Shown: positions 1-64,000 of the stretch, piece by piece
Layout: each line of letters begins with the position of its first letter
Position numbering within the stretch: the first letter of the stretch is position 1
Assembly (NCBI GenBank): GCA_002005505.1
Contig: KV908501.1
Location: 124,367-188,366, forward strand
DNA length: 64,000 nucleotides
Reading direction: 5' to 3'
Source of the DNA: Botryococcus braunii
Lineage: Eukaryota > Chlorophyta > Trebouxiophyceae
Notes under the pieces: generated by a model
Database searches by the model: none
What the model was told of the DNA's origin: nothing
Seen by the model: the letters and a program-made list of their open reading frames with translations, nothing else
Translations under genes and position numbers: made by a program

Positions 1-690
1 GCCTACGAGTTGTAGAAGAGTTCTCGAGACACTTTGACATCATATAAAAATCTGGTGATGAAGGTTTGGGCCAATTAAGTGTTATTCATTGCTGATAAAG
101 GTTAGGATATGAGGATATTAAGAATATTTTTAACTGTCTTGAGAGTGGGGGTCAATAATTTGCGCCATTATTTTTAGGATTATTTCCTACTTTTAATTAA
201 TAAATCGGGTTTTTTGGGGGGTCAAAAAAAAATATGGGTCAATCTTTTGCGACGGTACGGTATATATATATATATACCGTACCGACGCAAATCATTGGGC
301 AATAAATATTTCGGCGCCCAAATTAAAAAGAAATCAAATAAACGGCCGGAGGGGGTGCCCAATAATTTGCGCCATTATTTTTGGGATTTTGTCGGCGGTA
401 CGTGCGTCCTTGAGGTGCAGGGATGTTCCGATGACTGTAAAATATTATTAAAAAAATACTGTGATGTGTTTTTGTGACAAAACCCATGTTGATCAACCAT
501 CTAGTACGATGAAATGGGGTTTTAAAAAATAATTAAAAATATTCCTTGACCCTCCCGGAGGGTGTGCCCAATAATTTGCGCCATTATTTTTCGGATTATT
601 TCTTATCTTTAATTATTATTTAGGGATTTTTGGGTGCCCAAAATAAGTTTATTGCCCAATAATTTGTGACGGTACGGTATATATATATAT
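1..690. repeat. AT-rich non-coding region with spaced repeats
   Basis: No credible gene. A motif containing aatttgcgccattattttt recurs near 155, 361 and 570, so the spacing is about 207 bp. A second motif, gacggtacggtatatata, lies about 100 bp after the first and third copies. The copy at 253-284 is a perfect 32-bp palindrome with a TATATA core. I read the region as an imperfect tandem repeat at the left edge of the virus-like block. Its function is unknown. Confidence 0.6.
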
Positions 691-695
691 ATTAT

Positions 696-890
696 GTACT
701 GCCTTGATTACGTAATGCTTTGATAACGTACTGCCTTGATTACGTAATGCTTTGATAACGTACTGCCTTGTTACGTAATGTTTTGTTAACGTACTGGTTT
801 GATTACGTAATGCTTTGATAACGAACTGCCTTGATTACGTAATGCTTTGGTTACGTACTGCCTTGATTACGTAATGCTTTGATTACGTAA
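696..890. repeat. Iteron-like array of 16/32-bp units
   Basis: About twelve 16-bp units alternate between gccttgattacgtaat-like and gctttgataacgtact-like forms, giving a 32-bp higher-order period. Most units are centred on TTACGTAA or AACGTAC. Units are separated by no unique spacer, so this is not a CRISPR array. Together with the palindrome just downstream it resembles an origin or protein-binding array, but nothing here proves that role. Confidence 0.75.
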
Positions 891-952
891 AGGTGGATAT
901 AATATGATGATACGGACTATGGTGTTACGGACATCAAATATTACGGGCGATA

Positions 953-1277
953 CGGACTTTAAAGTATTTTCGGCTTTTCGCCGTTGCATTTCTCTAGACT
1001 TCGGCATTCACAGGGACGTAATATATTTGCCATGGGCAGGACGCTTCGAGATGCACGCGTCTGGGCGATTTGAGAAGATTTGGGGCAAAAAGCCGAAAAT
1101 ACTTTAAAAAATATATATATATTTAAAGTATTTTCGGCTTTTCGCCCCAAATCGTCTCAAATCGCCCAGACGCGTGTATCTCGACGCGCCCTGCCCATGG
1201 CAAATATATTACGGCCCTGTGAATGCCGACAACTAGAGAAATACAACGGCGAAAAGCCGAAAATACTTTAAAGTCCG
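953..1277. repeat. 325-bp near-perfect palindrome
   Basis: The sequence from 953 to about 1107 is repeated in inverted orientation from about 1122 to 1277, with roughly ten mismatches by eye, around a short AT core (aaatatatatatat). The 17-bp motif TTTAAAGTATTTTCGGC occurs at both ends of each arm, so each arm itself looks like a small element with inverted ends placed head to head. I see no target duplication at the outer edges. It could be a foldback or MITE pair, a viral terminal hairpin, or an origin structure. Confidence 0.8.
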
Positions 1278-1608
1278 CTTACGTAATATTCACCGCATCA
1301 CGTAAGGTGGGGGAGAACAATCCGGCGCTTCTGACGTTCCTTGTCCGTAATATTCTCGACTCCTCAATCGATGTACTGCCTCGAGCGAGCTGGCAGTACC
1401 GCTCAATCGGAGAGAAGCCATTGCCAGCTCACACGCGTGTACGAGGGGATTTTAGGATCGTACGAGGGGATTTAGTATCGAAAGCCCTAATTAGGACTGG
1501 GGTGATTAAACTATCAGACCAGGTATTTAAGGCGACCTGAGAGGAGAACCACCTCATAAATCAACATCGCTCTCGATTTTCAACATTCGGAAGTCAGCAT
1601 CTAACACC

Positions 1609-2382
1609 ATGGCTCTCAAGTGCGACCGTTGCGACAAGCAGTTCAGGTTTAGATACCTTTTAGAAGCTCATCAGAACAGGAGATACCCTTGTTGGGCGAA
1701 GTCCGATGCCTTTCCATGTAGATATTGTAACGCCACGTTTCAGTATGTACAAGGCCGCTCACGTCACGAGAAGGCATGTGAAGACAAACCAGTTTGTGTC
1801 GAGTTGAAAGCTTTTGCGCATGAGGATCTCGAGTGGTTGGATTACCTCGAATTGATTAGGACGTTAGTGAACGATTCCGCGACCATCGAGGATCAACTCA
1901 TCAGGAATGGAGAGCCCCGACACATCGTGTGGGTCTTGTTGAAAATCATCTACTTCAATAAAGACACTCCTGAAAACTGCACCATCCGTTCGAAGAACAA
2001 GAGAAAACACGTATACATGGTTCATTTGGGAGAGGGGCGGTGGGAGGCCGTGGATGAGAACAAACTCGTCAAGGACATCCTTGAAACCCTGTGTTTTGTT
2101 CTGAAAGAGAAAGTGGGTGATGCCATCAGAATGTACGGACAGAGGCCGGGGAGCGGGGTGAACGCCGAGTTCGACACGGTTTTCGTGAGGCTCATGCAAG
2201 ATGTCTTGGAACCATACGAGTTTTTAGATATGGGTTCGCACTATTATTCGATTCTTGAGGATTTTGGTTTCAACCCACCACGGAAATTCAAGAATGAGCA
2301 AAAGAGGGAAGGGGCATACCACGCGATGGTCAGGGCGGTCAAGGACGGTTTACGGGTCGTATGTAAGCGTTACAGCTCTTGA
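1609..2382 (+). CDS. Virus-type zinc-finger protein (C2HC fingers plus FN...PEN domain)
   Basis: The 257-residue protein starts at the ATG in caccATGg. Residues about 5-30 and 36-58 form two CxxC-x12-H-x4/5-C zinc-finger-like units. Residues about 70-175 contain KIIYFNKDTPENCTI followed by a W-x-x-V-D segment. I associate this pattern (FNxxxPENxxI, then a WxxVd motif) with zinc-finger proteins of giant viruses (NCLDV). Its biochemical role is not established; DNA binding is plausible. The frame is intact. It lies downstream of the palindrome and upstream of tandem repeats and the recombinase, all on the same strand, and uses a TGA stop like the larger virus-like genes here. A domesticated host copy is the alternative. 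Confidence 0.75.
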   Translation: MALKCDRCDKQFRFRYLLEAHQNRRYPCWAKSDAFPCRYCNATFQYVQGRSRHEKACEDKPVCVELKAFAHEDLEWLDYLELIRTLVNDSATIEDQLIRNGEPRHIVWVLLKIIYFNKDTPENCTIRSKNKRKHVYMVHLGEGRWEAVDENKLVKDILETLCFVLKEKVGDAIRMYGQRPGSGVNAEFDTVFVRLMQDVLEPYEFLDMGSHYYSILEDFGFNPPRKFKNEQKREGAYHAMVRAVKDGLRVVCKRYSS

Positions 2383-3020
2383 TCGATCAAACGGTTCCGT
2401 CGGTCCTTCGATTCTCTCTCTCTTTCGGCCGAAACAATTTTGGCCCCTTTTCTCGAAAACATCACCATCGATCGAAGAAATATCAGCGTGCGGCAACGCG
2501 TGGCCGTGAGTCACCTTCTATCATCGGAGTTCTTGCTCGACCGAATTTTGCCGAAACTTTTTTTGACCCTTTTCTCGAAAATTTCACCATCGACCGAAGA
2601 AATTTCACCGTAAGGCACGCGTGGTAATCGATTCGCCATCTATCATCACGGTCATTGGACGTTCGATGGACCCGCCGGCTACCGAATTTTCCGAAACTGT
2701 TTTTGAACCTTTTTCTCGAAAATATCACCATCCATCGAAGAAATATCACCGTGCGGCAACGCGTGGCCGTAAGTCAGCTTCTATCATCGGAGTTCTTGCT
2801 CGACCGAATTTTCCGAAACTGTTTTTGAACCTTTTTCTCGAAAATTTCACCATCGATCGAAGAAATATCACCGTGAGGCACGCGTGGTCAGGGAGTCGCC
2901 TTCTATCAGCGGGGTCTTGGACATTCGATGGACCCGCCATCGACCGAATTTTTCCGAACCTTTTTTTGGCCCCTTTCTCGAAAATATCACCATCGATCGA
3001 AGAAATATCACCATCTCGCG
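2383..3020. repeat. 263-bp higher-order tandem repeat
   Basis: The landmark ctcgaaaa...caccatcgat occurs at 2452, 2574, 2715, 2837 and 2977, with alternating spacings of 122 and 141 bp. This is a 263-bp unit made of two related half-units, present about 2.2 times. Each half carries a tc-rich and poly-T stretch, the landmark, and an acgcgtgg box. Open frames across it in several phases are repeat artefacts. I find no gene. Confidence 0.75.
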
Positions 3021-3054
3021 GTCGACCCCCCACCTACCCTCCCCCCTCCCCCCC

Positions 3055-3870
3055 CTTCCGACAGGTGGTTCAGGGTCATTGGCGGGCACTTATGGCACTT
3101 CATTAGCAAAACTAACCACATGTCAAATATTTATATACCAATAAATACAAACGTTTGGGAGTTTGGAGAATGAAGTGCCATAAGTGCCCGATGACCAACC
3201 TGTCCGGCCGTGGTGAGGGGCCCCCCACCCCCGGGCACACCCCTCCTCCCCCCTCCCCCCCTTCTGACAGGTGGTTCAGGTCATTGGCGGGCACTTATGG
3301 CACTTCATTAGCAAAACTAACCACATGTCAAATATTTATATACCAATAAATACAAACGTTTGGAAGTTTGGAGAATGAAGTGCCATAAGTGCCCGCCAAC
3401 GACCAACCTGTCCGGCCGTGGTGAGGGCCCCCCCCACCCCCCCGGGCACACCCCTCCTCCCCCCCCCCCCCCGGCCCTCGACAGGTGGTTCAGGGTCATT
3501 GGCGGGCACTTATGGCACTTCATTAGCAAAACTGACCACATGTCAAATATTTATATACCAATAAATACAAACGTTTGGAAGTTTGGAGAATGAAGTGCCA
3601 TAAGTGCCCGCCAACGACCCACCTGTCCGGCCGTGGTGAGGGCCCCCCCCCACCCCCCCCGGGCACACCCCTCCTCCCCCCCCCCCCCCCCGGCCCTCGA
3701 CAGGTGGTTCAGGGTCATTGGCGGGCACTTATGGCACTTCATTAGCAAAACTAACCACATGTCAAATATTTATATACCAATAAATACAAACGTTTGGAAG
3801 TTTGGAGAATGAAGTGCCATAAGTGCCCGCCAACGACCCACCTGTCCGGCCGTGGTGAGGGCCCCCCCAG
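3055..3870. repeat. 205-219-bp tandem array with inverted repeats and C-tracts
   Basis: Four units begin near 3081, 3286, 3501 and 3720 (ggcgggcacttatggcac). Each unit holds this sequence and its inverted copy (gtgccataagtgcccgcc) separated by about 85 bp, then a palindrome-free AT segment, then cytosine runs of variable length that account for the differing periods. The last unit is truncated next to a GC-rich stretch. The array sits directly upstream of the recombinase gene. It is not CRISPR, because the units have no unique spacers. Confidence 0.8.
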
Positions 3871-3934
3871 AGGCTCGCCAAGCCCGGCCGGCCTCCTCCT
3901 CCTCCTCCGGGAGATCGCGCCGCCGAGGGGGGGG

Positions 3935-3963
3935 GGGGATAAAAAATTCTCCCGATATACATA
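3935..3963 (+). promoter_or_regulatory. Possible AT-rich promoter of the recombinase gene
   Basis: A gataaaaaattctcccgata segment lies between a run of G and the recombinase ATG. Similar short AT boxes precede the polymerase-helicase (tataattt near 5700) and the small ORF at 5512 (ataaaagttttgttata). This is suggestive only. Confidence 0.3.
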
Positions 3964-5262
3964 ATGACCACTCTCGCATCATCGACACTAAGCAAACCCC
4001 ATAAGGAAAAAATAAGACAGGTTTTACGGACGGTGTTTAAGATTAAGGACGTTGATTCCTATCCTCTGACGAAGTTGCTGGACAATCATGAGCGTGTTGC
4101 TCGGTGGATTGAGGGCAAAAACTACGCTTTGAACTCGAGACACTCGTGGTATACGATGCTCGGGGTCTTGGCAAGAGATGTGGGCAACGATGAGCTCTAC
4201 CATAAATACGGAGGGAAGGAAGGGCTGGGCACGCAGTTGGGGAAGCAAGCAGCCAATGACAACAGGCTGAGCCAAGGCATGGTCGAGCTTTACAAGCTTA
4301 ACCCACCGAGCAAACTCGCGGCCAAATTCAGAGCGTTGAGTGATTACCGGGATGATGTGAAACGTAACTTTCAATACCTCGTCATGGCCATGAACCTCCA
4401 CACCCCCCCATTGCGTTCGGACGTCGCGAACATGCGGATGGCGTCCGAAATGCCATCTGATAAGAAGGGCCGTTATCTATTGTTGACCGATCAAGGAGCA
4501 ACGATGTTACTGTACGACCGGGTGAAAGACAAGGTGACGGACATCGGCAAGCATAACTACGATGAGCAGGTGAAGCTAAGCAAAAAAGTGACCGAGATTG
4601 TAAGAAAATCATTGGACGCCTATCCGAGAACATACCTGTTGAGCAAGCTCAACGATCCAGATGCGCCGATGGGCGAGGCCGGGTACCAGCGGCTCCTCGC
4701 AAGCCTCGATCTGAGCGTGAATTTCCTGAGACACGTGTATGCGACCCATTTCTTCCTCACCCATCCATTGACCGAGGCTCGTGCCGCCCTAGCACGGAAG
4801 ATGGGCACTAGCCTAAGCATTTTAAGTAAAGTGTACAGTAAAACGGTGAACTTGCCCGACCAAGTTAAGAAGGAGTGGGGCATTCCTTTAGAAGGGGCCA
4901 CGGAGGAAGAGTCTCAACACATCATACCAGACGCAAATGTTCATCGCAAGCCTAAAACGGGTCAACTACACCGGGACGAAACGCCAGCCCAAGAGATCGA
5001 TGAGAAGCGTTGGTCAGGGAATCACTTCAAGGATAGGGCCAGCCGATATATGAACATGAGCGACAAGCAGAAACGCGCTTATGCTAGAAAAGTCTTAGCA
5101 TATGCCAGAAAGCCCGAGAATCGGCACAAGGTGAACGCATCAAAATATTTGTACAAGCTGCGCCTCAGGGAAATCCAATCGCCGACCAAAAAGACTATGG
5201 AGAAATATAACATCGTTCGAGATGAACATGCGCCCGGAGGATGGGATATCAAGCGCGTCTGA
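3964..5262 (+). CDS. Tyrosine recombinase (integrase) of virus-like element
   Basis: A 432-residue protein with an intact frame. The core-binding part covers roughly residues 10-130. The catalytic domain shows Arg151 in PPLRSDVANMR, Arg256 in NFLRHVYATHF (the canonical HxxR His position is Asn253), and the nucleophile Tyr291 in MGTSLSILSKVYSK, where Thr replaces the usual His/Trp. This layout is that of the tyrosine recombinase/integrase family, which cuts and rejoins DNA through a 3'-phosphotyrosine and inserts viral or mobile DNA. About 140 basic residues follow the catalytic Tyr, longer than a minimal integrase, and may form an extra DNA-binding tail. Such enzymes occur in virophages, Polinton-like viruses and cryptons. 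The context with TV-Pol/SF3 helicase favours a viral integrase. Whether the atypical His positions are tolerated is unknown. Confidence 0.8.
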   Translation: MTTLASSTLSKPHKEKIRQVLRTVFKIKDVDSYPLTKLLDNHERVARWIEGKNYALNSRHSWYTMLGVLARDVGNDELYHKYGGKEGLGTQLGKQAANDNRLSQGMVELYKLNPPSKLAAKFRALSDYRDDVKRNFQYLVMAMNLHTPPLRSDVANMRMASEMPSDKKGRYLLLTDQGATMLLYDRVKDKVTDIGKHNYDEQVKLSKKVTEIVRKSLDAYPRTYLLSKLNDPDAPMGEAGYQRLLASLDLSVNFLRHVYATHFFLTHPLTEARAALARKMGTSLSILSKVYSKTVNLPDQVKKEWGIPLEGATEEESQHIIPDANVHRKPKTGQLHRDETPAQEIDEKRWSGNHFKDRASRYMNMSDKQKRAYARKVLAYARKPENRHKVNASKYLYKLRLREIQSPTKKTMEKYNIVRDEHAPGGWDIKRV

Positions 5263-5292
5263 GAACGAGGAATTGTATGCCCATGATACAGT

Positions 5293-5490
5293 ATGGACTC
5301 CTCCTCTACAGAAAGCACCGGAAAGCACCATCCCCAGCCACGGACGGGCCGGCGGCGCAAGTCCCCACCGGAACCACGCGTGCGGAGGCCCCACCCACCA
5401 AAACCTACCCCGATACAGACGATCGTGAGAAGGGACGGGCCGTTCCTCGTCGAATGGGACACGGGGCCGTTCCTCGTCAATTCCCCATAA
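5293..5490 (+). CDS. Small Pro/Arg-rich ORF, unknown
   Basis: 65 codons from an ATG 30 bp after the recombinase stop, ending in TAA. The product is rich in Pro, Arg, Ser and Thr (for example GRRRKSPPEPRVRRP). It has no recognised domain. Same strand and tight spacing suggest a viral accessory gene, but the length and composition are also compatible with chance. Confidence 0.3.
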   Translation: MDSSSTESTGKHHPQPRTGRRRKSPPEPRVRRPHPPKPTPIQTIVRRDGPFLVEWDTGPFLVNSP

Positions 5491-5511
5491 AAGTTTTGTT
5501 ATACCAGATGA

Positions 5512-5676
5512 ATGGACACTCCTTCCCAGGCACGCGACCCCCTCGAGGAGTTGATGCGGCTGGCGAAGCGGCCCAAGTCCTGCTGTGACACACGACGGCT
5601 ACCTTACCCTGAACGAAATAGGAGGAACTCTCTGGTGAGACGATACACTCGAAGGAAAGGGGCGTACGTTTCATAG
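5512..5676 (+). CDS. Small Arg-rich ORF (54 codons), unknown
   Basis: An ATG preceded by an AT-rich box (ataaaagttttgttata) opens a 54-codon frame ending in TAG. The product is basic, with LEELMRLAKRPKSCC near the N-terminus and RNRRNSLVRRYTRRK near the C-terminus. No family is recognised. It would sit between the recombinase and polymerase-helicase genes on the same strand. The strongly basic tail could bind nucleic acid, but this is inference. Confidence 0.3.
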   Translation: MDTPSQARDPLEELMRLAKRPKSCCDTRRLPYPERNRRNSLVRRYTRRKGAYVS

Positions 5677-5781
5677 CCCCACCCGAAGACCATCACGCGG
5701 TATAATTTGGCGTTTGATCAGAGCACTGGCATGTTCTACTAAGTGCGTTTAATTTCCACAAAATGTTTGTACACACCAAGT

Positions 5782-7584
5782 ATGGCGAACATCAAGCGGA
5801 TCGAAACTTTCAACCCCGAGCGTCTCCGTCGCATCATCGACCGCTCCGACCATCTGTTTCAACACCTCGATAAAAAGGGGTCACGTAGAGTGAGAGAGAG
5901 TGCTGAGCGTTATCTCAGGAAGTCTCGCGAGGGTCATATCAGTGTCACGTATGGGCCATCAAAGAACCTTCCTTACGGGGTGGGGCGGGTGTTCGCCATG
6001 GGTGGAATCGGGTTACAACCCCTAGAGAAACGCATCCGCCACACGATTGCGGGTGAATACTATTGGGACGTAGATATGGTCAATGCTCATCCGACGATAT
6101 TGCTACAGTACTGTCTCAAGCATGGCATCCCGCATGCCAACCTATCGGGCTATGTGAATGACCGCGACGCCAAGCTCTCAAGTCTGATGTACGCTATGGG
6201 CATGGACAGAGAGGACGCCAAGCGCTATGTATTGAAATTCATCAATTCCTCCGGAACGGTCGCGCGGATATCACCCTCGTGGTTCAAAGAGCTCGCACGA
6301 GAGCTGTGTCAGATCCGTAAGAGGGTGTGTGATCTGAACGAAGATGTGAGGCCGTATGCCGATAAATCGAAGAACAACGAAGAAGGATCTCTCACCAACC
6401 TGGTCTTATGTACGATGGAAAACGGGTGTCTGATGAAACTCGTCGAGTTTCTGGAGAGTAGGAATTTCAAGGTGGGTGTGCTCGTTTTCGACGGGTGTAT
6501 GGTTGAGAAGGGGACGGACGAACTCACGGATGACGTCTTGGCGGAGGCTCAAAATTATGTCCTTGAGAAAACGGGGTATGACATTCCTCTCTTGATCAAA
6601 CCCATGGACCAAGGCTTCACGGAGGAGGAGTTGAATGACCCGCCAGGTGGGGTTCAGAAGATAGACGAGCGGGCCACGTTGGTACTCACCAGTCCCGTGG
6701 GTGACTTCAGCTTTGCGCAGGTGGTGGCATCCATGGGGGAGGGGAGGTTCGTCCGCAGTGACTCTGGTTGGTGGTGGTGGGACGAAAAGACGGGGAGGTG
6801 GGGGAGAGACAACATCCAAGTACATCTCGGACGCTTCATATCGCGGGAGGTTCGAGCGGAGTATGTTAGGGCTCTACGACTGTACGATGAGGCACCAAGC
6901 CCCATCAAAGCTGAAATGGCCATTCCCGATGAGAAAGCACTCCGCTCGGCACCAGATCTTCTTCTTAGCAAAGTCAAAAAGGACCACATCATATCCGAGT
7001 GCTCGAAACAAGATGGAATGTACGAACCGAAATTCGAGGAGAGGTTCGATGCCGACCCGTATCTCATGGCCTTCAACAACGGGCTGTGGGACGCTCACCA
7101 GATGAAATTCAGACCCATCGAGAAGAACGATTACATATCTTACACGACGGGGTACGATTATGATCCTCACGTCTCGACCGAGGAGGTGAGAAGGATTATA
7201 CGAAGAATGTTCGAGGATGACGGCACATTCATCTCGCTTATCGAGGTGCTCGCAGCGTCGATGTTCGGGGGAAATCGAGAAGAGATTTTCCTGATTCTTC
7301 AAGGAGCTGGCCGAAACGGCAAGGGTCTTGTGTTAGACTTGGTGATCAAAACGTTCGGTGAAGACTACATAGGGTCGATCAGAGAATCTTATTACACCTC
7401 GCATGAAAAACACAGTGAGTCTGGAACGCCCATGCTGCTCGACTTGAGAGGCAAGCGTCTAGGCATCACGGACGAAACGACAGACGAAGCGAAATTCATC
7501 ACCAGAACCATGAAGAGGGACACGGGGGGCGGGATGGTGAAAGGTCGAGCGCTGTACAGCAACACCGTGATTTTAACGAAGTGA
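5782..7584 (+). pseudogene. TV-Pol/SF3 helicase fusion, N-terminal part (split by element A)
   Basis: I start at ATG 5782 (MANIKRIETF); the frame is open 13 codons further up but only from GTG. The N-terminal half shows WDVDMVNAHPTILL (Asp96, Asp98, His103), matching motif A of family-A-like TV-Pol polymerases, and VLVFDGCMVEK (Asp237), the motif C counterpart. The C-terminal half is a superfamily 3 (D5-type) helicase: Walker A GAGRNGKG (508-515), Walker B RLGITDET (559-566), and MKRDTGGGMVKGRALY. This fusion is known in virophages, Polinton-like viruses and related transposons, where it replicates DNA. The true gene stops at 7571; the last four codons and the stop come from the inserted LTR. 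The rest continues at 13747. Joined at the 5-bp duplication the gene would encode about 782 residues. Confidence 0.78.
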
Positions 7585-8020
7585 GACGTGTAACTAAGAT
7601 TTATAACAGCTAAGCAAGGGTTTCAGGCAAGGGTGACACCGAAGGTAGAAATCGAAGTTCCAATCCGTTACAAGTTCGCAGCCCTCCTCACGCAGGTCGT
7701 CCGAGTCTCCAAAGAACAATATATAATGAACAATGTAGATAATGCTAGATGTCTCACTCGTAGCAGCAAACCCAAAGACAATGATAACCACCCGAGTTCC
7801 TAGTCCACCTATGCGCGGATCCGGCTACGTCGTCCCTCTACGAGATGCTCTCGCGAGCATAGCGATATGGATGACGAGAGGAGACCCACTAGGATATTAC
7901 AGTCATTTTCCTACACACAAGGACAACGAGATCTACTCGTATCCCAAAGGGCACGAAGAAACATGAACTACGCGCACATCCTACGTGAGACGCGTCGCGC
8001 TGACGCGGCACCTCACTACA
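7572..8020 (-). repeat. 3' LTR of element A
   Basis: 449 bp, identical by inspection to the copy at 13293-13741. On the minus strand it begins TGTAGTGAGGTGCCGC and is preceded by the purine tract. Confidence 0.93.
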
Positions 8021-8033
8021 TACTCCCCCCCTT
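8021..8033 (-). other. Polypurine tract of element A
   Basis: Minus-strand AAGGGGGGGAGTA abuts the 3' LTR, the expected start site for plus-strand DNA synthesis. Confidence 0.75.
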
Positions 8034-8690
8034 ATTCCTGTGCGTCCCCGCGCAGAAGGCAGAGCGCAACAACAAACAGACAAGACAAACAAAGGAACAA
8101 GACCTTCCAACATGCGGAGACTCAGACCTACGGGCAACCCGCCTCCCGTGTTGCCAGACCCCAGCCGAATGCTGCGTATCGGGGTCCCCACCATAATGCA
8201 ATAAGAACAAGGATCAGGCATGACTAACAGAACAAAAGACAAAACACTGAAAGAAAAACGAAAGTCCACATGATGAACAGCCAAAATGAGACACAAGGGC
8301 AGAGCTAAAAGTCCAGATGTCCAAAAGTCCAGAGTCCAAGGGGAGTCCAATTTCCACATATAGTCCAGTATTACGCCAGTATTGCACCATATTGATCAGG
8401 TGTGGTAGTGAAGTGAAAAGGCCATACACCTAATGTGCACAAAAATCTATCCAGGTAAGGGACCCATGGTCAACCCTACCGGGTAAGGCAGCCTTACCCT
8501 AGCCTATCCAAAGTCCATATGGCCATACAGAGAGACCCCTCCAAGGAGGGCCAACCGGTCGACGGGACCCTAAGGGTGGACCCTAGGAGTCGTGCCCTTG
8601 GGAGGCAATGGCGGGAGCCCGTGACTCTCTCTGTATTCTTCCACTTTCTTGTGGCAACAACGCGTGACCTGTGCAAGTTATTTCCAGCTA
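8034..8690. other. Element A 3' untranslated region, no gene seen
   Basis: Between the deleted integrase and the purine tract I find only short overlapping frames without recognisable domains. No chromodomain is detectable on the minus strand. Confidence 0.5.
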
Positions 8691-8769
8691 TCCTCATTTG
8701 GCTCGTTCGGATCGTACAGAGTGCGGCCGCGTTCGCCAGTGAGTGGCTTGTGATCCACAATGCCACCAC

Positions 8770-11700
8770 ACCCGGGATCCACGATACATCCACACCCATG
8801 TCCTTAACAATTGTGCTAGAGTATAAGCATCAGCATTCATTGTTGTAGCAGCAAAATGAGCACACTTGTTAAGCCTATCCACGACAAATCAAATAGCATC
8901 ATTTCCACTTGGGGTCTGTGGGAGGTTGCTAATAAAGTCCATAGACACACTTTGCCACTTCCTTGCTGGTATTTGTAAGGGGTGAAGAAGTCCAGCAGGC
9001 AAAGTATTCCGAGCCTCGACTCGTTGACAAGAGTCACAATGAGCAACATAGGCTTTGACATCCTCATACATTCCCGGCCAATACCATTCCCTTGTGACAA
9101 GCTCGTACATGCGAGTTACTCCAGGGTGACCAACATGAGGTGGATCATGTAAAGCTTCCAAACGTCGTAGGTTCTCCACGACAAGTTCCCCATCTTTCCT
9201 TTCCTCAAACAATGCAGGAACATATTTCCGTCCATTCCTCTCCCAAAAGCCTCCCTTTAGACTAACCTTCCTTCTATTCGCACGCGCTGCCAACCACGGA
9301 TCGTATGTGTAAGCCTTCTCAAGTTTGCCAAGTAGGGATTCGTACCCATCGGTCTCGCGGGTAAGCTCACTCGGGCTGGCCAACCCGATTTGCTCCATCG
9401 TGCCGAGGGAGCTTGGGGTCTCGTGAGCGGGCCCCGGGAGCGTGACCTTGGGCACCTTGCGGACCCGAGCTGTGAGGGTACCCTCGACATCCCGGCTGGA
9501 GGGGGTGAGGGAGTCCGGACTGGTGCGCCGACGCTTGCGCCGGAGGGCAGCCCCGGCCACAGCAGCCCCATTGTCCCTCCCCCCAGGTCCAGGGTGTTGA
9601 GTGAAGTGACACCTGGAGAGCGGATCCGCAATGTTGGTCTTGCCCGGTTCCCATACCCATTCAATCTCAAACTCCTGCAGGCGCTCGGCCCACCGAGCCC
9701 TCCGAGGACTAAGCCCCACCTGTTGACCCAAGAAGGTGTTGCACTTGTGATCCGTCACCACCGTTACTGGCTTACCTAACAAATAACATCTCCATTCCGT
9801 GAGAGCATACACTACAGCCAATAACTCCCGTTCCGTGGCACTGTAGTTCCTCTCGCTTGCTCCCAACTTTTTACTGAAATACGCACAAACCTTCCCATCT
9901 TGAAATAGCACAGCTCCCACGCCGTAATTGCATGCATCGCACACTACCGTAAATGGCCGACGTACGTCCGGGAGTGTTAAGATAGGGGCACTTACCAAAG
10001 CTTCCTTTATGTTGTCAAATGCTTCCTGTTGTTCCTGTCCCCACTTCCAAGGTGCTTTTGCCCCAGAGAGAGCTGTCAATGGGGTTGCCAGGATACTGTA
10101 CTTCTGAATAAACTTTCGAAAGTAATTAGACAACCCAAGAAACCTCCTAACTTCCGTTACGTTTGTGGGCGTAGGCCACTCCTGCACCACCTTGACTTTA
10201 TCCATATCCACTTCCAACCCATTTTCCCCAATGATGTGTCCCAAGTATTTCAATTGTTTCTCAAAGAAAGAGCATTTGACAAGTTTTGCCAGGAGTTGAT
10301 GTTCGCGTAGACGGGTGAAAACTCTGTCCAACTGCAGAAGGTGTTCCTCTTCCGTTTTGCTATAAATGAGCACATCATCCAAGTATACAACCACAAAGCC
10401 TTCCCTTATAAAGTCGTGAAAAACCTCATTCATAAGCCGTTGAAATGTCGCGGGCGCGTTGGTCAAACCAAAGGGAAGTACAAGAAATTCGTACAAGCCA
10501 AAAGGGGTCCTGAAGGCAGTTTTAGGCACATCCTCCTTGCGAAGTCGCACTTGATGGTACCCAGACAACAAGTCCAAGCTCGAAAACACCTTGGCTCCCT
10601 TAAGCCTATCCAACAGATCGTCAATTCTGGGGAGAGGGTACCTATCCGAGATGGTAATTTTATTCAGGGGACGGTAGTCTATTACCATACGCAAACTTCC
10701 ATCCTTCTTTCTAACAAACAAAACAGGTGATGCAAATGGTGAGCAACTTGGCCTGATCAATCCCAATTTTAACAACTCATCAACCGTTTTTTCGCATTCC
10801 GCAAGCTCACTTGGAGCAAGACGGTACGCGGGCCTATTGGGGGGCCGATGTCCTTCTTCCAAATTTATTGTGTGAAACACTTCCCGCTCCGGGGGTAACC
10901 CCGGGAGTTGTTTTGCAAACAAGTCCTCATTTGCAAGTAACAAGTCTTTCAGGGCCTGTGGCTTGCCTTCCAACATGTCATTTATTTGATGAGTGAAAGT
11001 CATACCGGTACTACTGGGGGGTTTTGTGACGACGGGGGTGTCGTCCATAGATTTGTCGGTGTCCGCCAAGTCGGCCTCACTTGAGGCGTCCTCCCCGGTG
11101 ATGTCCACCAGTTCAGCCTGCTCATTCACAAGCACAGTATACAAACAAACCTTCCAAACATCTTGACCCTTCCATCCTTTTCCATTCCTATCCTTCCTTC
11201 CTTCCTTCCTCTCTTGTGCTTGTAAACCCCAAACAAGTTTTGGCCCCACTGGCAACGATGAATTTGCGTGTTTTAGGGTGACCCACTTCCCATTATGTCT
11301 AAATTGAGCAGCCTTTACACAAAAATCAATTGAGACTCCTCTTTCTTCCATCCAGTCCTGCCCCAAAATCATGTCTACCCCATCAATCATGGCAGGGCTT
11401 ACAATGAAGTTGTGACGGGAAGTTATACCAGGCTTGAGTGTAAACGACACATCTACCGTTCCTTTCGTATCGGACACACTTCCATCAGCAAGAGTCACGG
11501 ATATGCATGCGGGTTTGTATCGCACCCCTAGCCCTTGCAAAGTATCACTTTTAATAAACGAATGAGATGCCCCACTATCAAACAACACTGAAAGGATTTT
11601 CCCCTTAACATTCGCCGGAAAGGTCATAGCTAGCGGAGAGTCAGTAGTAACACTTCCCATGGTGAGTGTGGGTCTTGGGGGAACCACACAACATACAAAA

Positions 11701-11993
11701 GAGAATGGGTATACACTAGTTTGACCATTCATGTCCACCGCCTGTCCCTTCCTTCCTGAACACACTTCCACAATCCTTCCTTGCATACGGTGAGCATAGA
11801 GACTCTTACTTTTCCAAGTTTTCCTTCCCACAATGAAACAACAAGTGAGGGACGGGTTGCACCTTTGTTCCCATAAAAACTTGGAAATCTCAGATTCAGC
11901 CTTCCTAACATTTGGCACCACAAGGTTCACCCCTTCCTTTCCCAAATTGGAGGCCACAAGAGAGTGCAAAACATGCAAGCAAGTGGCATCCAT
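8770..11993 (-). pseudogene. pol: Element A pol (PR-RT-RH-truncated IN)
   Basis: The frame opens at ATG 11993, 11 nt after the gag stop and in a different phase. Order: protease with LFDSGASHSF (Asp near residue 139), reverse transcriptase with YLDDVLIYS, RNase H, and the integrase zinc domain (H...H...CDSC) up to SMDFISNLPQTPSGNDAI. The next codon is TGA (near 8886) where relatives have Trp. The frame then resumes as VVDRLNKCAHFAATT and ends soon after in unrelated sequence. The second catalytic Asp, the Glu and the chromodomain are missing, so integrase is inactive. The sequence is closest in style to pol of element B in this window: both begin with the same FxxGxKxWKS segment. Confidence 0.88.
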
Positions 11994-12004
11994 GGCTTCA
12001 GAAT

Positions 12005-13213
12005 TTACTTTTGAGGATTATGCCCCGGCCCTTTTCCCTTCCAATGTGCTCCCCGGCCACCACGGCCCTTCCACTGCCCACCTCGAGCTTGATTAGAGGG
12101 GAAAGGAGGAGGTGGGGGCAATTGACTGTCGCGCCTGCTCTTCCTTTGCAAGTAGTCCCGCTTGGCCTGACATTGCCATTGCTCGTGACCAAAGTTTTTG
12201 CAGAAATAACACTGGCGCTCGGAGGGGACGCTTGTCCGAGAATCTAACTTCCCACCAACGTTGTGTCCGATGGCTCCAAGCACAGGCCCCTGGGTGAATC
12301 CCGGAAAGTATGCCGGCGTGCTTGTTGGAGTCCTCTTCACAACGTTGAGAACCTTCCTTCCTTCCTGTCCCCTCAGCATCCCCCCTGATTTTAAGTTGCT
12401 TTCATATTGCACCACATAAGTGTACAATGAGTCGAGGCTTGTGAACCTGACACCAGTTTGAGGGTTAACTGTGCAAGCAACTCTAATAGGAGCATTCAGG
12501 CCTTTGAGGAACATATATATTTTATCATTTTCGCAGATGTCATATTCGGTTTCTACATCACTCAACAAGGAAATAAACCTTTCTATGTATCTTTCAACGC
12601 TTTCTTGCCCTTGATAAACATGGTCTAATTTTTGCCGGGCAGCCATAACCAAATCTGTAGAGTCGTATCGATTTCCCATAAAATTTTTAAAGTCTTCCCA
12701 TGTTGGCTCTGTTTGACCTCCTTCCCTTTCCTTCCTTTTGAGGTATGTCCCCCAAACCTTTGTAGGTCGCTCCTCCATACATTGCAGCGCGACTGCCACC
12801 CACTTGTCCCTTGACACATTTGAAATGTTCACATATGATTCCACCTTACTAGCAAAGAATTGGAAGCTTCCTCTTTTTCCTGTAAACATGGCTGGTGTAG
12901 GCACACGCACGACGTTAGTGGTGGATGACGTCCGCTTGGATGCTCGTTCTCCCTCCAAGGCCTCAATCCGCTTCAATAACCGTAGAATTAGGGATTTAGT
13001 CTTATTTTTCTTCAAGGGTGTCTTCAAAGGAGTGGGTTTGGGTTTCGTTTTGGGTGTGGTCGGTTTGGGCGATGGGGCCAGATGCAATTCCGTTTCGGAC
13101 TCTTCCAAAAGATCATCGACTTCAATACCTTCCTTTTCCAAACCTTCCAAAATTTCTTTCTCTTTAAGGGGGAGACCGGAGTACTTGTTTCCTTTCCGTT
13201 TAACCGCCATCAT
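12005..13213 (-). CDS. gag: Element A Gag polyprotein
   Basis: An intact frame of about 403 residues from ATG 13213 (an in-frame TTG lies just upstream). It has a charged N-terminus, the Ty3/gypsy capsid segment (RGSFQFFASKVESYV ... ERYIERFISLLSDVE), a linker, then a CCHC zinc knuckle CYFCKNFGHEQWQC near residue 345 and a basic Gly/Lys-rich tail. It packages element RNA in virus-like particles. The stop is followed 11 nt later by the pol ATG. Confidence 0.85.
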   Translation of the reverse strand: MMAVKRKGNKYSGLPLKEKEILEGLEKEGIEVDDLLEESETELHLAPSPKPTTPKTKPKPTPLKTPLKKNKTKSLILRLLKRIEALEGERASKRTSSTTNVVRVPTPAMFTGKRGSFQFFASKVESYVNISNVSRDKWVAVALQCMEERPTKVWGTYLKRKEREGGQTEPTWEDFKNFMGNRYDSTDLVMAARQKLDHVYQGQESVERYIERFISLLSDVETEYDICENDKIYMFLKGLNAPIRVACTVNPQTGVRFTSLDSLYTYVVQYESNLKSGGMLRGQEGRKVLNVVKRTPTSTPAYFPGFTQGPVLGAIGHNVGGKLDSRTSVPSERQCYFCKNFGHEQWQCQAKRDYLQRKSRRDSQLPPPPPFPSNQARGGQWKGRGGRGAHWKGKGPGHNPQK

Positions 13214-13277
13214 GTTGCAATGGAACAATGCAATTACAACCTTCCCTACGTCTCCCTTCGGTTCGAGGCTCTAACCG

Positions 13278-13291
13278 CCTCGCCGATACCA
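13278..13291 (-). other. Primer-binding site of element A
   Basis: Minus-strand TGGTATCGGCGAGG lies one base inside the 5' LTR. It resembles the initiator-methionine tRNA site (TGGTATCAGAGC) common in plant LTR elements, and the same TGGTATCGGCG core recurs in elements B, D and E. Confidence 0.75.
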
Positions 13292-13292
13292 A

Positions 13293-13741
13293 TTTAACGA
13301 AGTGAGACGTGTAACTAAGATTTATAACAGCTAAGCAAGGGTTTCAGGCAAGGGTGACACCGAAGGTAGAAATCGAAGTTCCAATCCGTTACAAGTTCGC
13401 AGCCCTCCTCACGCAGGTCGTCCGAGTCTCCAAAGAACAATATATAATGAACAATGTAGATAATGCTAGATGTCTCACTCGTAGCAGCAAACCCAAAGAC
13501 AATGATAACCACCCGAGTTCCTAGTCCACCTATGCGCGGATCCGGCTACGTCGTCCCTCTACGAGATGCTCTCGCGAGCATAGCGATATGGATGACGAGA
13601 GGAGACCCACTAGGATATTACAGTCATTTTCCTACACACAAGGACAACGAGATCTACTCGTATCCCAAAGGGCACGAAGAAACATGAACTACGCGCACAT
13701 CCTACGTGAGACGCGTCGCGCTGACGCGGCACCTCACTACA
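13293..13741 (-). repeat. 5' LTR of element A
   Basis: Partner of the LTR at 7572-8020; same length and no difference seen. It is followed by the GTGAT duplication at 13742. Confidence 0.93.
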
Positions 13742-14305
13742 GTGATGGAGTTCCGACTCTTTTACACTCCTCTCCTCTCGACAAATTACGAAATCCTATG
13801 GACCGATGTGGATGTGGGGCTCATGAAGCGAGCCGTCAAGATTCACTTCCCTCTGTTCTTCGGCAAAGTCGGGGACAGGGATTATGACCCGAACAACCCA
13901 TTACACAAGCTGGCCGACCTCACCTTGAAAGACAGGGTGAAAAACGATGTCTCTTTGCGGCAAGCTTTTGCGAACCTCATCCTGGAGAGCTACAAAGCTT
14001 ACAAGGAACGGGGACACCTTCTCCTGTCTGATTCGGTTAGGGAAACCACGGCAGAATACACCGCAAACCTCAACCCTGCTCTACAGTGGGCGAACCAAAA
14101 CCTTGAGAAAGGAACCCAAGATACCGTTACGCCTGTGAAAAGGGCATACGAAAAGTTCCTCGAAGACACTGGCACGGTGGGCATAAGTTTGACCAAGTTT
14201 ACGAGGCTCCTTAAAACTAATTGGGCAATCGACAGGAAATGCGTCGAGGGATCCAAACAGAGCGCGCTGAGCGGATGGAAGCTCATAGGTGATTCTCACG
14301 CGTGA
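13742..14305 (+). pseudogene. TV-Pol/SF3 helicase fusion, C-terminal part
   Basis: Directly after the LTR, the target duplication restores the codon phase and the frame continues MEFRLFYTPLL for about 185 residues to TGA at 14303. The segment holds the end of the SF3 helicase fold (WTDVDVGLMKRAVKIHFP is typical of the region after motif C) and a C-terminal domain with DPNNPLHKLADLTLKDRVKND and a KFLEDTGTVGISLTKF helix, as in D5-like viral helicases. It lacks its own start, so it is not expressed alone unless from the LTR. The end overlaps the convergent coiled-coil gene by 10 bp. Confidence 0.78.
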
Positions 14306-14862
14306 CCGGGAGGCGCGAACAGGATTTTCCGAATCGCGTCGTGTCTCAGCCGCTCCACCTCTTGCCTGTAGTGAGCGGCGACCATGGCTTCTTGTTCGCC
14401 CGAGACGACCCGTGCCGCTTTCTTGTGAACCCTCGTTGGCTTGATGACGACCTCCTCGTCATCAGTGCTCGAGTCATCCGACGAGCTACTCACGGCCTTC
14501 TTCAAGAGCTTCGTCTTCCTTCTGAGCTGTTTCTCTTTCTGTTTCAGTTGGAGGACCCGTTCCGTTTCAGCGAGGCTCCTCTCCTGTTTCTGGAGGTCTC
14601 TTTCCCTCCTGGCAATTTCTGCCTTTTCTCGCCGAGCCTGTAGAGCCTTCTCGCGGTTCGCGTGGAGAGCAGCTACGCGTCTGTCGATGACCTCTTGTGA
14701 TGCCCGTTTTCTAGCAGGTCGTGACGAGCCTCCATCGTTGACCGTCCGGGTCGCCCCTCGACCGAGCTTGACCGTCGTGATGGGTTCATCCACCGACTCT
14801 CCACCCTCGCCGTCCGATGACGATGAGGTCAGATCGAGCATAGAGCGTGTCATGTATCCCAT
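14296..14862 (-). CDS. Charged coiled-coil protein of virus-like element
   Basis: 188 codons on the minus strand, intact. An acidic Ser-rich N-terminus is followed by a long highly charged helix (residues about 60-120, rich in Arg, Lys, Glu and Gln with a heptad look), a second acidic Ser patch (SSSSDDSSTDDEE), and a short C-terminal helix. No family is recognised. It overlaps the helicase 3' end and is transcribed divergently from the fibre-like gene across only about 36 bp of AT-rich sequence, the tight spacing typical of viral genomes. A structural or DNA-binding role is possible but unproven. Start could also be the Met four codons in. Confidence 0.6.
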   Translation of the reverse strand: MGYMTRSMLDLTSSSSDGEGGESVDEPITTVKLGRGATRTVNDGGSSRPARKRASQEVIDRRVAALHANREKALQARREKAEIARRERDLQKQERSLAETERVLQLKQKEKQLRRKTKLLKKAVSSSSDDSSTDDEEVVIKPTRVHKKAARVVSGEQEAMVAAHYRQEVERLRHDAIRKILFAPPGHA

Positions 14863-14898
14863 ATGACAAGAAAATTTTTATGACTTCTCCATTATATC
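14863..14898. promoter_or_regulatory. Short divergent intergenic promoter region
   Basis: Thirty-six bp with aaaatttttatgac and attatatc boxes separates two divergent starts and must carry both promoters if both genes are real. Confidence 0.35.
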
Positions 14899-15241
14899 AT
14901 GGGAGTTACCATTCCGAGAGACGAGTCTCGGCTGATCAACCCTGCCTGGGTGCGGCCGACGCAGTAGAGCGTGGACGTCACGGGCTTCGGGAATGTATCC
15001 CACTTCTTGACATCCAATGACCTTCCCGTCTTAAGCTTTGTGGCTTACTCTGGTTCCTACGTGTCCTTGAGTGACACCCCCAATCTCAGTGTGTACGCGC
15101 TGAGTAACACCCTGAGTCAGGTGGCCACGACAGGCTCATACTCGTCCTTGAGTGACACCCCCAATCTCAGTGTGTACGCGCTGAGTAACACCCTGAGTCA
15201 TGTCGCCACGACAGGCTCGTACCTCTCCCTGAGCGACACAC
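14899..15241 (+). pseudogene. Repeat-rich fibre-like protein, 5' part, with in-frame TAG
   Basis: ATG 14899 opens 22 codons (MGVTIPRDESRLINPAWV...) ending at TAG 14965. The same frame continues at once with SVDVTGFGNVSHFL and then 27-residue repeats of the type GSYSSLSDTPNLSVYALSNT at 15052, 15133 and 15214, exactly 81 bp apart. Such Gly-Ser-Tyr/Leu-Ser-Asp-Thr-Pro repeats are common in tail-fibre and receptor-binding proteins of phages and algal viruses. Element B cuts the gene at 15241, and the remainder should lie beyond the window. The TAG may be inactivating, or a readthrough or sequencing artefact. Confidence 0.6.
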
Positions 15242-15717
15242 TGTGATGGAATGTAGGGATTTCCCGGCATTTCTGGACATTTCCCTTACCCCCTAGCCTA
15301 GGCGCACATGTGGTGCACATGTCGTACGAGCAACGCGAGTACGCACGTGCCTAGCGTCTAGCCTTGGCTTCCTAGCCGTCGAATTCCATTGGATAGTTAT
15401 GGACGTTACTCTCATAGTAGGATTCTAGGATATTTTCTAGATACTATTGTAGAGGTTTGGTGGACTAGTGCGCTACCATTGGAGGAACGTGAACACACGA
15501 TCACGAACCACGGGAAGGAACGGATAGAGACGTAAGCCACGGGAAGACACGCACTCAGGTAATTTGGAAGCTTAGTAGGCCACAAGTAGGGAGTGGAAGC
15601 TCCGTGAGGTGGGGGTTACTTGTAATTGGAAAGAGCGTCCAACTTGTCGGCCATCCGGCCTTGTCTCTCTCTCTCTCACAACTTGGAAATTCTCTCTAAC
15701 TCGTGCATTCTACTACA
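15242..15717 (+). repeat. 5' LTR of element B
   Basis: It starts TGTGATGGAATG and ends CTACTACA, about 476 bp, two bases before the primer-binding site. Its partner is not in the window, so the boundaries rest on the TG...CA ends and the primer site. Confidence 0.75.
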
Positions 15718-15719
15718 TC

Positions 15720-15733
15720 TGGTATCGGCGAGA
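15720..15733 (+). other. Primer-binding site of element B
   Basis: TGGTATCGGCGAGA, matching the initiator-Met-tRNA-like site of elements A and E. Confidence 0.75.
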
Positions 15734-15835
15734 TGCCGAATTGTTCTCTGCAAGTCTTTCGCGTGGTGGAAGGAGGAAAGTCGTAGGAGGGAGATCGTTC
15801 GATGGAAGGTCCTAACTCTCATATGTGGGCCGTAG

Positions 15836-16595
15836 ATGTCACCGCCCTCTTCTGGGAAGTTTAAAGACCTTTCTTCGGAAGAAAGAGAATTTTTGGAAGC
15901 GTTGGAAAGCTGCAGGGGAGCTGGTTGAGGACTTGATGGAGGGGGCATCTGGCGATCCGTCGCCCGCTCCGTCCACACCAAAGACAAAGAAGATCAAGTT
16001 AACCAATAAAATAAAGGAGCAGTTATTTCTGGAATTTAAGGAAAAGCTTCTTGCCGAAAGGCAAGTTGGAGGGGATGGGGTGGAGGAGACTCCTCGCCCT
16101 AGTGGACAAGTAAGAGCAACTCCTCCTTCTTTGTTTTCGGGAAAGAGGGGATCTTTTTGCTATTTTGCAAGGAAGTTGGAAGGCTATGCAAAACTAACCA
16201 ATGTGCCTGCAGGAAAGTGGGTGGCCTTGGGAGTGCAATTGATGGAAGAAAGACCTACAAAAGTTTGGGACACACATGTAAGGAAACTAGAAAAGGAAGG
16301 GATACATGAGCATACATTGGAATGGAAGGATTTTAAAACTTTTATGGTTAAAATATATGATTTCACAGACAGAGTGGCCATTGCCAGGGCAAAATTAGAC
16401 AAAGTCTTTCAAGGAAATGAGACTGTCGAGAGATATATTGAAAGATTTATGTCTCTCTTAGCAGATGTAGAGGTTGACTATCAAATAGCCATGCAAGACC
16501 AGTTACATCGTTTTACCAAGGGTCTTAATACTGCTCTCAAACTTGCATGCACTGTGAACCCTGCAACAGGCAGTCCTTTCACTGATCTGGAAGAC
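15836..16595 (+). pseudogene. gag: Element B gag, segment 1 (frameshifted N-terminus)
   Basis: The likely start is ATG 15836 (MSPPSSGKFKDLSSEEREFLEAL), which resembles the N-terminus of element A Gag (SGLPLKEKEILEGLE) but hits TGA near 15926. The main frame, open from 15825 only by GTG, carries the rest from about 15910. A single-base frameshift near 15905-15925 is therefore likely. The capsid segment RGSFCYFARKLEGYAKL ... ERYIERFMSLLADVE is present. The frame ends in DLED at the AAGAC target site of element C and resumes at 22554. Confidence 0.75.
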
Positions 16596-16758
16596 TGTAA
16601 AGTTATCCGAATTGTTTGCACCGATGAAAGTGCCAGTGTGGCCCGAGCGCCACACCGTATGTGCTAGCGCGAAGCCTAAAGAGGCTACGCCTAGCCTAAT
16701 GTACCGCTTGGCATCCGACGGGGCTAACCCTGGCGGAGTCTGCCTGCCGCGCGCTACA
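16596..16758 (-). repeat. 3' LTR of element C
   Basis: 163 bp, TGTA...TACA on both strands. No difference from 22386-22548 by inspection. Confidence 0.93.
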
Positions 16759-16770
16759 TTCTCCCCCTCC
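16759..16770 (-). other. Polypurine tract of element C
   Basis: Minus-strand GGAGGGGGAGAA immediately upstream of the 3' LTR. Confidence 0.75.
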
Positions 16771-17187
16771 TAGGTGACCGAGCTCCCGGGAGGCCTGCCA
16801 AAGCAAGCCGCACTCACAGGCAGAGGCGTATAGAAGGTCACTGCGACACTTCTATACATCACACTTTGAGCCGGCGAGTCTCCTCCAGACACCAGACCGC
16901 AGCCTGGGTGTACACTTGCCTGAGGTATCTCTATGGTACGCCTAGACCAGAATCCCGCAGTGACGGGGCCCAAAGGGCAGTCGTCGGCGTGGACAAATGT
17001 ACACTCCACGTGTACAGGTTCCCATGAAGAAGCAGTGAAGTTGCTAGCTTCAGGGCGGATAGTAGGGGCCGGGGCTGGACGACACTTAGCCACCAAGTCA
17101 GGGGACGTTCTGTGATCACGCGAACGTATGGGTAAACCACGACCCCCCGGTGACGCAGCTTGACAGCCTCGTGCTGCTGTGTTTCCC

Positions 17188-20100
17188 CTAGTCAACCTGC
17201 CCACGACGGCGTGCCCCGCCTCGTGGTGCCCGTGCGTTGACTGTGTCCCAGTATCCCTTTACAACATTGGGAGCATTTGTCAAATTCCGTTCCTCTTCCC
17301 AGGTGTCATGCTCTGACGAGTAACCCTTCCAGCGGACAAGGTACTCATACTTGGGACGGCCACGTGAATTGACACGACGGTGGTCCATTAAGGCTTCCAC
17401 CTCGTACTCATCTTCCCCCTCCAGCACCTCTGCAGGTGGTGGGGGTTGCATCGAACCATCCCGCCGGTACCGTTCCAGGTTGGAGACATGAAAGACATCA
17501 TGAATCCTCCATCGTGCCGGGAGGTCAAGCTCATAAGCTTGGGTACCCACACGTTTCACGACTTGGAACGGCCCTACCCAACGCGGGAGGAGCTTGGGCG
17601 TGCCCACCTTGAAACGGAGGTTCTTAGAGGAGAGGAGGACCCAGTCCCCCACACCAAATTGAACGTCCCTTCGTTTGGTGTTGGCATACTGCGCTTGTCT
17701 AGCAGTGGCCACCCGATGGGTCATCCTGGCCTCATTGATGAGGCGTTGCATGCCCTGAACAAAGTCAGACGCACCAGGTACCCGTCTATTGGGGAGAATC
17801 GCGACTGGCAGGTGGGGGTGAAACCCGTAGTTCAGCAAGAACGGCGAGGACCCCGTGGACTCGTGATCGCAATTATTGATCGCGAATTCTGCACAGACCA
17901 ACTTCTCATCCCAATCATCCTGGGACTTGGCCACATACATGCGTAGCATGTCCTCGAGCACTCGATTCACTCGCTCAGTCTGCCCATCCGTCTGCGGATG
18001 GTAGGCTGTTGACATGGCTTGTCGAGTCCCAATGGATTGACACAAAGCTCTAGCAAAGTGGCTGGTGAAGAGCTTATCTCTATCGGACACCACCACTTGG
18101 GGAACACCATGCAACTTCCACACATTGTCAACGTACAGCTTAGCCGTCTGCTCAGCCGTAGCCTTGGTGGTTGTGGGCATAAGATGCACCATCTTGGTCA
18201 GCTTATCCACTACGACGAAAATGGCATCATGACCCTTGCCTGTCCTAGGCAATTGGGTAATGAAATCCATAGTCACCGTGTGCCAAGGATTCAGCGGCAA
18301 CTGTAAAGGTTGCAGCAACCCCGCAGGCAAAGTGTTCCGAGCCTTGTTCTTCTGACACAAGTGGCACGTTAGCACGTAACGTTCGATGTCAGCAAGCATG
18401 GTAGGCCACCAATAATGGCGCCTTACCAGGGCCAAGGTTTTCTTCACTCCTTGATGGCCAGCATACGGGCTATCATGCAGTTCCTTGAGGATGTGAGCTC
18501 GCAGCCCGAAAGCATCCGGAACCACGGCCTTCCCCTCCCTCAGAAGGAAGCCGTCAAAGTCTAGCAGACCTTCAACATTCTGCTTATCTTGGAACCATGG
18601 GTCTTGAGTATAACCCTGGACAAATTTGTCCTTCCAAGACAGAGCAACCCCGGCCGCAGCACTCCCCTCCCCCGCAGAGCGGATAGTGCCAACCAAGGCA
18701 CAAAGAGAGAGCGTTGGCAGACAACGGTGCGCCGGGTGCGAACACCCACCAATCACCACGCCATTGATGATTGGACAAGGAGCCTCATAGTCGGACGGAT
18801 GCCGACTCAGAGCGTCAGCCACCACATTGGACGTTCCGGGGGCATAGTCCATGCGAAAATTGAACCTTGAAAGGAACTCTGCCCACCTGGTTTGCCGTCT
18901 ACTTAAAGTAGGCAAAGTGTCCAAATAAGTGATAGCCTTGTGGTCCGTGACTACACGAAACTCAGGGGCCCCCTCTAGGTAGCACCTCCAGACTGTCAAT
19001 GCATGCACCACAGCTAGAAGTTCTTGCTCCCCAGTAGGATAGTTAACCTCAGCGGGAGTCAAGCGACGACTCTCGTAGGCAACTGGGCGACCCTCCTGGT
19101 ACAACACGGCCCCCAACCCTGCCAAAGACGCATCGCAATGGACCTCAAACGGCTTTGAGAAGTCAGGATACGCTAAGCAAGGTGCATGTGTCAAGGCATG
19201 TTTAATCTCGGTAAACGCCCGAACACACCCAGCACTCCATACCCAGGTCACACCTTGGCGTAGGAGTCTGTACAGTGGCGATGCAAGTGCTGCAAAATTG
19301 CGAACAAACTTGCGAAAGTAAGTTGCCAGCCCCAGGAAAGACCGCAACTCGCCAACATTCTTCGGTGTGCTCCAATTAGCAACTGAAGCCACCTTACGTG
19401 GGTCCACTTTAATCCCATCTGCTGAGACTAAATGGCCCAAGTACTCCAGCTCATCTTTGGCGAAAGAGCACTTCTTTAGGTTAGCATACAACTTATGCTG
19501 CCGCAACAGTTCAAGGACTTTGCGGAGATGCTCCCTATGCTCTTCAATGGACTTGCTGTAGGTGAGGATGTCATCAAGGTACACGAGCACAAACTTGTGC
19601 AGGTAAGGAGCAAAGATAGCATTCATGGCAGTTTGAAACGTGGCCGGGGCATTAGTTAGCCCAAATGGCAAAACCCGCCACTCGAACAACCCCGCGGGTG
19701 TTCTGAAAGCTGTCTTTGGCATATCCTCATCTGTGATCCGGATCTGGTGATAGCCAGACGTGAGGTCAAGACTAGAGAACACAGTAGAACCCTGCAGTTG
19801 ATCAAGAGTATCATCGATACGAGGCATCGGATACCTGTTCTTGACCGTCTGTCGATTCAAAGCTCGGTAATCAATGACCATCCGGAGGCTTCCATCCTTC
19901 TTTTGCACAAAAAGAATGGGCGCACCATAGGGTGATGTAGACGGCTGTATATACCCTTTGTCCAACAATAGCTTTGTCTGGCGTAACGCCTCATCATACT
20001 CTAAGCGTGAAAGCCGGTACAACGGACGAGACGGTGGACGAGCATGTGGATCGCTCAAGGATATAGTGTGTCTAACCCCTTGCCTCTCAGGCGGAAGGTG

Positions 20101-20787
20101 CGGGACATCTTCAGGGAAAACATCTTGGAATTCACTGAGTATGTCAACAACAGGAGAGTTAGGAGAAGGAATGGAGACATTCGGATCGGTAGATAGATCG
20201 GTTACAATTGCCAGAAAGGACTGACAGCCCTTTCTGCTTAACCTTCTAGCCTGCACTGCAGACAAAACCAATCTAGGCACATCCTCCACTTCTGAACCCT
20301 TCAAAGGCCTCTCCTCCTTAGGCGGGCAAAGCAAAACGAACGGCTTGTTCTTTCTTGTATACCCCCTAACGGTGTCCTCTTCAAACATGAGATTTGCACG
20401 GAATGTCTTTAACCAGGGAGTCCCCAACAGCACATTCCAATCCATGGCAAAGTCTAGCACAAGACACGACACCTTAGCAAACTGTACCCCCTGGATGACA
20501 ATGTCTAAGACAGCACATCCGATGTGGTTTACAGTTCTCCCGTCAGCCAACTTAATGCTTAAAGAATCCCCCTTCGGCGGCACAATCTCCAAGTGAAGGG
20601 CTTTAGCAAAGTCTGCACTGACCACATTGCAAGAAGCTCCAGAGTCCAGCATCGCCGTGGCCTTGCTCCCCTGCACCTCGGCAGGAAACACCATCACAAG
20701 CTGTGACACGGCTTCTTGACAAGCAAATGCATGAATAGACGTCAAACATGCAGGCTTACATCGCCAAGCGAAGGCCCACACCTTCAA
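17188..20787 (-). CDS. pol: Element C Pol polyprotein with chromodomain
   Basis: An intact frame of about 1199 residues. Order: protease AMLDSGASCNVV (about residue 47), reverse transcriptase with FGLTNAPATFQ and YLDDILTYS, RNase H (DASLAGLGAVLY ... DHKAITYLD), integrase zinc domain (H...H...CHLCQ), catalytic core (TMDFITQLP, VVSDRDKLF, and Glu in HPQTDGQTERVNRVLED), GPF/Y-like segment (LLPRWVGPFQVV) and a C-terminal chromodomain (YEYLVRWKGYSSEHDTWEEE) that would direct insertion to marked chromatin. It overlaps the gag stop by a few bases in another phase, and the listed start is TTG, so expression probably needs frameshifting or reinitiation. It is the most complete minus-strand pol here. 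Confidence 0.92.
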   Translation of the reverse strand: MKVWAFAWRCKPACLTSIHAFACQEAVSQLVMVFPAEVQGSKATAMLDSGASCNVVSADFAKALHLEIVPPKGDSLSIKLADGRTVNHIGCAVLDIVIQGVQFAKVSCLVLDFAMDWNVLLGTPWLKTFRANLMFEEDTVRGYTRKNKPFVLLCPPKEERPLKGSEVEDVPRLVLSAVQARRLSRKGCQSFLAIVTDLSTDPNVSIPSPNSPVVDILSEFQDVFPEDVPHLPPERQGVRHTISLSDPHARPPSRPLYRLSRLEYDEALRQTKLLLDKGYIQPSTSPYGAPILFVQKKDGSLRMVIDYRALNRQTVKNRYPMPRIDDTLDQLQGSTVFSSLDLTSGYHQIRITDEDMPKTAFRTPAGLFEWRVLPFGLTNAPATFQTAMNAIFAPYLHKFVLVYLDDILTYSKSIEEHREHLRKVLELLRQHKLYANLKKCSFAKDELEYLGHLVSADGIKVDPRKVASVANWSTPKNVGELRSFLGLATYFRKFVRNFAALASPLYRLLRQGVTWVWSAGCVRAFTEIKHALTHAPCLAYPDFSKPFEVHCDASLAGLGAVLYQEGRPVAYESRRLTPAEVNYPTGEQELLAVVHALTVWRCYLEGAPEFRVVTDHKAITYLDTLPTLSRRQTRWAEFLSRFNFRMDYAPGTSNVVADALSRHPSDYEAPCPIINGVVIGGCSHPAHRCLPTLSLCALVGTIRSAGEGSAAAGVALSWKDKFVQGYTQDPWFQDKQNVEGLLDFDGFLLREGKAVVPDAFGLRAHILKELHDSPYAGHQGVKKTLALVRRHYWWPTMLADIERYVLTCHLCQKNKARNTLPAGLLQPLQLPLNPWHTVTMDFITQLPRTGKGHDAIFVVVDKLTKMVHLMPTTTKATAEQTAKLYVDNVWKLHGVPQVVVSDRDKLFTSHFARALCQSIGTRQAMSTAYHPQTDGQTERVNRVLEDMLRMYVAKSQDDWDEKLVCAEFAINNCDHESTGSSPFLLNYGFHPHLPVAILPNRRVPGASDFVQGMQRLINEARMTHRVATARQAQYANTKRRDVQFGVGDWVLLSSKNLRFKVGTPKLLPRWVGPFQVVKRVGTQAYELDLPARWRIHDVFHVSNLERYRRDGSMQPPPPAEVLEGEDEYEVEALMDHRRVNSRGRPKYEYLVRWKGYSSEHDTWEEERNLTNAPNVVKGYWDTVNARAPRGGARRRGQVD

Positions 20788-21664
20788 GCATTAGAAGGTC
20801 CCGCGCCGGGGCTTGTCTTCTTGCCAGAAGACCCCTTCTTGAGAGGGCATTCGAATGCAAAATGGCCGGGCTTGTTGCATTCGAAACAGACGCCAGAGGC
20901 CAGCTTCCCAGCCGCCTCCCGCCTGTCCTGGCTTAGGCCGTACTTCTTCTGAAGTTTGCCCAAGTGGCGTGTGGCTCCCTTGGGATGGTTATGGGCGGGA
21001 CGCTTGGTCCCACGGTCCCGAGGTACTTCTCCCTCCTCGCGGTCCCCATAGACCTTCTCCTTTCCCTTGGAGACACCTGAAAGCATAGCCAACAAAGATT
21101 CAGCCTCTTTGGCAGCTTTCACCACCGCCTCCACATTGCTCATCTCACGCCTTACCGAGGCATCCTTCATAATGAGTTCAAGTAGAGCGGGTTTTAGGCC
21201 AGCCCGAAAAGCTGCACAAGCTTCAGGCCCAGTTATTGGATATGTGACTGCCTCAACTGTTATTGCCCTAAAGGCAGTATAGTATTGAGCCACTGTTCCA
21301 GATTGTTTAAGATGCGCCAAACGATATCGCACGGTGTCTTCCACTGACATATCGACAAAGTTGGCCAACAATTCAGCTTTGAACAAATCAAAGTCTTTCA
21401 CATCCTTGCCATGCAAAGCCAAAGACTTTTTAATCAAAGCCCATTGTTCAGCTGCTTTCCCAGAAAGACACAAGGATGCGTGATCTACAAGCGTGTCAGG
21501 AGTGAGCTGCAACAACGCCGCGTATGCCGCAAACTGCTCGAACCAAGTTGTTATCTTAGTCCCATCCTTGCTTCCATTAAAAATAGGCGCTGGAGGCCTC
21601 GTTTTAGGAGCAACGAAAGGCATAGGCGAGGGAGACGCACCTTGTCCCCCCCCCCCCCCCCCCC
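20784..21664 (-). CDS. gag: Element C Gag, C-terminal part
   Basis: Entered from a G-rich homopolymer. It contains a retrotransposon gag domain (ITTWFEQFAAYAALLQL ... VAQYYTAFRAITVEAV) and a CCHC zinc knuckle CFECNKPGHFAFEC near the end, with a basic tail. It is in a different phase from the N-terminal part at 21646-22281. Without a shift at the homopolymer it has no good start. Confidence 0.82.
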
Positions 21665-22281
21665 GATCCTTGCAGCAAACGCATAATCGCGTCCATCTTG
21701 CCGTCCAGGCTGCCAACTTGGGTTCCCAAAGACCCAATATCAGTGTTAAGAGCTTGGACAGACGACTCTATGCTGGTCACCCTTCTGTCGTGTAGGACAT
21801 GACTCGGGATCCGAGCATAAAAAGCGCGCGCCGCAGCGCACCAAAGCCAATACCTCCACACAACTTTTGCCCAAATAGTGGAAGCTTCCACTAAATCTTT
21901 GGAACATTGTGCAAGGCCTAGGCCATCGTCGCCCTCAGAGGACGGGTGCCGAACTGAATCGGCACACTCCGTCATAAGTGCCCGAGCCTCTTTCAAATCG
22001 TTGATGACTTCAACAATGCCGAGCCTTGCCCACTCAAGAGCTTCCTCAGCAGTCTCAAAGTCAAAAACCTTGGAAAGCAAGCCCTTCCAGTCATAACCCG
22101 AAGTCGAGTCGACCGGGTCAACACCCTCTGGAATATCTGGCACCTCAATATCCAACTCTTTCAGATATGAATAATAAGGTCTAGTATTTCCAGGGTATGG
22201 GAGCCTCCTTAGCGTGTATCGAGGAGGTTTGCCCACCAAAGGGACGAGGTCGGTCGGGATCGGCGGCAAAACGAGAGCCAT
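21646..22281 (-). CDS. gag: Element C Gag, N-terminal part
   Basis: From ATG 22281 (MALVLPPIPTDLVPLVGKPP) for about 210 residues: a globular acidic region, then a predicted coiled coil (TSIESSVQALNTDIGSLGTQVGSLDGKMD is split here across helices) and RLLQGSGGGGG. At the 19-base G run (21646-21664 as C on the plus strand) the frame leaves the capsid-like part, which continues in another phase. A homopolymer length error or programmed slippage would join them. Confidence 0.7.
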
Positions 22282-22367
22282 TAAACCCAAACAAAGGAGC
22301 GCAACCCCAAACCGAAAAGCGAAGATGCTTTAAAAAAATTTTGTCAAGCCAATCAAAGCAGAAGTGA

Positions 22368-22383
22368 CCGATATGGGGCACCA
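22368..22383 (-). other. Unusual primer-binding site of element C
   Basis: Minus-strand TGGTGCCCCATATCGG, two bases inside the 5' LTR. It starts with TGG as required for a tRNA CCA end but differs from the TGGTATCGGCG site of the other gypsy elements. The matching tRNA was not identified. Confidence 0.6.
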
Positions 22384-22385
22384 AA

Positions 22386-22548
22386 TGTAAAGTTATCCGA
22401 ATTGTTTGCACCGATGAAAGTGCCAGTGTGGCCCGAGCGCCACACCGTATGTGCTAGCGCGAAGCCTAAAGAGGCTACGCCTAGCCTAATGTACCGCTTG
22501 GCATCCGACGGGGCTAACCCTGGCGGAGTCTGCCTGCCGCGCGCTACA
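22386..22548 (-). repeat. 5' LTR of element C
   Basis: Partner of 16596-16758, followed by the AAGAC duplication. Confidence 0.93.
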
Positions 22549-22553
22549 AAGAC

Positions 22554-22639
22554 ATTTGCACTTATGTTGTTAAATATGAGGCAAGCCTCAAAAGCACATA
22601 TGTGGATGCTCAGGGACCCAAGAGGAAGAGGGTCTACAC
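22554..22639 (+). pseudogene. gag: Element B gag, segment 2
   Basis: Resumes in frame after the AAGAC duplication: ICTYVVKYEASLKS, the counterpart of LYTYVVQYESNLKS in element A Gag. It ends at the GTCTACAC target site of the hAT transposon. Confidence 0.8.
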
Positions 22640-22826
22640 CAGTGAAATTTTTAAGGAATCTTGGATTTATGCCACTTGGCATAATTTGGCTCAGTAATTT
22701 ATTTTTCGTCTGCCACAGGGTGGCAGACACGGCAGGAATAATTTAATTTCCCCCCGCCACGGTGACAGAATTAGCATCAAATCAAGAGTTTCGCCAACTT
22801 ACCACAGAACTCGCCGCTTTTGTACC

Positions 22827-22985
22827 TCTGCTGGAGTTTGATCACGAAACTCGCCTCTTTTGTAGCAGACCCCTAACTCTGCTCGAGTTTGATCACGAAA
22901 CTCGCCTCTTTTGTAGCAGACCCCTACCTCTGCTGGAGTTTGATGACGAAACTCGCCTCTGCTCTAGCAGACCCTATCTCTAGAG
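22827..22985. repeat. 51-bp tandem repeat in hAT
   Basis: Three copies of a 51-bp unit beginning tctgctggagtttgatcacg. The third copy is diverged. The surrounding 22700-23430 has no gene. Confidence 0.8.
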
Positions 22986-23431
22986 TCTGATCACAAAAGT
23001 CGCCGCTCCTGTACCAGCTTTACCGCATACCCTTGTCTCGTTTAGAGTCATTGAATAAGACTTCTGTTTTGATGTCTTGAAAGACTACCAATTCCAACAC
23101 CCAACCTCTCCACTGCATTATTTGCACATGCACGATTCACTCGCAGCCCTTCTTGCTGTTTTTAATGCAACTTGAGCATGTATATACGCGTTTCCAACAA
23201 CACACAACAAAGAATTCAAGCTCATCAGTAAATAGCAACACGAGGGATCTCTCCTTTGCAGGATACTTTTTGCCATTCATTAACATTTTAAAGCCATGCT
23301 GGAACCAATCGGATATTCAATACTAGCACCGGTGTGACAAACTTACTACATTCAATGCGGATGTCCAAGTAAGGTGCAGACTAGAACTATGGAAGGCCTG
23401 AACCAAACCGTTGGTTTTTTCATTCATCCTA

Positions 23432-24025
23432 TCAAAATATGGCATCCATCACACTCTCATCAACAAAGGCGGCATTATGAGACCTTTTCATTGCCGAATG
23501 CCCAGCTGTGACACCTCTGCGTTCTTTCGCATTCAAGAAGTAGTCAAGAGCTTTTTCATAATGGAAAGTTTTCATGTCATACGCTGACATGAATAGCCTC
23601 ACACAGTCGTTCAAGTGATTTTCACCCAAACGATTCCAGCGATCGTTCTTCAAGAAATTCATACAAGAGAACAGGCGCTCGGCTTGCACAGAACTAACTG
23701 GAATGATCAACATGATCACCGCTAGTTTGGCAAATTCTGAAATATCACGCCCTTCTCCTGCCTTAGAAAGGTAGGCCCAGACGTATTGCGTCAAACTCTT
23801 GACCTCAACCTCTTCCTCCACCTCAACCTCTTCCTCAACTGCATCATCTAAGGAGCTTTCATCTTCAACATGCGAGCGAGCCTTTCTAGCCTCATCCTTT
23901 CTAACCTGATCCTCAGCTCTGCGTTTTGTGATTGCTGCACGGATTGATGGCACTCTCTCACGCATGGTCTCCTTGAACCGCTTGGTCTGTGTGCGAAGCA
24001 AATCCCCATTTATGATAGGGGAAAC
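23432..24025 (-). pseudogene. hAT transposase, C-terminal part
   Basis: About 190 residues on the minus strand ending in DESVMDAIF-stop. The segment FAKLAVIMLIIPVSSVQAERLFS with FLKNDRWNRLGENHLNDCVRLF is the hATC dimerisation domain. An acidic repeat (EEEVEVEEEVEV) precedes it. The gene is cut at the GAAAC duplication by the copia LTR; the upstream part lies at 46685-46888, and joined at the duplication the frame runs through. Confidence 0.85.
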
Positions 24026-24753
24026 TGTTATAATAGTGAAAGAACAATTAGTGACTTTCCCTCAGAAGAGTAATAGTGGCCAGGCTTCTCTAAAGCAATC
24101 ACTGTGAACAATCTCAGAGGTTGAGTAATGGATGGCAGAACTCTAGAGTTCTGCCATAATTGATCTAGACTGATTCCACTTAGGAGAAAGAGAGTAATGC
24201 AATTTGACACGTTCTTGCTAGAAAGGATATAAGCAGCCGGCATGAAGGGCTCGGCACTTGTTTGGGACTGAAAGAGCACTCCGGGTGCTTATCTCTGATC
24301 AGTTGCCACAAGTGTCAACACATAGTCGGGCTCTGCTTGCTCTCATACACACAGCAAGAGACCCGACCGAGCTTAACACCCTTCGTGCCGGGACATACAG
24401 GTAAAGTGCTGCATCTTAGTGTGACTTGTATGAACAATTGATTAGGAAGAGGTCTAGATAAGAGTATTAGAATGTTGCTAATGCTTGGCTCATCGAACAA
24501 TGGTAATGCGGACTATCTGTCGATGCGTAGAAGAGGTAGTTTGAATTCCTTGGCGTTGAGAGAGAGCAAGAAGCAATGTAATGACTTGTTTGGGACTGAA
24601 AGAGCACTCCGGGTGCTTATCTCTGATCAGTTGCCACAAGTGTCAACACATAGTCGGGCTCTGCTTGCTCTCATACACACAGCAAGAGACCCGACCGAGC
24701 TTAACACCCTTCGTGCCGGGACATACAGGGAACATTACGCCCAGAATTGTACA
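24026..24753 (+). repeat. 5' LTR of copia element
   Basis: TGTTATAATAG ... TTGTACA. A block of about 140 bp (cttgtttgggactgaaagag onward) occurs twice inside, at about 24257-24400 and 24588-24729. Confidence 0.93.
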
Positions 24754-24767
24754 GGTTATGGGCCCAC
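24754..24767 (+). other. Copia primer-binding site of half-tRNA type
   Basis: GGTTATGGGCCCAC directly follows the LTR. It is complementary to the anticodon stem-loop of initiator Met tRNA (around CAUAACC), the internal half-tRNA priming known for Drosophila copia, rather than to a tRNA CCA end. Confidence 0.75.
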
Positions 24768-24920
24768 CAACTCTTGAGCTGGGCAACTGAAAGTATGTTC
24801 CGAGCCTACGATGGGACGAACGAAGCAGAGCGGAAGGATGTCGACCGGCGGTAAAAGACCTTTTATACCCCCACCTCCTTCACCACCTACATACGATAGC
24901 CTGAGTGACATTCGAGCAAC

Positions 24921-26415
24921 ATGGCGAGGAAGAGATCTAAATCAAGGGAGCCATCAGAGGAGGAGCCCACAACAGAGGAGGCGTCTACATCGTCCCCCAC
25001 ACGACAGCCATGTACACCCAGTACATCAAAGGGTGAGGGAGATGTACTTCCCAAGGTCATAGCCACCCAAGTCAAGGTGCATATTAAGCTGGATCGTCAC
25101 GGCACAAATTTTGTGGTATGGGACAATGCCTTTACTGCGGCCAATAGTGCTAAGGGTTCTTTTCCTGCCATTCAGTCAGTCATGCCTGGGACTATCCATA
25201 ATGCGGCTGCAATGCTTCTGCTGTATGAGTCAGTTCCAGAGGAATGGTTAGGGGAATTGTCAAGTAAGCCGTCGGCATATGATGCATATCTGTTCATTTG
25301 CAAGAAATTTGTTGGTGGTTACAACACTCAAGCCAATGCAGACTGGCTGAAGGAAATGTCAAGAGGGATGAGACGTGGAGAAACAATCTCTCAGTATGTG
25401 TCCAGAATGATAAATCTCAAAAGCTGCTTGAAACGCAATGGACATGACCTCTTGGATGGTCATGTGGCCACTCAGATAGTGCAGGGACTGCCAGCTGCAG
25501 CCAATCCTCCCGGGCTGCTACCCACTGCAGTAGCTTACCCCCTGGATGAGCTGGCAGCTCTCATTTCCACCACAGCAGAGGCTTCTGGCTACAACGATGA
25601 TGGAGAACAGCCTGCCATGGTGATGAAAGCAATGCCTGCTCAACTAGAGGCAGCCCCAGCCCCTTCTACTAGCGGGGCCATTCCCTCTAGACAGCCAGCA
25701 GACACAGAATCAAGGGGAGAAGTGAGAGGCACGTGCAACTACTGCCACAAGAAAGGCCATTTTTGGAGAGACTGCCGCAAACGCCAAAGGGATGCAGAGA
25801 CACAACGCAATGTGGTGGCAGCTGTACAACAACTGGCTGCCATGTGGCCCCAAGGGCAGTTTCCTGGAGCACCTCAGCCACCTCCAAGCGTGCAGCATGC
25901 ATTCCCAGGCACTGGAGCGTTCCCACTGCTGCACCCTCCTCCAGGCCCACCTTCTCCTCCCTCAGAAGGTATGCCATACGTGGTATCATATAATGTGCTG
26001 GATGGCAGTAAACACCAACAGTCCAAACAGTCGTGGCTTGTGGACAGTGGAGCGTCTGTACATCTTGTGAACAACCTTTCCCTGCTGCATGCCCCTACAG
26101 TACATGACCACCCTATTCCACTGCTGCTCGCTACATCTGATGCCACTGGGGGTATTGTTGCTACTGGGTCAGTGTGTCTCATGTCCTCGCAGCATGTTCC
26201 AGTGTGGCTGCATCATGTCCAGTGTGTTCCCTCAGCCACCACCAATATTTTATCAGTATCTGCTGCTCTGCGTGATGGAATCCGGTTCAGTACAGATAGA
26301 CTGGGAGCATTCACTGCTGTCTCAGGACCGAGTGGTTGGCAGATGTCTGTGAAACCAGAGAATGGCCTGTATTATATCCATAACTGCCTCCCAGTAGCAC
26401 CAGTGAAGGTTCCTT
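24921..26415 (+). CDS. gag: Copia polyprotein: Gag and protease
   Basis: ATG 24921 opens about 498 codons. The N-terminus is charged. A UBN2/copia-type gag region follows (LLLYESVPEEWLGELSS ... ETISQYVSRMINLKS), then a CCHC knuckle CNYCHKKGHFWRDC (about residue 274), a Pro-rich linker, and the protease motif WLVDSGASVHLVNN (about residue 374) with the copia C-terminal part TTNILSVSAALRDG. The frame is cut at TCCTT by element D and resumes at 28943. Confidence 0.9.
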
Positions 26416-26714
26416 TGTAACAGGAATAGTCGCGTGTTATAGGAAAATGACCGGACCACGAGGATTTGGACCTCCATAAAGGTCCCTTCGTGAGTTATGT
26501 TCCTCCACGCCAAGAAGTGGCTACTTCACGCGCCAAGGGAGTGACCCCTTACTTGACAAGGCGCATTGGCGATGGAGACAGGGACACACTTAGAACAGGA
26601 TAGAATAAGGCTTTGGCAGAGGAAGGACCGGGCCGGACTGGACGGGTACTGAGGTGGAGCCCAAACAACTTGTAACCATTGTTTTCGCATCCTTTGGCCG
26701 TTTCTACTGTATCA
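26416..26714 (+). repeat. 5' LTR of element D
   Basis: TGTAACAGGAAT ... ACTGTATCA, 299 bp. The initiator-Met-like primer site TGGTATCGGCGG follows at 26716. Confidence 0.93.
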
Positions 26715-26729
26715 CTGGTATCGGCGGAA

Positions 26730-28049
26730 TTAGTTCAACGTTCCTGGTGGTGGCCAGGGATGGCCTCAGATGTGGCTGACTTTGTGGCCCAATGTGACTC
26801 GTGTCAGCGTGTCAAAGCCCCAGCACACTTACCTGTAGGGTTACTACACCCTCTAGAAATACCTGACAGAAAGTGGCAATCAATGTCTATGGACCTAATC
26901 ACTGGACTGCCAAGAACTAAGGAAGGATATGACGCTATCTGGGTTGCTGTTGATAGGTTGTCAAAGTATGCGCACTTCGCTCCGACGACCACTGACGCAA
27001 GTGCAGAAGTGATAGCTCAACTGTTACGGACCCGGGTTTTCACCTTGCATGGGTTTCCCACTCACATTGTATCAGACAGAGATCCTAGGTGGGTGGGTCG
27101 CTTCTGTCAAGAGCTCTTTCGGTTGACCGGTTGTCGCTCTGCGCTATCTACAGCGTTTCATCCGCAGACCGACGGTCAAACGGAACGAATTAATAGTATC
27201 TTGGAGGATTATTTGCGTCATTACGTCACTGGAAGACACAACGACTGGGATAAACATTTGTGTGAAGCTGAATTTTCTTACAACAACACTTTTCAGCAAT
27301 CAATCAACACTACTCCCTTTAGATTGACGTTCGGTCAGGATCCCACGATTCCCTTCCAGGAAGTCTATGAAGGTGTGACATCTTCTGTACGTGAGTATGT
27401 ACCAGCAGCAGCAGAGTTTGTACGAAGGATGAGATGGGATCTAGAAAGAGCGCGGACATGTCTCAAAGCTGCGCAGGACCGCATGAAGGCATATGGGGAC
27501 GCGAGGAGAAAAGATGCTCCTATTTTAAAAATAGGCCAACCTGTCCTCCTCTCAACAAAGAATCTGAAATTCAAGCATACTCGGACAAGAAAACTCTTAC
27601 CTCGGTTTATTGGGCCTTTTCCCATCGTCCAGGAGGTATCATCGGTAGCTTTCAGAATTAGGCTTCCAAAAACTCTGAGGGTTCATGATGTCTTCCATGT
27701 TTCTATGCTTAAGCCTTATAAGGAAGGTGGGACGGTACAACCTCCTCCTCTACCTGAGATTATTGATGGAGAAGAGGAGTATGAGGTCGAGGCTGTGCTA
27801 GCTCATAGGGAACGAAAGTTACGAGGTCGAAAAACTGCGCGAGAATATCTTGTAAAGTGGACCGGGTATCAGGATATTCATAATACTTGGGAGCCAGAGG
27901 ATAACTTAGAACACGCCAGGGAGGCGTTACAGCGGTACTGGGATTTAACCACGGAGCACAGGCCGGAACAAAAAGAAAAGGTGGACAAGAAACGTAAAGG
28001 ACGTGGTAAAAATGCTGAGAAGCAGCGGAAGCGCGCTAGACGCGCTTAG
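26730..28049 (+). pseudogene. pol: Element D integrase-chromodomain remnant
   Basis: The frame is open from within the LTR, and recognisable coding starts next to the primer site at LVQRSWWWPGMASDV, i.e. inside the integrase zinc domain (CDSCQ retained, the His pair lost). The core is complete: SMDLITGLP, VSDRDPRW, and HPQTDGQTERINSILED with the catalytic Glu. Then come LLPRFIGPFPIV and a chromodomain (AREYLVKWTGYQDIHNTWEPE) with a basic tail of Lys/Arg. No start codon is appropriate, and the junction with the primer site marks a deletion of about 4 kb relative to full elements. Confidence 0.88.
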
Positions 28050-28638
28050 TGCTCTGGCAGGTCGGGTCGGCCCCTCGGTGCGTCCTTGGGCCACCTTGGA
28101 AGCTCTAAGCTTGGCCCTTAGAGTGTACCCTGGGGGTATCCCAGTACTAGAGCGCACTCGGATGAATAGGACGTAAGCGGGGTAGAATGTCTACCTCGGG
28201 TGCGTGCGGTGATGACCGCTCACCCTGGACAGGACTCGTCGAGGTAGGGTGTCGTCTACCTCGGGTGCGTGCGGTGTTGACTGCTCACCCTTGTCAGGTT
28301 TCGGACGTCAATCATGTAATGTCGCGACATCCGTGCTAGCTCGTGCTGTAGCGTAACGCCCGACGCAGATGGGTGGCCCCACTGCCGTTGGGTAGAATTC
28401 CTATTGGACAGGACGGGCGAATTTATGTATGGACAAGACAGATTTTACATTGTTATACGGACAGGGCTGGACAAGACAGGACAGGACAGGGGTCTGGCTT
28501 GGGCTGGGGACGCCAGACTAGTACCCGCGGACAGGACGTGACAGGACCGTACCTCTGCCAAGTGTGTTAGGTGCGTAGTGTAGTTGTTTAGAGTGAGTCT
28601 CCCTCTTGGCCGTGACGTCCAAGCTAAGGGGGGGAGGG
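28050..28638. other. Element D 3' untranslated region and purine tract
   Basis: No gene. It contains a directly repeated block around gtctacctcgggtgcgtgcgg (about 28187 and 28254) and ggacaggac-rich stretches. The purine tract aaggggggggaggg abuts the LTR at 28639. Confidence 0.6.
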
Positions 28639-28937
28639 TGTAACAGGAATAGTCGCGTGTTATAGGAAAATGACCGGACCACGAGGATTTGGACCTCCAT
28701 AAAGGTCCCTTCGTGAGTTATGTTCCTCCACGCCAAGAAGTGGCTACTTCACGCGCCAAGGGAGTGACCCCTTACTTGACAAGGCGCATTGGCGATGGAG
28801 ACAGGGACACACTTAGAACAGGATAGAATAAGGCTTTGGCAGAGGAAGGACCGGGCCGGACTGGACGGGTACTGAGGTGGAGCCCAAACAACTTGTAACC
28901 ATTGTTTTCGCATCCTTTGGCCGTTTCTACTGTATCA
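28639..28937 (+). repeat. 3' LTR of element D
   Basis: Partner of 26416-26714; followed by TCCTT at 28938. Confidence 0.93.
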
Positions 28938-28942
28938 TCCTT

Positions 28943-30424
28943 ATTCAGTAACAGCTGCTCTGAAGAAGAAATGCTCCAAAGCTCAAAGCCATGACTGTGC
29001 CAAACGTTTCCTGTGGCACAGCAGATTGGGACACCCAGGAGATCCATGGATGAAACGCCTGAGCAGTGAGCAACTGGTTACTGGCCTAGACACCTTATTG
29101 TCCCCTTGTGAAAAGTGTCCTAAGTACTGTGAAGCTTGCATTGAGGGGAAGCATGCACGTCCCCCATTTGGTGAAAGCTCTAGACCTGCTGAGAAACCCC
29201 TTGACAGAATCCACATTGACACTGTGGGCCCCATATCACCAGCAGCCATTACTGGGGAACGCTGTTGGGTAACTGTAACTGATGAGGCATCTGGGTGGAA
29301 GGCAGTGCTGCCAGTGAAGTCAAAAGATGTAATTGGAGCTGTTGTCAGAGACCTAATTTTGTATTGGCAAACTGAGAAGGAAACTACAGTGAAGTGCATC
29401 CGCTGTGACCGAGGCACAGAGTTCTTAAATGCCAAGTTCAAGGAATTTTGTGCATCCCAGGGCACTAAGCTGGAGACATCTGCCCCATATACCCCTCAGC
29501 AGAATGGAGTTGCTGAGAGAGCCAACAGGACCCTCAAGGAGCGCACCAGAACCCTCCTCAATTTTGCTGCAGCAAGCCCTGTTATGTGGAAGGAAGCCCT
29601 GGAGACAGCCTGCACCCTCCTAAATATGGGACCCAGCACAGGCAGGCCCCTATCTCCCTGCGAAATGTTCATGGGATATAAACCAGATGTATCCTTGCTG
29701 CGCACATGGGGATTCCTTGCATTTGTGCACGTTCGTGATCAGCAGAGGGGGGCATTTGCACCAAAGGCTGTGGCTGGGATGTTCACTGGTTACTCTCCAG
29801 TGTCAAAGGCATACCGTGTCTATATCGGAGGGGGGATCTGGAGAGAGAGCAGAGATGTCCAATTTGTGGAACACATTCGAGGAGCTACTCGGGTGGGAAT
29901 GGCAGTTCTCCCTGACCAGCCTCAGCAGTTCTCATACCCTGAAGACTTACCAGGGCAAATGCACAGCAGCAATCCAGTGGTGTCATTGCCACAGTGCAGC
30001 ACGCAGAATCAGACTGTCAGCAGCCCATGCTCCAGCATTAGACCTGACAGCTCCTTCCCAGTACCCTCTGACCAGGCTGCAACTGAGCCTGCTAGTCAGG
30101 GGAAGCCTTCCCAAGAGGAGGGCATTCCCAATGTGACTCCTGAATCAAGCACGGGAGAACAGCAGCCGGACTTGGATCAGTCCGGGGCTCTGGACGCAAT
30201 TCAACGACTGGCGCGAGGAAGTTCGGACAGCGGGCAACACCAACGGATATTAGAGCGAGCACAGCAGTCACTGCGTAACACTCATCCGGCAACGACCTTT
30301 CCGCCTCCGGACGGACTGTCGCGGGCTCAACGCTATGAGCAACGAACTGCGGCTCGAGATGTCCTGCTGGCACAGGATAAGGGAGAGAGCTGTGAGCGAG
30401 AGGGGATGACTGAAGGTGACACAG
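28943..30424 (+). CDS. pol: Copia polyprotein: integrase
   Basis: Continues in frame after the TCCTT duplication. The pre-integrase zinc domain is WHSRLGHPGDPW ... CEACIEGK. The integrase core has Asp in RIHIDTVGPI, Asp in CIRCDRGTEF and Glu in NGVAERANRT. A Ser/Pro-rich spacer follows, as is usual before the copia RT. The segment ends at the CACAG target of element E, where an LTR-derived TAA closes the open frame. Confidence 0.9.
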
Positions 30425-30626
30425 TGTAACGGCAGGAAGCTGCCAGGTCCTGAAATGTGTAGGATTTTGGGCAGGAAGCTGCCGGGTCCTGAAATGAAGG
30501 TTCTGGAAAGTGGCACGCGTCTTGGCGTCGAAGGAAGTCCCGGTGCTGACCGGCTTGTAACAGATTCCGCTGAATGCTCTAACCTGACTGGTGTCTCGTC
30601 TCTCTCTCTCTTCCTTTGCCACTATA
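30425..30626 (+). repeat. 5' LTR of element E
   Basis: TGTAACGGCAGG ... GCCACTATA; contains an internal near-repeat of ggcaggaagctgccNggtcc. It ends in TA rather than CA. Confidence 0.93.
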
Positions 30627-30678
30627 AGGTGGTATCGGCGAGTAAAGCAAAGTTTTGCTAATCTACCTGTTGGGTATA

Positions 30679-33249
30679 ATGTCGGCAGCTACTTTCACTA
30701 CGTTGGTTACGTCGTATTGTGAGAAGTTGGGGGCGGCCAGCGATGTTGCCGAGCTTGATGCACTGGATCTCACGCTTGATAGTGACTACCCAAGGTTTCG
30801 TAAGAAGGATTTTGATGAACTGATGGCGAAGTGTAAGGTCGAGGTGGCGCGCGATAACTACGATGTCGGCGATCATACGGATCTGATCATTAGTTCGATT
30901 GCCCAGTTTTACGTCGCTACTGTTAAATTTCTAAAGATAGGTGCTCTTGCTGCTTTTCGTCCTGTCTGGGCTACAAGTTATGCGCGAAAGGTTTTTATGA
31001 CGGAGGTTGCTCGTGATGCTGCGGTGTCGCACAAGCTTCCGTCTAATGCGTTAGGCAAGCCGCCGGTGTTCACGGGAAATAACACTAGGCACTGGGTTGC
31101 TGTTGTTAAGAATTATGTTGAGGCACAGGGAATCAACGATGACCAGCAAAAGCTTCGCGTTGGCGTCTCATTTCTCTCTACAAGCATTCAGGGTCACTGG
31201 TCCTCGTATGTCGTAACCCATCCTTCCCCTACTTTCGAAGATTTTCAGCAATTCCTGTTTGATTTTTATGACAAGAATGTAGGGGTGACGGAGGCCCGCC
31301 GCCACTGGCAGGGGGTTCGTCAAGGTTCGAAGTCTGTTCAGGAGTATGCCTTGGCGTTTAACTCCGCTCTTGCCGACCTGAATTCCATGCCTGGTGGGGA
31401 GGTCACGGAGAATGAGAAGGTTACGAATTTTCTGAATGGGTTGCGTGCATCGTTGCATTCTCAGTGTCGAATTAACCACAAAACTGGTCGTGCTTTCGAT
31501 TCGTATATGGAGCTCTACCAGATCGCTCATGGGCTCGATGATACTGTCGCTGATGGGTTTCGTTCGCGCGGTTCCGATATGTTTCCTTCGAATCACCATG
31601 CTTATCGTGGGTTTGGTCGTTTCGATCGTGGGTTTGGTCGTCCGCGCGGTGTGTTTAAGGCTCGTGGGTTTCGTGCTCGTGGTCGTGGTTTTGATCGCGG
31701 TGATCGCTCGCATCATCGCCATGTCCCCGGTTTTCATCATGGGTCTTTTCCATCCCAGTCCATGCCGCTCACTTGTTATGGGTGTGGCCTCCCTGGCCAC
31801 AAACAGTCCGAGTGCCCTATGACTCCCGGGTTCTCGCAAGGATCTGCGCAGGTACCCCAAGCCCCAGCACATCACGCCGGTCCCCCAAATTCTGGTCGCG
31901 GCAATGCACCGAGTGGGCGTGGATCATCTCGTGGGCGTGGGCGCTTTGGCTGGTATGAAGACTTATCTTTCTCAAAACTTGTGGCTTCTCATGTTTGTTT
32001 GGAATGGGGACCTGGAATTGAAATCCTTGTTTGTGAAGATCTACCCCAAGTGAACCTGCAAGATGGTCATGTGTATGCGTTCGTGCTTAAGCCCGAAAAA
32101 GCCCATGAAGTGCTCTCCGAGTATAATGCCCTGAAGAAGAATGCCCGTCAGATTGGCGCTTATTTTGTTTTGCCCAAACGAGTGGCTAAGGCAGTAAGTG
32201 TTGCTCCCCTTTTAAAAAGTAAAGAGAGAATTATGGAGGGGAGGCGCAACGAAAGTGTAGCTTTGAAAAGTGCGCATGGGGAAGAGAGAATTGTGGCCCC
32301 GTGGTCTTTTGAAGTGTGGTATGACAAGAAGAGGCCCAGAATATCAATGGTGAGAAAAGCACACCCCGAAGCGCAAATGGTCTTGCGCGGTATGGTTGCA
32401 GGGGCAACCGCTGATTGTGCAGTTGATACCGGGGGAGAACTCTCATTCATCTCGGCAGAATTTCTGAAGAAAGTGAACATAACCCCGCAACAAGTGGATG
32501 AATTGGAAGTGGAAGTGGCCACGGGTGACATTGCAAAAGTGGTGCATCAAGTGAAGTTGAGAACAGTTTTCAAGTCTTTGCCTTGTGTGCATACTTATTA
32601 TGTGCTACCAAAATTGGCTGGTGACTGTGATGTCTTGTTGGGCATGGATTTCCTCAAGCGCTATAAGGCCAAGATTGATGTAGCGGAAGATACGTGTACA
32701 TTTTGGAACAGAGGGCGAGGCGTGATTGTTAAGTCAATTTCTGCTACTGCTAAGAGCGCTAGAAAGAAGTCCCCTGTCATCTCTGCGAGGCATTTGGCGC
32801 GCTGTATGAAGCAAGGCTGTCCAGTGTTTGTGGGCATGGTAAGCAAGAATGAAGGGCATGATAACGAGACACGCTCGGATGAGCAAGGGCATGAACATGT
32901 TGATAGGCAAGAGGGCAACGAAGCGCGTAACGAAGGGCATAGCGATTATGATCATGATGTTAAAGAGTTCGAACCTGCTTTTGGGCCTACAAACAAGGCC
33001 GATGTCCCTTCTGATAAAAGTGGATTGAATCACCCCATTTGTCAACATCTTCGTGCTGAGTTCAGTGATGTCTTTTCTGAGAAATTAGAGGGCCTACCTC
33101 CTGACAGGCATCTGTTCCACACTATCCCATTGTATAGTGAACATGTTCCTCCATCCCGACCTGGTTACCGTTTAGCTTTGCCTGAGTTGCAAGAAGCACA
33201 GAGACAGGTTGCTGAACTTCTTGAGCAGGGATTGATTCAGCCAAGTTAA
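30679..33249 (+). pseudogene. gag-pol: Element E Gag-protease and start of RT, ended by TAA
   Basis: ATG 30679 (MSAATFTTLVTSYCEK). Gag domain FEDFQQFLFDFYDKNVGVTEARRHW, a Gly/Arg/Phe-rich stretch with repeated RGRG/FGR motifs, zinc knuckle CYGCGLPGHKQSEC, protease CAVDTGGELSFIS, then the RT entry PPSRPGYRLALPELQEA ... LEQGLIQPS. TAA at 33247-33249 replaces a Ser/Cys codon found in relatives (QPSSSPF-like); one base change (TCA to TAA) would explain it. The same frame continues directly. Confidence 0.85.
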
Positions 33250-36192
33250 AGTCCGTTTAGTAGCCCTGTTCTGTTTGTGAAGAAAAAGGATGACACGTTG
33301 CGTATGGTTATCGACTATCGTGCGTTAAACCGCATTACTATTCCTGATCGTTATCCTCTTCCGCGGATTGATGAGTTGCTTGATAAACTGCAAGGTGCTG
33401 TGTGCTTTACAAGTCTTGATTTACTCTCTGGTTATCATCAAATTCGCTTGCAAGAGGAAGATGTTCCCAAAACTGCTTTCCGTGTTCCTTTTGGCCATTA
33501 TGAGTTCAAAGTTCTACCCTTCGGTTTGACAAATGCCCCCGCTACTTTTCAACGTATGATGAATCGCGTATTCCGTGACTTTGTGGCTGAAGGCTTTGTG
33601 GTAGTGTACCTTTATGATGTTTTGATCTTCTCTAGAACCGAAGAAGAGCATAAAGAGCATTTGCAAAAAGTGTTCGAGCGCCTACGTGAAGAGAAATTGT
33701 TTGTGAAGCTAAAGAAGTGTTCTTTTTGTCAGCCTGAACTACGCTATCTTGGCTTTATTGTGGGGAAGCATGGAATCAAGATTGATCCGGATAAAGTCGC
33801 AGCAGTGATGAAGTGGGTCGTACCGACGACGGCCACTGAGGTACGACAGTTTTTGGGCCTCTGCAATTTTTCGCGGAAATTTGTACAAGGGTATAGCCAA
33901 CTTGCTGCCCCGTTGAATCACTTATTGCGAAAAGGTGTCCCTTGGCTGTGGACCGATGCATGTCAAAAAGCTTTTGATGGGTTGAAGTGGGCCATCACAA
34001 ATGCCCCAGTGTTGGCAATCCCTGATCTCTCCCCGGATGCGCCTAAGTTTTGGGTTGTGTGTGATGCCTCAAAGAATGGTGTTGGTGCTGTGCTTGAGCA
34101 AAATGGACGCCCATGTGCCTATATGAGCCGGAAATTTTCTGATGCTGAGAGAAATTATCATGTCACCGAGCAAGAGTTGGCTGCAGTGTGTATGGCATTG
34201 ACTGATTGGCGATGTTATCTCCTTGGGAAACCCTTTGAAGTGGTCACTGATCATGCAGCAAACACGTTTTTGCCGTCCCAATCGGTTTTGAGCCCTCGGC
34301 AAGCCAGGTGGTCGGAGTTGCTCCAGATGTACTCTATAGAGTGGAAGTATGAGCCCGGTCGTACTAATGTTGCGGACCCTTTGAGTAGGAATCCAGCGTT
34401 CGTCGTTACTTCTTTGGTGCACACTCCTAGGGGCTCTGTTCAGCATAGGGTCGCGATGGGGGGGCGCGGCATAGGTCATCGTATTAGGTGTGCTGTACTT
34501 ACGCGCAAGGGGGCGCGTTCCACTGGAGGCGGTACGGCCCCGCCATTAGGTGGGGTGGTCCCTGGAGCAGCAAGTGACTCGGGCGACGCGTGCCCGGATG
34601 GGTTCACCATGTGGTGCCCCGAGGGGGAAGACTGGTTGCACCGCATACGGACCGCGTATGAGAAGGATCATCTTCTAAGGGATGGGCGTAAAAGACAAAG
34701 AGCGAAGTTGGTCGCTAAAGATGGTTACTGGTTCCGTGGAAAAGCAATGTATGTTCCCGAAATGGCAGATGGTAAAGATAAAGAGCTCAAAGAAGCCATT
34801 CTCAAAGAAAACCATGAAGTGCCACAGGCAGGCCATGTGGGCCGGACTAAAATGTTGGAGAAAATACAACGGTATTTTTGGTGGCCGAAGCTGAGGGAAG
34901 GTGTTGAAGATTTTCTTCGCGTTTGCGATGCGTGCCAGCGCAACAAGGTGGATACCTCACTGCCGGCTGGTCTGCTGCAGCCTCTACCAATTCCTTCACG
35001 AAGGTGGGAAAGCATCTCCATGGATTTTATTACTGACTTACCCAAAACGGTGAACGGGAATGATGCTATCCTTGTGGTTGTGGACAGACTGTCTAAATAT
35101 GCGCATTTCATCCCAGCAACTGATCAGATGTCTGCTGAAGGTCTTGCTGATGTGTTTGTGGATCGTGTGTTTAAGCTGCACGGTATGCCTAAAGAGGTGT
35201 TGACTGATCGCGGAACGGTGTTCACGAGTGCCTTCACTAAAGCGTTGTTTAAAATTTTGGGCACGAGGTCTGTCTTTTCAACGGCTTATCATCCACAGAC
35301 TGATGGCCAAACTGAGCGTGTGAATCGCATTGTGGAAGACATGTTGCGGCATTATGTTAGTCCTACACAACATGATTGGGATGTGCATGTGTCAGCCGCA
35401 CAATTCGCTTATAACAATGCTTATCAAGAATCCGTTCGCACAACTCCATTCCGGTTGGTGTATGGGGAGAATCCTATTGAGCCGTTTGCAGTGATTTCTG
35501 GGACCACTTTTCCGTCGGCTAAAAGATTTGCTATAAAGTTGCATGATGATCTCGCGTTAGCGAAGCGCAACCTGATTGAGGCACAAGATAGGCAGCGCAC
35601 TTATGCTAACCAGGGGCGCAGACATGTTGAGTATGAAGTTGGGCAAGAAGTACTCTTGTCCACAAAGAATATTCGTTGGAAGCATCCTGGCACCAAGAAG
35701 TTTTTGCCTCGTTTCATTGGGCCATTCAAGATTTTGGCTAGAATTGGCGCTGTTGCATATAGGCTGGAGTTGCCTGATGAATACACCATTCACAATGTGT
35801 TTCATGTGTCGCTGTTGAAGCCATATCATAAGGGTGTCAATGTGGCTCCCTCACCTCCGCCAGATTGGATTGATGGTGATTGGGAATACGAGGTGGAGTG
35901 TATTTTGATGCATCGAGAGAAGAAGGCTGCGCACCATGCGCCGAAGAAAGAATACTTGGTAAAATGGAAAGGCTACGGGCCTGAGCGAAACTCATGGGAA
36001 CCAGAAGCAGGATTAATAGAACATGCCCAAGAGGTTGTCCAGGAGTACTGGGCTGGTCGCGCTCTCAATGAGAAGGTGGGAACAAGGAAGCGCACGCAAG
36101 GTGTCGCGGCTGCAGGCAACGGTACTAAGAAGCGAGGTAATGCGCATGCCTCAGCAACTACGAATACTGCGCCTAAGAAGAGGCGGACTTAG
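33250..36192 (+). pseudogene. pol: Element E pol remainder: RT (mutated), RNase H, IN, chromodomain
   Basis: Same frame after the TAA. RT continues SPVLFVKKKDDTLRMVIDYRALNRI and reaches VVYLYDVLIFS, where the first catalytic Asp of YxDD is Tyr (TAT at 33613-33615). Reverse transcription by this copy should be dead. RNase H (DASKNGVGAVLEQNG, DHAANTF), integrase zinc domain (H...H...CDACQ), core (SMDFITDLP, LTDRGTVF, HPQTDGQTERVNRIVED), GPF/Y segment (FLPRFIGPFKIL) and chromodomain (KEYLVKWKGYGPERNSWEPE) are complete. Confidence 0.88.
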
Positions 36193-36619
36193 ACACGGAG
36201 AGGCGATCTTTTCCTGCACTTGTTTGTTGCGGGTACAGCATGGCTGCCCGCCGGGGGGAGGGAGAAGGGCTTAGTTGCTCCCCGCGTGTCACCCCGTTGT
36301 TATACAAATGGGAAGTTCAGTACGGTGAGCTGTATCGCGCGCGCATGATGTTAAGTGTAGATCATCGATCCACTTTGAAGCCCGCCATGACAATTTCAAG
36401 CAATGAATGATGATGAACAAAGCTCACTGACGTACCCTGGCGTACCTCACCATTGGAGGCTCAACAAACTTGTCGCCAAAGGTATATGTGTAAAAAAATA
36501 TTGTTGCTCGAGTGTAGACGGCATGTACATTGCTTGTGGAACTCTTACCTTATAGAGTCTTGCTCGTGATGACTGCTCTGATGTGAGCGAGGACGCTCCC
36601 ATGTAGGGGAGGGGGAAGT
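36193..36619. other. Element E 3' untranslated region and purine tract
   Basis: No gene. It ends in the purine tract gtaggggagggggaag next to the LTR. Confidence 0.6.
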
Positions 36620-36821
36620 TGTAACGGCAGGAAGCTGCCAGGTCCTGAAATGTGTAGGATTTTGGGCAGGAAGCTGCCGGGTCCTGAAATGAAGGTTCTG
36701 GAAAGTGGCACGCGTCTTGGCGTCGAAGGAAGTCCCGGTGCTGACCGGCTTGTAACAGATTCCGCTGAATGCTCTAACCTGACTGGTGTCTCGTCTCTCT
36801 CTCTCTTCCTTTGCCACTATA
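36620..36821 (+). repeat. 3' LTR of element E
   Basis: Partner of 30425-30626; CACAG follows at 36822. Confidence 0.93.
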
Positions 36822-36826
36822 CACAG

Positions 36827-38044
36827 AGTCACAGGGACCAGGGGAAGTGCAGGAATTGGGTCAGGACACCGAGAGACCTGCTTCACTTGTAAGAGATGAG
36901 AGGGGGAATAGTCTCTGATCAGACTGTAGATGGTCCAAGCGAGCTGAGCTGTATGGGTGGGACCTGCTCAGTGCCTGAGAGACATGTTAGAGATGGGAAT
37001 TCAATCTGTGATGCCCAAGGACAATGTGGTGCCAGCCACGCAAGTGTGGGCCATGCATGGGAGTGTGCTGCTGGGCCTGCGCCCCAGCGCTCATGTCTAG
37101 TAGGGAGCAGACAGAGAGAGAGAGAGACATGGGCACAGCCTCAAGACAGACCAAGAGCTCATGCAATGCAGAGTGGTTCAAATGCCTGTGAGAGTCCAGA
37201 CGGGACTGCAAACCGTCAGCCATGTGAGAGTGTGTCTGAGGAGGTGAATCGGAAGCCTGGACAGTGTGAGAATTCCCCCACTTACAAGAGCTTTCCGAGA
37301 GGTACCTGTGTTTGGGAGGATGATGTGAGAGTGTCTGGCAGCAAGCTTGAGAGGGCAAGCTGTGAGTCTAAGAGAGAGAAAGAGCAGAGGGGGAGATCTG
37401 GATCTTTGCCCACAGTCCCCACGTGCAGTGCGGCGACATTCAGCGAAAGAGTAGTGGGTGACAGTGAGAGTGAGAGTAAGCAAGATCAGGGGAAGCACGC
37501 TGGGGTGCGATTTGGGAAGATTAGTGTGCCTTCCAGTCTAAAGGAGGCCCAGCAGTCCCCACAGTGGGAATATTGGAAGGCTGCTATGCAGGAGGAGCAA
37601 AATTCCTTAGATGCTCATGAGGTGATGGAGTTTGTTCCAAGACCTCGTGGTCACAAAGTAATCCCAGTTCACTGGATTTTCTCAGTGAAAATGGATGCTC
37701 ATGGTAATGTGCTGAGGTTCAAGGCTAGGCTGGTGGCTCAAGGGTGTAGGCAAATTCCAGGAGTGGATGTAATGGAGGTATTTGCTCCCACCAGCAGTTA
37801 TGGGTCTAGGAGAGCTTTGCTGTCAGTGGCCGCACAAGAGGGTCTTGAAATTCACCAGGTGGATGTCAAGACTGCATTTTTAAATGGTGAATTAGAGGAG
37901 GAGGTCTATGTCACACAACCTCCTGGGTTTGAAAATGGGGATGGTAACACAGTGTGTCGCTTGAAGAAGGCACTGTATGGCCTGAAGCAAGCTCCAAGGG
38001 CATGGCATAAGACCCTTAATGAGAAGCTACATACCATGGGGTAT
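36827..38044 (+). pseudogene. pol: Copia polyprotein: spacer and first part of RT (frameshifted)
   Basis: After the CACAG duplication the integrase frame continues (ESQGPGEVQELGQ) to TGA at 36916. The RT frame is open only after TAA at 36890 in the neighbouring phase, so a frameshift lies between 36890 and 36918. A long Ser/Glu/Arg-rich spacer leads to the copia RT: EYWKAAMQEEQNSLDAHEVMEFV, HWIFSVKMDAHGNVLRFKARLVAQG, HQVDVKTAFLNGELEEEVYV, YGLKQAPRAWHKTL. The gene is cut at TAT by CMC-1 and resumes at 44876. Confidence 0.88.
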
Positions 38045-39483
38045 CACTGTGACGAAGGAAGTTGTCGCAAAGGCTTCGCAATCCTGTCGTACCGGTTTGC
38101 GAAGTTCGTAAGCGTCGCAAAAGTTTCGGATTATTTCCGACGCGAGATGGGCCCAACTTTTTGCGAAGACTTTGCGAAGGGTTTACGAAGACCTTCGTAT
38201 TTCCTTCGTAATCCATCGGAAAAGTTTCGTATTTTTTGGGAACTTGTGACATGAGTGAGTATGCTGCAGACATGCTTCTCATGCACCCAGTATGTGATTT
38301 TGATGTGTCCCAGAAATCCATCATGCCCTTGTGATGTCTGTTCTCTGAGCACTCGGTGGGGATCAACACATCAATGGTAGTGAATGCCTATATTGGCACC
38401 CTGGAGTACCACACTGTTAACATGCATGTTACTGCACATATTACTGACATAGTAAATATTGCTCCATGCACGTGGCAGAGTTCACTGGTGAAAATACGAC
38501 ATGTATGGTGTCATGTCAAGAAAGTTCAGCTGAATAGGAAAAAAGTCCAGTACTGCAGTACAAGGTGGGGCACCGTAGCCTTGTGTGGGATTTGAGGCCA
38601 GATTTTAGAGGCAGATATACTGCAGTTACATTTGTGAGATGTTTAGGTACCATGGCAGGTCCTTCACATACCCATACGTGGATACACACTGATGTATCTA
38701 ATAAGCATCAAGTGGCACCTAAACCAGACATATTAAGCTGCTGAGCTAATGCAAACAACTAATTATTGTACAGATTGACTCCATAAGTACACTCTTGAAT
38801 TTCGGCTGCACACTAGTGTATTGCCATATCCAATTGTCTGCCATATGCAGGCCCCAGGAACAGCAGCCTGTCGGCCTAGCTAGGCCTGGACAGCAATGCA
38901 CTTCAAAGACAAGCACTTCCAACTTCATTTGTACAGATGGATGCACTGCACTGCCATGCACAGCTCAAACTTCCCGGTGGAACGCTCCCCCGCCCCCCTC
39001 TTGTTCAGAAAATGGAAGTGGCTGCCTCCCTCTCTGTCCTACCCTCCTCACCCCAAGGCCAAATGCTAAATAAACAAGCGCAGGTTACAGCGCTTTTAGC
39101 TGATAACAGTGGAGCCTTCCCCGCGCATTGATGTCCAGCTCGTGTTGGCGCCTTGAGCTGAAGATGTATCTTATAGAAAACATTAGGTCTGCAGTACATC
39201 GGAAAAAAGTAACGTGCACACCCTGAACTTCAAGCTGCACCGTTGCCAGCCCTTACTAGGTTTCAACATTTCAATGAATGTGGCAGGCTGCAATGTCCAA
39301 GTGTCTGTGGTCCCCTGGCCACAGAAAGGTCACATCATGTCAAGGAACATTCCCCTAAACTCTGTCACTGTAATGGCAATTGCATTGATGGTTCTTATAC
39401 CTTGTGCTAGCTTGCGCTGACAGTATGCACGTGTGTGTGCAATAAATACTTCTCATTATTCGTACGCTCAAACTTCGAAAAAG

Positions 39484-39835
39484 GGGTCCTGCTATGTGCC
39501 AGACATGTTAGAGGAGGGCATGATCCATACACGCTTTCCCAATGGACCTGCCATTACATGCTTGTCAAGCATGTAAGAAAACAAGACAGGGTAATATTCA
39601 ATCGTAAACTTCCCCACCTCTTCTGCTGCCCACATACTGCCAATGGCCTCCGACTGTAAATGGTCACTATGCATGTGACAGATGGCCACCTCAACGGCTG
39701 ACATGTGGGAGCCCTCACTTCGATAAAGAATTGAATCAATGCAACAGAAAAACCATGCCTGCCATCTTCTACATACTGAACCAGCACATTACATGATACT
39801 CTGGACTTTGGTGGCTTGTAATCCTACGGGTGGAC
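39484..39835 (-). pseudogene. CMC-1 transposase C-terminal fragment
   Basis: Minus-strand sequence parallels 57653-57985 of CMC-2: LVQYVEDGRHGFSVALIQFF (CMC-2 LVQYVENGVHVSYVAVIQFF), then IGSMWAAEEVGK and YMLDKHVMAGPLGKRVWIMP to SNMSGT-stop. One or more frameshifts separate the two parts. The fragment ends abruptly near the CA microsatellite at 39854. Confidence 0.75.
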
Positions 39836-39851
39836 AACATCTTTCCCCTTT

Positions 39852-40049
<198 letters not shown>

Positions 40050-40189
40050 GGGGGGTGAAGACGGAGAAGGAGAGGAGAAAGACAGAGGCGTAAACGCTGT
40101 ACTTGAGTTGATCGAAGGCACTTGGAAGGTAAAACTCTTCACCACCTCTGCTGCACTTGGAAGGTAAAACTCTTCACCACCTCTGCTGC

Positions 40190-41785
40190 CATTCTTCATT
40201 CAGCATTGCATGCTACGTGCTCTGTATCTACGTTTCCTCTCTGGCATCATGATTGTTTTTTAAACTAAGCTGTACAAGTTGGGCCATCAACCAGGAGAGT
40301 TCCGCTCCCTTGGCATGCAGGCACAACATGATGGGTCACTTTTGGGTACACAACAGCAATAGAAACAAGTGAAGATATCCTATGGGTAGCTTGTAGCCGG
40401 CTAAACAGGCAACGCAAACGAAACCGCCGAAACCCAATGAGACCCACCTTGAAGCCTACTGAATGCATCACAATCCAACAAAACTCCTGAAGATTCCACG
40501 AAGTTAATACCGCGAAGCCATCCATCCAAAACGAACACACAACTATGGGCGAACCGTGCAAACTAGGACTGATCACACTCCAACGTCTTGATGAATCAAG
40601 CCGGCTCCGCCAATCCCTCTCGCCAAACGACACTCGTTGTAAAAGGTAAAATTTAATAAATATGCCACATATCTGCATACTTTCCACTTCCACTGAATTC
40701 CGAACGGACCAGCAGGAAGCTGCCGTACAACTCGCCGTACTGTCACGTTACGTGACCCGCGAAATCAGAAGCAGACAGTGCGGTTCCGTTCACTGCAATG
40801 CAGGAGCCACAAGACACAAACAAAAAATCTAAAGATAGAGAGCTTGGATGCATGTGGATGGATTTCTACTCCATCCTATACCGTTTGGGTGACGACGTTG
40901 GGGCGTGCCCCAACGGCTACTTTTTTGAACCTGGTGTGGTTTTTTCCATTCGTCAGAGGCCCGAAGTGTGCGTCTGAAATTGCAATAAGCTGGTAATGGG
41001 CTTCTGCAGGATTACCTTCAGAACCACCTTGGTTTGGCCAACTAAACTGGGGCCTTGTGGCATCTAGCGCCACAATGCAACTCTGTTACGAGAAAGTCCT
41101 TCCCAAACTTATTGCAAACGATATGTTGGGCGAAAGATTTTCCCAAATACTGTAAGTCAACCCAAAACAATTTTCAATTAGTATGTGAGCAGGGTGTATT
41201 GTAGTTCCACAAACAGCGTGCTCACTTGGACTAAGATGATGTGCTTTGAAGTCCTAAGGCTCCCTTCAAAGGGGGGGGAGGGAGTGACTGTGAACTTAAT
41301 ATTGCCACCTGCACGCCTTCATGTTTCTTTTCCCCTCACTCTCAAACCCAACTCTGCACCACCCCTATTGGTATGTGGAGTGTTCATTCATATTTTCTCC
41401 TTCATGCTTCCTGGTCTGCTAGCACTGGTCAAACTCTCCCCAGCCCCACATACCCTTTCTGTCATTTTCAATGCCTGCACTTCACCCACTCGCACATGCA
41501 CCACTAAAGTTCATAAGGCTCAGGCGAAATGCTGGGCCTGCAGCAGAGTTAACTATTAGAGAAAGCGTTGTACCTCTTGGATGTTTATACATGCACATAT
41601 GTACGTACAGCGCGTTACCATAAATATCATTGGTAATAATTTGTCAGCTTTTTATTTATGTTCGTACTGCAGCACATTGCACATGTGCCTGGATGTTTGC
41701 TTGCACCAGAGCATGAGTTATGCTACAGCATGAGTGGTAGGGGCAGCAGGCCCAGATTGTTGCTTGTACCTCATATGTGCTGTGC
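40190..41785. other. CMC-1 interior without recognised gene
   Basis: No gene I can support. Minus-strand frames at 40265-40693 and 40876-41073 are open for 142 and 65 codons but show no domain I can name with confidence. Confidence 0.4.
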
Positions 41786-41788
41786 TTT

Positions 41789-41789
41789 C

Positions 41790-41874
<85 letters not shown>
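41789..41874. repeat. (GT)n microsatellite
   Basis: About 85 bp of GT with one TT interruption. Confidence 0.95.
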
Positions 41875-41876
<2 letters not shown>

Positions 41877-42429
41877 TGGTCTCCATGTGAAAGTGACAGC
41901 ATGCATGCTGTTACTTTGACATTTGATCGCGTAGTACGGCTGGTATGACTGGGGTTTTATGCGTTACTTATATTTTTCTATTCTGAACATATCTGGGTAA
42001 TTTATGGGTTACAGCACTTGAGAAATGCCATTGTCATGGGACAGTTTGGAGATAGTGCGCAAGGAGAGGCACTAGATACAGCAAATCAACCTGGACCACC
42101 TCCAAATGCACCCCCCAACGCCAAGGTACTTCACGTATACCTAACCCTTGAATGTTACCTGCCATCGGAACTAGCTCGGTGCCTTTCTTTGGACTCAACT
42201 ATATGCCTTTACTGGGAAAATAGCCACAAGTCTGGAGCCAGCAGGTCAAGGCGTCTGTGTAACACTTTGGCCCTGGTCAACACATATTATGTACAAGTTT
42301 GGAGACTGCAGGTCAAGTCGTCTGTGTAACACTTTAGCCCTGGTCAACACATGCTATGTAAGCAGCAGTGTCGGACAGTCCAAATTTGTTTTGCCAGAGG
42401 GTGAACACTGCAACAAAGCCTGCCAAAAA

Positions 42430-42672
42430 AGCAACCAGTCCCAAACGTCTCCCCAAAGGCAAAGGGCCCCCTCCCGCCGAGAAGGTCCTCCCCTCCCCCT
42501 CTCCCCCCCCCCCCCCTCTCATTAAGATCTGTGTTGCCCAACCTTTCCCCTTGCTAGTATCAGGAATGCACTGGTGTCTCCGTGCCACATGTGTGTGTGT
42601 GTGTGTGTGTGTTTGTGTCTGTGTCTGTGTGTGTGTCTGTCTTTGTGTCTGCATGCACGTGTGTGTGTGTGT

Positions 42673-42706
<34 letters not shown>

Positions 42707-43211
42707 TGTCTAGACAGATCTGTGTGTGCATGAGCGTGTGTATGTGTGAGCGCACGTGTGAGTGTGGGTGGGTGCGTGCATGCGCTCTTGCGTGCATCTC
42801 TGCGTGTGCCTCATTGCTGCATTGATTGCAGTTGCCTCTGCAAAGTTGCCTCTGACTTTGCAGCTGCCTTTGCAAAGTTTCGTGGAGTGGTGCGGTGGGT
42901 CATGCCCGTGCACAGCAATATGCATCAAACCTTGCAAGTTTATTGACACCCCTGTGCCTTCTGCTGCCAGGAAATGGGGCACGTCTCGGACGCTCAGTTC
43001 TCTTGGGAGGAACAGAATAAGAAGGCAGCACGGCACAGGTAATGTGTACATATGAGCTCGCCAAGCAGCATTGGAGTTTCCTCTCCCTTGAGTCTGTCAA
43101 AGATAGCTTGCCTCCCGCTGATAAGGTCTCCGCACCCCTTCCCTAAGATCTGTGTCGCCCAACCTTTCCCCTTTCTAGGATCAGGAGTGCACCGCGGTGT
43201 ATCCATGCCAA

Positions 43212-43256
<45 letters not shown>

Positions 43257-43671
43257 AGCGCGCGCGCGCATGCGTCTGTGTGTATGTGTGTGTGTGTGTG
43301 TGTGTGTGGCCGCGCGCGCACTGCTGCGTCTGTGTCTGTGCGTGTGCGTGCATATGCATGCGTGTCTGCGAATGCCTCATTGCTGCATTGACTGCCTCTG
43401 CAAGTTTCTTGAAGTTGGATGTGTACAGCCATATCCAACTTTGCAAGTTTATTGAACCCCCCCCCCTCCCCACCACTTCTTGCTGCCAGCAAAGGGGAGA
43501 CGTTTTGGATGTTCATTCCTCTCCGGAACAAGAAAATAGGAGGGCGGCACGGCTCTGCAAGGGCAGAGGGCCCCTTCCCGCCGATAAGGCCTCCCCATCC
43601 CTTCCCTTTGATTTGTGTCGCCCCACCTTCCCCCTTTCTAGTATCAGGAGTGCACCGGTGTCTCCATGCCG

Positions 43672-43735
<64 letters not shown>

Positions 43736-44050
43736 TGTGGTTGCGTGCTTTGGTGCGTTCGCTGTTGCGTGTGCGTGTGCATGTGCCTAATTGCTGCACT
43801 GACTGCCTTTGCAAAGGTTCGCGAAGTGGTCGTGAGCTGGTCATGGCCGTGCTGAGCATGCATCAAACTTGGCAAGTTGATTGACACCGCCCCCATTTTT
43901 GCTGCCAGGGAAAGGGGGACGTCTCGGACGTTCATGACTCTTCGGAGGAGGAAAACAACAGGCCAGCACAGAGAAGATGTGGACAACTTGTAGGCCTGAG
44001 CTTGCCAAGCAGCATGGTTGCCTCTCCTTGAGTCTGTCAAAGATAGCTTT
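42430..44050. repeat. CMC-1 complex tandem units each holding a GT microsatellite
   Basis: Three related units begin near 42463, 43108 and 43568 (cccgccgataaggcct-like). Each continues with atctgtgtcgcccaaccttt, ctagtatcaggagtgcaccg, a GT microsatellite (about 42590-42712, 43214-43310, 43672-43735), then cctcattgctgcattgactg and ttgcaagtttattga. The same units occur inverted in CMC-2 at 48850-50420. Long Val-Cys or His-Thr frames here are not genes. Confidence 0.8.
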
Positions 44051-44299
44051 ACTTCCGCGTATAGGGGTGGATGGGCAATCCTTAGAAATTGGGAGGTATA
44101 TCATCCTGAACAATGTATACAGTGGTGCACGTGTTGGTATACAGTGGTCCTACGTAGTGCATGTGCTCATTGGTGGATCCCGATGCACCTGCAACTTACT
44201 TGCACATGACAATATCAACAGTGGCAGTCAGGAATACATGTACAGTGTGGTAAGTTTGCACGAGACGAGCTCGACGTTGTTGTCATATATACGATAAGG

Positions 44300-44872
44300 T
44301 TGTTGTCATATATACGATATGATTGTCAGTCTTCTCACGATAGCTACTAGTGCAATAGTAGCGCTCAGGTCGAAATGCTAGTAGCTTTGCTAATGGAGGA
44401 TATTATAATTAGCACTTCATCGTTGTACTTAGCTGCAGAGGCGGATGAAGTAATTCAGGGAATGGGCTCTGAGAAGGTAACTTCGTATGTAAATTTCTAG
44501 TCATTCGCATTTCCTTCGCATATACGTCTCATTTTCATCGTCACCGATTCGCAAAATCTCCGTATTGCCGCCGTAAATCACTCTCGAACGTCAGCTTCGC
44601 AATTATGTCGAGTATTATTCGCAAATCCTTCGTAAAAGTACTTTCGGAAAGCATTCGCAAAAATAAAAATATCGGCCGAATCTCGGAAACCATTCGTAAA
44701 CCTTTCGCAAATCTTTCATTTGAAATTCGTAACATTTTCGCATTTTGAAGCCCCTTTCACAAGACCTTCGACTCTGTTTCGTAAATGCTTCGTAAATCTT
44801 CGTAAACCCTTCGTATTTAAGAAATTTACGAATAAAATACGAAGACTTTCCGAAAAATCCTTCGTCACAGTG
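44300..44872. repeat. CMC-1 right terminal region
   Basis: Inverted counterpart of 47938-48500 in CMC-2, dense in TTCGTAAA/TTCGCAAA motifs and ending CCTTCGTCACAGTG. No gene. Confidence 0.8.
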
Positions 44873-44875
44873 TAT

Positions 44876-45460
44876 GAGGTGTGCAAGAGTGATGCTGGTG
44901 TCTATGTGAAATGTTCTGTGGATGGAGGAAAATCCTTTGTGCTGATTTATGTTGATGATCTATTGATAGTTTCCAAGGGCATGGGTGAGATTGAGAGAGT
45001 GAAAGGGTTGCTTAAGCAGGAGTTCACCATTCATGATCTAGGAGAGGTGAAAGATTTCTTGGGCTGCCAAGTGATGAGAGATAGAGAGAAAGGGTTGATT
45101 TCATTGAGCTGCATCCCCAAGATTGATGCACTAGTTGAGAAATTTGGGCTGGATCTGGAGTCTGTGGGGCCTGACACCCCTATGACTAAGGATTTTGTGG
45201 CCACACAGCAACCTGTGTCTAAGGACAACAGTGCCAGCATTGGAGCTGGGAGTCCCTTGCCACCAGGACACAGATATTGTGAACTGGTTGGGTCACTGTT
45301 GTACATTGCCAACACCACTAGGCCTGATATTTCCCAGGCTGTGGGAGTGCTTTCCAGGTACAGGATTACTCCCACTACTGCTCACTGGAATGAAGCCATC
45401 AGAGTGCTGAAATATCTGAAGGCTACCAGGGATCTTGTTTTGGTGCTTGGAGGGAAGACA
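44876..45460 (+). pseudogene. pol: Copia RT, second part
   Basis: Resumes in frame after TAT: EVCKSDAGVYVKCSVDGGKSF followed by LIYVDDLLIVSKG with the catalytic YVDD, then FLGCQVMRDREKGL and YCELVGSLLYIANTTRPDIS, the conserved copia RT-RNase H connection. The frame runs off near 45460, where the RNase H sequence shifts phase. Confidence 0.9.
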
Positions 45461-45933
45461 CAGAGCTGGAGGGCTTTGTTGATGCAGATTATGGTGGTGA
45501 TCAGGATCATCGGTTTTCCACTACTGGTTACGTAATTCGTGTGTTCGGAGGAGCTGTAGTTTGGGGAAGCAAGAAGCAGTCTGCAGTTGCCACGTCCACT
45601 GTAGAGGCTGAGTTTATGGCGGCAAGTGCAGCTGTCAAAGAGGCCAATTGGATGAAGGGATTCCTGGAAGAAATTGGTATTTCTCCATGGATTGTGAAGA
45701 TCCACTGTGATAATCAGGGATGCATCAATCATCTCAGAAATCCAGTGTTCTCTAAGCATACCAAGCACATTGCAATCAGCTTTCATTTTGCTCGGGAAGC
45801 TATTGCATTGGGGCAAGTTGATGTGAAATACGTTCCTTCTGCTAGGAATGTGGCAGATATATTTACCAAGCCTTTGACAAGGCAGGTATTCCAGGGCCAT
45901 CGTGAGGCTCTAGGACTGGCCAAGTTTTTGTGA
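45461..45933 (+). pseudogene. pol: Copia RNase H and C-terminus
   Basis: In the neighbouring phase: GFVDADYGGDQDHRFSTTGY, then VWGSKKQSAVATSTVEAEFMA, HCDNQGCINHLRNP and the terminal VKYVPSARNVADIFTKPL, all typical of copia RNase H. The frameshift from the RT part lies at about 45455-45470. The stop at 45931 precedes a purine tract (gaaaagtcaaggggaag) and the 3' LTR. Confidence 0.9.
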
Positions 45934-45951
45934 GGAAAAGTCAAGGGGAAG

Positions 45952-46679
45952 TGTTATAATAGTGAAAGAACAATTAGTGACTTTCCCTCAGAAGAGTAAT
46001 AGTGGCCAGGCTTCTCTAAAGCAATCACTGTGAACAATCTCAGAGGTTGAGTAATGGATGGCAGAACTCTAGAGTTCTGCCATAATTGATCTAGACTGAT
46101 TCCACTTAGGAGAAAGAGAGTAATGCAATTTGTCACGTTCTTGCTAGAAAGGATATAAGCAGCCGGCATGAAGGGCTCGGCACTTGTTTGGGACTGAAAG
46201 AGCACTCCGGGTGCTTATCTCTGATCAGTTGCCACAAGTGTCAACACATAGTCGGGCTCTGCTTGCTCTCATACACACAGCAAGAGACCCGACCGAGCTT
46301 AACACCCTTCGTGCCGGGACATACAGGTAAAGTGCTGCATCTTAGTGTGACTTGTATGAACAATTGATTAGGAAGAGGTCTAGATAAGAGTATTAGAATG
46401 TTGCTAATTCTTGGCTCATCGAACAATGGTAATGCGGACTATCTGTCGATGCGTAGAAGAGGTAGTTTGAATTCCTTGGCGTTGAGAGAGAGCAAGAAGC
46501 AATGTAATGACTTGTTTGGGACTGAAAGAGCACTCCGCGTGCTTATCTCTGATCAGTTGCCACAAGTGTCAACACATAGTCGGGGTCTGCTTGCTCTCAT
46601 ACACACAGCAAGAGACCCGACCGAGCTTAACACCCTTCGTGCCGGGACATACAGGGAACATTACGCCCAGAATTGTACA
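45952..46679 (+). repeat. 3' LTR of copia element
   Basis: Partner of 24026-24753 with four substitutions seen; followed by GAAAC at 46680. Confidence 0.93.
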
Positions 46680-46888
46680 GAAACGGTGATGTTGTTAGAA
46701 GAGCCCACTATCTGCAACTTCTCTGTACCATATAACCCAACTAGGACCTCGACAGAATCCTCAAGATCCACAAGTTGTGGCTTCTCCCAATAGGACGCTT
46801 GCAAGACAATAAGTGCATCCAACAAATCCGTATGCGGGAAACGCTCGTATAATTGCTCAGCCAATGTCCTAAGGCCTTCCAATACCAC
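46680..46888 (-). pseudogene. hAT transposase, upstream part
   Basis: Minus-strand frame LEGLRTLAEQLYERFPHTDLLDAL ... SSNNITVS continues across the GAAAC duplication into the C-terminal part at 24025. Upstream (to about 46960) a phase change is needed to read SITKESWQGCLDKILMKV, so the hAT transposase was already degenerate. The DDE core upstream of it is missing. Confidence 0.7.
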
Positions 46889-46959
46889 AAACCTTCATGA
46901 GAATTTTATCAAGGCACCCTTGCCATGACTCCTTGGTGATACTCTTCCCTCCAGATGTA

Positions 46960-47701
46960 AGATTATGGTATGAACGATGGGCATCTGATGTGTATGTGAG
47001 CCGACCCCCTGGCCCATTAAAAGCCAAAAGGGCTCAACTTTGACGGAGACGCTTGAATCTTTATTAGGTTATAAGGTAATTACGAAACTCCTCATCAATC
47101 AGCCCTTCACCATTCTTCATGTCATAATGCGATCTGATAAATTTGTTCATAAAATGTCAGAAAACAAAGTGAGAAGGTCCGTCCGTCTTTGGCAACCGAG
47201 TTCGCCAGTCAACAGAACCAGCGGTGGTGACTCATTCGGGACTCCCTGGCAGGGACTCCCGAATGGCGATTCGGTAGTCGGGCTTCGGGCGCTTGCGCTC
47301 CCCGGCCTACCGTCTTCCGTAGCTGCTGGCCTTAAATTAAGGCCAGCGGCTACGGAAGAAGGCCCTTTATGCGGACCGCCCTGCTGGCAGCCTACTAGCA
47401 GCCCACTCTGAGAGCCTCTCAGTGAGAGGGCTCTGAGAGATCATGACCCTCGTCCGGAATACAGGGGTGGCAGAATCGTCCCTTTAGAAATACATTTTCA
47501 AATGCCACCGTGGCAGAAATCCCTATCTTGAATTTTTTTCCCTTTGCCACTCTGTGGCAGAATCAGCCTCTCCGCATTTCTTTTTCGCTGCCTGAAATGG
47601 CAGAGTCGGAGGGTGCAAAATGGGATTATTCTTCCAGCCAACCGCTCGGAATTATTTAATTCTGCCAAAATGGCATAATTCTGCCACTAAAAATTTCACT
47701 G
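46960..47701. other. hAT right end, no gene, subterminal motifs and palindrome
   Basis: No gene. A 47-bp near-perfect palindrome lies at 47313-47359 (arms TCTTCCGTAGC and GCTACGGAAGA). Motifs TGGCAGAA and TGCCAC occur repeatedly from 47460 to the TIR. Confidence 0.7.
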
Positions 47702-47709
47702 GTCTACAC

Positions 47710-47937
47710 CCAGACACCTCAAGTGGCAGCAGGAGTGGTGGAACAACAGCCCCCTGCACCACCTTCCTTGGGTTTGGTGGGAGCACCCCCTTTTGGGTCC
47801 GGGAGAAAAATTGATTCCAGAACCTCTATTCCAAAGGATAGGGAATGCTATTTTTGTCATAAACTAGGCCACGAGTCATGGCAGTGTGTTGCTAAAAAGC
47901 AATATCTAGCTGCCAAAACTCAAGCTAGTGGGCACAC
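47710..47937 (+). pseudogene. gag: Element B gag, segment 3 (zinc knuckle)
   Basis: Resumes in frame after GTCTACAC: QTPQVAAGVVEQQ, a Pro-rich linker, and the CCHC knuckle CYFCHKLGHESWQC, matching CYFCKNFGHEQWQC of element A. Cut at CAC by CMC-2. Confidence 0.88.
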
Positions 47938-48500
47938 CACTGTGACGAAGGATTTTTCGGAAAGTCTTCGTATTTTATTCGTAAATTTCTTAAATACGAA
48001 GGGTTTACGAAGATTTACGAAGCATTTACGAAACAGAGTCGAAGGTCTTGTGAAAGGGGCTTCAAAATGCGAAAATGTTACGAATTTCAAATGAAAGATT
48101 TGCGAAAGGTTTACGAATGGTTTCCGAGATTCGGCCGATATTTTTATTTTTGCGAATGCTTTCCGAAGGAGCTTTTACGAAGGATTTGCGAATGATACTC
48201 GACATGATTGCGAAGCTGTGTTCGAGAGTGATTTACGGCGGTTATACGGTGAGTTTGCGAATGGGCCACGATGCAAATAAGACGTATATGCGAAGGAATC
48301 GAAATTTACATACGAAGTTACCTTGTCAGAGCCCATTCCCTGAATTACTTCATCCGCCTCTGCAGCTAAGTACAACTATGAAGTGCTAATTATAATATCC
48401 TCCAGTAGCAAAGCTACTATCATTTCGACCTGAGCGCTACTAGTAGCGCTACGTAGCAATAGTACTAGTATACTAGTACTATTGCACTAGTAAATATCGT
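47938..48500. repeat. CMC-2 left subterminal region
   Basis: Dense TTTACGAA/TTTGCGAA motifs in both orientations, the likely transposase-binding sites. Inverted copy of the right end of CMC-1. No gene. Confidence 0.75.
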
Positions 48501-48849
48501 GAGAAGACTGACAATCATATTGTATATATGACAACAACCTCCAGCTCGTCTCGTGCAAGCTTCTCACACTGTACATGTATTCCTGACTGCCACTGTTGAC
48601 ATTAATGTCAATATTGTCATGTGCAAGTAAGTTGCAGGTGCATTGGGATCCACCAATGAGCACGTGCACTACGTAGGACCACTGTAAACATTGTTCAGGA
48701 TGATATACCAACACGTGCACCACTGTATACATTGTTCAGGATGATATACCTCCCAATTTCTAAGGATTGCCCTTCCACCCGTATACGCGGAAGTAAAGCT
48801 ATGTTTGACAGACTCAAGGAGAGGCAAGAATGCTGCTTGGCGAGCTCAG

Positions 48850-49112
48850 GCCTTCAAGTTGTCCACATCTTCTCTGTGCTGGCCCGTTGTTCTCCTCCTC
48901 CGAAGAGTCATGAACATCCGAGACGTCCCCCTTTCCCTGGCAAGGGGGCGGTGTCAATCAACTTGCCAAGTTTGATGCATGCTCAGCACGGCCATGACCA
49001 GCTCACGACCACTTCGCGAACCTTTGCAAAGGCAGTCACTGCAGCACTGAGGCACACGCATACGCAAGAGCAACAGCGAACGCAAAGCACGCAACCACAG
49101 TCTCACACACAT

Positions 49113-49193
<81 letters not shown>

Positions 49194-49579
49194 GACACAC
49201 ACACACACACATGCGGCATGGAGACACCGGTGCACTCCTGATACTAGAAAGGGTGAAGGTGGGGTGACACAAATCAAAGGGAAGGGATGCGGAGACCTTA
49301 ACGGCGGGAAGGGGCCCTCTGCCCTTGCGGAGCCGTGCTGCCCTCCTAATTTCTTGTTCCGGGGAGGAATGAACATTCAATACGTCTCCCCTTTCCTGGC
49401 AGCAAGAAGGGGTGGGGGGGGGGTGGTCAATAAACTTGCAAAGTTGGATCCATATGGCTGTGCACAGGCATGACCACTTCAAGAAAACATAGGCAGTCAA
49501 TGCAGCAATGAGACATACGCAGAGATGCATGCATATGCACGCACACGCACAGATACAGACACAGCAGTGCGCGCGCGCC

Positions 49580-49632
<53 letters not shown>

Positions 49633-49666
49633 AGACACAGACACACAGACGCATGCGTGCGCGCGC

Positions 49667-49741
<75 letters not shown>

Positions 49742-50125
49742 GCATGAAGACACCGCGGTGCACTCCTGATCCTAGATACGGGAAAGGTTGGGCGGCACAG
49801 GGAAGGGGTGCGGAGACCTTATCAGCAGGAATGGGCCCTCTGCACTTGCGAAGCCGTGCTGGCCTAGGGACAATAGGAGGACTCCTAGGAAGGTCAAAGA
49901 CAATAGGCCTATTGTCTTTGACCGGAGAGGAATGAACATCCAAAACGTCTCCCCTTTCCTGGCAGCACAAAGGGGGGGGGGGGGCTGGCTGTCAATATAC
50001 TTGCAAAGTTGGATCCATATGGCTGTGCACAGGCATGACCACCTCACGAAACTTGCAGAGGCAGTCGATGCAGCAATGAGTCATACGCACACACGCATGC
50101 ACGCACAGACACAGCGGTGCGTGCG

Positions 50126-50181
<56 letters not shown>

Positions 50182-50191
50182 CACGCGCACG

Positions 50192-50222
<31 letters not shown>

Positions 50223-50420
50223 GCACGCACGCACACGCACGCACACACACACACACACACAGACATGTGGCATGGAGACACCGGGGTGCACTACTGATCC
50301 CAGAAAGGGGAAACGTTGGGTGACACAGATCTTAGGGAAGGAAGGGGTGGGGGGAGGAGACCTTATCGGCGGGAGGGTTCCCTCTGCCCTTGCGGGGACG
50401 TTTGGGGGCGGGTGATTTCT
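48850..50420. repeat. CMC-2 complex tandem units with CA microsatellites
   Basis: Three units in inverted orientation to those of CMC-1, with CA runs at about 49102-49211, 49586-49737 and 50127-50262. Open frames rich in His-Thr or Val-Cys are artefacts. Confidence 0.8.
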
Positions 50421-51680
50421 TAATCTTTTCTCCCTTTTTTGCAGTCTTCGCCCTCTGGCAAAACAGATTTTGACTGTCAGACAGTGCTGCTTACCAAGTA
50501 CGTGTTGACCAGGGCTAAAGTGTGACACAAAGGACTCAACCTGGAGGTTCCAGACTTGTGGCTACTTCCCAGTAAAGGCATAGGAGAAAAGCGCAGAGCG
50601 TGTTCCAATGGCAGGCAACATTCAGGTGTTAGGTGTATGTGAAGTACCTTGGCGGTGTGGGCCGCATCTGGAGGTGGTCCAGGGTGATTTGCCGTCTCTA
50701 CTGCCTCTCCTTGCGTGCGATCTCTAATCTGTCCCATGACAATGGCATTTTCGAAAAATAATTCTCGTGTGCTAAACCCATAAATACCCGTTTGTAAGAC
50801 GAGTGAAATATAAGTACCGTGTATTCCCCCAGGCATAATAGCCGCACTACACGATCAATGAATTCAAAGTGACAGCATGCATGCTTTCACTTTCACATGA
50901 TCATGAGACCGGCACACCACACACACGCACTCACACACACCAACACATGGAGGGACACGCTCAAACGCACAAAGAAGGTATGCAGGTCGGGGGCGGGGAG
51001 AGGGAGATAGAGGGGGGGGGGAGGGGGGAGGGAGAGGGAGAGAGAGACAGGGGGGGAGGGGGGGCACAAGCACAAGCACACCTGTACTGCCATCAAGGCA
51101 GCAAAGCCCATTGAGGACGTCGACGCGTTGCTCCTTGCAACTCCAACCTCCAAGCTCGTAGCTGCAGATCTGTTTAGCACACAATCATGTGTCAGGCCAT
51201 GGTCTCAGGCTGAGTCCACAGACTTTTCAGTTAGTAATAGTGACTTTTAAGTGCAGAGAATAGGCTGTGTACTAGAAGCCCAATGTGTCTTACATGCCTT
51301 GGTGCCTGTGAGTGAGGCAGAACAAGGCTAACTTTCATGAGGTTGCCAACTGAAGATTCCTTAAGGGCATACCTGTCTGTGTTCTGCACACTTGCCGTTG
51401 CAGCGCATATTGCTAAGTTCCTCTTCTGAGCTGTGCTGGTATGGTTCATGCGATGATGCTGAAAATCAGCCTTTCTTTCATGTTTACACTTCAATGTTTT
51501 TGCCTGTGGGCCAAAGATTACATGTATGTTAGGGGCTGTGGAGACGGCAGTCCGTTTCTGAATGTGCAAGATTGGAAGAAGCATATAGCCATGGAGACAT
51601 AGAAAAGGAGGCATAGAGTTTAAAGGCATGGAAGGGCAAGTGGCCCTTACACTGCAAGACGTTTGGACAGCTCACAGAAA
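50421..51680. other. CMC-2 interior without recognised gene
   Basis: Sequence related to 41875-42360 of CMC-1 in inverted form, a GA/G-rich run at about 51000-51065, then unique DNA. I see no supported gene. Confidence 0.5.
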
Positions 51681-51687
51681 TTCGTAC

Positions 51688-52837
51688 CTGTTCCCATTCT
51701 TCAGGTTCTGTGCCATTCACAGCGTGACCCAAGAGGGCTTTGGCCCAGTCCTTCTCCTGTCTCCACTCCATGAAATATCGCATATCCTCATTGGTTACAT
51801 TCAACTCCTTCCCTGACAGAAGTAGTTTGTGTACAGCTCTATTCATGTCTGATGCCGACCTATCCAGCATAAACATTTATGCATTTCAGTACGATACAAA
51901 AAGATTAGAAACCATACTGCAATGGCCAGAGTACAAAGTACAATGTTGCTTATGACAGTAAACAGAAAGATAAAGAAGAATAATTTGTACTTACTTCGTC
52001 AAGTAGTTTCTAACCTCTTCTGGGGTCACGCCGTAGACATGTACGACTCTGCTAACAATATATTCCCTTGCAGCCCTCACCAAAGTTGAGTCTGCACACC
52101 GGTAGCAGCACACCCGTCAACCCTCAGTGTTTGCATTTGCAGAACTGCAACAGCAGCACCATCCCCCCCTTCCCTGCCCCTCCCAACCAAGTATGCACGA
52201 ATTTAACGAGGTACATATAACAGGATGCATATGAGCATACAGGGCTCATCCGTTAGTAGCAAGTACATCCCCTTGGCCAATCCAACGTCAAGATTGTCCT
52301 TTGGATGCCGTAGCCAATTCGTCCATTGGTACTTCCTCGCCAGACTCATCCATTCCTGATGAGGGCCCCGGCCCTTTTTTCTGTGTTGGACATTGGGCTC
52401 CACAGCTGTAGCTGTAGAGCCTGCAGCTGGAGTGCCCTGGTAGGGCACGATGGCGCCTTCACCAACGTCATGTGCCGCATGTGGCACATCACCTATTAGT
52501 ATAACAATATTCTTTACCGTAACAAACAAATTGGGTAGTTGAGTAATAAAGAACCGCTGTATTGCCAGAACAAGCTGAGATATTGATACTCTACCCGCCT
52601 TCTGCGGCTTAAAGGCCTTTGCCTCGACTTCCTGAAGACTTGTGCCCATTGGGGCATTTCCTATATATAGCTTAGAACCAGGAGGTAAGTCCTGGTCCAA
52701 AGCTTCTCTAAGGCTACATTCACTGTCAAGACGTGCGAGCAGAAACAATCCTTGAACGTGGTGACCTCATCCTCACCACGTTCATGTGTCCACAATTGAA
52801 TCCGTACTTCTTCGCATTCATCTTCTAAAGAATCCAT
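51688..52837 (-). CDS. Possible spliced CMC-2 gene on minus strand, unknown
   Basis: Candidate start ATG 52837 (MDSLEDECEEVRIQL) in an acidic region; a phase change near 52745 is needed to enter ARLDSECSLREALDQDLPPG. Two downstream exons are well supported: 52066-51995 (EYIVSRVVHVYGVTPEEVRNYLT, acceptor ..TTGCAAG? and donor GAA|GTAAGT) and 51859-51688 (SASDMNRAVHKLLLSGKELNVTNEDMRYF, acceptor GGATAG, donor CAG|GTACGA). Their phases agree across the intron. The exon borders around 52200 are unresolved. No domain is recognised; a second protein of a CACTA-like element (TNPA-like role) is a guess. It diverges from the plus-strand gene next to it. Confidence 0.4.
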
Positions 52838-53183
52838 TATGAACAGCAATATTGCCCGAGCTAATCTCGGAGCCAGGCTTAGATTCAAACGAGTCCTGGC
52901 AGGTAACGACCGACAGGTAACGGCAAGCGGCCTGAGTCCGACTGGTCGCATTACACACCCTTGATCCGTTAAGAAGCGGCCCGCTTCAAGCGGGTACACA
53001 CTTAGGCGGCAAAGCTGACATCCATATCCATATGCAGCTCTGAGTCTGCAAGGATGTCAGGATGTCAGCTTCTGATAGCCATGCGTCAGACAGGATGTCA
53101 GCTTCTGATGGCCATTCGTCAGACAGGAGTTTGGGTAGGGGGGAATTACGTTCTGCGGCAATAGTCATCCCACAAGACCACAG

Positions 53184-53985
53184 GCGCCGCCGACATGCAG
53201 GATATGGTGCATGTCCCAAGAGAGATGCGCGAAAAGTTTTTCGAAGGCGCATTGAAGTCCCTGGAGGCCAACTTCTTGATAGACACACAGGTGTGCTGCA
53301 CTCACGATCTTCGGTACCTCAGTGGCTTGTCCAGCATTATTAAATACGTGTATGGCGTCATGACATTCTCCGTGCGTATCCTTTTCACAAGTGAGTTGCA
53401 ATTTTTGGGAGGCCTCACATGGTGCACTGCGCTGCTTGCAGGGCGTCCTGGTGTGGAGGGTGAACGGTCCTGCGCTGACACGGATATGGAGGGCCATGGT
53501 GAGTTCATTGTATGATCTGAGACATGTGTATGGCGAGGTTTCATCTTCACGCTCACCACGGTTGCATGATTACCAAATAAGGGATTTTGACAAGGTGCAT
53601 CGCATCGCTTGCAGGGGGTCGTGGTATGGAGGGTGAACGGACCTGGAATTACAAAGGAATGGATGGTCAAGGTCAGTTCCTGAACTTGCAGCCTTGGAGG
53701 TGCAGGGTCACTGGTAATGTGGGAAACTGCCAAGCCTTCGCATGTACACTCGACCACATTACACCATTATCGTCCTTCTTTATTGTTTGGTGATCAAGAT
53801 TTACAGCGCCCAAGCCTCTAGTGTGTATTGGGAATGATACATTGTGTGATGCAACATGGTTTTGGGAGCTTTGTCCGTATATAGTCAACATTCTCCCATT
53901 GTAGCTGGTGTATGTTTAGGTGTTGGAGGAACTGGCAGTGCAAGGCATGATCATGACCTGCACAACAATGCGCAGATGCACGACA
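53184..53985 (+). CDS. Possible spliced CMC-2 gene on plus strand with duplicated exon
   Basis: Exon ending at 53290 (MQDMVHVPREMREKFFEGAL, donor CACAG|GTGTGC), then two 57-bp exons, 53442-53498 (GVLVWRVNGPALTRIWRAM) and 53615-53671 (GVVVWRVNGPGITKEWMVK), both after a gcttgcag acceptor and before a GTGAGT or GTCAGT donor, all in phase 0. A last exon could start at 53920. The two middle exons are clearly duplicates. A longer alternative end is the open frame to 54146. Function unknown. Confidence 0.4.
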
Positions 53986-54296
53986 TGAGAGCCCAATTGG
54001 GGGGCTCTAGCGAGGAAGAAAGGATGCCCTCTTCCCCGGAGTGTCATGATCGCGTGCCTGAGGGTGGTAAGGAACCCTTGTCAGACAAGACTCGTGGCGG
54101 CATACTAGCGCCCCACCACACCAGACAGAAGATTGAAGACCCCTAATTCCATACACCAACACTGTTGGTGGGGAATGTCCCCCACCCCACCCCCCCTCCC
54201 TGCCGCAGCACCGTTCTCTCCCCACTAACCCCACCATACTCCCGCCCTCCTCTCCTCCACTACCGCTCACACGCAGCCCCGCCCCTCCCCCCCCCC

Positions 54297-54298
<2 letters not shown>

Positions 54299-54372
<74 letters not shown>
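54299..54372. repeat. (CA)n microsatellite
   Basis: About 74 bp of CA upstream of the transposase gene, preceded by C-rich sequence. Confidence 0.95.
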
Positions 54373-54376
<4 letters not shown>

Positions 54377-54671
54377 AAAAGCGTCTGAATCAGTTCAGTG
54401 TGATGCGTCTGAATGGAGTGCTCTAGTGATGAAGATCGCTGGCCCTCGTTCTGAAAGTCTCACCCCCCCCCTCTCGGCCGTGCGCGCGCCCCTTCCCCTT
54501 CTTTTCCCTCTCCCCATCCCCCTTCCTTTGCCCATCTGCGTGCGTGTGTGAGGTGGACAGACAGAGAGAGGGGTAGGGGTGCGATTAATCGCTGCCTTTG
54601 TCATGTGGGTGGGTCCGGTGAAGTTCTGGGAGGGAGTTGCAGAAGGCGGCAGGCCAGACCAGGAAGCATGG

Positions 54672-57600
54672 ATGTCTGACTTTGAAAGTGATACCTCAGT
54701 CAGCCCCGACCATTCAGATTCTGAAGCTGCTGCAGCAACCCCTAGAGAACGCTCATATGAATACTACAAGCAGAATATGCAAGAGCCTCTATGGGTCGTG
54801 GGGAATCAAGTGTCTCGTCTTAATCTGGCGCAGGTAAGTCATCACAGACGGAATGTAAACTTCTGCAGAATAGTACCCTTTCTCGCATATCAACATCCAA
54901 GGCTTGGTGCAATGCCATCTCAGCTTCCATACATTTGTGATGAAGTGGTTGCTCCTATGTGGTTGCGGCTGCCATTCCTGCTCTGGTGTGTGTCGTTCTC
55001 AGCCTGGCAGCGTGGTGCTGGATCTGACATGCATCGTTTGTGAAACAAACAGGGCCTGTATGAACGCCTGACCTTGAAGCAAAGAGAACACAAGAAGGAT
55101 AATCACTTTGATGAGGATATGCGTCGGCAGCGAGATCTTCATTCTCCCCAGCCAAACAATTGGCCGGGAAGCCTGTATCTCTGCAAGAAATTGGTGGACT
55201 GCGACGGCGCAAAGGACAATGAGTTCCATGCCTGCAAGAATTACTGTCACATTTTTCCTCAAATCCCCCCTACAGAATATGAAGCTCACCGTGAGGATCG
55301 TTGTCCCCACTGCCAGGAGCGGCGGTTCGTTGTTATCAAGGAGTATGGCAAAGAAGTACTCAGCCCACAAAACAGATTCTGGAGTTTTGGGGCTGACACC
55401 ATCATCCAACTGAACATGTTTGGAAACCCAAACTTTTGCCGCGTCAGGGGAAGTGGCAGAGCGGATCCAGAAGACTACTACAACTCAGAGGAATGCAAGC
55501 GCCTGTACGAGGCTGCTTTCCCCGGAGAAGGAGCTGCGAAATGGGCTGATAGATCCATCTCATTTTATGAGGTTGGTCTAGATTGGTTCGAGCCCTTTGG
55601 GGGCAAGACCCACAGCGTGGGGATTGTGACGCTCAGGTATGTGCCTTCTTCGTGTCAACCATATGGCTCAACAAGATGACTCACATGTCATAAACACAAA
55701 ATGGTGTATACTGCATTTTCATATAATGTAAATATGACTAGTGCCAGGCATGAGAGCACCACAATTTCGATGACACTCGTACCAAGTTCTGTAAAGTGTT
55801 GAACAGATCAAATTTTGTCCGCAGCGGAGTAATGGAAACACCAATAATAACATGTGGTCCTACATGATATGCAAACCTGCTCCGGCCTTACAAGGGGTAT
55901 TGCGGTGGTTCAGATGTGCGGACATTGGGGCAGCCAACAAATGCAAAGACGAATTTTGCTTTATTCTAGGGGTTATCCCCGGGCCAAGCGCGCCCAAGAG
56001 CATGGATGCTTATCTGGAGCACTTTCTGCAGCCATTTCTGCGATTCGGACCTGGGAGTAAGTTTCCACCATTTGCCTTTACAGCAGTTATGTTAACATTC
56101 CCAATCATCGTGGTGTTCTGGGGTGGGTTTGGCAGCCGAACGGGTTTCTATATGCAATAACTTGCATTGCTCACACAAGATAGTCATGGGCGACGGAGGG
56201 TTCCTTACTTTCCTCACACTTGCACTGCACACTCGTGCATTTAGCAATATGTCTGACTTTGTGGGGGGTTCACAGGCCAGGGCCTGCATGTGTGCAACAC
56301 ATCCCAGAATGAGGATGGCTCCCTGGTAAGACAGGAATTCCAGCATGTCATTTTGCTGAGTGCAGTCTATGGGGACTCCCCTGGACTAGCAAAGGTGGCA
56401 AACTGTATTGGAGCCTCCGGCAAGAGAGGGTGTTTTTTCTGTACTATTCCGGGTGAGTATGTACCCGAGAATCATCATGTGTACTTCGCAGCCTACAACG
56501 AGCCAGTAGAAAGCATGGTCAAAACGGATGAGGGGTGGCGTGTCGAGGCTGTGAAGTGTGGTGATCCTAGGGCACGTTTATCACATGAAGATCAAGTGCA
56601 GCGAGACAGGGATGTCGAGGAGGGTAGGCTGGAGGCAAATGAAGCGGGAAGTCATGGCTCATGTGTGCTGGTTAAGTGCCTTGATTACATAGATTACAAC
56701 AATGTTTTTGTTGTACCAATCGCGCATGCAGCTTTGCTAGGTAGTGTGAAGGATTTTTGGTGGCAGCTATTGTCAAGGCTCCGTCGCAACCATCCTTTAG
56801 CAATCTCCTCTTTCGCTAAGAAGATCATGGCGTCACGCCTGAAGCACCTGAAGGCCACTTGTGATTTTGGGAGAGGTGCATACAAGTGCGTACAAGTGCA
56901 TTGTCAACAGGAAAGGTGATTATGTCATGGAGGATTGGTTGCATTGGACTGAAACGTGGTCAGTCTACATCCTGAGGCCCCACAAGGGACGCCACATTCT
57001 TCCTCGCCTAGTGCGGGAGATGTGGAAGCACCTCAGAGGGGGCATCTTGTATTACCTCAGGGTACACCCAACACCTGAGGTGCCAGCCACAGCAACCAAG
57101 GCAACGCGGTGGCTGAAAAAGTATGCAAAGGCTGCAGAAAAACACATTGGCAAATGGATGTGCAAATACAACTTCCATGTGCTGATCTGTCGCTTGATAG
57201 TGCAGGAGTCCCAGAGAGGAAAGGTGGCAACAGGAACCGAGTATTGGGTGGAAAATCTGGTGCAGTCTGCGAAGACCATCATTAGGGGTCGCACAACATC
57301 ACACCCTGAAAAGGTTCTTGTCAACTACTTGTGCCTGGAAAGGGCTTTGACACGTTTCAGGTACAAGTACCCTGAAGTCGCTGGGTTGGAGCAGTGGGGT
57401 TCTGAACGGCACAGGGGGGAAATTCACAGATCCAACACTGACACGGGTGCTCCAGATGGAACCCAGCTGCTCGGGAGCGGTACAGTTGTGCCGGCTCATA
57501 TGTTGGGAACCTGCAAACGGGCTCTAACTAAAGTGTTAGAGGATTTTCCCGGCCTTTGTCAGGGCTGGAATGCAGAATCGGTAACCTCAGCCACTTTCCT

Positions 57601-57985
57601 GAAGTATGCCTATGCTGATCGTGCGGGGAATGAGGTTGTCCACTCACAGTCTTACAAGCCACCGAAGTCGAGAGTATCATATAATGTGCTGGTTCAGTAT
57701 GTAGAGAATGGCGTGCATGTTTCTTATGTTGCAGTAATTCAATTCTTTGTCAAAGTGATGGCTCCCGCATGTGAGCCGTTGAGGTTGGCCATCTCTAACC
57801 TGCATCGTGTCGAATTCCTGCCGGAGGAAATTGCAATTGGCAGTATGTGGGCAGCAAAAGACATGGGGAAGCCTACACATGAAAATTACCCTGTCTTGTT
57901 TGCTCACATGCTTGACAAGCATGTAATGGCAGCGGTGGGAAAGGCTGCGTGGTTCATGCCCTACTCCAACATGTCCGGCACATAG
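54672..57985 (+). pseudogene. Tnp2-like CACTA transposase of CMC-2 (spliced, one frame lesion)
   Basis: Start ATG 54672 (MSDFESDTSVSPDHSD). Proposed exons 54672-54833, 55053-55636, 55830-56056 and 56276-57985, with GT-AG introns and agreeing phases. The third acceptor (cggag|T) is chosen to keep frame. Protein landmarks follow the EnSpm/Tnp2 order: CPHCQERRF, VGLDWFEPFGGKTHSVGIV (first catalytic Asp), FCFILGVIPGPSAPKSMDAYL, VILLSAVYGDSPGLAKV (second Asp), GKRGCFFC, AHAALLGSVKDFWW, and DYVMEDWLHWTETW. A 10-bp tandem duplication at 56881-56900 shifts the frame in the last exon; removing one copy gives continuous reading to SNMSGT-stop at 57985. The enzyme would cut and paste CMC-1 and CMC-2. 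Confidence 0.8.
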
Positions 57986-59664
57986 CGGGACCCCCTTTTC
58001 GAAGTTGTAGTGTACGAATTGTGACAAGTATTTTATGGCATACACACATGCATACTGTCAGCGCAAGTTAGCACAAGGTTTAGGAAGCATGGCAATGCAG
58101 TTGCCATTTACAGTGACTGAGTTTAAGGGAATGTTCCGCGACATGATGTCACCTTTCAATGGATAGCGGGCCACAGACACTTAGACGTTGCAGCCTGCCA
58201 CTCCAATTGAAATATTGAAACCCAGTAAGCACTGGCCATTGCCATTAATGGTGCAACTTCAAGGTCATGGTGTGCACGTTACTTTATTTCGATGTACTGC
58301 AGAACCTCATGATTTATTCAAGGTACATTTTCAGCTCAAGGCACCAACACGAGCGCTGGACATCTATGCGCGTGGTAGGCTCCACTGCTGTGTTGCTAAA
58401 AGCACTGTGACCTGCACTTGTCTTTTAGCATTTTTCCTTGGGTGAGGAGGCTAGGACAGAGAGGGAGGCAGGCACTTCATTTTCTGAACAAGGGGGGGGG
58501 GGGTGGCGGGAGCGTTGCAGCGGGAAGTCTGTACTGTGCATGGCAGTACAGTCCATGCATGAGTGCAACTTCATTTGGAAATGCTTGTTTTTGAAGTTCA
58601 GTGATTTTCAGGCATAGCTAGGCCTGCAGGCTTTAGGCTGCTGTTCCTGGGGCTTTGAGATTGGCAGACAATTAGATGTGGCAGTATGCATACTGCCAAA
58701 TATGCTTATGCTTCTGCTGCAGGCAAGATTGAAGATTGTACTTATGATGCAGTCAATGTGTATGAGATTTGTTGCATTAGCTCAGCACATGGGTGAAGGA
58801 CGTAAGCATGTGGGCCGCTAGCAACGCTGCACATCAGGCATTCAGTAGGCAGAGACAGCTTTTTAGGGTGAATAAAACTGAATATCTGGAGGGTAATGCA
58901 TTTTGAGTTTAGAGAGTATATATATATATCTGCTTAGGTGCCACTTGAAGCTTATAGTTAAGCCAGTGCATATCCATGTATGGGTATCTGAAGGACTTGC
59001 CATTCTACCTATACGGATACATCATCAATTGTAACTGCAGAACATCTGCCTTCAAAATCTGGCCTCAATTCTTACTCACGGTTGCGGTGGCCCCACCTTG
59101 AACGGCACTAATGTACTCAAGAGTGTACTACTGATCAGCTGAACTTTCTGAACATGCCACCATACATGTTGTATTCTCACCAGTGAACTTTGACACGGCT
59201 CAATATTTCACAATGCATGTCAGTCAGGCACATATGCAGTAACATGCATGTTAACAATGTGGTACTCCAGGGTGCCAATGTAGGCATTTACTGCCAAAGA
59301 AGTCTTGGTCCCCACCAAGTGCTTGATCAAGCTTGGCTTGGCTTGGCTGGCTCTTAAGAGCTCAGAGAACAGACATCACAAGGGCATGATGGGCTTCTGG
59401 GACACATCAAAATCACATACTGGGTACATGAGAAGCATGTCTGCAGCATACTCACTCAAGTCACAAGATCAAAAAAATACGAAATTTTTACGATCGATTA
59501 CGAAAGAAATACGAAGGTCTTCGTAAACCCTTCGCAAAGTATTCGCAAAAAGTTGGGCCCATCTGGCTTCGGAAAAAATGCGAAATTTTTGCGACGTTTA
59601 CGAATTTCGCAAACCGGTACGAAAGGATTGCGAAGCCTTTGCGACAACTTCCTTCGTCACAGTG
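57986..59664. other. CMC-2 3' region, no gene
   Basis: Related in inverted form to 38240-39480 of CMC-1. Contains a G run near 58492, TATATATA near 58918 and a terminal block of CGAAA/TTCGC motifs from about 59470. No gene seen. Confidence 0.7.
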
Positions 59665-59667
59665 CAC

Positions 59668-59833
59668 CCCATCAAATTTTCAGCCTGGATTCTATCCGAG
59701 GCAAGGAAACAATCAACCAGTGGCAGCACCACTGCAAGGTGTTTCACCTCCCTCACACATTGGGCCTAAAGGATTTAACAAGGGAAAACATTGGAAAGGG
59801 AAAGGGAAGGGCAAGGGCCCTAAACAAGATTAA
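59668..59833 (+). pseudogene. gag: Element B gag, segment 4 (C-terminus)
   Basis: In frame after the CAC duplication: PSNFQPGFYPRQGNNQ ... then a Lys/Gly tail (GKHWKGKGKGKGPK) and TAA at 59831. The pol ATG follows after two bases. Confidence 0.85.
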
Positions 59834-59835
59834 CC

Positions 59836-62800
59836 ATGAATGAAATTTGTTTTTCATATTTAACTTTTCTTGTTCAGAAGTCCTTGGGAAGTTGGAATAC
59901 ACCTCTGATTGTTCCTGGCAAACACAAAGCTGAGACTTGTATTGAATCTTTTCTTGCTAAACGAAAAGAAAATTCACAAGTCAGTGCATGCTTTGTGATA
60001 GGCCAGAAGGTGTGGAAAAGTAGGAGTTTCTTTTTGCGGTTACGCTCTCGCGCAAACCTGAAAATTCTTGCTAGGGGCGCAAAAGGGGAATGCTTTTCTT
60101 TTCAAGGGCAGCAATGTACATTTCCTTTTCCCTTTGTTTTAGCTTATGCAGCACCCAAAGCATCTTGTCAGGTGGGTTCAACGTCAAGTGCTGCACCTCT
60201 TAACCTCACATTTCCCGTCATGGCAAGGGGACAACAATGTAAAGCTTTAATGGACACCGGGGCCACACACTCTTTTGTCCCGGAAAAAGTTTTGCAAGGT
60301 TTGAGGTATAACAAGAGGACTTCACCCGTCACACTTGCTGATGGGACAGTAACACACCCAAATGGGAAAGTGGATTTGAGTGTCCGGTTTGCTCCATCTA
60401 TCTTTACGAGACACTCCTTTCTTGTGTGTGACTCAATAATGGAAGGAATTGACATTATTTTGGGACAGGATTGGCTAGCACCACGACATGCTAATGTTAA
60501 TGTGAGAGCTGGCAAGGCTCATATTAGACACAATAACAAATGGGTCTTGTTAAACAAACATGGCAAAGGCTTGGGAAAGAAGTTGGGATGGGGAATCAAA
60601 TTAGGAAACACCAGGAAAGGGAAACGGGATCATTGGAAAACCTGCTTGTTCAATGTCATGGCCAAGGATGAACATGTTGGTTGGGATGAACAGGAAGAGA
60701 TGCCACCTTTGGTGGACATGGACGACCCCTCGACGGAGTCATCCGGGACTTCCTTACACAACTCTGCGCCGGGGGATACCTCGGGCACGGCCCCGGATAT
60801 GGAGAGTTGCCTAGAAGTGGAGAAGGAAGTGGAAGAGGAAGAGGAAAGGGAAGAGGAAAAGGAAGAGGAAGAGGGAGAATCCGAGGTCACCACGGGTAAG
60901 CCTTCGGACCCTCTAGAGGAAATTTGTGCTAAAAAGCCTGAGCGGCTAGCACACTTGCTCCGGGAATACAAGGACATTTTTCCAAATGGGCTACCAGGAC
61001 TACCCCCACACCGACAAGTCTATCACACTATTAATGTGCAGGAAGGAATAACTCCTCCAAACCGTCCTGCTTACCGCTTGTCCGTGGAAGAAACTGAGGA
61101 ATGTGAGCGAACTGTGGATGAACTACTTTCTAAGGGACACATACGCCCCTCATGTTCACCATATGCTTCACCGGTCTTGTTTGTGAGGAAGAAGGAGGGC
61201 ACATACCGAATGGTTATAGACTACAGGGCATTAAATAAAATCACCATTCATGATAGGTACCCTCTCCCTCGCATAGACGACTTGCTTGATAAACTTAAAG
61301 GTGCTAAGATTTTCTCAAGTCTGGACCTCCTCAGTGGTTATCATCAAGTAAGGCTAAAGGAGGAAGACATTCCTAAAACAGCGTTTCGTACACTCTTTGG
61401 GCTGTATGAGTTCTTAGTGCTTCCTTTTGGACTCACCAACGCCCCCGCTACCTTTCAACGCCTAATGAATGAAATCTTTCATGATTTCATAAGGGAAGGG
61501 TTTGTGGTAGTGTACCTTGACGATGTTCTAATTTTCAGTCGGGATGAAGAGGAGCATTATGCTCATCTTCGGAAGGTGTTCCAACGCCTTCGGGAAAAGG
61601 AATTGTTTGCAAAACTTGCCAAATGTGAATTCTTATGCTCAGAACTCAAATACCTCGGGCATATCATTGGCAAGGATGGATTGAAAGTGGACCCCCAAAA
61701 AGTGGAGGTAGTCAAGGATTGGCCCACACCCCAAAACGTCACCGACGTGCGTAGATTTTTGGGGCTTGCAAATTATTTTCGAAAATTTATTCAGGGGTTC
61801 AGCTCACTTGCTGCTCCTTTGACTAAACTGTCCAGTAGCAAAAGTTCTTGGACTTGGGGAAAGGAGCAAGATGAGGCCCTTGCGGCTCTCAAGGATGCAT
61901 TAATACAGGCACCCATACTATCACTGCCAGACCTTCGTAAACCCTTCCAGGTAATTTGTGATGCGAGTGATTTTGGGGTTGGCGCTGTACTATTGCAGGA
62001 AGGTCGAGTCATTGCTTATTACAGTAAGAAGCTCAATAGTGCAGAAAGGAACTATTCTGCAACTGAGAGGGAGTTACTTGCTGTAGTGTATGCCTTGACT
62101 GAATGGAGATGTTATGTCCTAGGGAAACAAGTCACTGTCACCACAGACCATAAGTGTAACACTTTTCTTCAGCAACAGGTTGGTTTAAGCCCTCGGAGGG
62201 CACGGTGGGCTGAGAAGTTGCAGGAGTTCAACATTCTCTGGGTTTGGGAGCCTGGAAAGACCAACGTTGCGGATGCGTTGTCCAGGAACCCAGTCCTCCA
62301 GGGACAGCTCCAGGGACAACAGCAGCGCAACGTCTCCACGGAGCCCAACCCCGGGAAGGGGATCAATGCAACCTCGATGGATGGGGACGGGAGGGCCCGC
62401 TCGGGCTCCATCACCCTCGGGTCTGACGGGTGTGACACCTTCTTGGAATTGTTGAAGGGTGCTTACGCACATGATTCGTGGTTGGGAACAAGGGCAAATA
62501 GGAGAAAAGTTCACTTTACGGACGGGGTTTGGGAATTTGGAAGGGAGGGAAGAAAATATGTGCCTGCATTTTATGAAGTCCGGGATAAGGAAGGTCCAGT
62601 TGCTAGGAATCTGCGGCAGGACATATTGAAAGCTTTGCATGAACCTCCTTCTGTTGGTCATCCAGGCTTTGCGAAGATGTATGATCTAGTGAAGCGGGAC
62701 TGGTGGTGGCCGGGAATGGCGGAGGATGTGCGGGAGTATGTGAAGTATTGTGATTCATGCCAGCGGGTGAAGGCCTCAAACCAGTTACCCGCAGGACTTT

Positions 62801-63996
62801 TACACCCTTTACAAATCCCCACAAGGAAATGGCAAAGCATCTCAATGGATTTCATCACGGGACTGCCTAAAAGCAAACACGGGCATAACGCAATATGGGT
62901 AGTGGTTGACAGGTTGAGCAAATGTGCCCACTTTGCCCCTACCACTACCAATGCAGATGCTTATGAAGTTGCTGTTCTGATGAGGGATAAAGTATGGAAG
63001 TATCACGGTTTCCCTGAGGAAATTGTTTCGGACCGAGATCCTCGGTTTGTGAATAATTTCATGAACACACTTCTAAGTCTGACGGGGTGCAAGCCGGCTC
63101 GAACTACGGCATATCATCCTCAGTCAGATGGTCAAACGGAACGGGTGAATAGGATCTTGGAAGATTTTCTGAAACACTATGTCAAGGATAACCCAAAGGA
63201 GTGGGAGGATTACCTTTCAGTGGCGGAATTTGCCTACAACAACTCTTGGCAAACTTCCCTAAACTCCACACCCTTCAGGTTAACATATGGGCAAGATCCA
63301 AATATACCGTTTGCGGTGGGACACATGGAGGGCACTAAGGTGGATAGGGCTGATCTCTTCATGAGAAAAATGCAAGACAAAATCACCCTTGCAAGGAAGT
63401 GTTTGCGTGCAGCTCAAGACCGTCAGACGGCCTATGCCAACCGGCATAGGAGGGAGGCCACCTACCAGGAAGGGGACTATGTCCTCCTTTCAACCCGTGC
63501 GGCCCCCACGCTAACTTCAAACAAATTCAGCAAGCTGCAGCCCAGGCACGTGGGACCCTTCAGGGTCATGGCGGTCACGCCCGACAACGTTAACTTCGTC
63601 ACACTGGATCTTCCGGACCGGTTGGACATCCACCCCCGCATAAATGTCTGCTATTTGAAGCCATACTGGACACGTGAGGAGGCGCAGTCGCGTGGATACT
63701 GCCCCCCAAAAGTCATCACCAAAGCGGATGGCACCACTCACCTGGAGTGGGTAGTGGATGCACTAGTCGATCACCGGCTGTTGCACGACAAGGATGGGTT
63801 CTCCTACCATTTTGAGGATGGCACACCCTTTCTCGAGTACCTTGTAAAGTGGGCAGGCCATGGGGCCACAGAGGACTCATGGGAATCTCAGGAGGCATTC
63901 GAGACCCATCCCGGGCTGGTTAATACCTATCATAGACTCCAGGGGCTCGCCCCGCCCATTTGGGACCAGGTGGCGCTGCGCGACACCTTCCCTTGA
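59836..63996 (+). CDS. pol: Element B Pol polyprotein with chromodomain
   Basis: 1386 intact residues from ATG 59836, two bases after the gag stop and in another phase. Order: N-terminal extension shared with element A, protease ALMDTGATHSFV (about residue 141), an acidic Glu-rich linker, RT with FGLTNAPATFQ and YLDDVLIFS, RNase H (DASDFGVGAVLLQEG, DHKCNTFLQ), integrase zinc domain (H...H...CDSCQ), core (SMDFITGLP, VSDRDPRF, HPQSDGQTERVNRILED), a GPF segment (LQPRHVGPFRVM) and chromodomain FLEYLVKWAGHGATEDSWES. All catalytic residues are present. It ends with TGA at 63994, and the LTR must follow just outside the window. Confidence 0.93.
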   Translation: MNEICFSYLTFLVQKSLGSWNTPLIVPGKHKAETCIESFLAKRKENSQVSACFVIGQKVWKSRSFFLRLRSRANLKILARGAKGECFSFQGQQCTFPFPFVLAYAAPKASCQVGSTSSAAPLNLTFPVMARGQQCKALMDTGATHSFVPEKVLQGLRYNKRTSPVTLADGTVTHPNGKVDLSVRFAPSIFTRHSFLVCDSIMEGIDIILGQDWLAPRHANVNVRAGKAHIRHNNKWVLLNKHGKGLGKKLGWGIKLGNTRKGKRDHWKTCLFNVMAKDEHVGWDEQEEMPPLVDMDDPSTESSGTSLHNSAPGDTSGTAPDMESCLEVEKEVEEEEEREEEKEEEEGESEVTTGKPSDPLEEICAKKPERLAHLLREYKDIFPNGLPGLPPHRQVYHTINVQEGITPPNRPAYRLSVEETEECERTVDELLSKGHIRPSCSPYASPVLFVRKKEGTYRMVIDYRALNKITIHDRYPLPRIDDLLDKLKGAKIFSSLDLLSGYHQVRLKEEDIPKTAFRTLFGLYEFLVLPFGLTNAPATFQRLMNEIFHDFIREGFVVVYLDDVLIFSRDEEEHYAHLRKVFQRLREKELFAKLAKCEFLCSELKYLGHIIGKDGLKVDPQKVEVVKDWPTPQNVTDVRRFLGLANYFRKFIQGFSSLAAPLTKLSSSKSSWTWGKEQDEALAALKDALIQAPILSLPDLRKPFQVICDASDFGVGAVLLQEGRVIAYYSKKLNSAERNYSATERELLAVVYALTEWRCYVLGKQVTVTTDHKCNTFLQQQVGLSPRRARWAEKLQEFNILWVWEPGKTNVADALSRNPVLQGQLQGQQQRNVSTEPNPGKGINATSMDGDGRARSGSITLGSDGCDTFLELLKGAYAHDSWLGTRANRRKVHFTDGVWEFGREGRKYVPAFYEVRDKEGPVARNLRQDILKALHEPPSVGHPGFAKMYDLVKRDWWWPGMAEDVREYVKYCDSCQRVKASNQLPAGLLHPLQIPTRKWQSISMDFITGLPKSKHGHNAIWVVVDRLSKCAHFAPTTTNADAYEVAVLMRDKVWKYHGFPEEIVSDRDPRFVNNFMNTLLSLTGCKPARTTAYHPQSDGQTERVNRILEDFLKHYVKDNPKEWEDYLSVAEFAYNNSWQTSLNSTPFRLTYGQDPNIPFAVGHMEGTKVDRADLFMRKMQDKITLARKCLRAAQDRQTAYANRHRREATYQEGDYVLLSTRAAPTLTSNKFSKLQPRHVGPFRVMAVTPDNVNFVTLDLPDRLDIHPRINVCYLKPYWTREEAQSRGYCPPKVITKADGTTHLEWVVDALVDHRLLHDKDGFSYHFEDGTPFLEYLVKWAGHGATEDSWESQEAFETHPGLVNTYHRLQGLAPPIWDQVALRDTFP

Positions 63997-64000
63997 AGGG

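What the first reader, a model, noticed from the sequence alone, without database searches (positions are those of the whole stretch)
5782..14305. Recently split TV-Pol/SF3 helicase gene of an endogenous virus
The gene shows motifs of a family-A-like polymerase (Asp96/98, His103, Asp237) fused to an SF3 helicase (Walker A 508-515, Walker B 559-566). An LTR element with LTRs that look identical interrupts it, and the GTGAT duplication restores the frame exactly, with no other lesion over about 2.3 kb. So the viral gene was intact until very recently, which suggests a young or still functional viral insertion. The TV-Pol assignment follows from motif order and known virophage/Polinton-like fusions.
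Basis: partly seen in the sequence, partly recalled or inferred. Interest (0 to 1): 0.8.

Follow-up and report, generated by a model that had tools for sequence, protein, structure and literature searches.

The report
Algal virus gene split by retroelement
A small DNA virus integrated in the genome of a green alga, most likely Botryococcus, had its DNA-copying gene cut in two by a jumping element not long ago; viruses and damage of this kind are known, and what stands out is that several related integrated viruses in this genome are broken in similar ways.

Summary
A TV-Pol/SF3 gene (5782-7571 and 13742-14305) is cut by one Ty3-type element (7572-13741; LTRs 449/449 identical; 5-bp duplication). 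Each half, searched apart, matches adjoining parts of relatives that run across the site.

The viral reading holds and widens. The window lies in a 176-Mb genome, most likely Botryococcus. The gene sits in a Polinton-like provirus of about 21 kb (inserts not counted); its inverted repeats are window 691-3934 and a copy some 80 kb away on the same contig. Beyond the window it has a fibre with an S74 chaperone, a P-loop ATPase and capsid candidates, collinear with a 20.8-kb relative on contig C32. A second provirus on the same contig has its different replicase cut by another LTR element.

"Young" is supported (inverted repeats differ at 8 of 1734 sites). "Still functional" is not, for this copy: two more LTR elements break it, one a 50-kb nest. 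LTR identity is a weak clock here, since scored copies of this LTR are 97-100% alike genome-wide.

New member of a known kind. The capsid calls rest on size, place and conservation; no profile confirmed them, and no structure prediction ran.

The parts
691..3934 (.). Left terminal inverted repeat of provirus 1 (C174:125057-128300); its partner is C174:207906-206475 and 201206-199415, inverted
   Evidence: self-comparison of the contig stretches fetched: 99.6% over 1432 and 96.9% over 1826 alignment positions
1609..2382 (+). C2H2 zinc-finger-like protein inside the inverted repeat
   Evidence: zf-C2H2 below the curated cut-off (E 0.0061); one database relative, P0055, 58%; second copy in the right repeat, in two pieces, 96-97%
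3964..5262 (+). Recombinase-like gene, candidate tyrosine recombinase (R151, R256, Y291 by eye)
   Evidence: no Pfam, PHROG or PDB match; one database relative, P0054, with K at the second arginine; homologues beside TV-Pol on C32, C295, C355 and in provirus 2
5782..7571 (+). Replicase, first part: TV-Pol domain and first part of the D5/SF3 helicase (Walker A and B)
7567..7571 (+). Target duplication GTGAT, left copy
   Evidence: read
7572..13741 (-). Element 1, Ty3-type LTR element, 6170 bp; integrase interrupted by an in-frame stop and similarity ends near 8778
7572..8020 (-). 3' LTR of element 1
   Evidence: 449/449 identical to the other
8889..11993 (-). pol of element 1 (protease, RT, RNase H, integrase zinc domain)
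12005..13228 (-). gag-like ORF of element 1
   Evidence: similar to gag-like ORFs of other elements in the window
13293..13741 (-). 5' LTR of element 1
13742..14305 (+). Replicase, second part: rest of the SF3 helicase; 13742-13746 is the right copy of GTGAT
14296..14862 (-). Coiled, charged 188-aa protein
   Evidence: homologues at the same place on C32, C356, C603 and in provirus 2
14971..15241 (+). Start of the fibre gene (SDTPNL repeats), cut by element 2; it goes on at C174:189739, outside the window
15242..64000 (+). Element 2, Ty3 type, with nested elements; it runs past the window to C174:189738. LTRs window 15242-15717 and C174:189263-189738, duplication CACAC, gag pieces 15825-16595, from 22554 and 47735-47923, pol 59836-63996

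Best explanation
A Polinton-like virus of about 21 kb with inverted repeats of about 3.2 kb integrated into the nuclear genome of a green alga, most likely Botryococcus braunii or a near relative. Its replicase joins a TV-Pol domain to a D5-type SF3 helicase; by family precedent it primes, unwinds and copies the viral DNA. The neighbouring recombinase-like gene probably did the integration. Afterwards LTR elements of the host landed in the provirus at least three times: element 1 split the replicase between Walker B and the later helicase motifs, element 2 split the fibre gene and took in further elements to become a 50-kb nest, element 3 split the right inverted repeat. Shown: anatomy, adjoining halves in relatives, inverted repeats, collinear relatives, target duplications. 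Inferred: enzyme activities, capsid identities, role of the recombinase, name of the host, and that this copy is dead.
For: Halves adjoin in P0002, P0003, P0004 and phrog_1156. D5_N E 2.3e-17; profile A1 finds primases and D5 proteins in the PDB (7 of its 8 matches at E 1 or better). TV-Pol motifs. Inverted repeats and three LTR inserts on C174. Fibre with S74 chaperone E 7.5e-10, lipase-like, ATPase, MCP-like and mCP-like ORFs. Same order on C32 between its own inverted repeats. MCP-like matches at six loci. TVpol-S3H with a tyrosine recombinase is an established PLV layout (passages of PMC12220804, PMC10675990, PMC4642659).
Against: No profile or solved structure confirmed the MCP-like or mCP-like protein or the recombinase. 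Eight scans of IMG/VR with replicase, recombinase, MCP-like and ATPase queries confirmed no relative. The polymerase fold was not modelled. Divergences do not by themselves order the virus before element 1 (Fisher p 0.37).
Confidence: 0.88

Rival explanations
1. The element is a transposon or plasmid-like mobile element that never makes particles: replicase, recombinase and inverted repeats are real, but the capsid candidates are something else.
For: MCP-like and mCP-like proteins have no profile support; TV-Pol also occurs in bacterial and plastid mobile elements (PMC2579912).
Against: Fibre with an S74 chaperone and tail-fibre PHROGs, P-loop ATPase, and the same gene order with the MCP-like protein 87% alike on C32 and in provirus 2.
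Confidence: 0.08
2. The split is an assembly artefact: two loci were joined through copies of a common LTR element.
For: The LTR family is abundant and nearly uniform, which invites mis-joins.
Against: An exact 5-bp duplication at the break, and halves that adjoin in three relatives; flanking genes on both sides keep the order seen on C32.
Confidence: 0.03
3. The provirus is active as it stands: the insert is tolerated, spliced out or lost through recombination between its LTRs in part of the cells.
For: Both parts of the replicase are open and most other frames of provirus 1 are open.
Against: Elements 2 and 3 break it too, and the fibre frame shifts at two further places.
Confidence: 0.02

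Closest known systems
Polinton-like viruses with TVpol-S3H and a tyrosine recombinase (cryptophyte cluster C1, PMC12220804; Cymbomonas and Bathycoccus PLVs, PMC10675990; [quoted passage not shown]
   Same: Replicase fusion, recombinase-like gene, fibre, ATPase, capsid candidates, 20-21 kb, inverted repeats, integrated in algal genomes
   Different: Other host lineage; zinc-finger gene inside a 3.2-kb inverted repeat; recombinase too diverged for the profiles used; capsid proteins not matched to any library used
Sputnik-type virophage replicase (V13; PMC2579912, PMC3671162)
   Same: TV-Pol fused to a D5/SF3 helicase
   Different: Not compared directly; no Sputnik sequence was at hand
Retroelements inside endogenous small DNA viruses: Ngaro in EMALEs (PMC8547959), Ty3/Gypsy in PLVs (PMC10120064, PMC10675990)
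   Same: Host retroelement interrupts an integrated virus; PMC8547959 lists one insertion in a primase/helicase gene
   Different: Here LTR elements with 5-bp duplications, one grown to a 50-kb nest, and two neighbouring proviruses each with a split replicase

Membership tests
TV-Pol family (Iyer et al. 2008, PMC2579912) | Two conserved palm aspartates | tested here: met
   D96 and D237 invariant in 25 aligned sequences
TV-Pol family (Iyer et al. 2008, PMC2579912) | Fingers aspartate and RxxxK motif | tested here: met
   NDRD at 126-129 and REDAK at 143-147; K147 invariant, R143 not; assignment of the motif by eye
TV-Pol family (Iyer et al. 2008, PMC2579912) | Hairpin arginine contacting the template | tested here: inconclusive
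   R69 and R86 are invariant; which one it is was not determined
TV-Pol family (Iyer et al. 2008, PMC2579912) | Family-A polymerase core (thumb, palm, fingers) | not tested
   structure job failed and later jobs were not accepted
D5-type SF3 helicase | D5_N region, Walker A and B, later helicase part | tested here: met
   D5_N E 2.3e-17; phrog_1156 matched by both halves; TIGR01613 E 3.7e-16 for the N half, below its curated cut-off
Polinton-like viruses | Double jelly-roll major capsid protein | tested here: inconclusive
   425-aa candidate; no Pfam, PHROG or credible PDB match
Polinton-like viruses | Minor capsid protein and packaging ATPase | tested here: inconclusive
   mCP-like ORF without profile match; ATPase with P-loop, only weak general AAA matches
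Polinton-like viruses | Genome of 14-40 kb (size range as in the abstract of PMC12220804) | tested here: met
   about 21.3 kb without the three inserts; 20.8 kb on C32
Polinton-like viruses | Tyrosine recombinase or rve integrase in many members | tested here: inconclusive
   recombinase-like gene with residues read by eye; no profile match
Ty3-type LTR retrotransposon (element 1) | LTRs, 5-bp duplication, PBS, PPT, gag, pol with RT before integrase | tested here: met
   the integrase is incomplete

The most novel reading that the evidence does not exclude
LTR elements of this alga do not strike proviruses by chance but are drawn to them, for example through chromodomain integrases that seek silenced chromatin, so that retroelement traffic is what disarms newly integrated Polinton-like viruses. 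Two neighbouring proviruses on one contig each have a replicase split by a different LTR element and each carry further LTR insertions; four pol ORFs in the window carry a chromodomain. Element 1 itself lacks that region, and the flanks of its other copies were not examined.
Probability: 0.15. Interest if true: 0.7.

Novelty: new member of a known kind. Interest (0 to 1): 0.45.

Why it matters
It reveals a multi-copy family of Polinton-like proviruses in what is most likely Botryococcus, an oil alga; four full-text searches pairing Botryococcus with viral terms held no paper (open-licence papers only). It gives several clocks in one place: inverted repeats of the virus and LTRs of the elements that hit it. 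Provirus 1 and provirus 2 share MCP-like (87%) and ATPase (84%) proteins, yet their replicases differ (TV-Pol 43%; helicase of the DUF5906 type in provirus 2), an apparent replicase exchange. And it makes the question whether retroelements target proviruses testable in one genome.

Tried and rejected
Eight scans of IMG/VR (five replicase queries, one recombinase, one MCP-like, one ATPase) matched patterns but confirmed no relative; two of these queries were alignments of other database TV-Pol proteins, so the scans or the collection may simply be blind to this group. Phage records gave 362 matches; the 20 listed cover at most 50% of the query at 23-24% identity. Rfam (gathering cut-off) and ARAGORN found nothing in the window. 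A test for conservative change on the window branch was weak: random missense reached the observed score in 853 and 43 of 20000 resamples for the N half (against P0003 and P0004) and in 7438 and 3683 of 20000 for the C half, on 4 to 10 changes each. Dating by LTR identity alone was dropped. Targeting by element 1 was not tested. On C295 the same LTR family lies near a TV-Pol fragment (LTRs at 43633 and 56651), but the sequence between looks like another element (by eye). The fibronectin matches of the MCP-like protein (E 6e-4 for the single sequence, 0.07 for the profile) are taken as chance.
Full report
What is there. An open frame begins at 5782, is cut after 7571 by an LTR element that fills 7572-13741, and resumes at 13742 to the stop at 14305. 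The LTRs are identical over 449 bases and GTGAT stands on both sides (duplication read). The element is of Ty3 type on the minus strand: a gag-like ORF similar to other gag-like ORFs of the window, pol with protease, RT, RNase H and the integrase zinc domain, a primer-binding site at 13280 and a purine tract before the 3' LTR. Its pol frame meets a stop inside the integrase, and similarity to the intact pol at 59836-63996 ends near 8778, so it probably moved with help from a relative (inference).

The two halves belong together. I searched them apart. The N half found 53 proteins at E 1e-5 or better, one of them its own translation; 7996 candidates were scored, those sharing most words. Among the closest, P0002 (60%) and P0003 (89%) carry Botrbrau1 gene names, read here as Botryococcus braunii. 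The halves match adjoining residues of P0002, P0003 and P0004 and adjoining stretches of phrog_1156. These relatives run on where the window has the element.

What the protein is. D5_N matches at E 2.3e-17. A profile of 25 sequences (the window's and 24 of the 52 other homologues) finds eight PDB sequences at E 1 or better, seven of them primases or D5 proteins and one an ABC transporter at E 0.1. Pfam found no polymerase family in these 25. Iyer et al. 2008 (abstract and two of three parts of the main section read) describe TV-Pol by a two-helix thumb, a hairpin arginine, two palm aspartates, and a fingers aspartate with RxxxK. D96, D237, K147, R69 and R86 are invariant, and NDRD (126-129) and REDAK (143-147) fit the fingers motif by eye. 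The fold was not tested. By precedent such proteins are predicted to prime and copy the viral genome (same paper; passage of PMC4642659).

The surroundings show a provirus. The window is C174:124367-188366 of a genome of 176.1 Mb in 989 contigs. Window 691-3934 recurs inverted at C174:207906-199415, where a third LTR element (201207-206482) lies inside it. Between the repeats, beyond the window, follow the rest of the fibre gene with an S74 chaperone (E 7.5e-10), a class 3 lipase-like protein (E 3.3e-5), a 346-aa protein, a P-loop ATPase, two small proteins, a 425-aa MCP-like protein and an mCP-like protein. Without the three inserts the span is 21.3 kb, duplications counted twice. On C32 the same order lies between inverted repeats from 575420 to 596230, and its replicase frame is open over 783 codons; that copy is not flawless either, for matches to its fibre, lipase-like and 346-aa proteins change frame. 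MCP-like matches lie at six loci: C174 twice, C356, C32, C612, and C622 in two pieces. The zinc-finger and replicase relatives P0055 and P0004 come from a JGI contig of the same length, 68124, probably one contig. I call the capsid genes candidates: size, place and conservation (87%) speak for them, but no profile or solved structure does.

How it broke. Element 2 (C174:139608-189738) carries the duplication CACAC and LTRs with 2 differences in 476; its gag is split by an element with 163-bp LTRs, its gag end lies at window 47735-47923 and its pol at 59836-63996, so it is a nest of 50.1 kb. Element 3 has 7 differences in 944 (duplication TCACC by eye). The virus's own inverted repeats differ at 6 of 1432 sites in the outer part and at 8 of 1734 with the non-repetitive inner part; with the tandem repeats of the inner part it is 15 of 1785 there. 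So all these clocks read under one percent. The virus must have been there before element 1 entered it, but the counts do not separate the two times (Fisher p 0.37). LTR identity is a weak clock: 43 matches of this LTR, from 40 scored of 372 candidates, are 97-100% alike. The fibre frame of provirus 1 also shifts twice beyond element 2, against once in C32; repeats make this count uncertain.

Not a single case. The N half has 15 matches, which I read as about seven TV-Pol loci on six contigs. The window's is split by element 1. Provirus 2 on C174 (recombinase-like gene from 215530 to mCP-like gene at 246199) has a different replicase, TV-Pol 43% alike with a DUF5906 helicase (E 3e-19), split by an element with LTRs at 219051-219747 and 225371-226067 (2 differences in 697); the relative P0005 has its residues 375-600 before and 597-641 after it. 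Another element ends at 215529, where the match to the recombinase-like gene begins at residue 21. On C355 the halves of the replicase lie 47 kb apart, with the stretch between not annotated; C295 holds scattered pieces, C603 frame breaks, C769 fragments; C32 is open. C356 has MCP-like, fibre, zinc-finger and recombinase-like matches but no TV-Pol match. Ty3 insertions in PLVs and Ngaro insertions in endogenous virophages are in print (passages of PMC10675990, PMC10120064, PMC8547959). LTR elements are the main class I elements of B. braunii race B (passages of PMC11286282); that paper's main text names viruses only in its reference list, by the passages shown.

Verdict. The finding is right: the virus is real as far as gene order and profiles go, young, and in this copy almost certainly dead. 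As a kind it is known. Four full-text searches joining Botryococcus with viral terms held no paper, within an open-licence library. Whether retroelements favour proviruses is open and is the most interesting question left.

Noticed in passing
window 15242-64000: Nest of LTR elements inside element 2: LTR pairs 16596/22386 (163 bp, 100%), 24019/45945 (736 bp, 99.2%), 26416/28639 (299 bp, 100%), 30425/36620 (202 bp, 100%).
   Followed up: partly
C174:209648-246199 (L020, L021, L028, L029): Second, related provirus in the same orientation on the same contig, with a different TV-Pol/helicase replicase, also split by an LTR element.
   Followed up: partly
window 953-1277: Near-perfect foldback: 156-nt arms, 94% complementary, 13 nt apart, inside the inverted repeat of the provirus.
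   Followed up: no
window 691-890, 2428-3012, 3038-3868: Tandem repeats (32, about 263 and 219 bp) inside the inverted repeat.
   Followed up: no
window 13280, 15720, 30630: Three elements share the primer-binding sequence TGGTATCGGCGA, one of them on the minus strand.
   Followed up: no
C174:104367-107889 (L016): A second copy of the end of element 2, 95.6-99.6% alike, outside the provirus.
   Followed up: no
C356:71050-87823 (L030 in part): Provirus-like locus with MCP-like, fibre, coiled, zinc-finger and recombinase-like matches but no TV-Pol match.
   Followed up: no
L027:3179-4237, minus strand: C32 provirus has a 352-aa protein with several C2H2 zinc fingers (E 3.7e-19) and a C-terminal part that was not identified, next to the mCP-like gene.
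   Followed up: no
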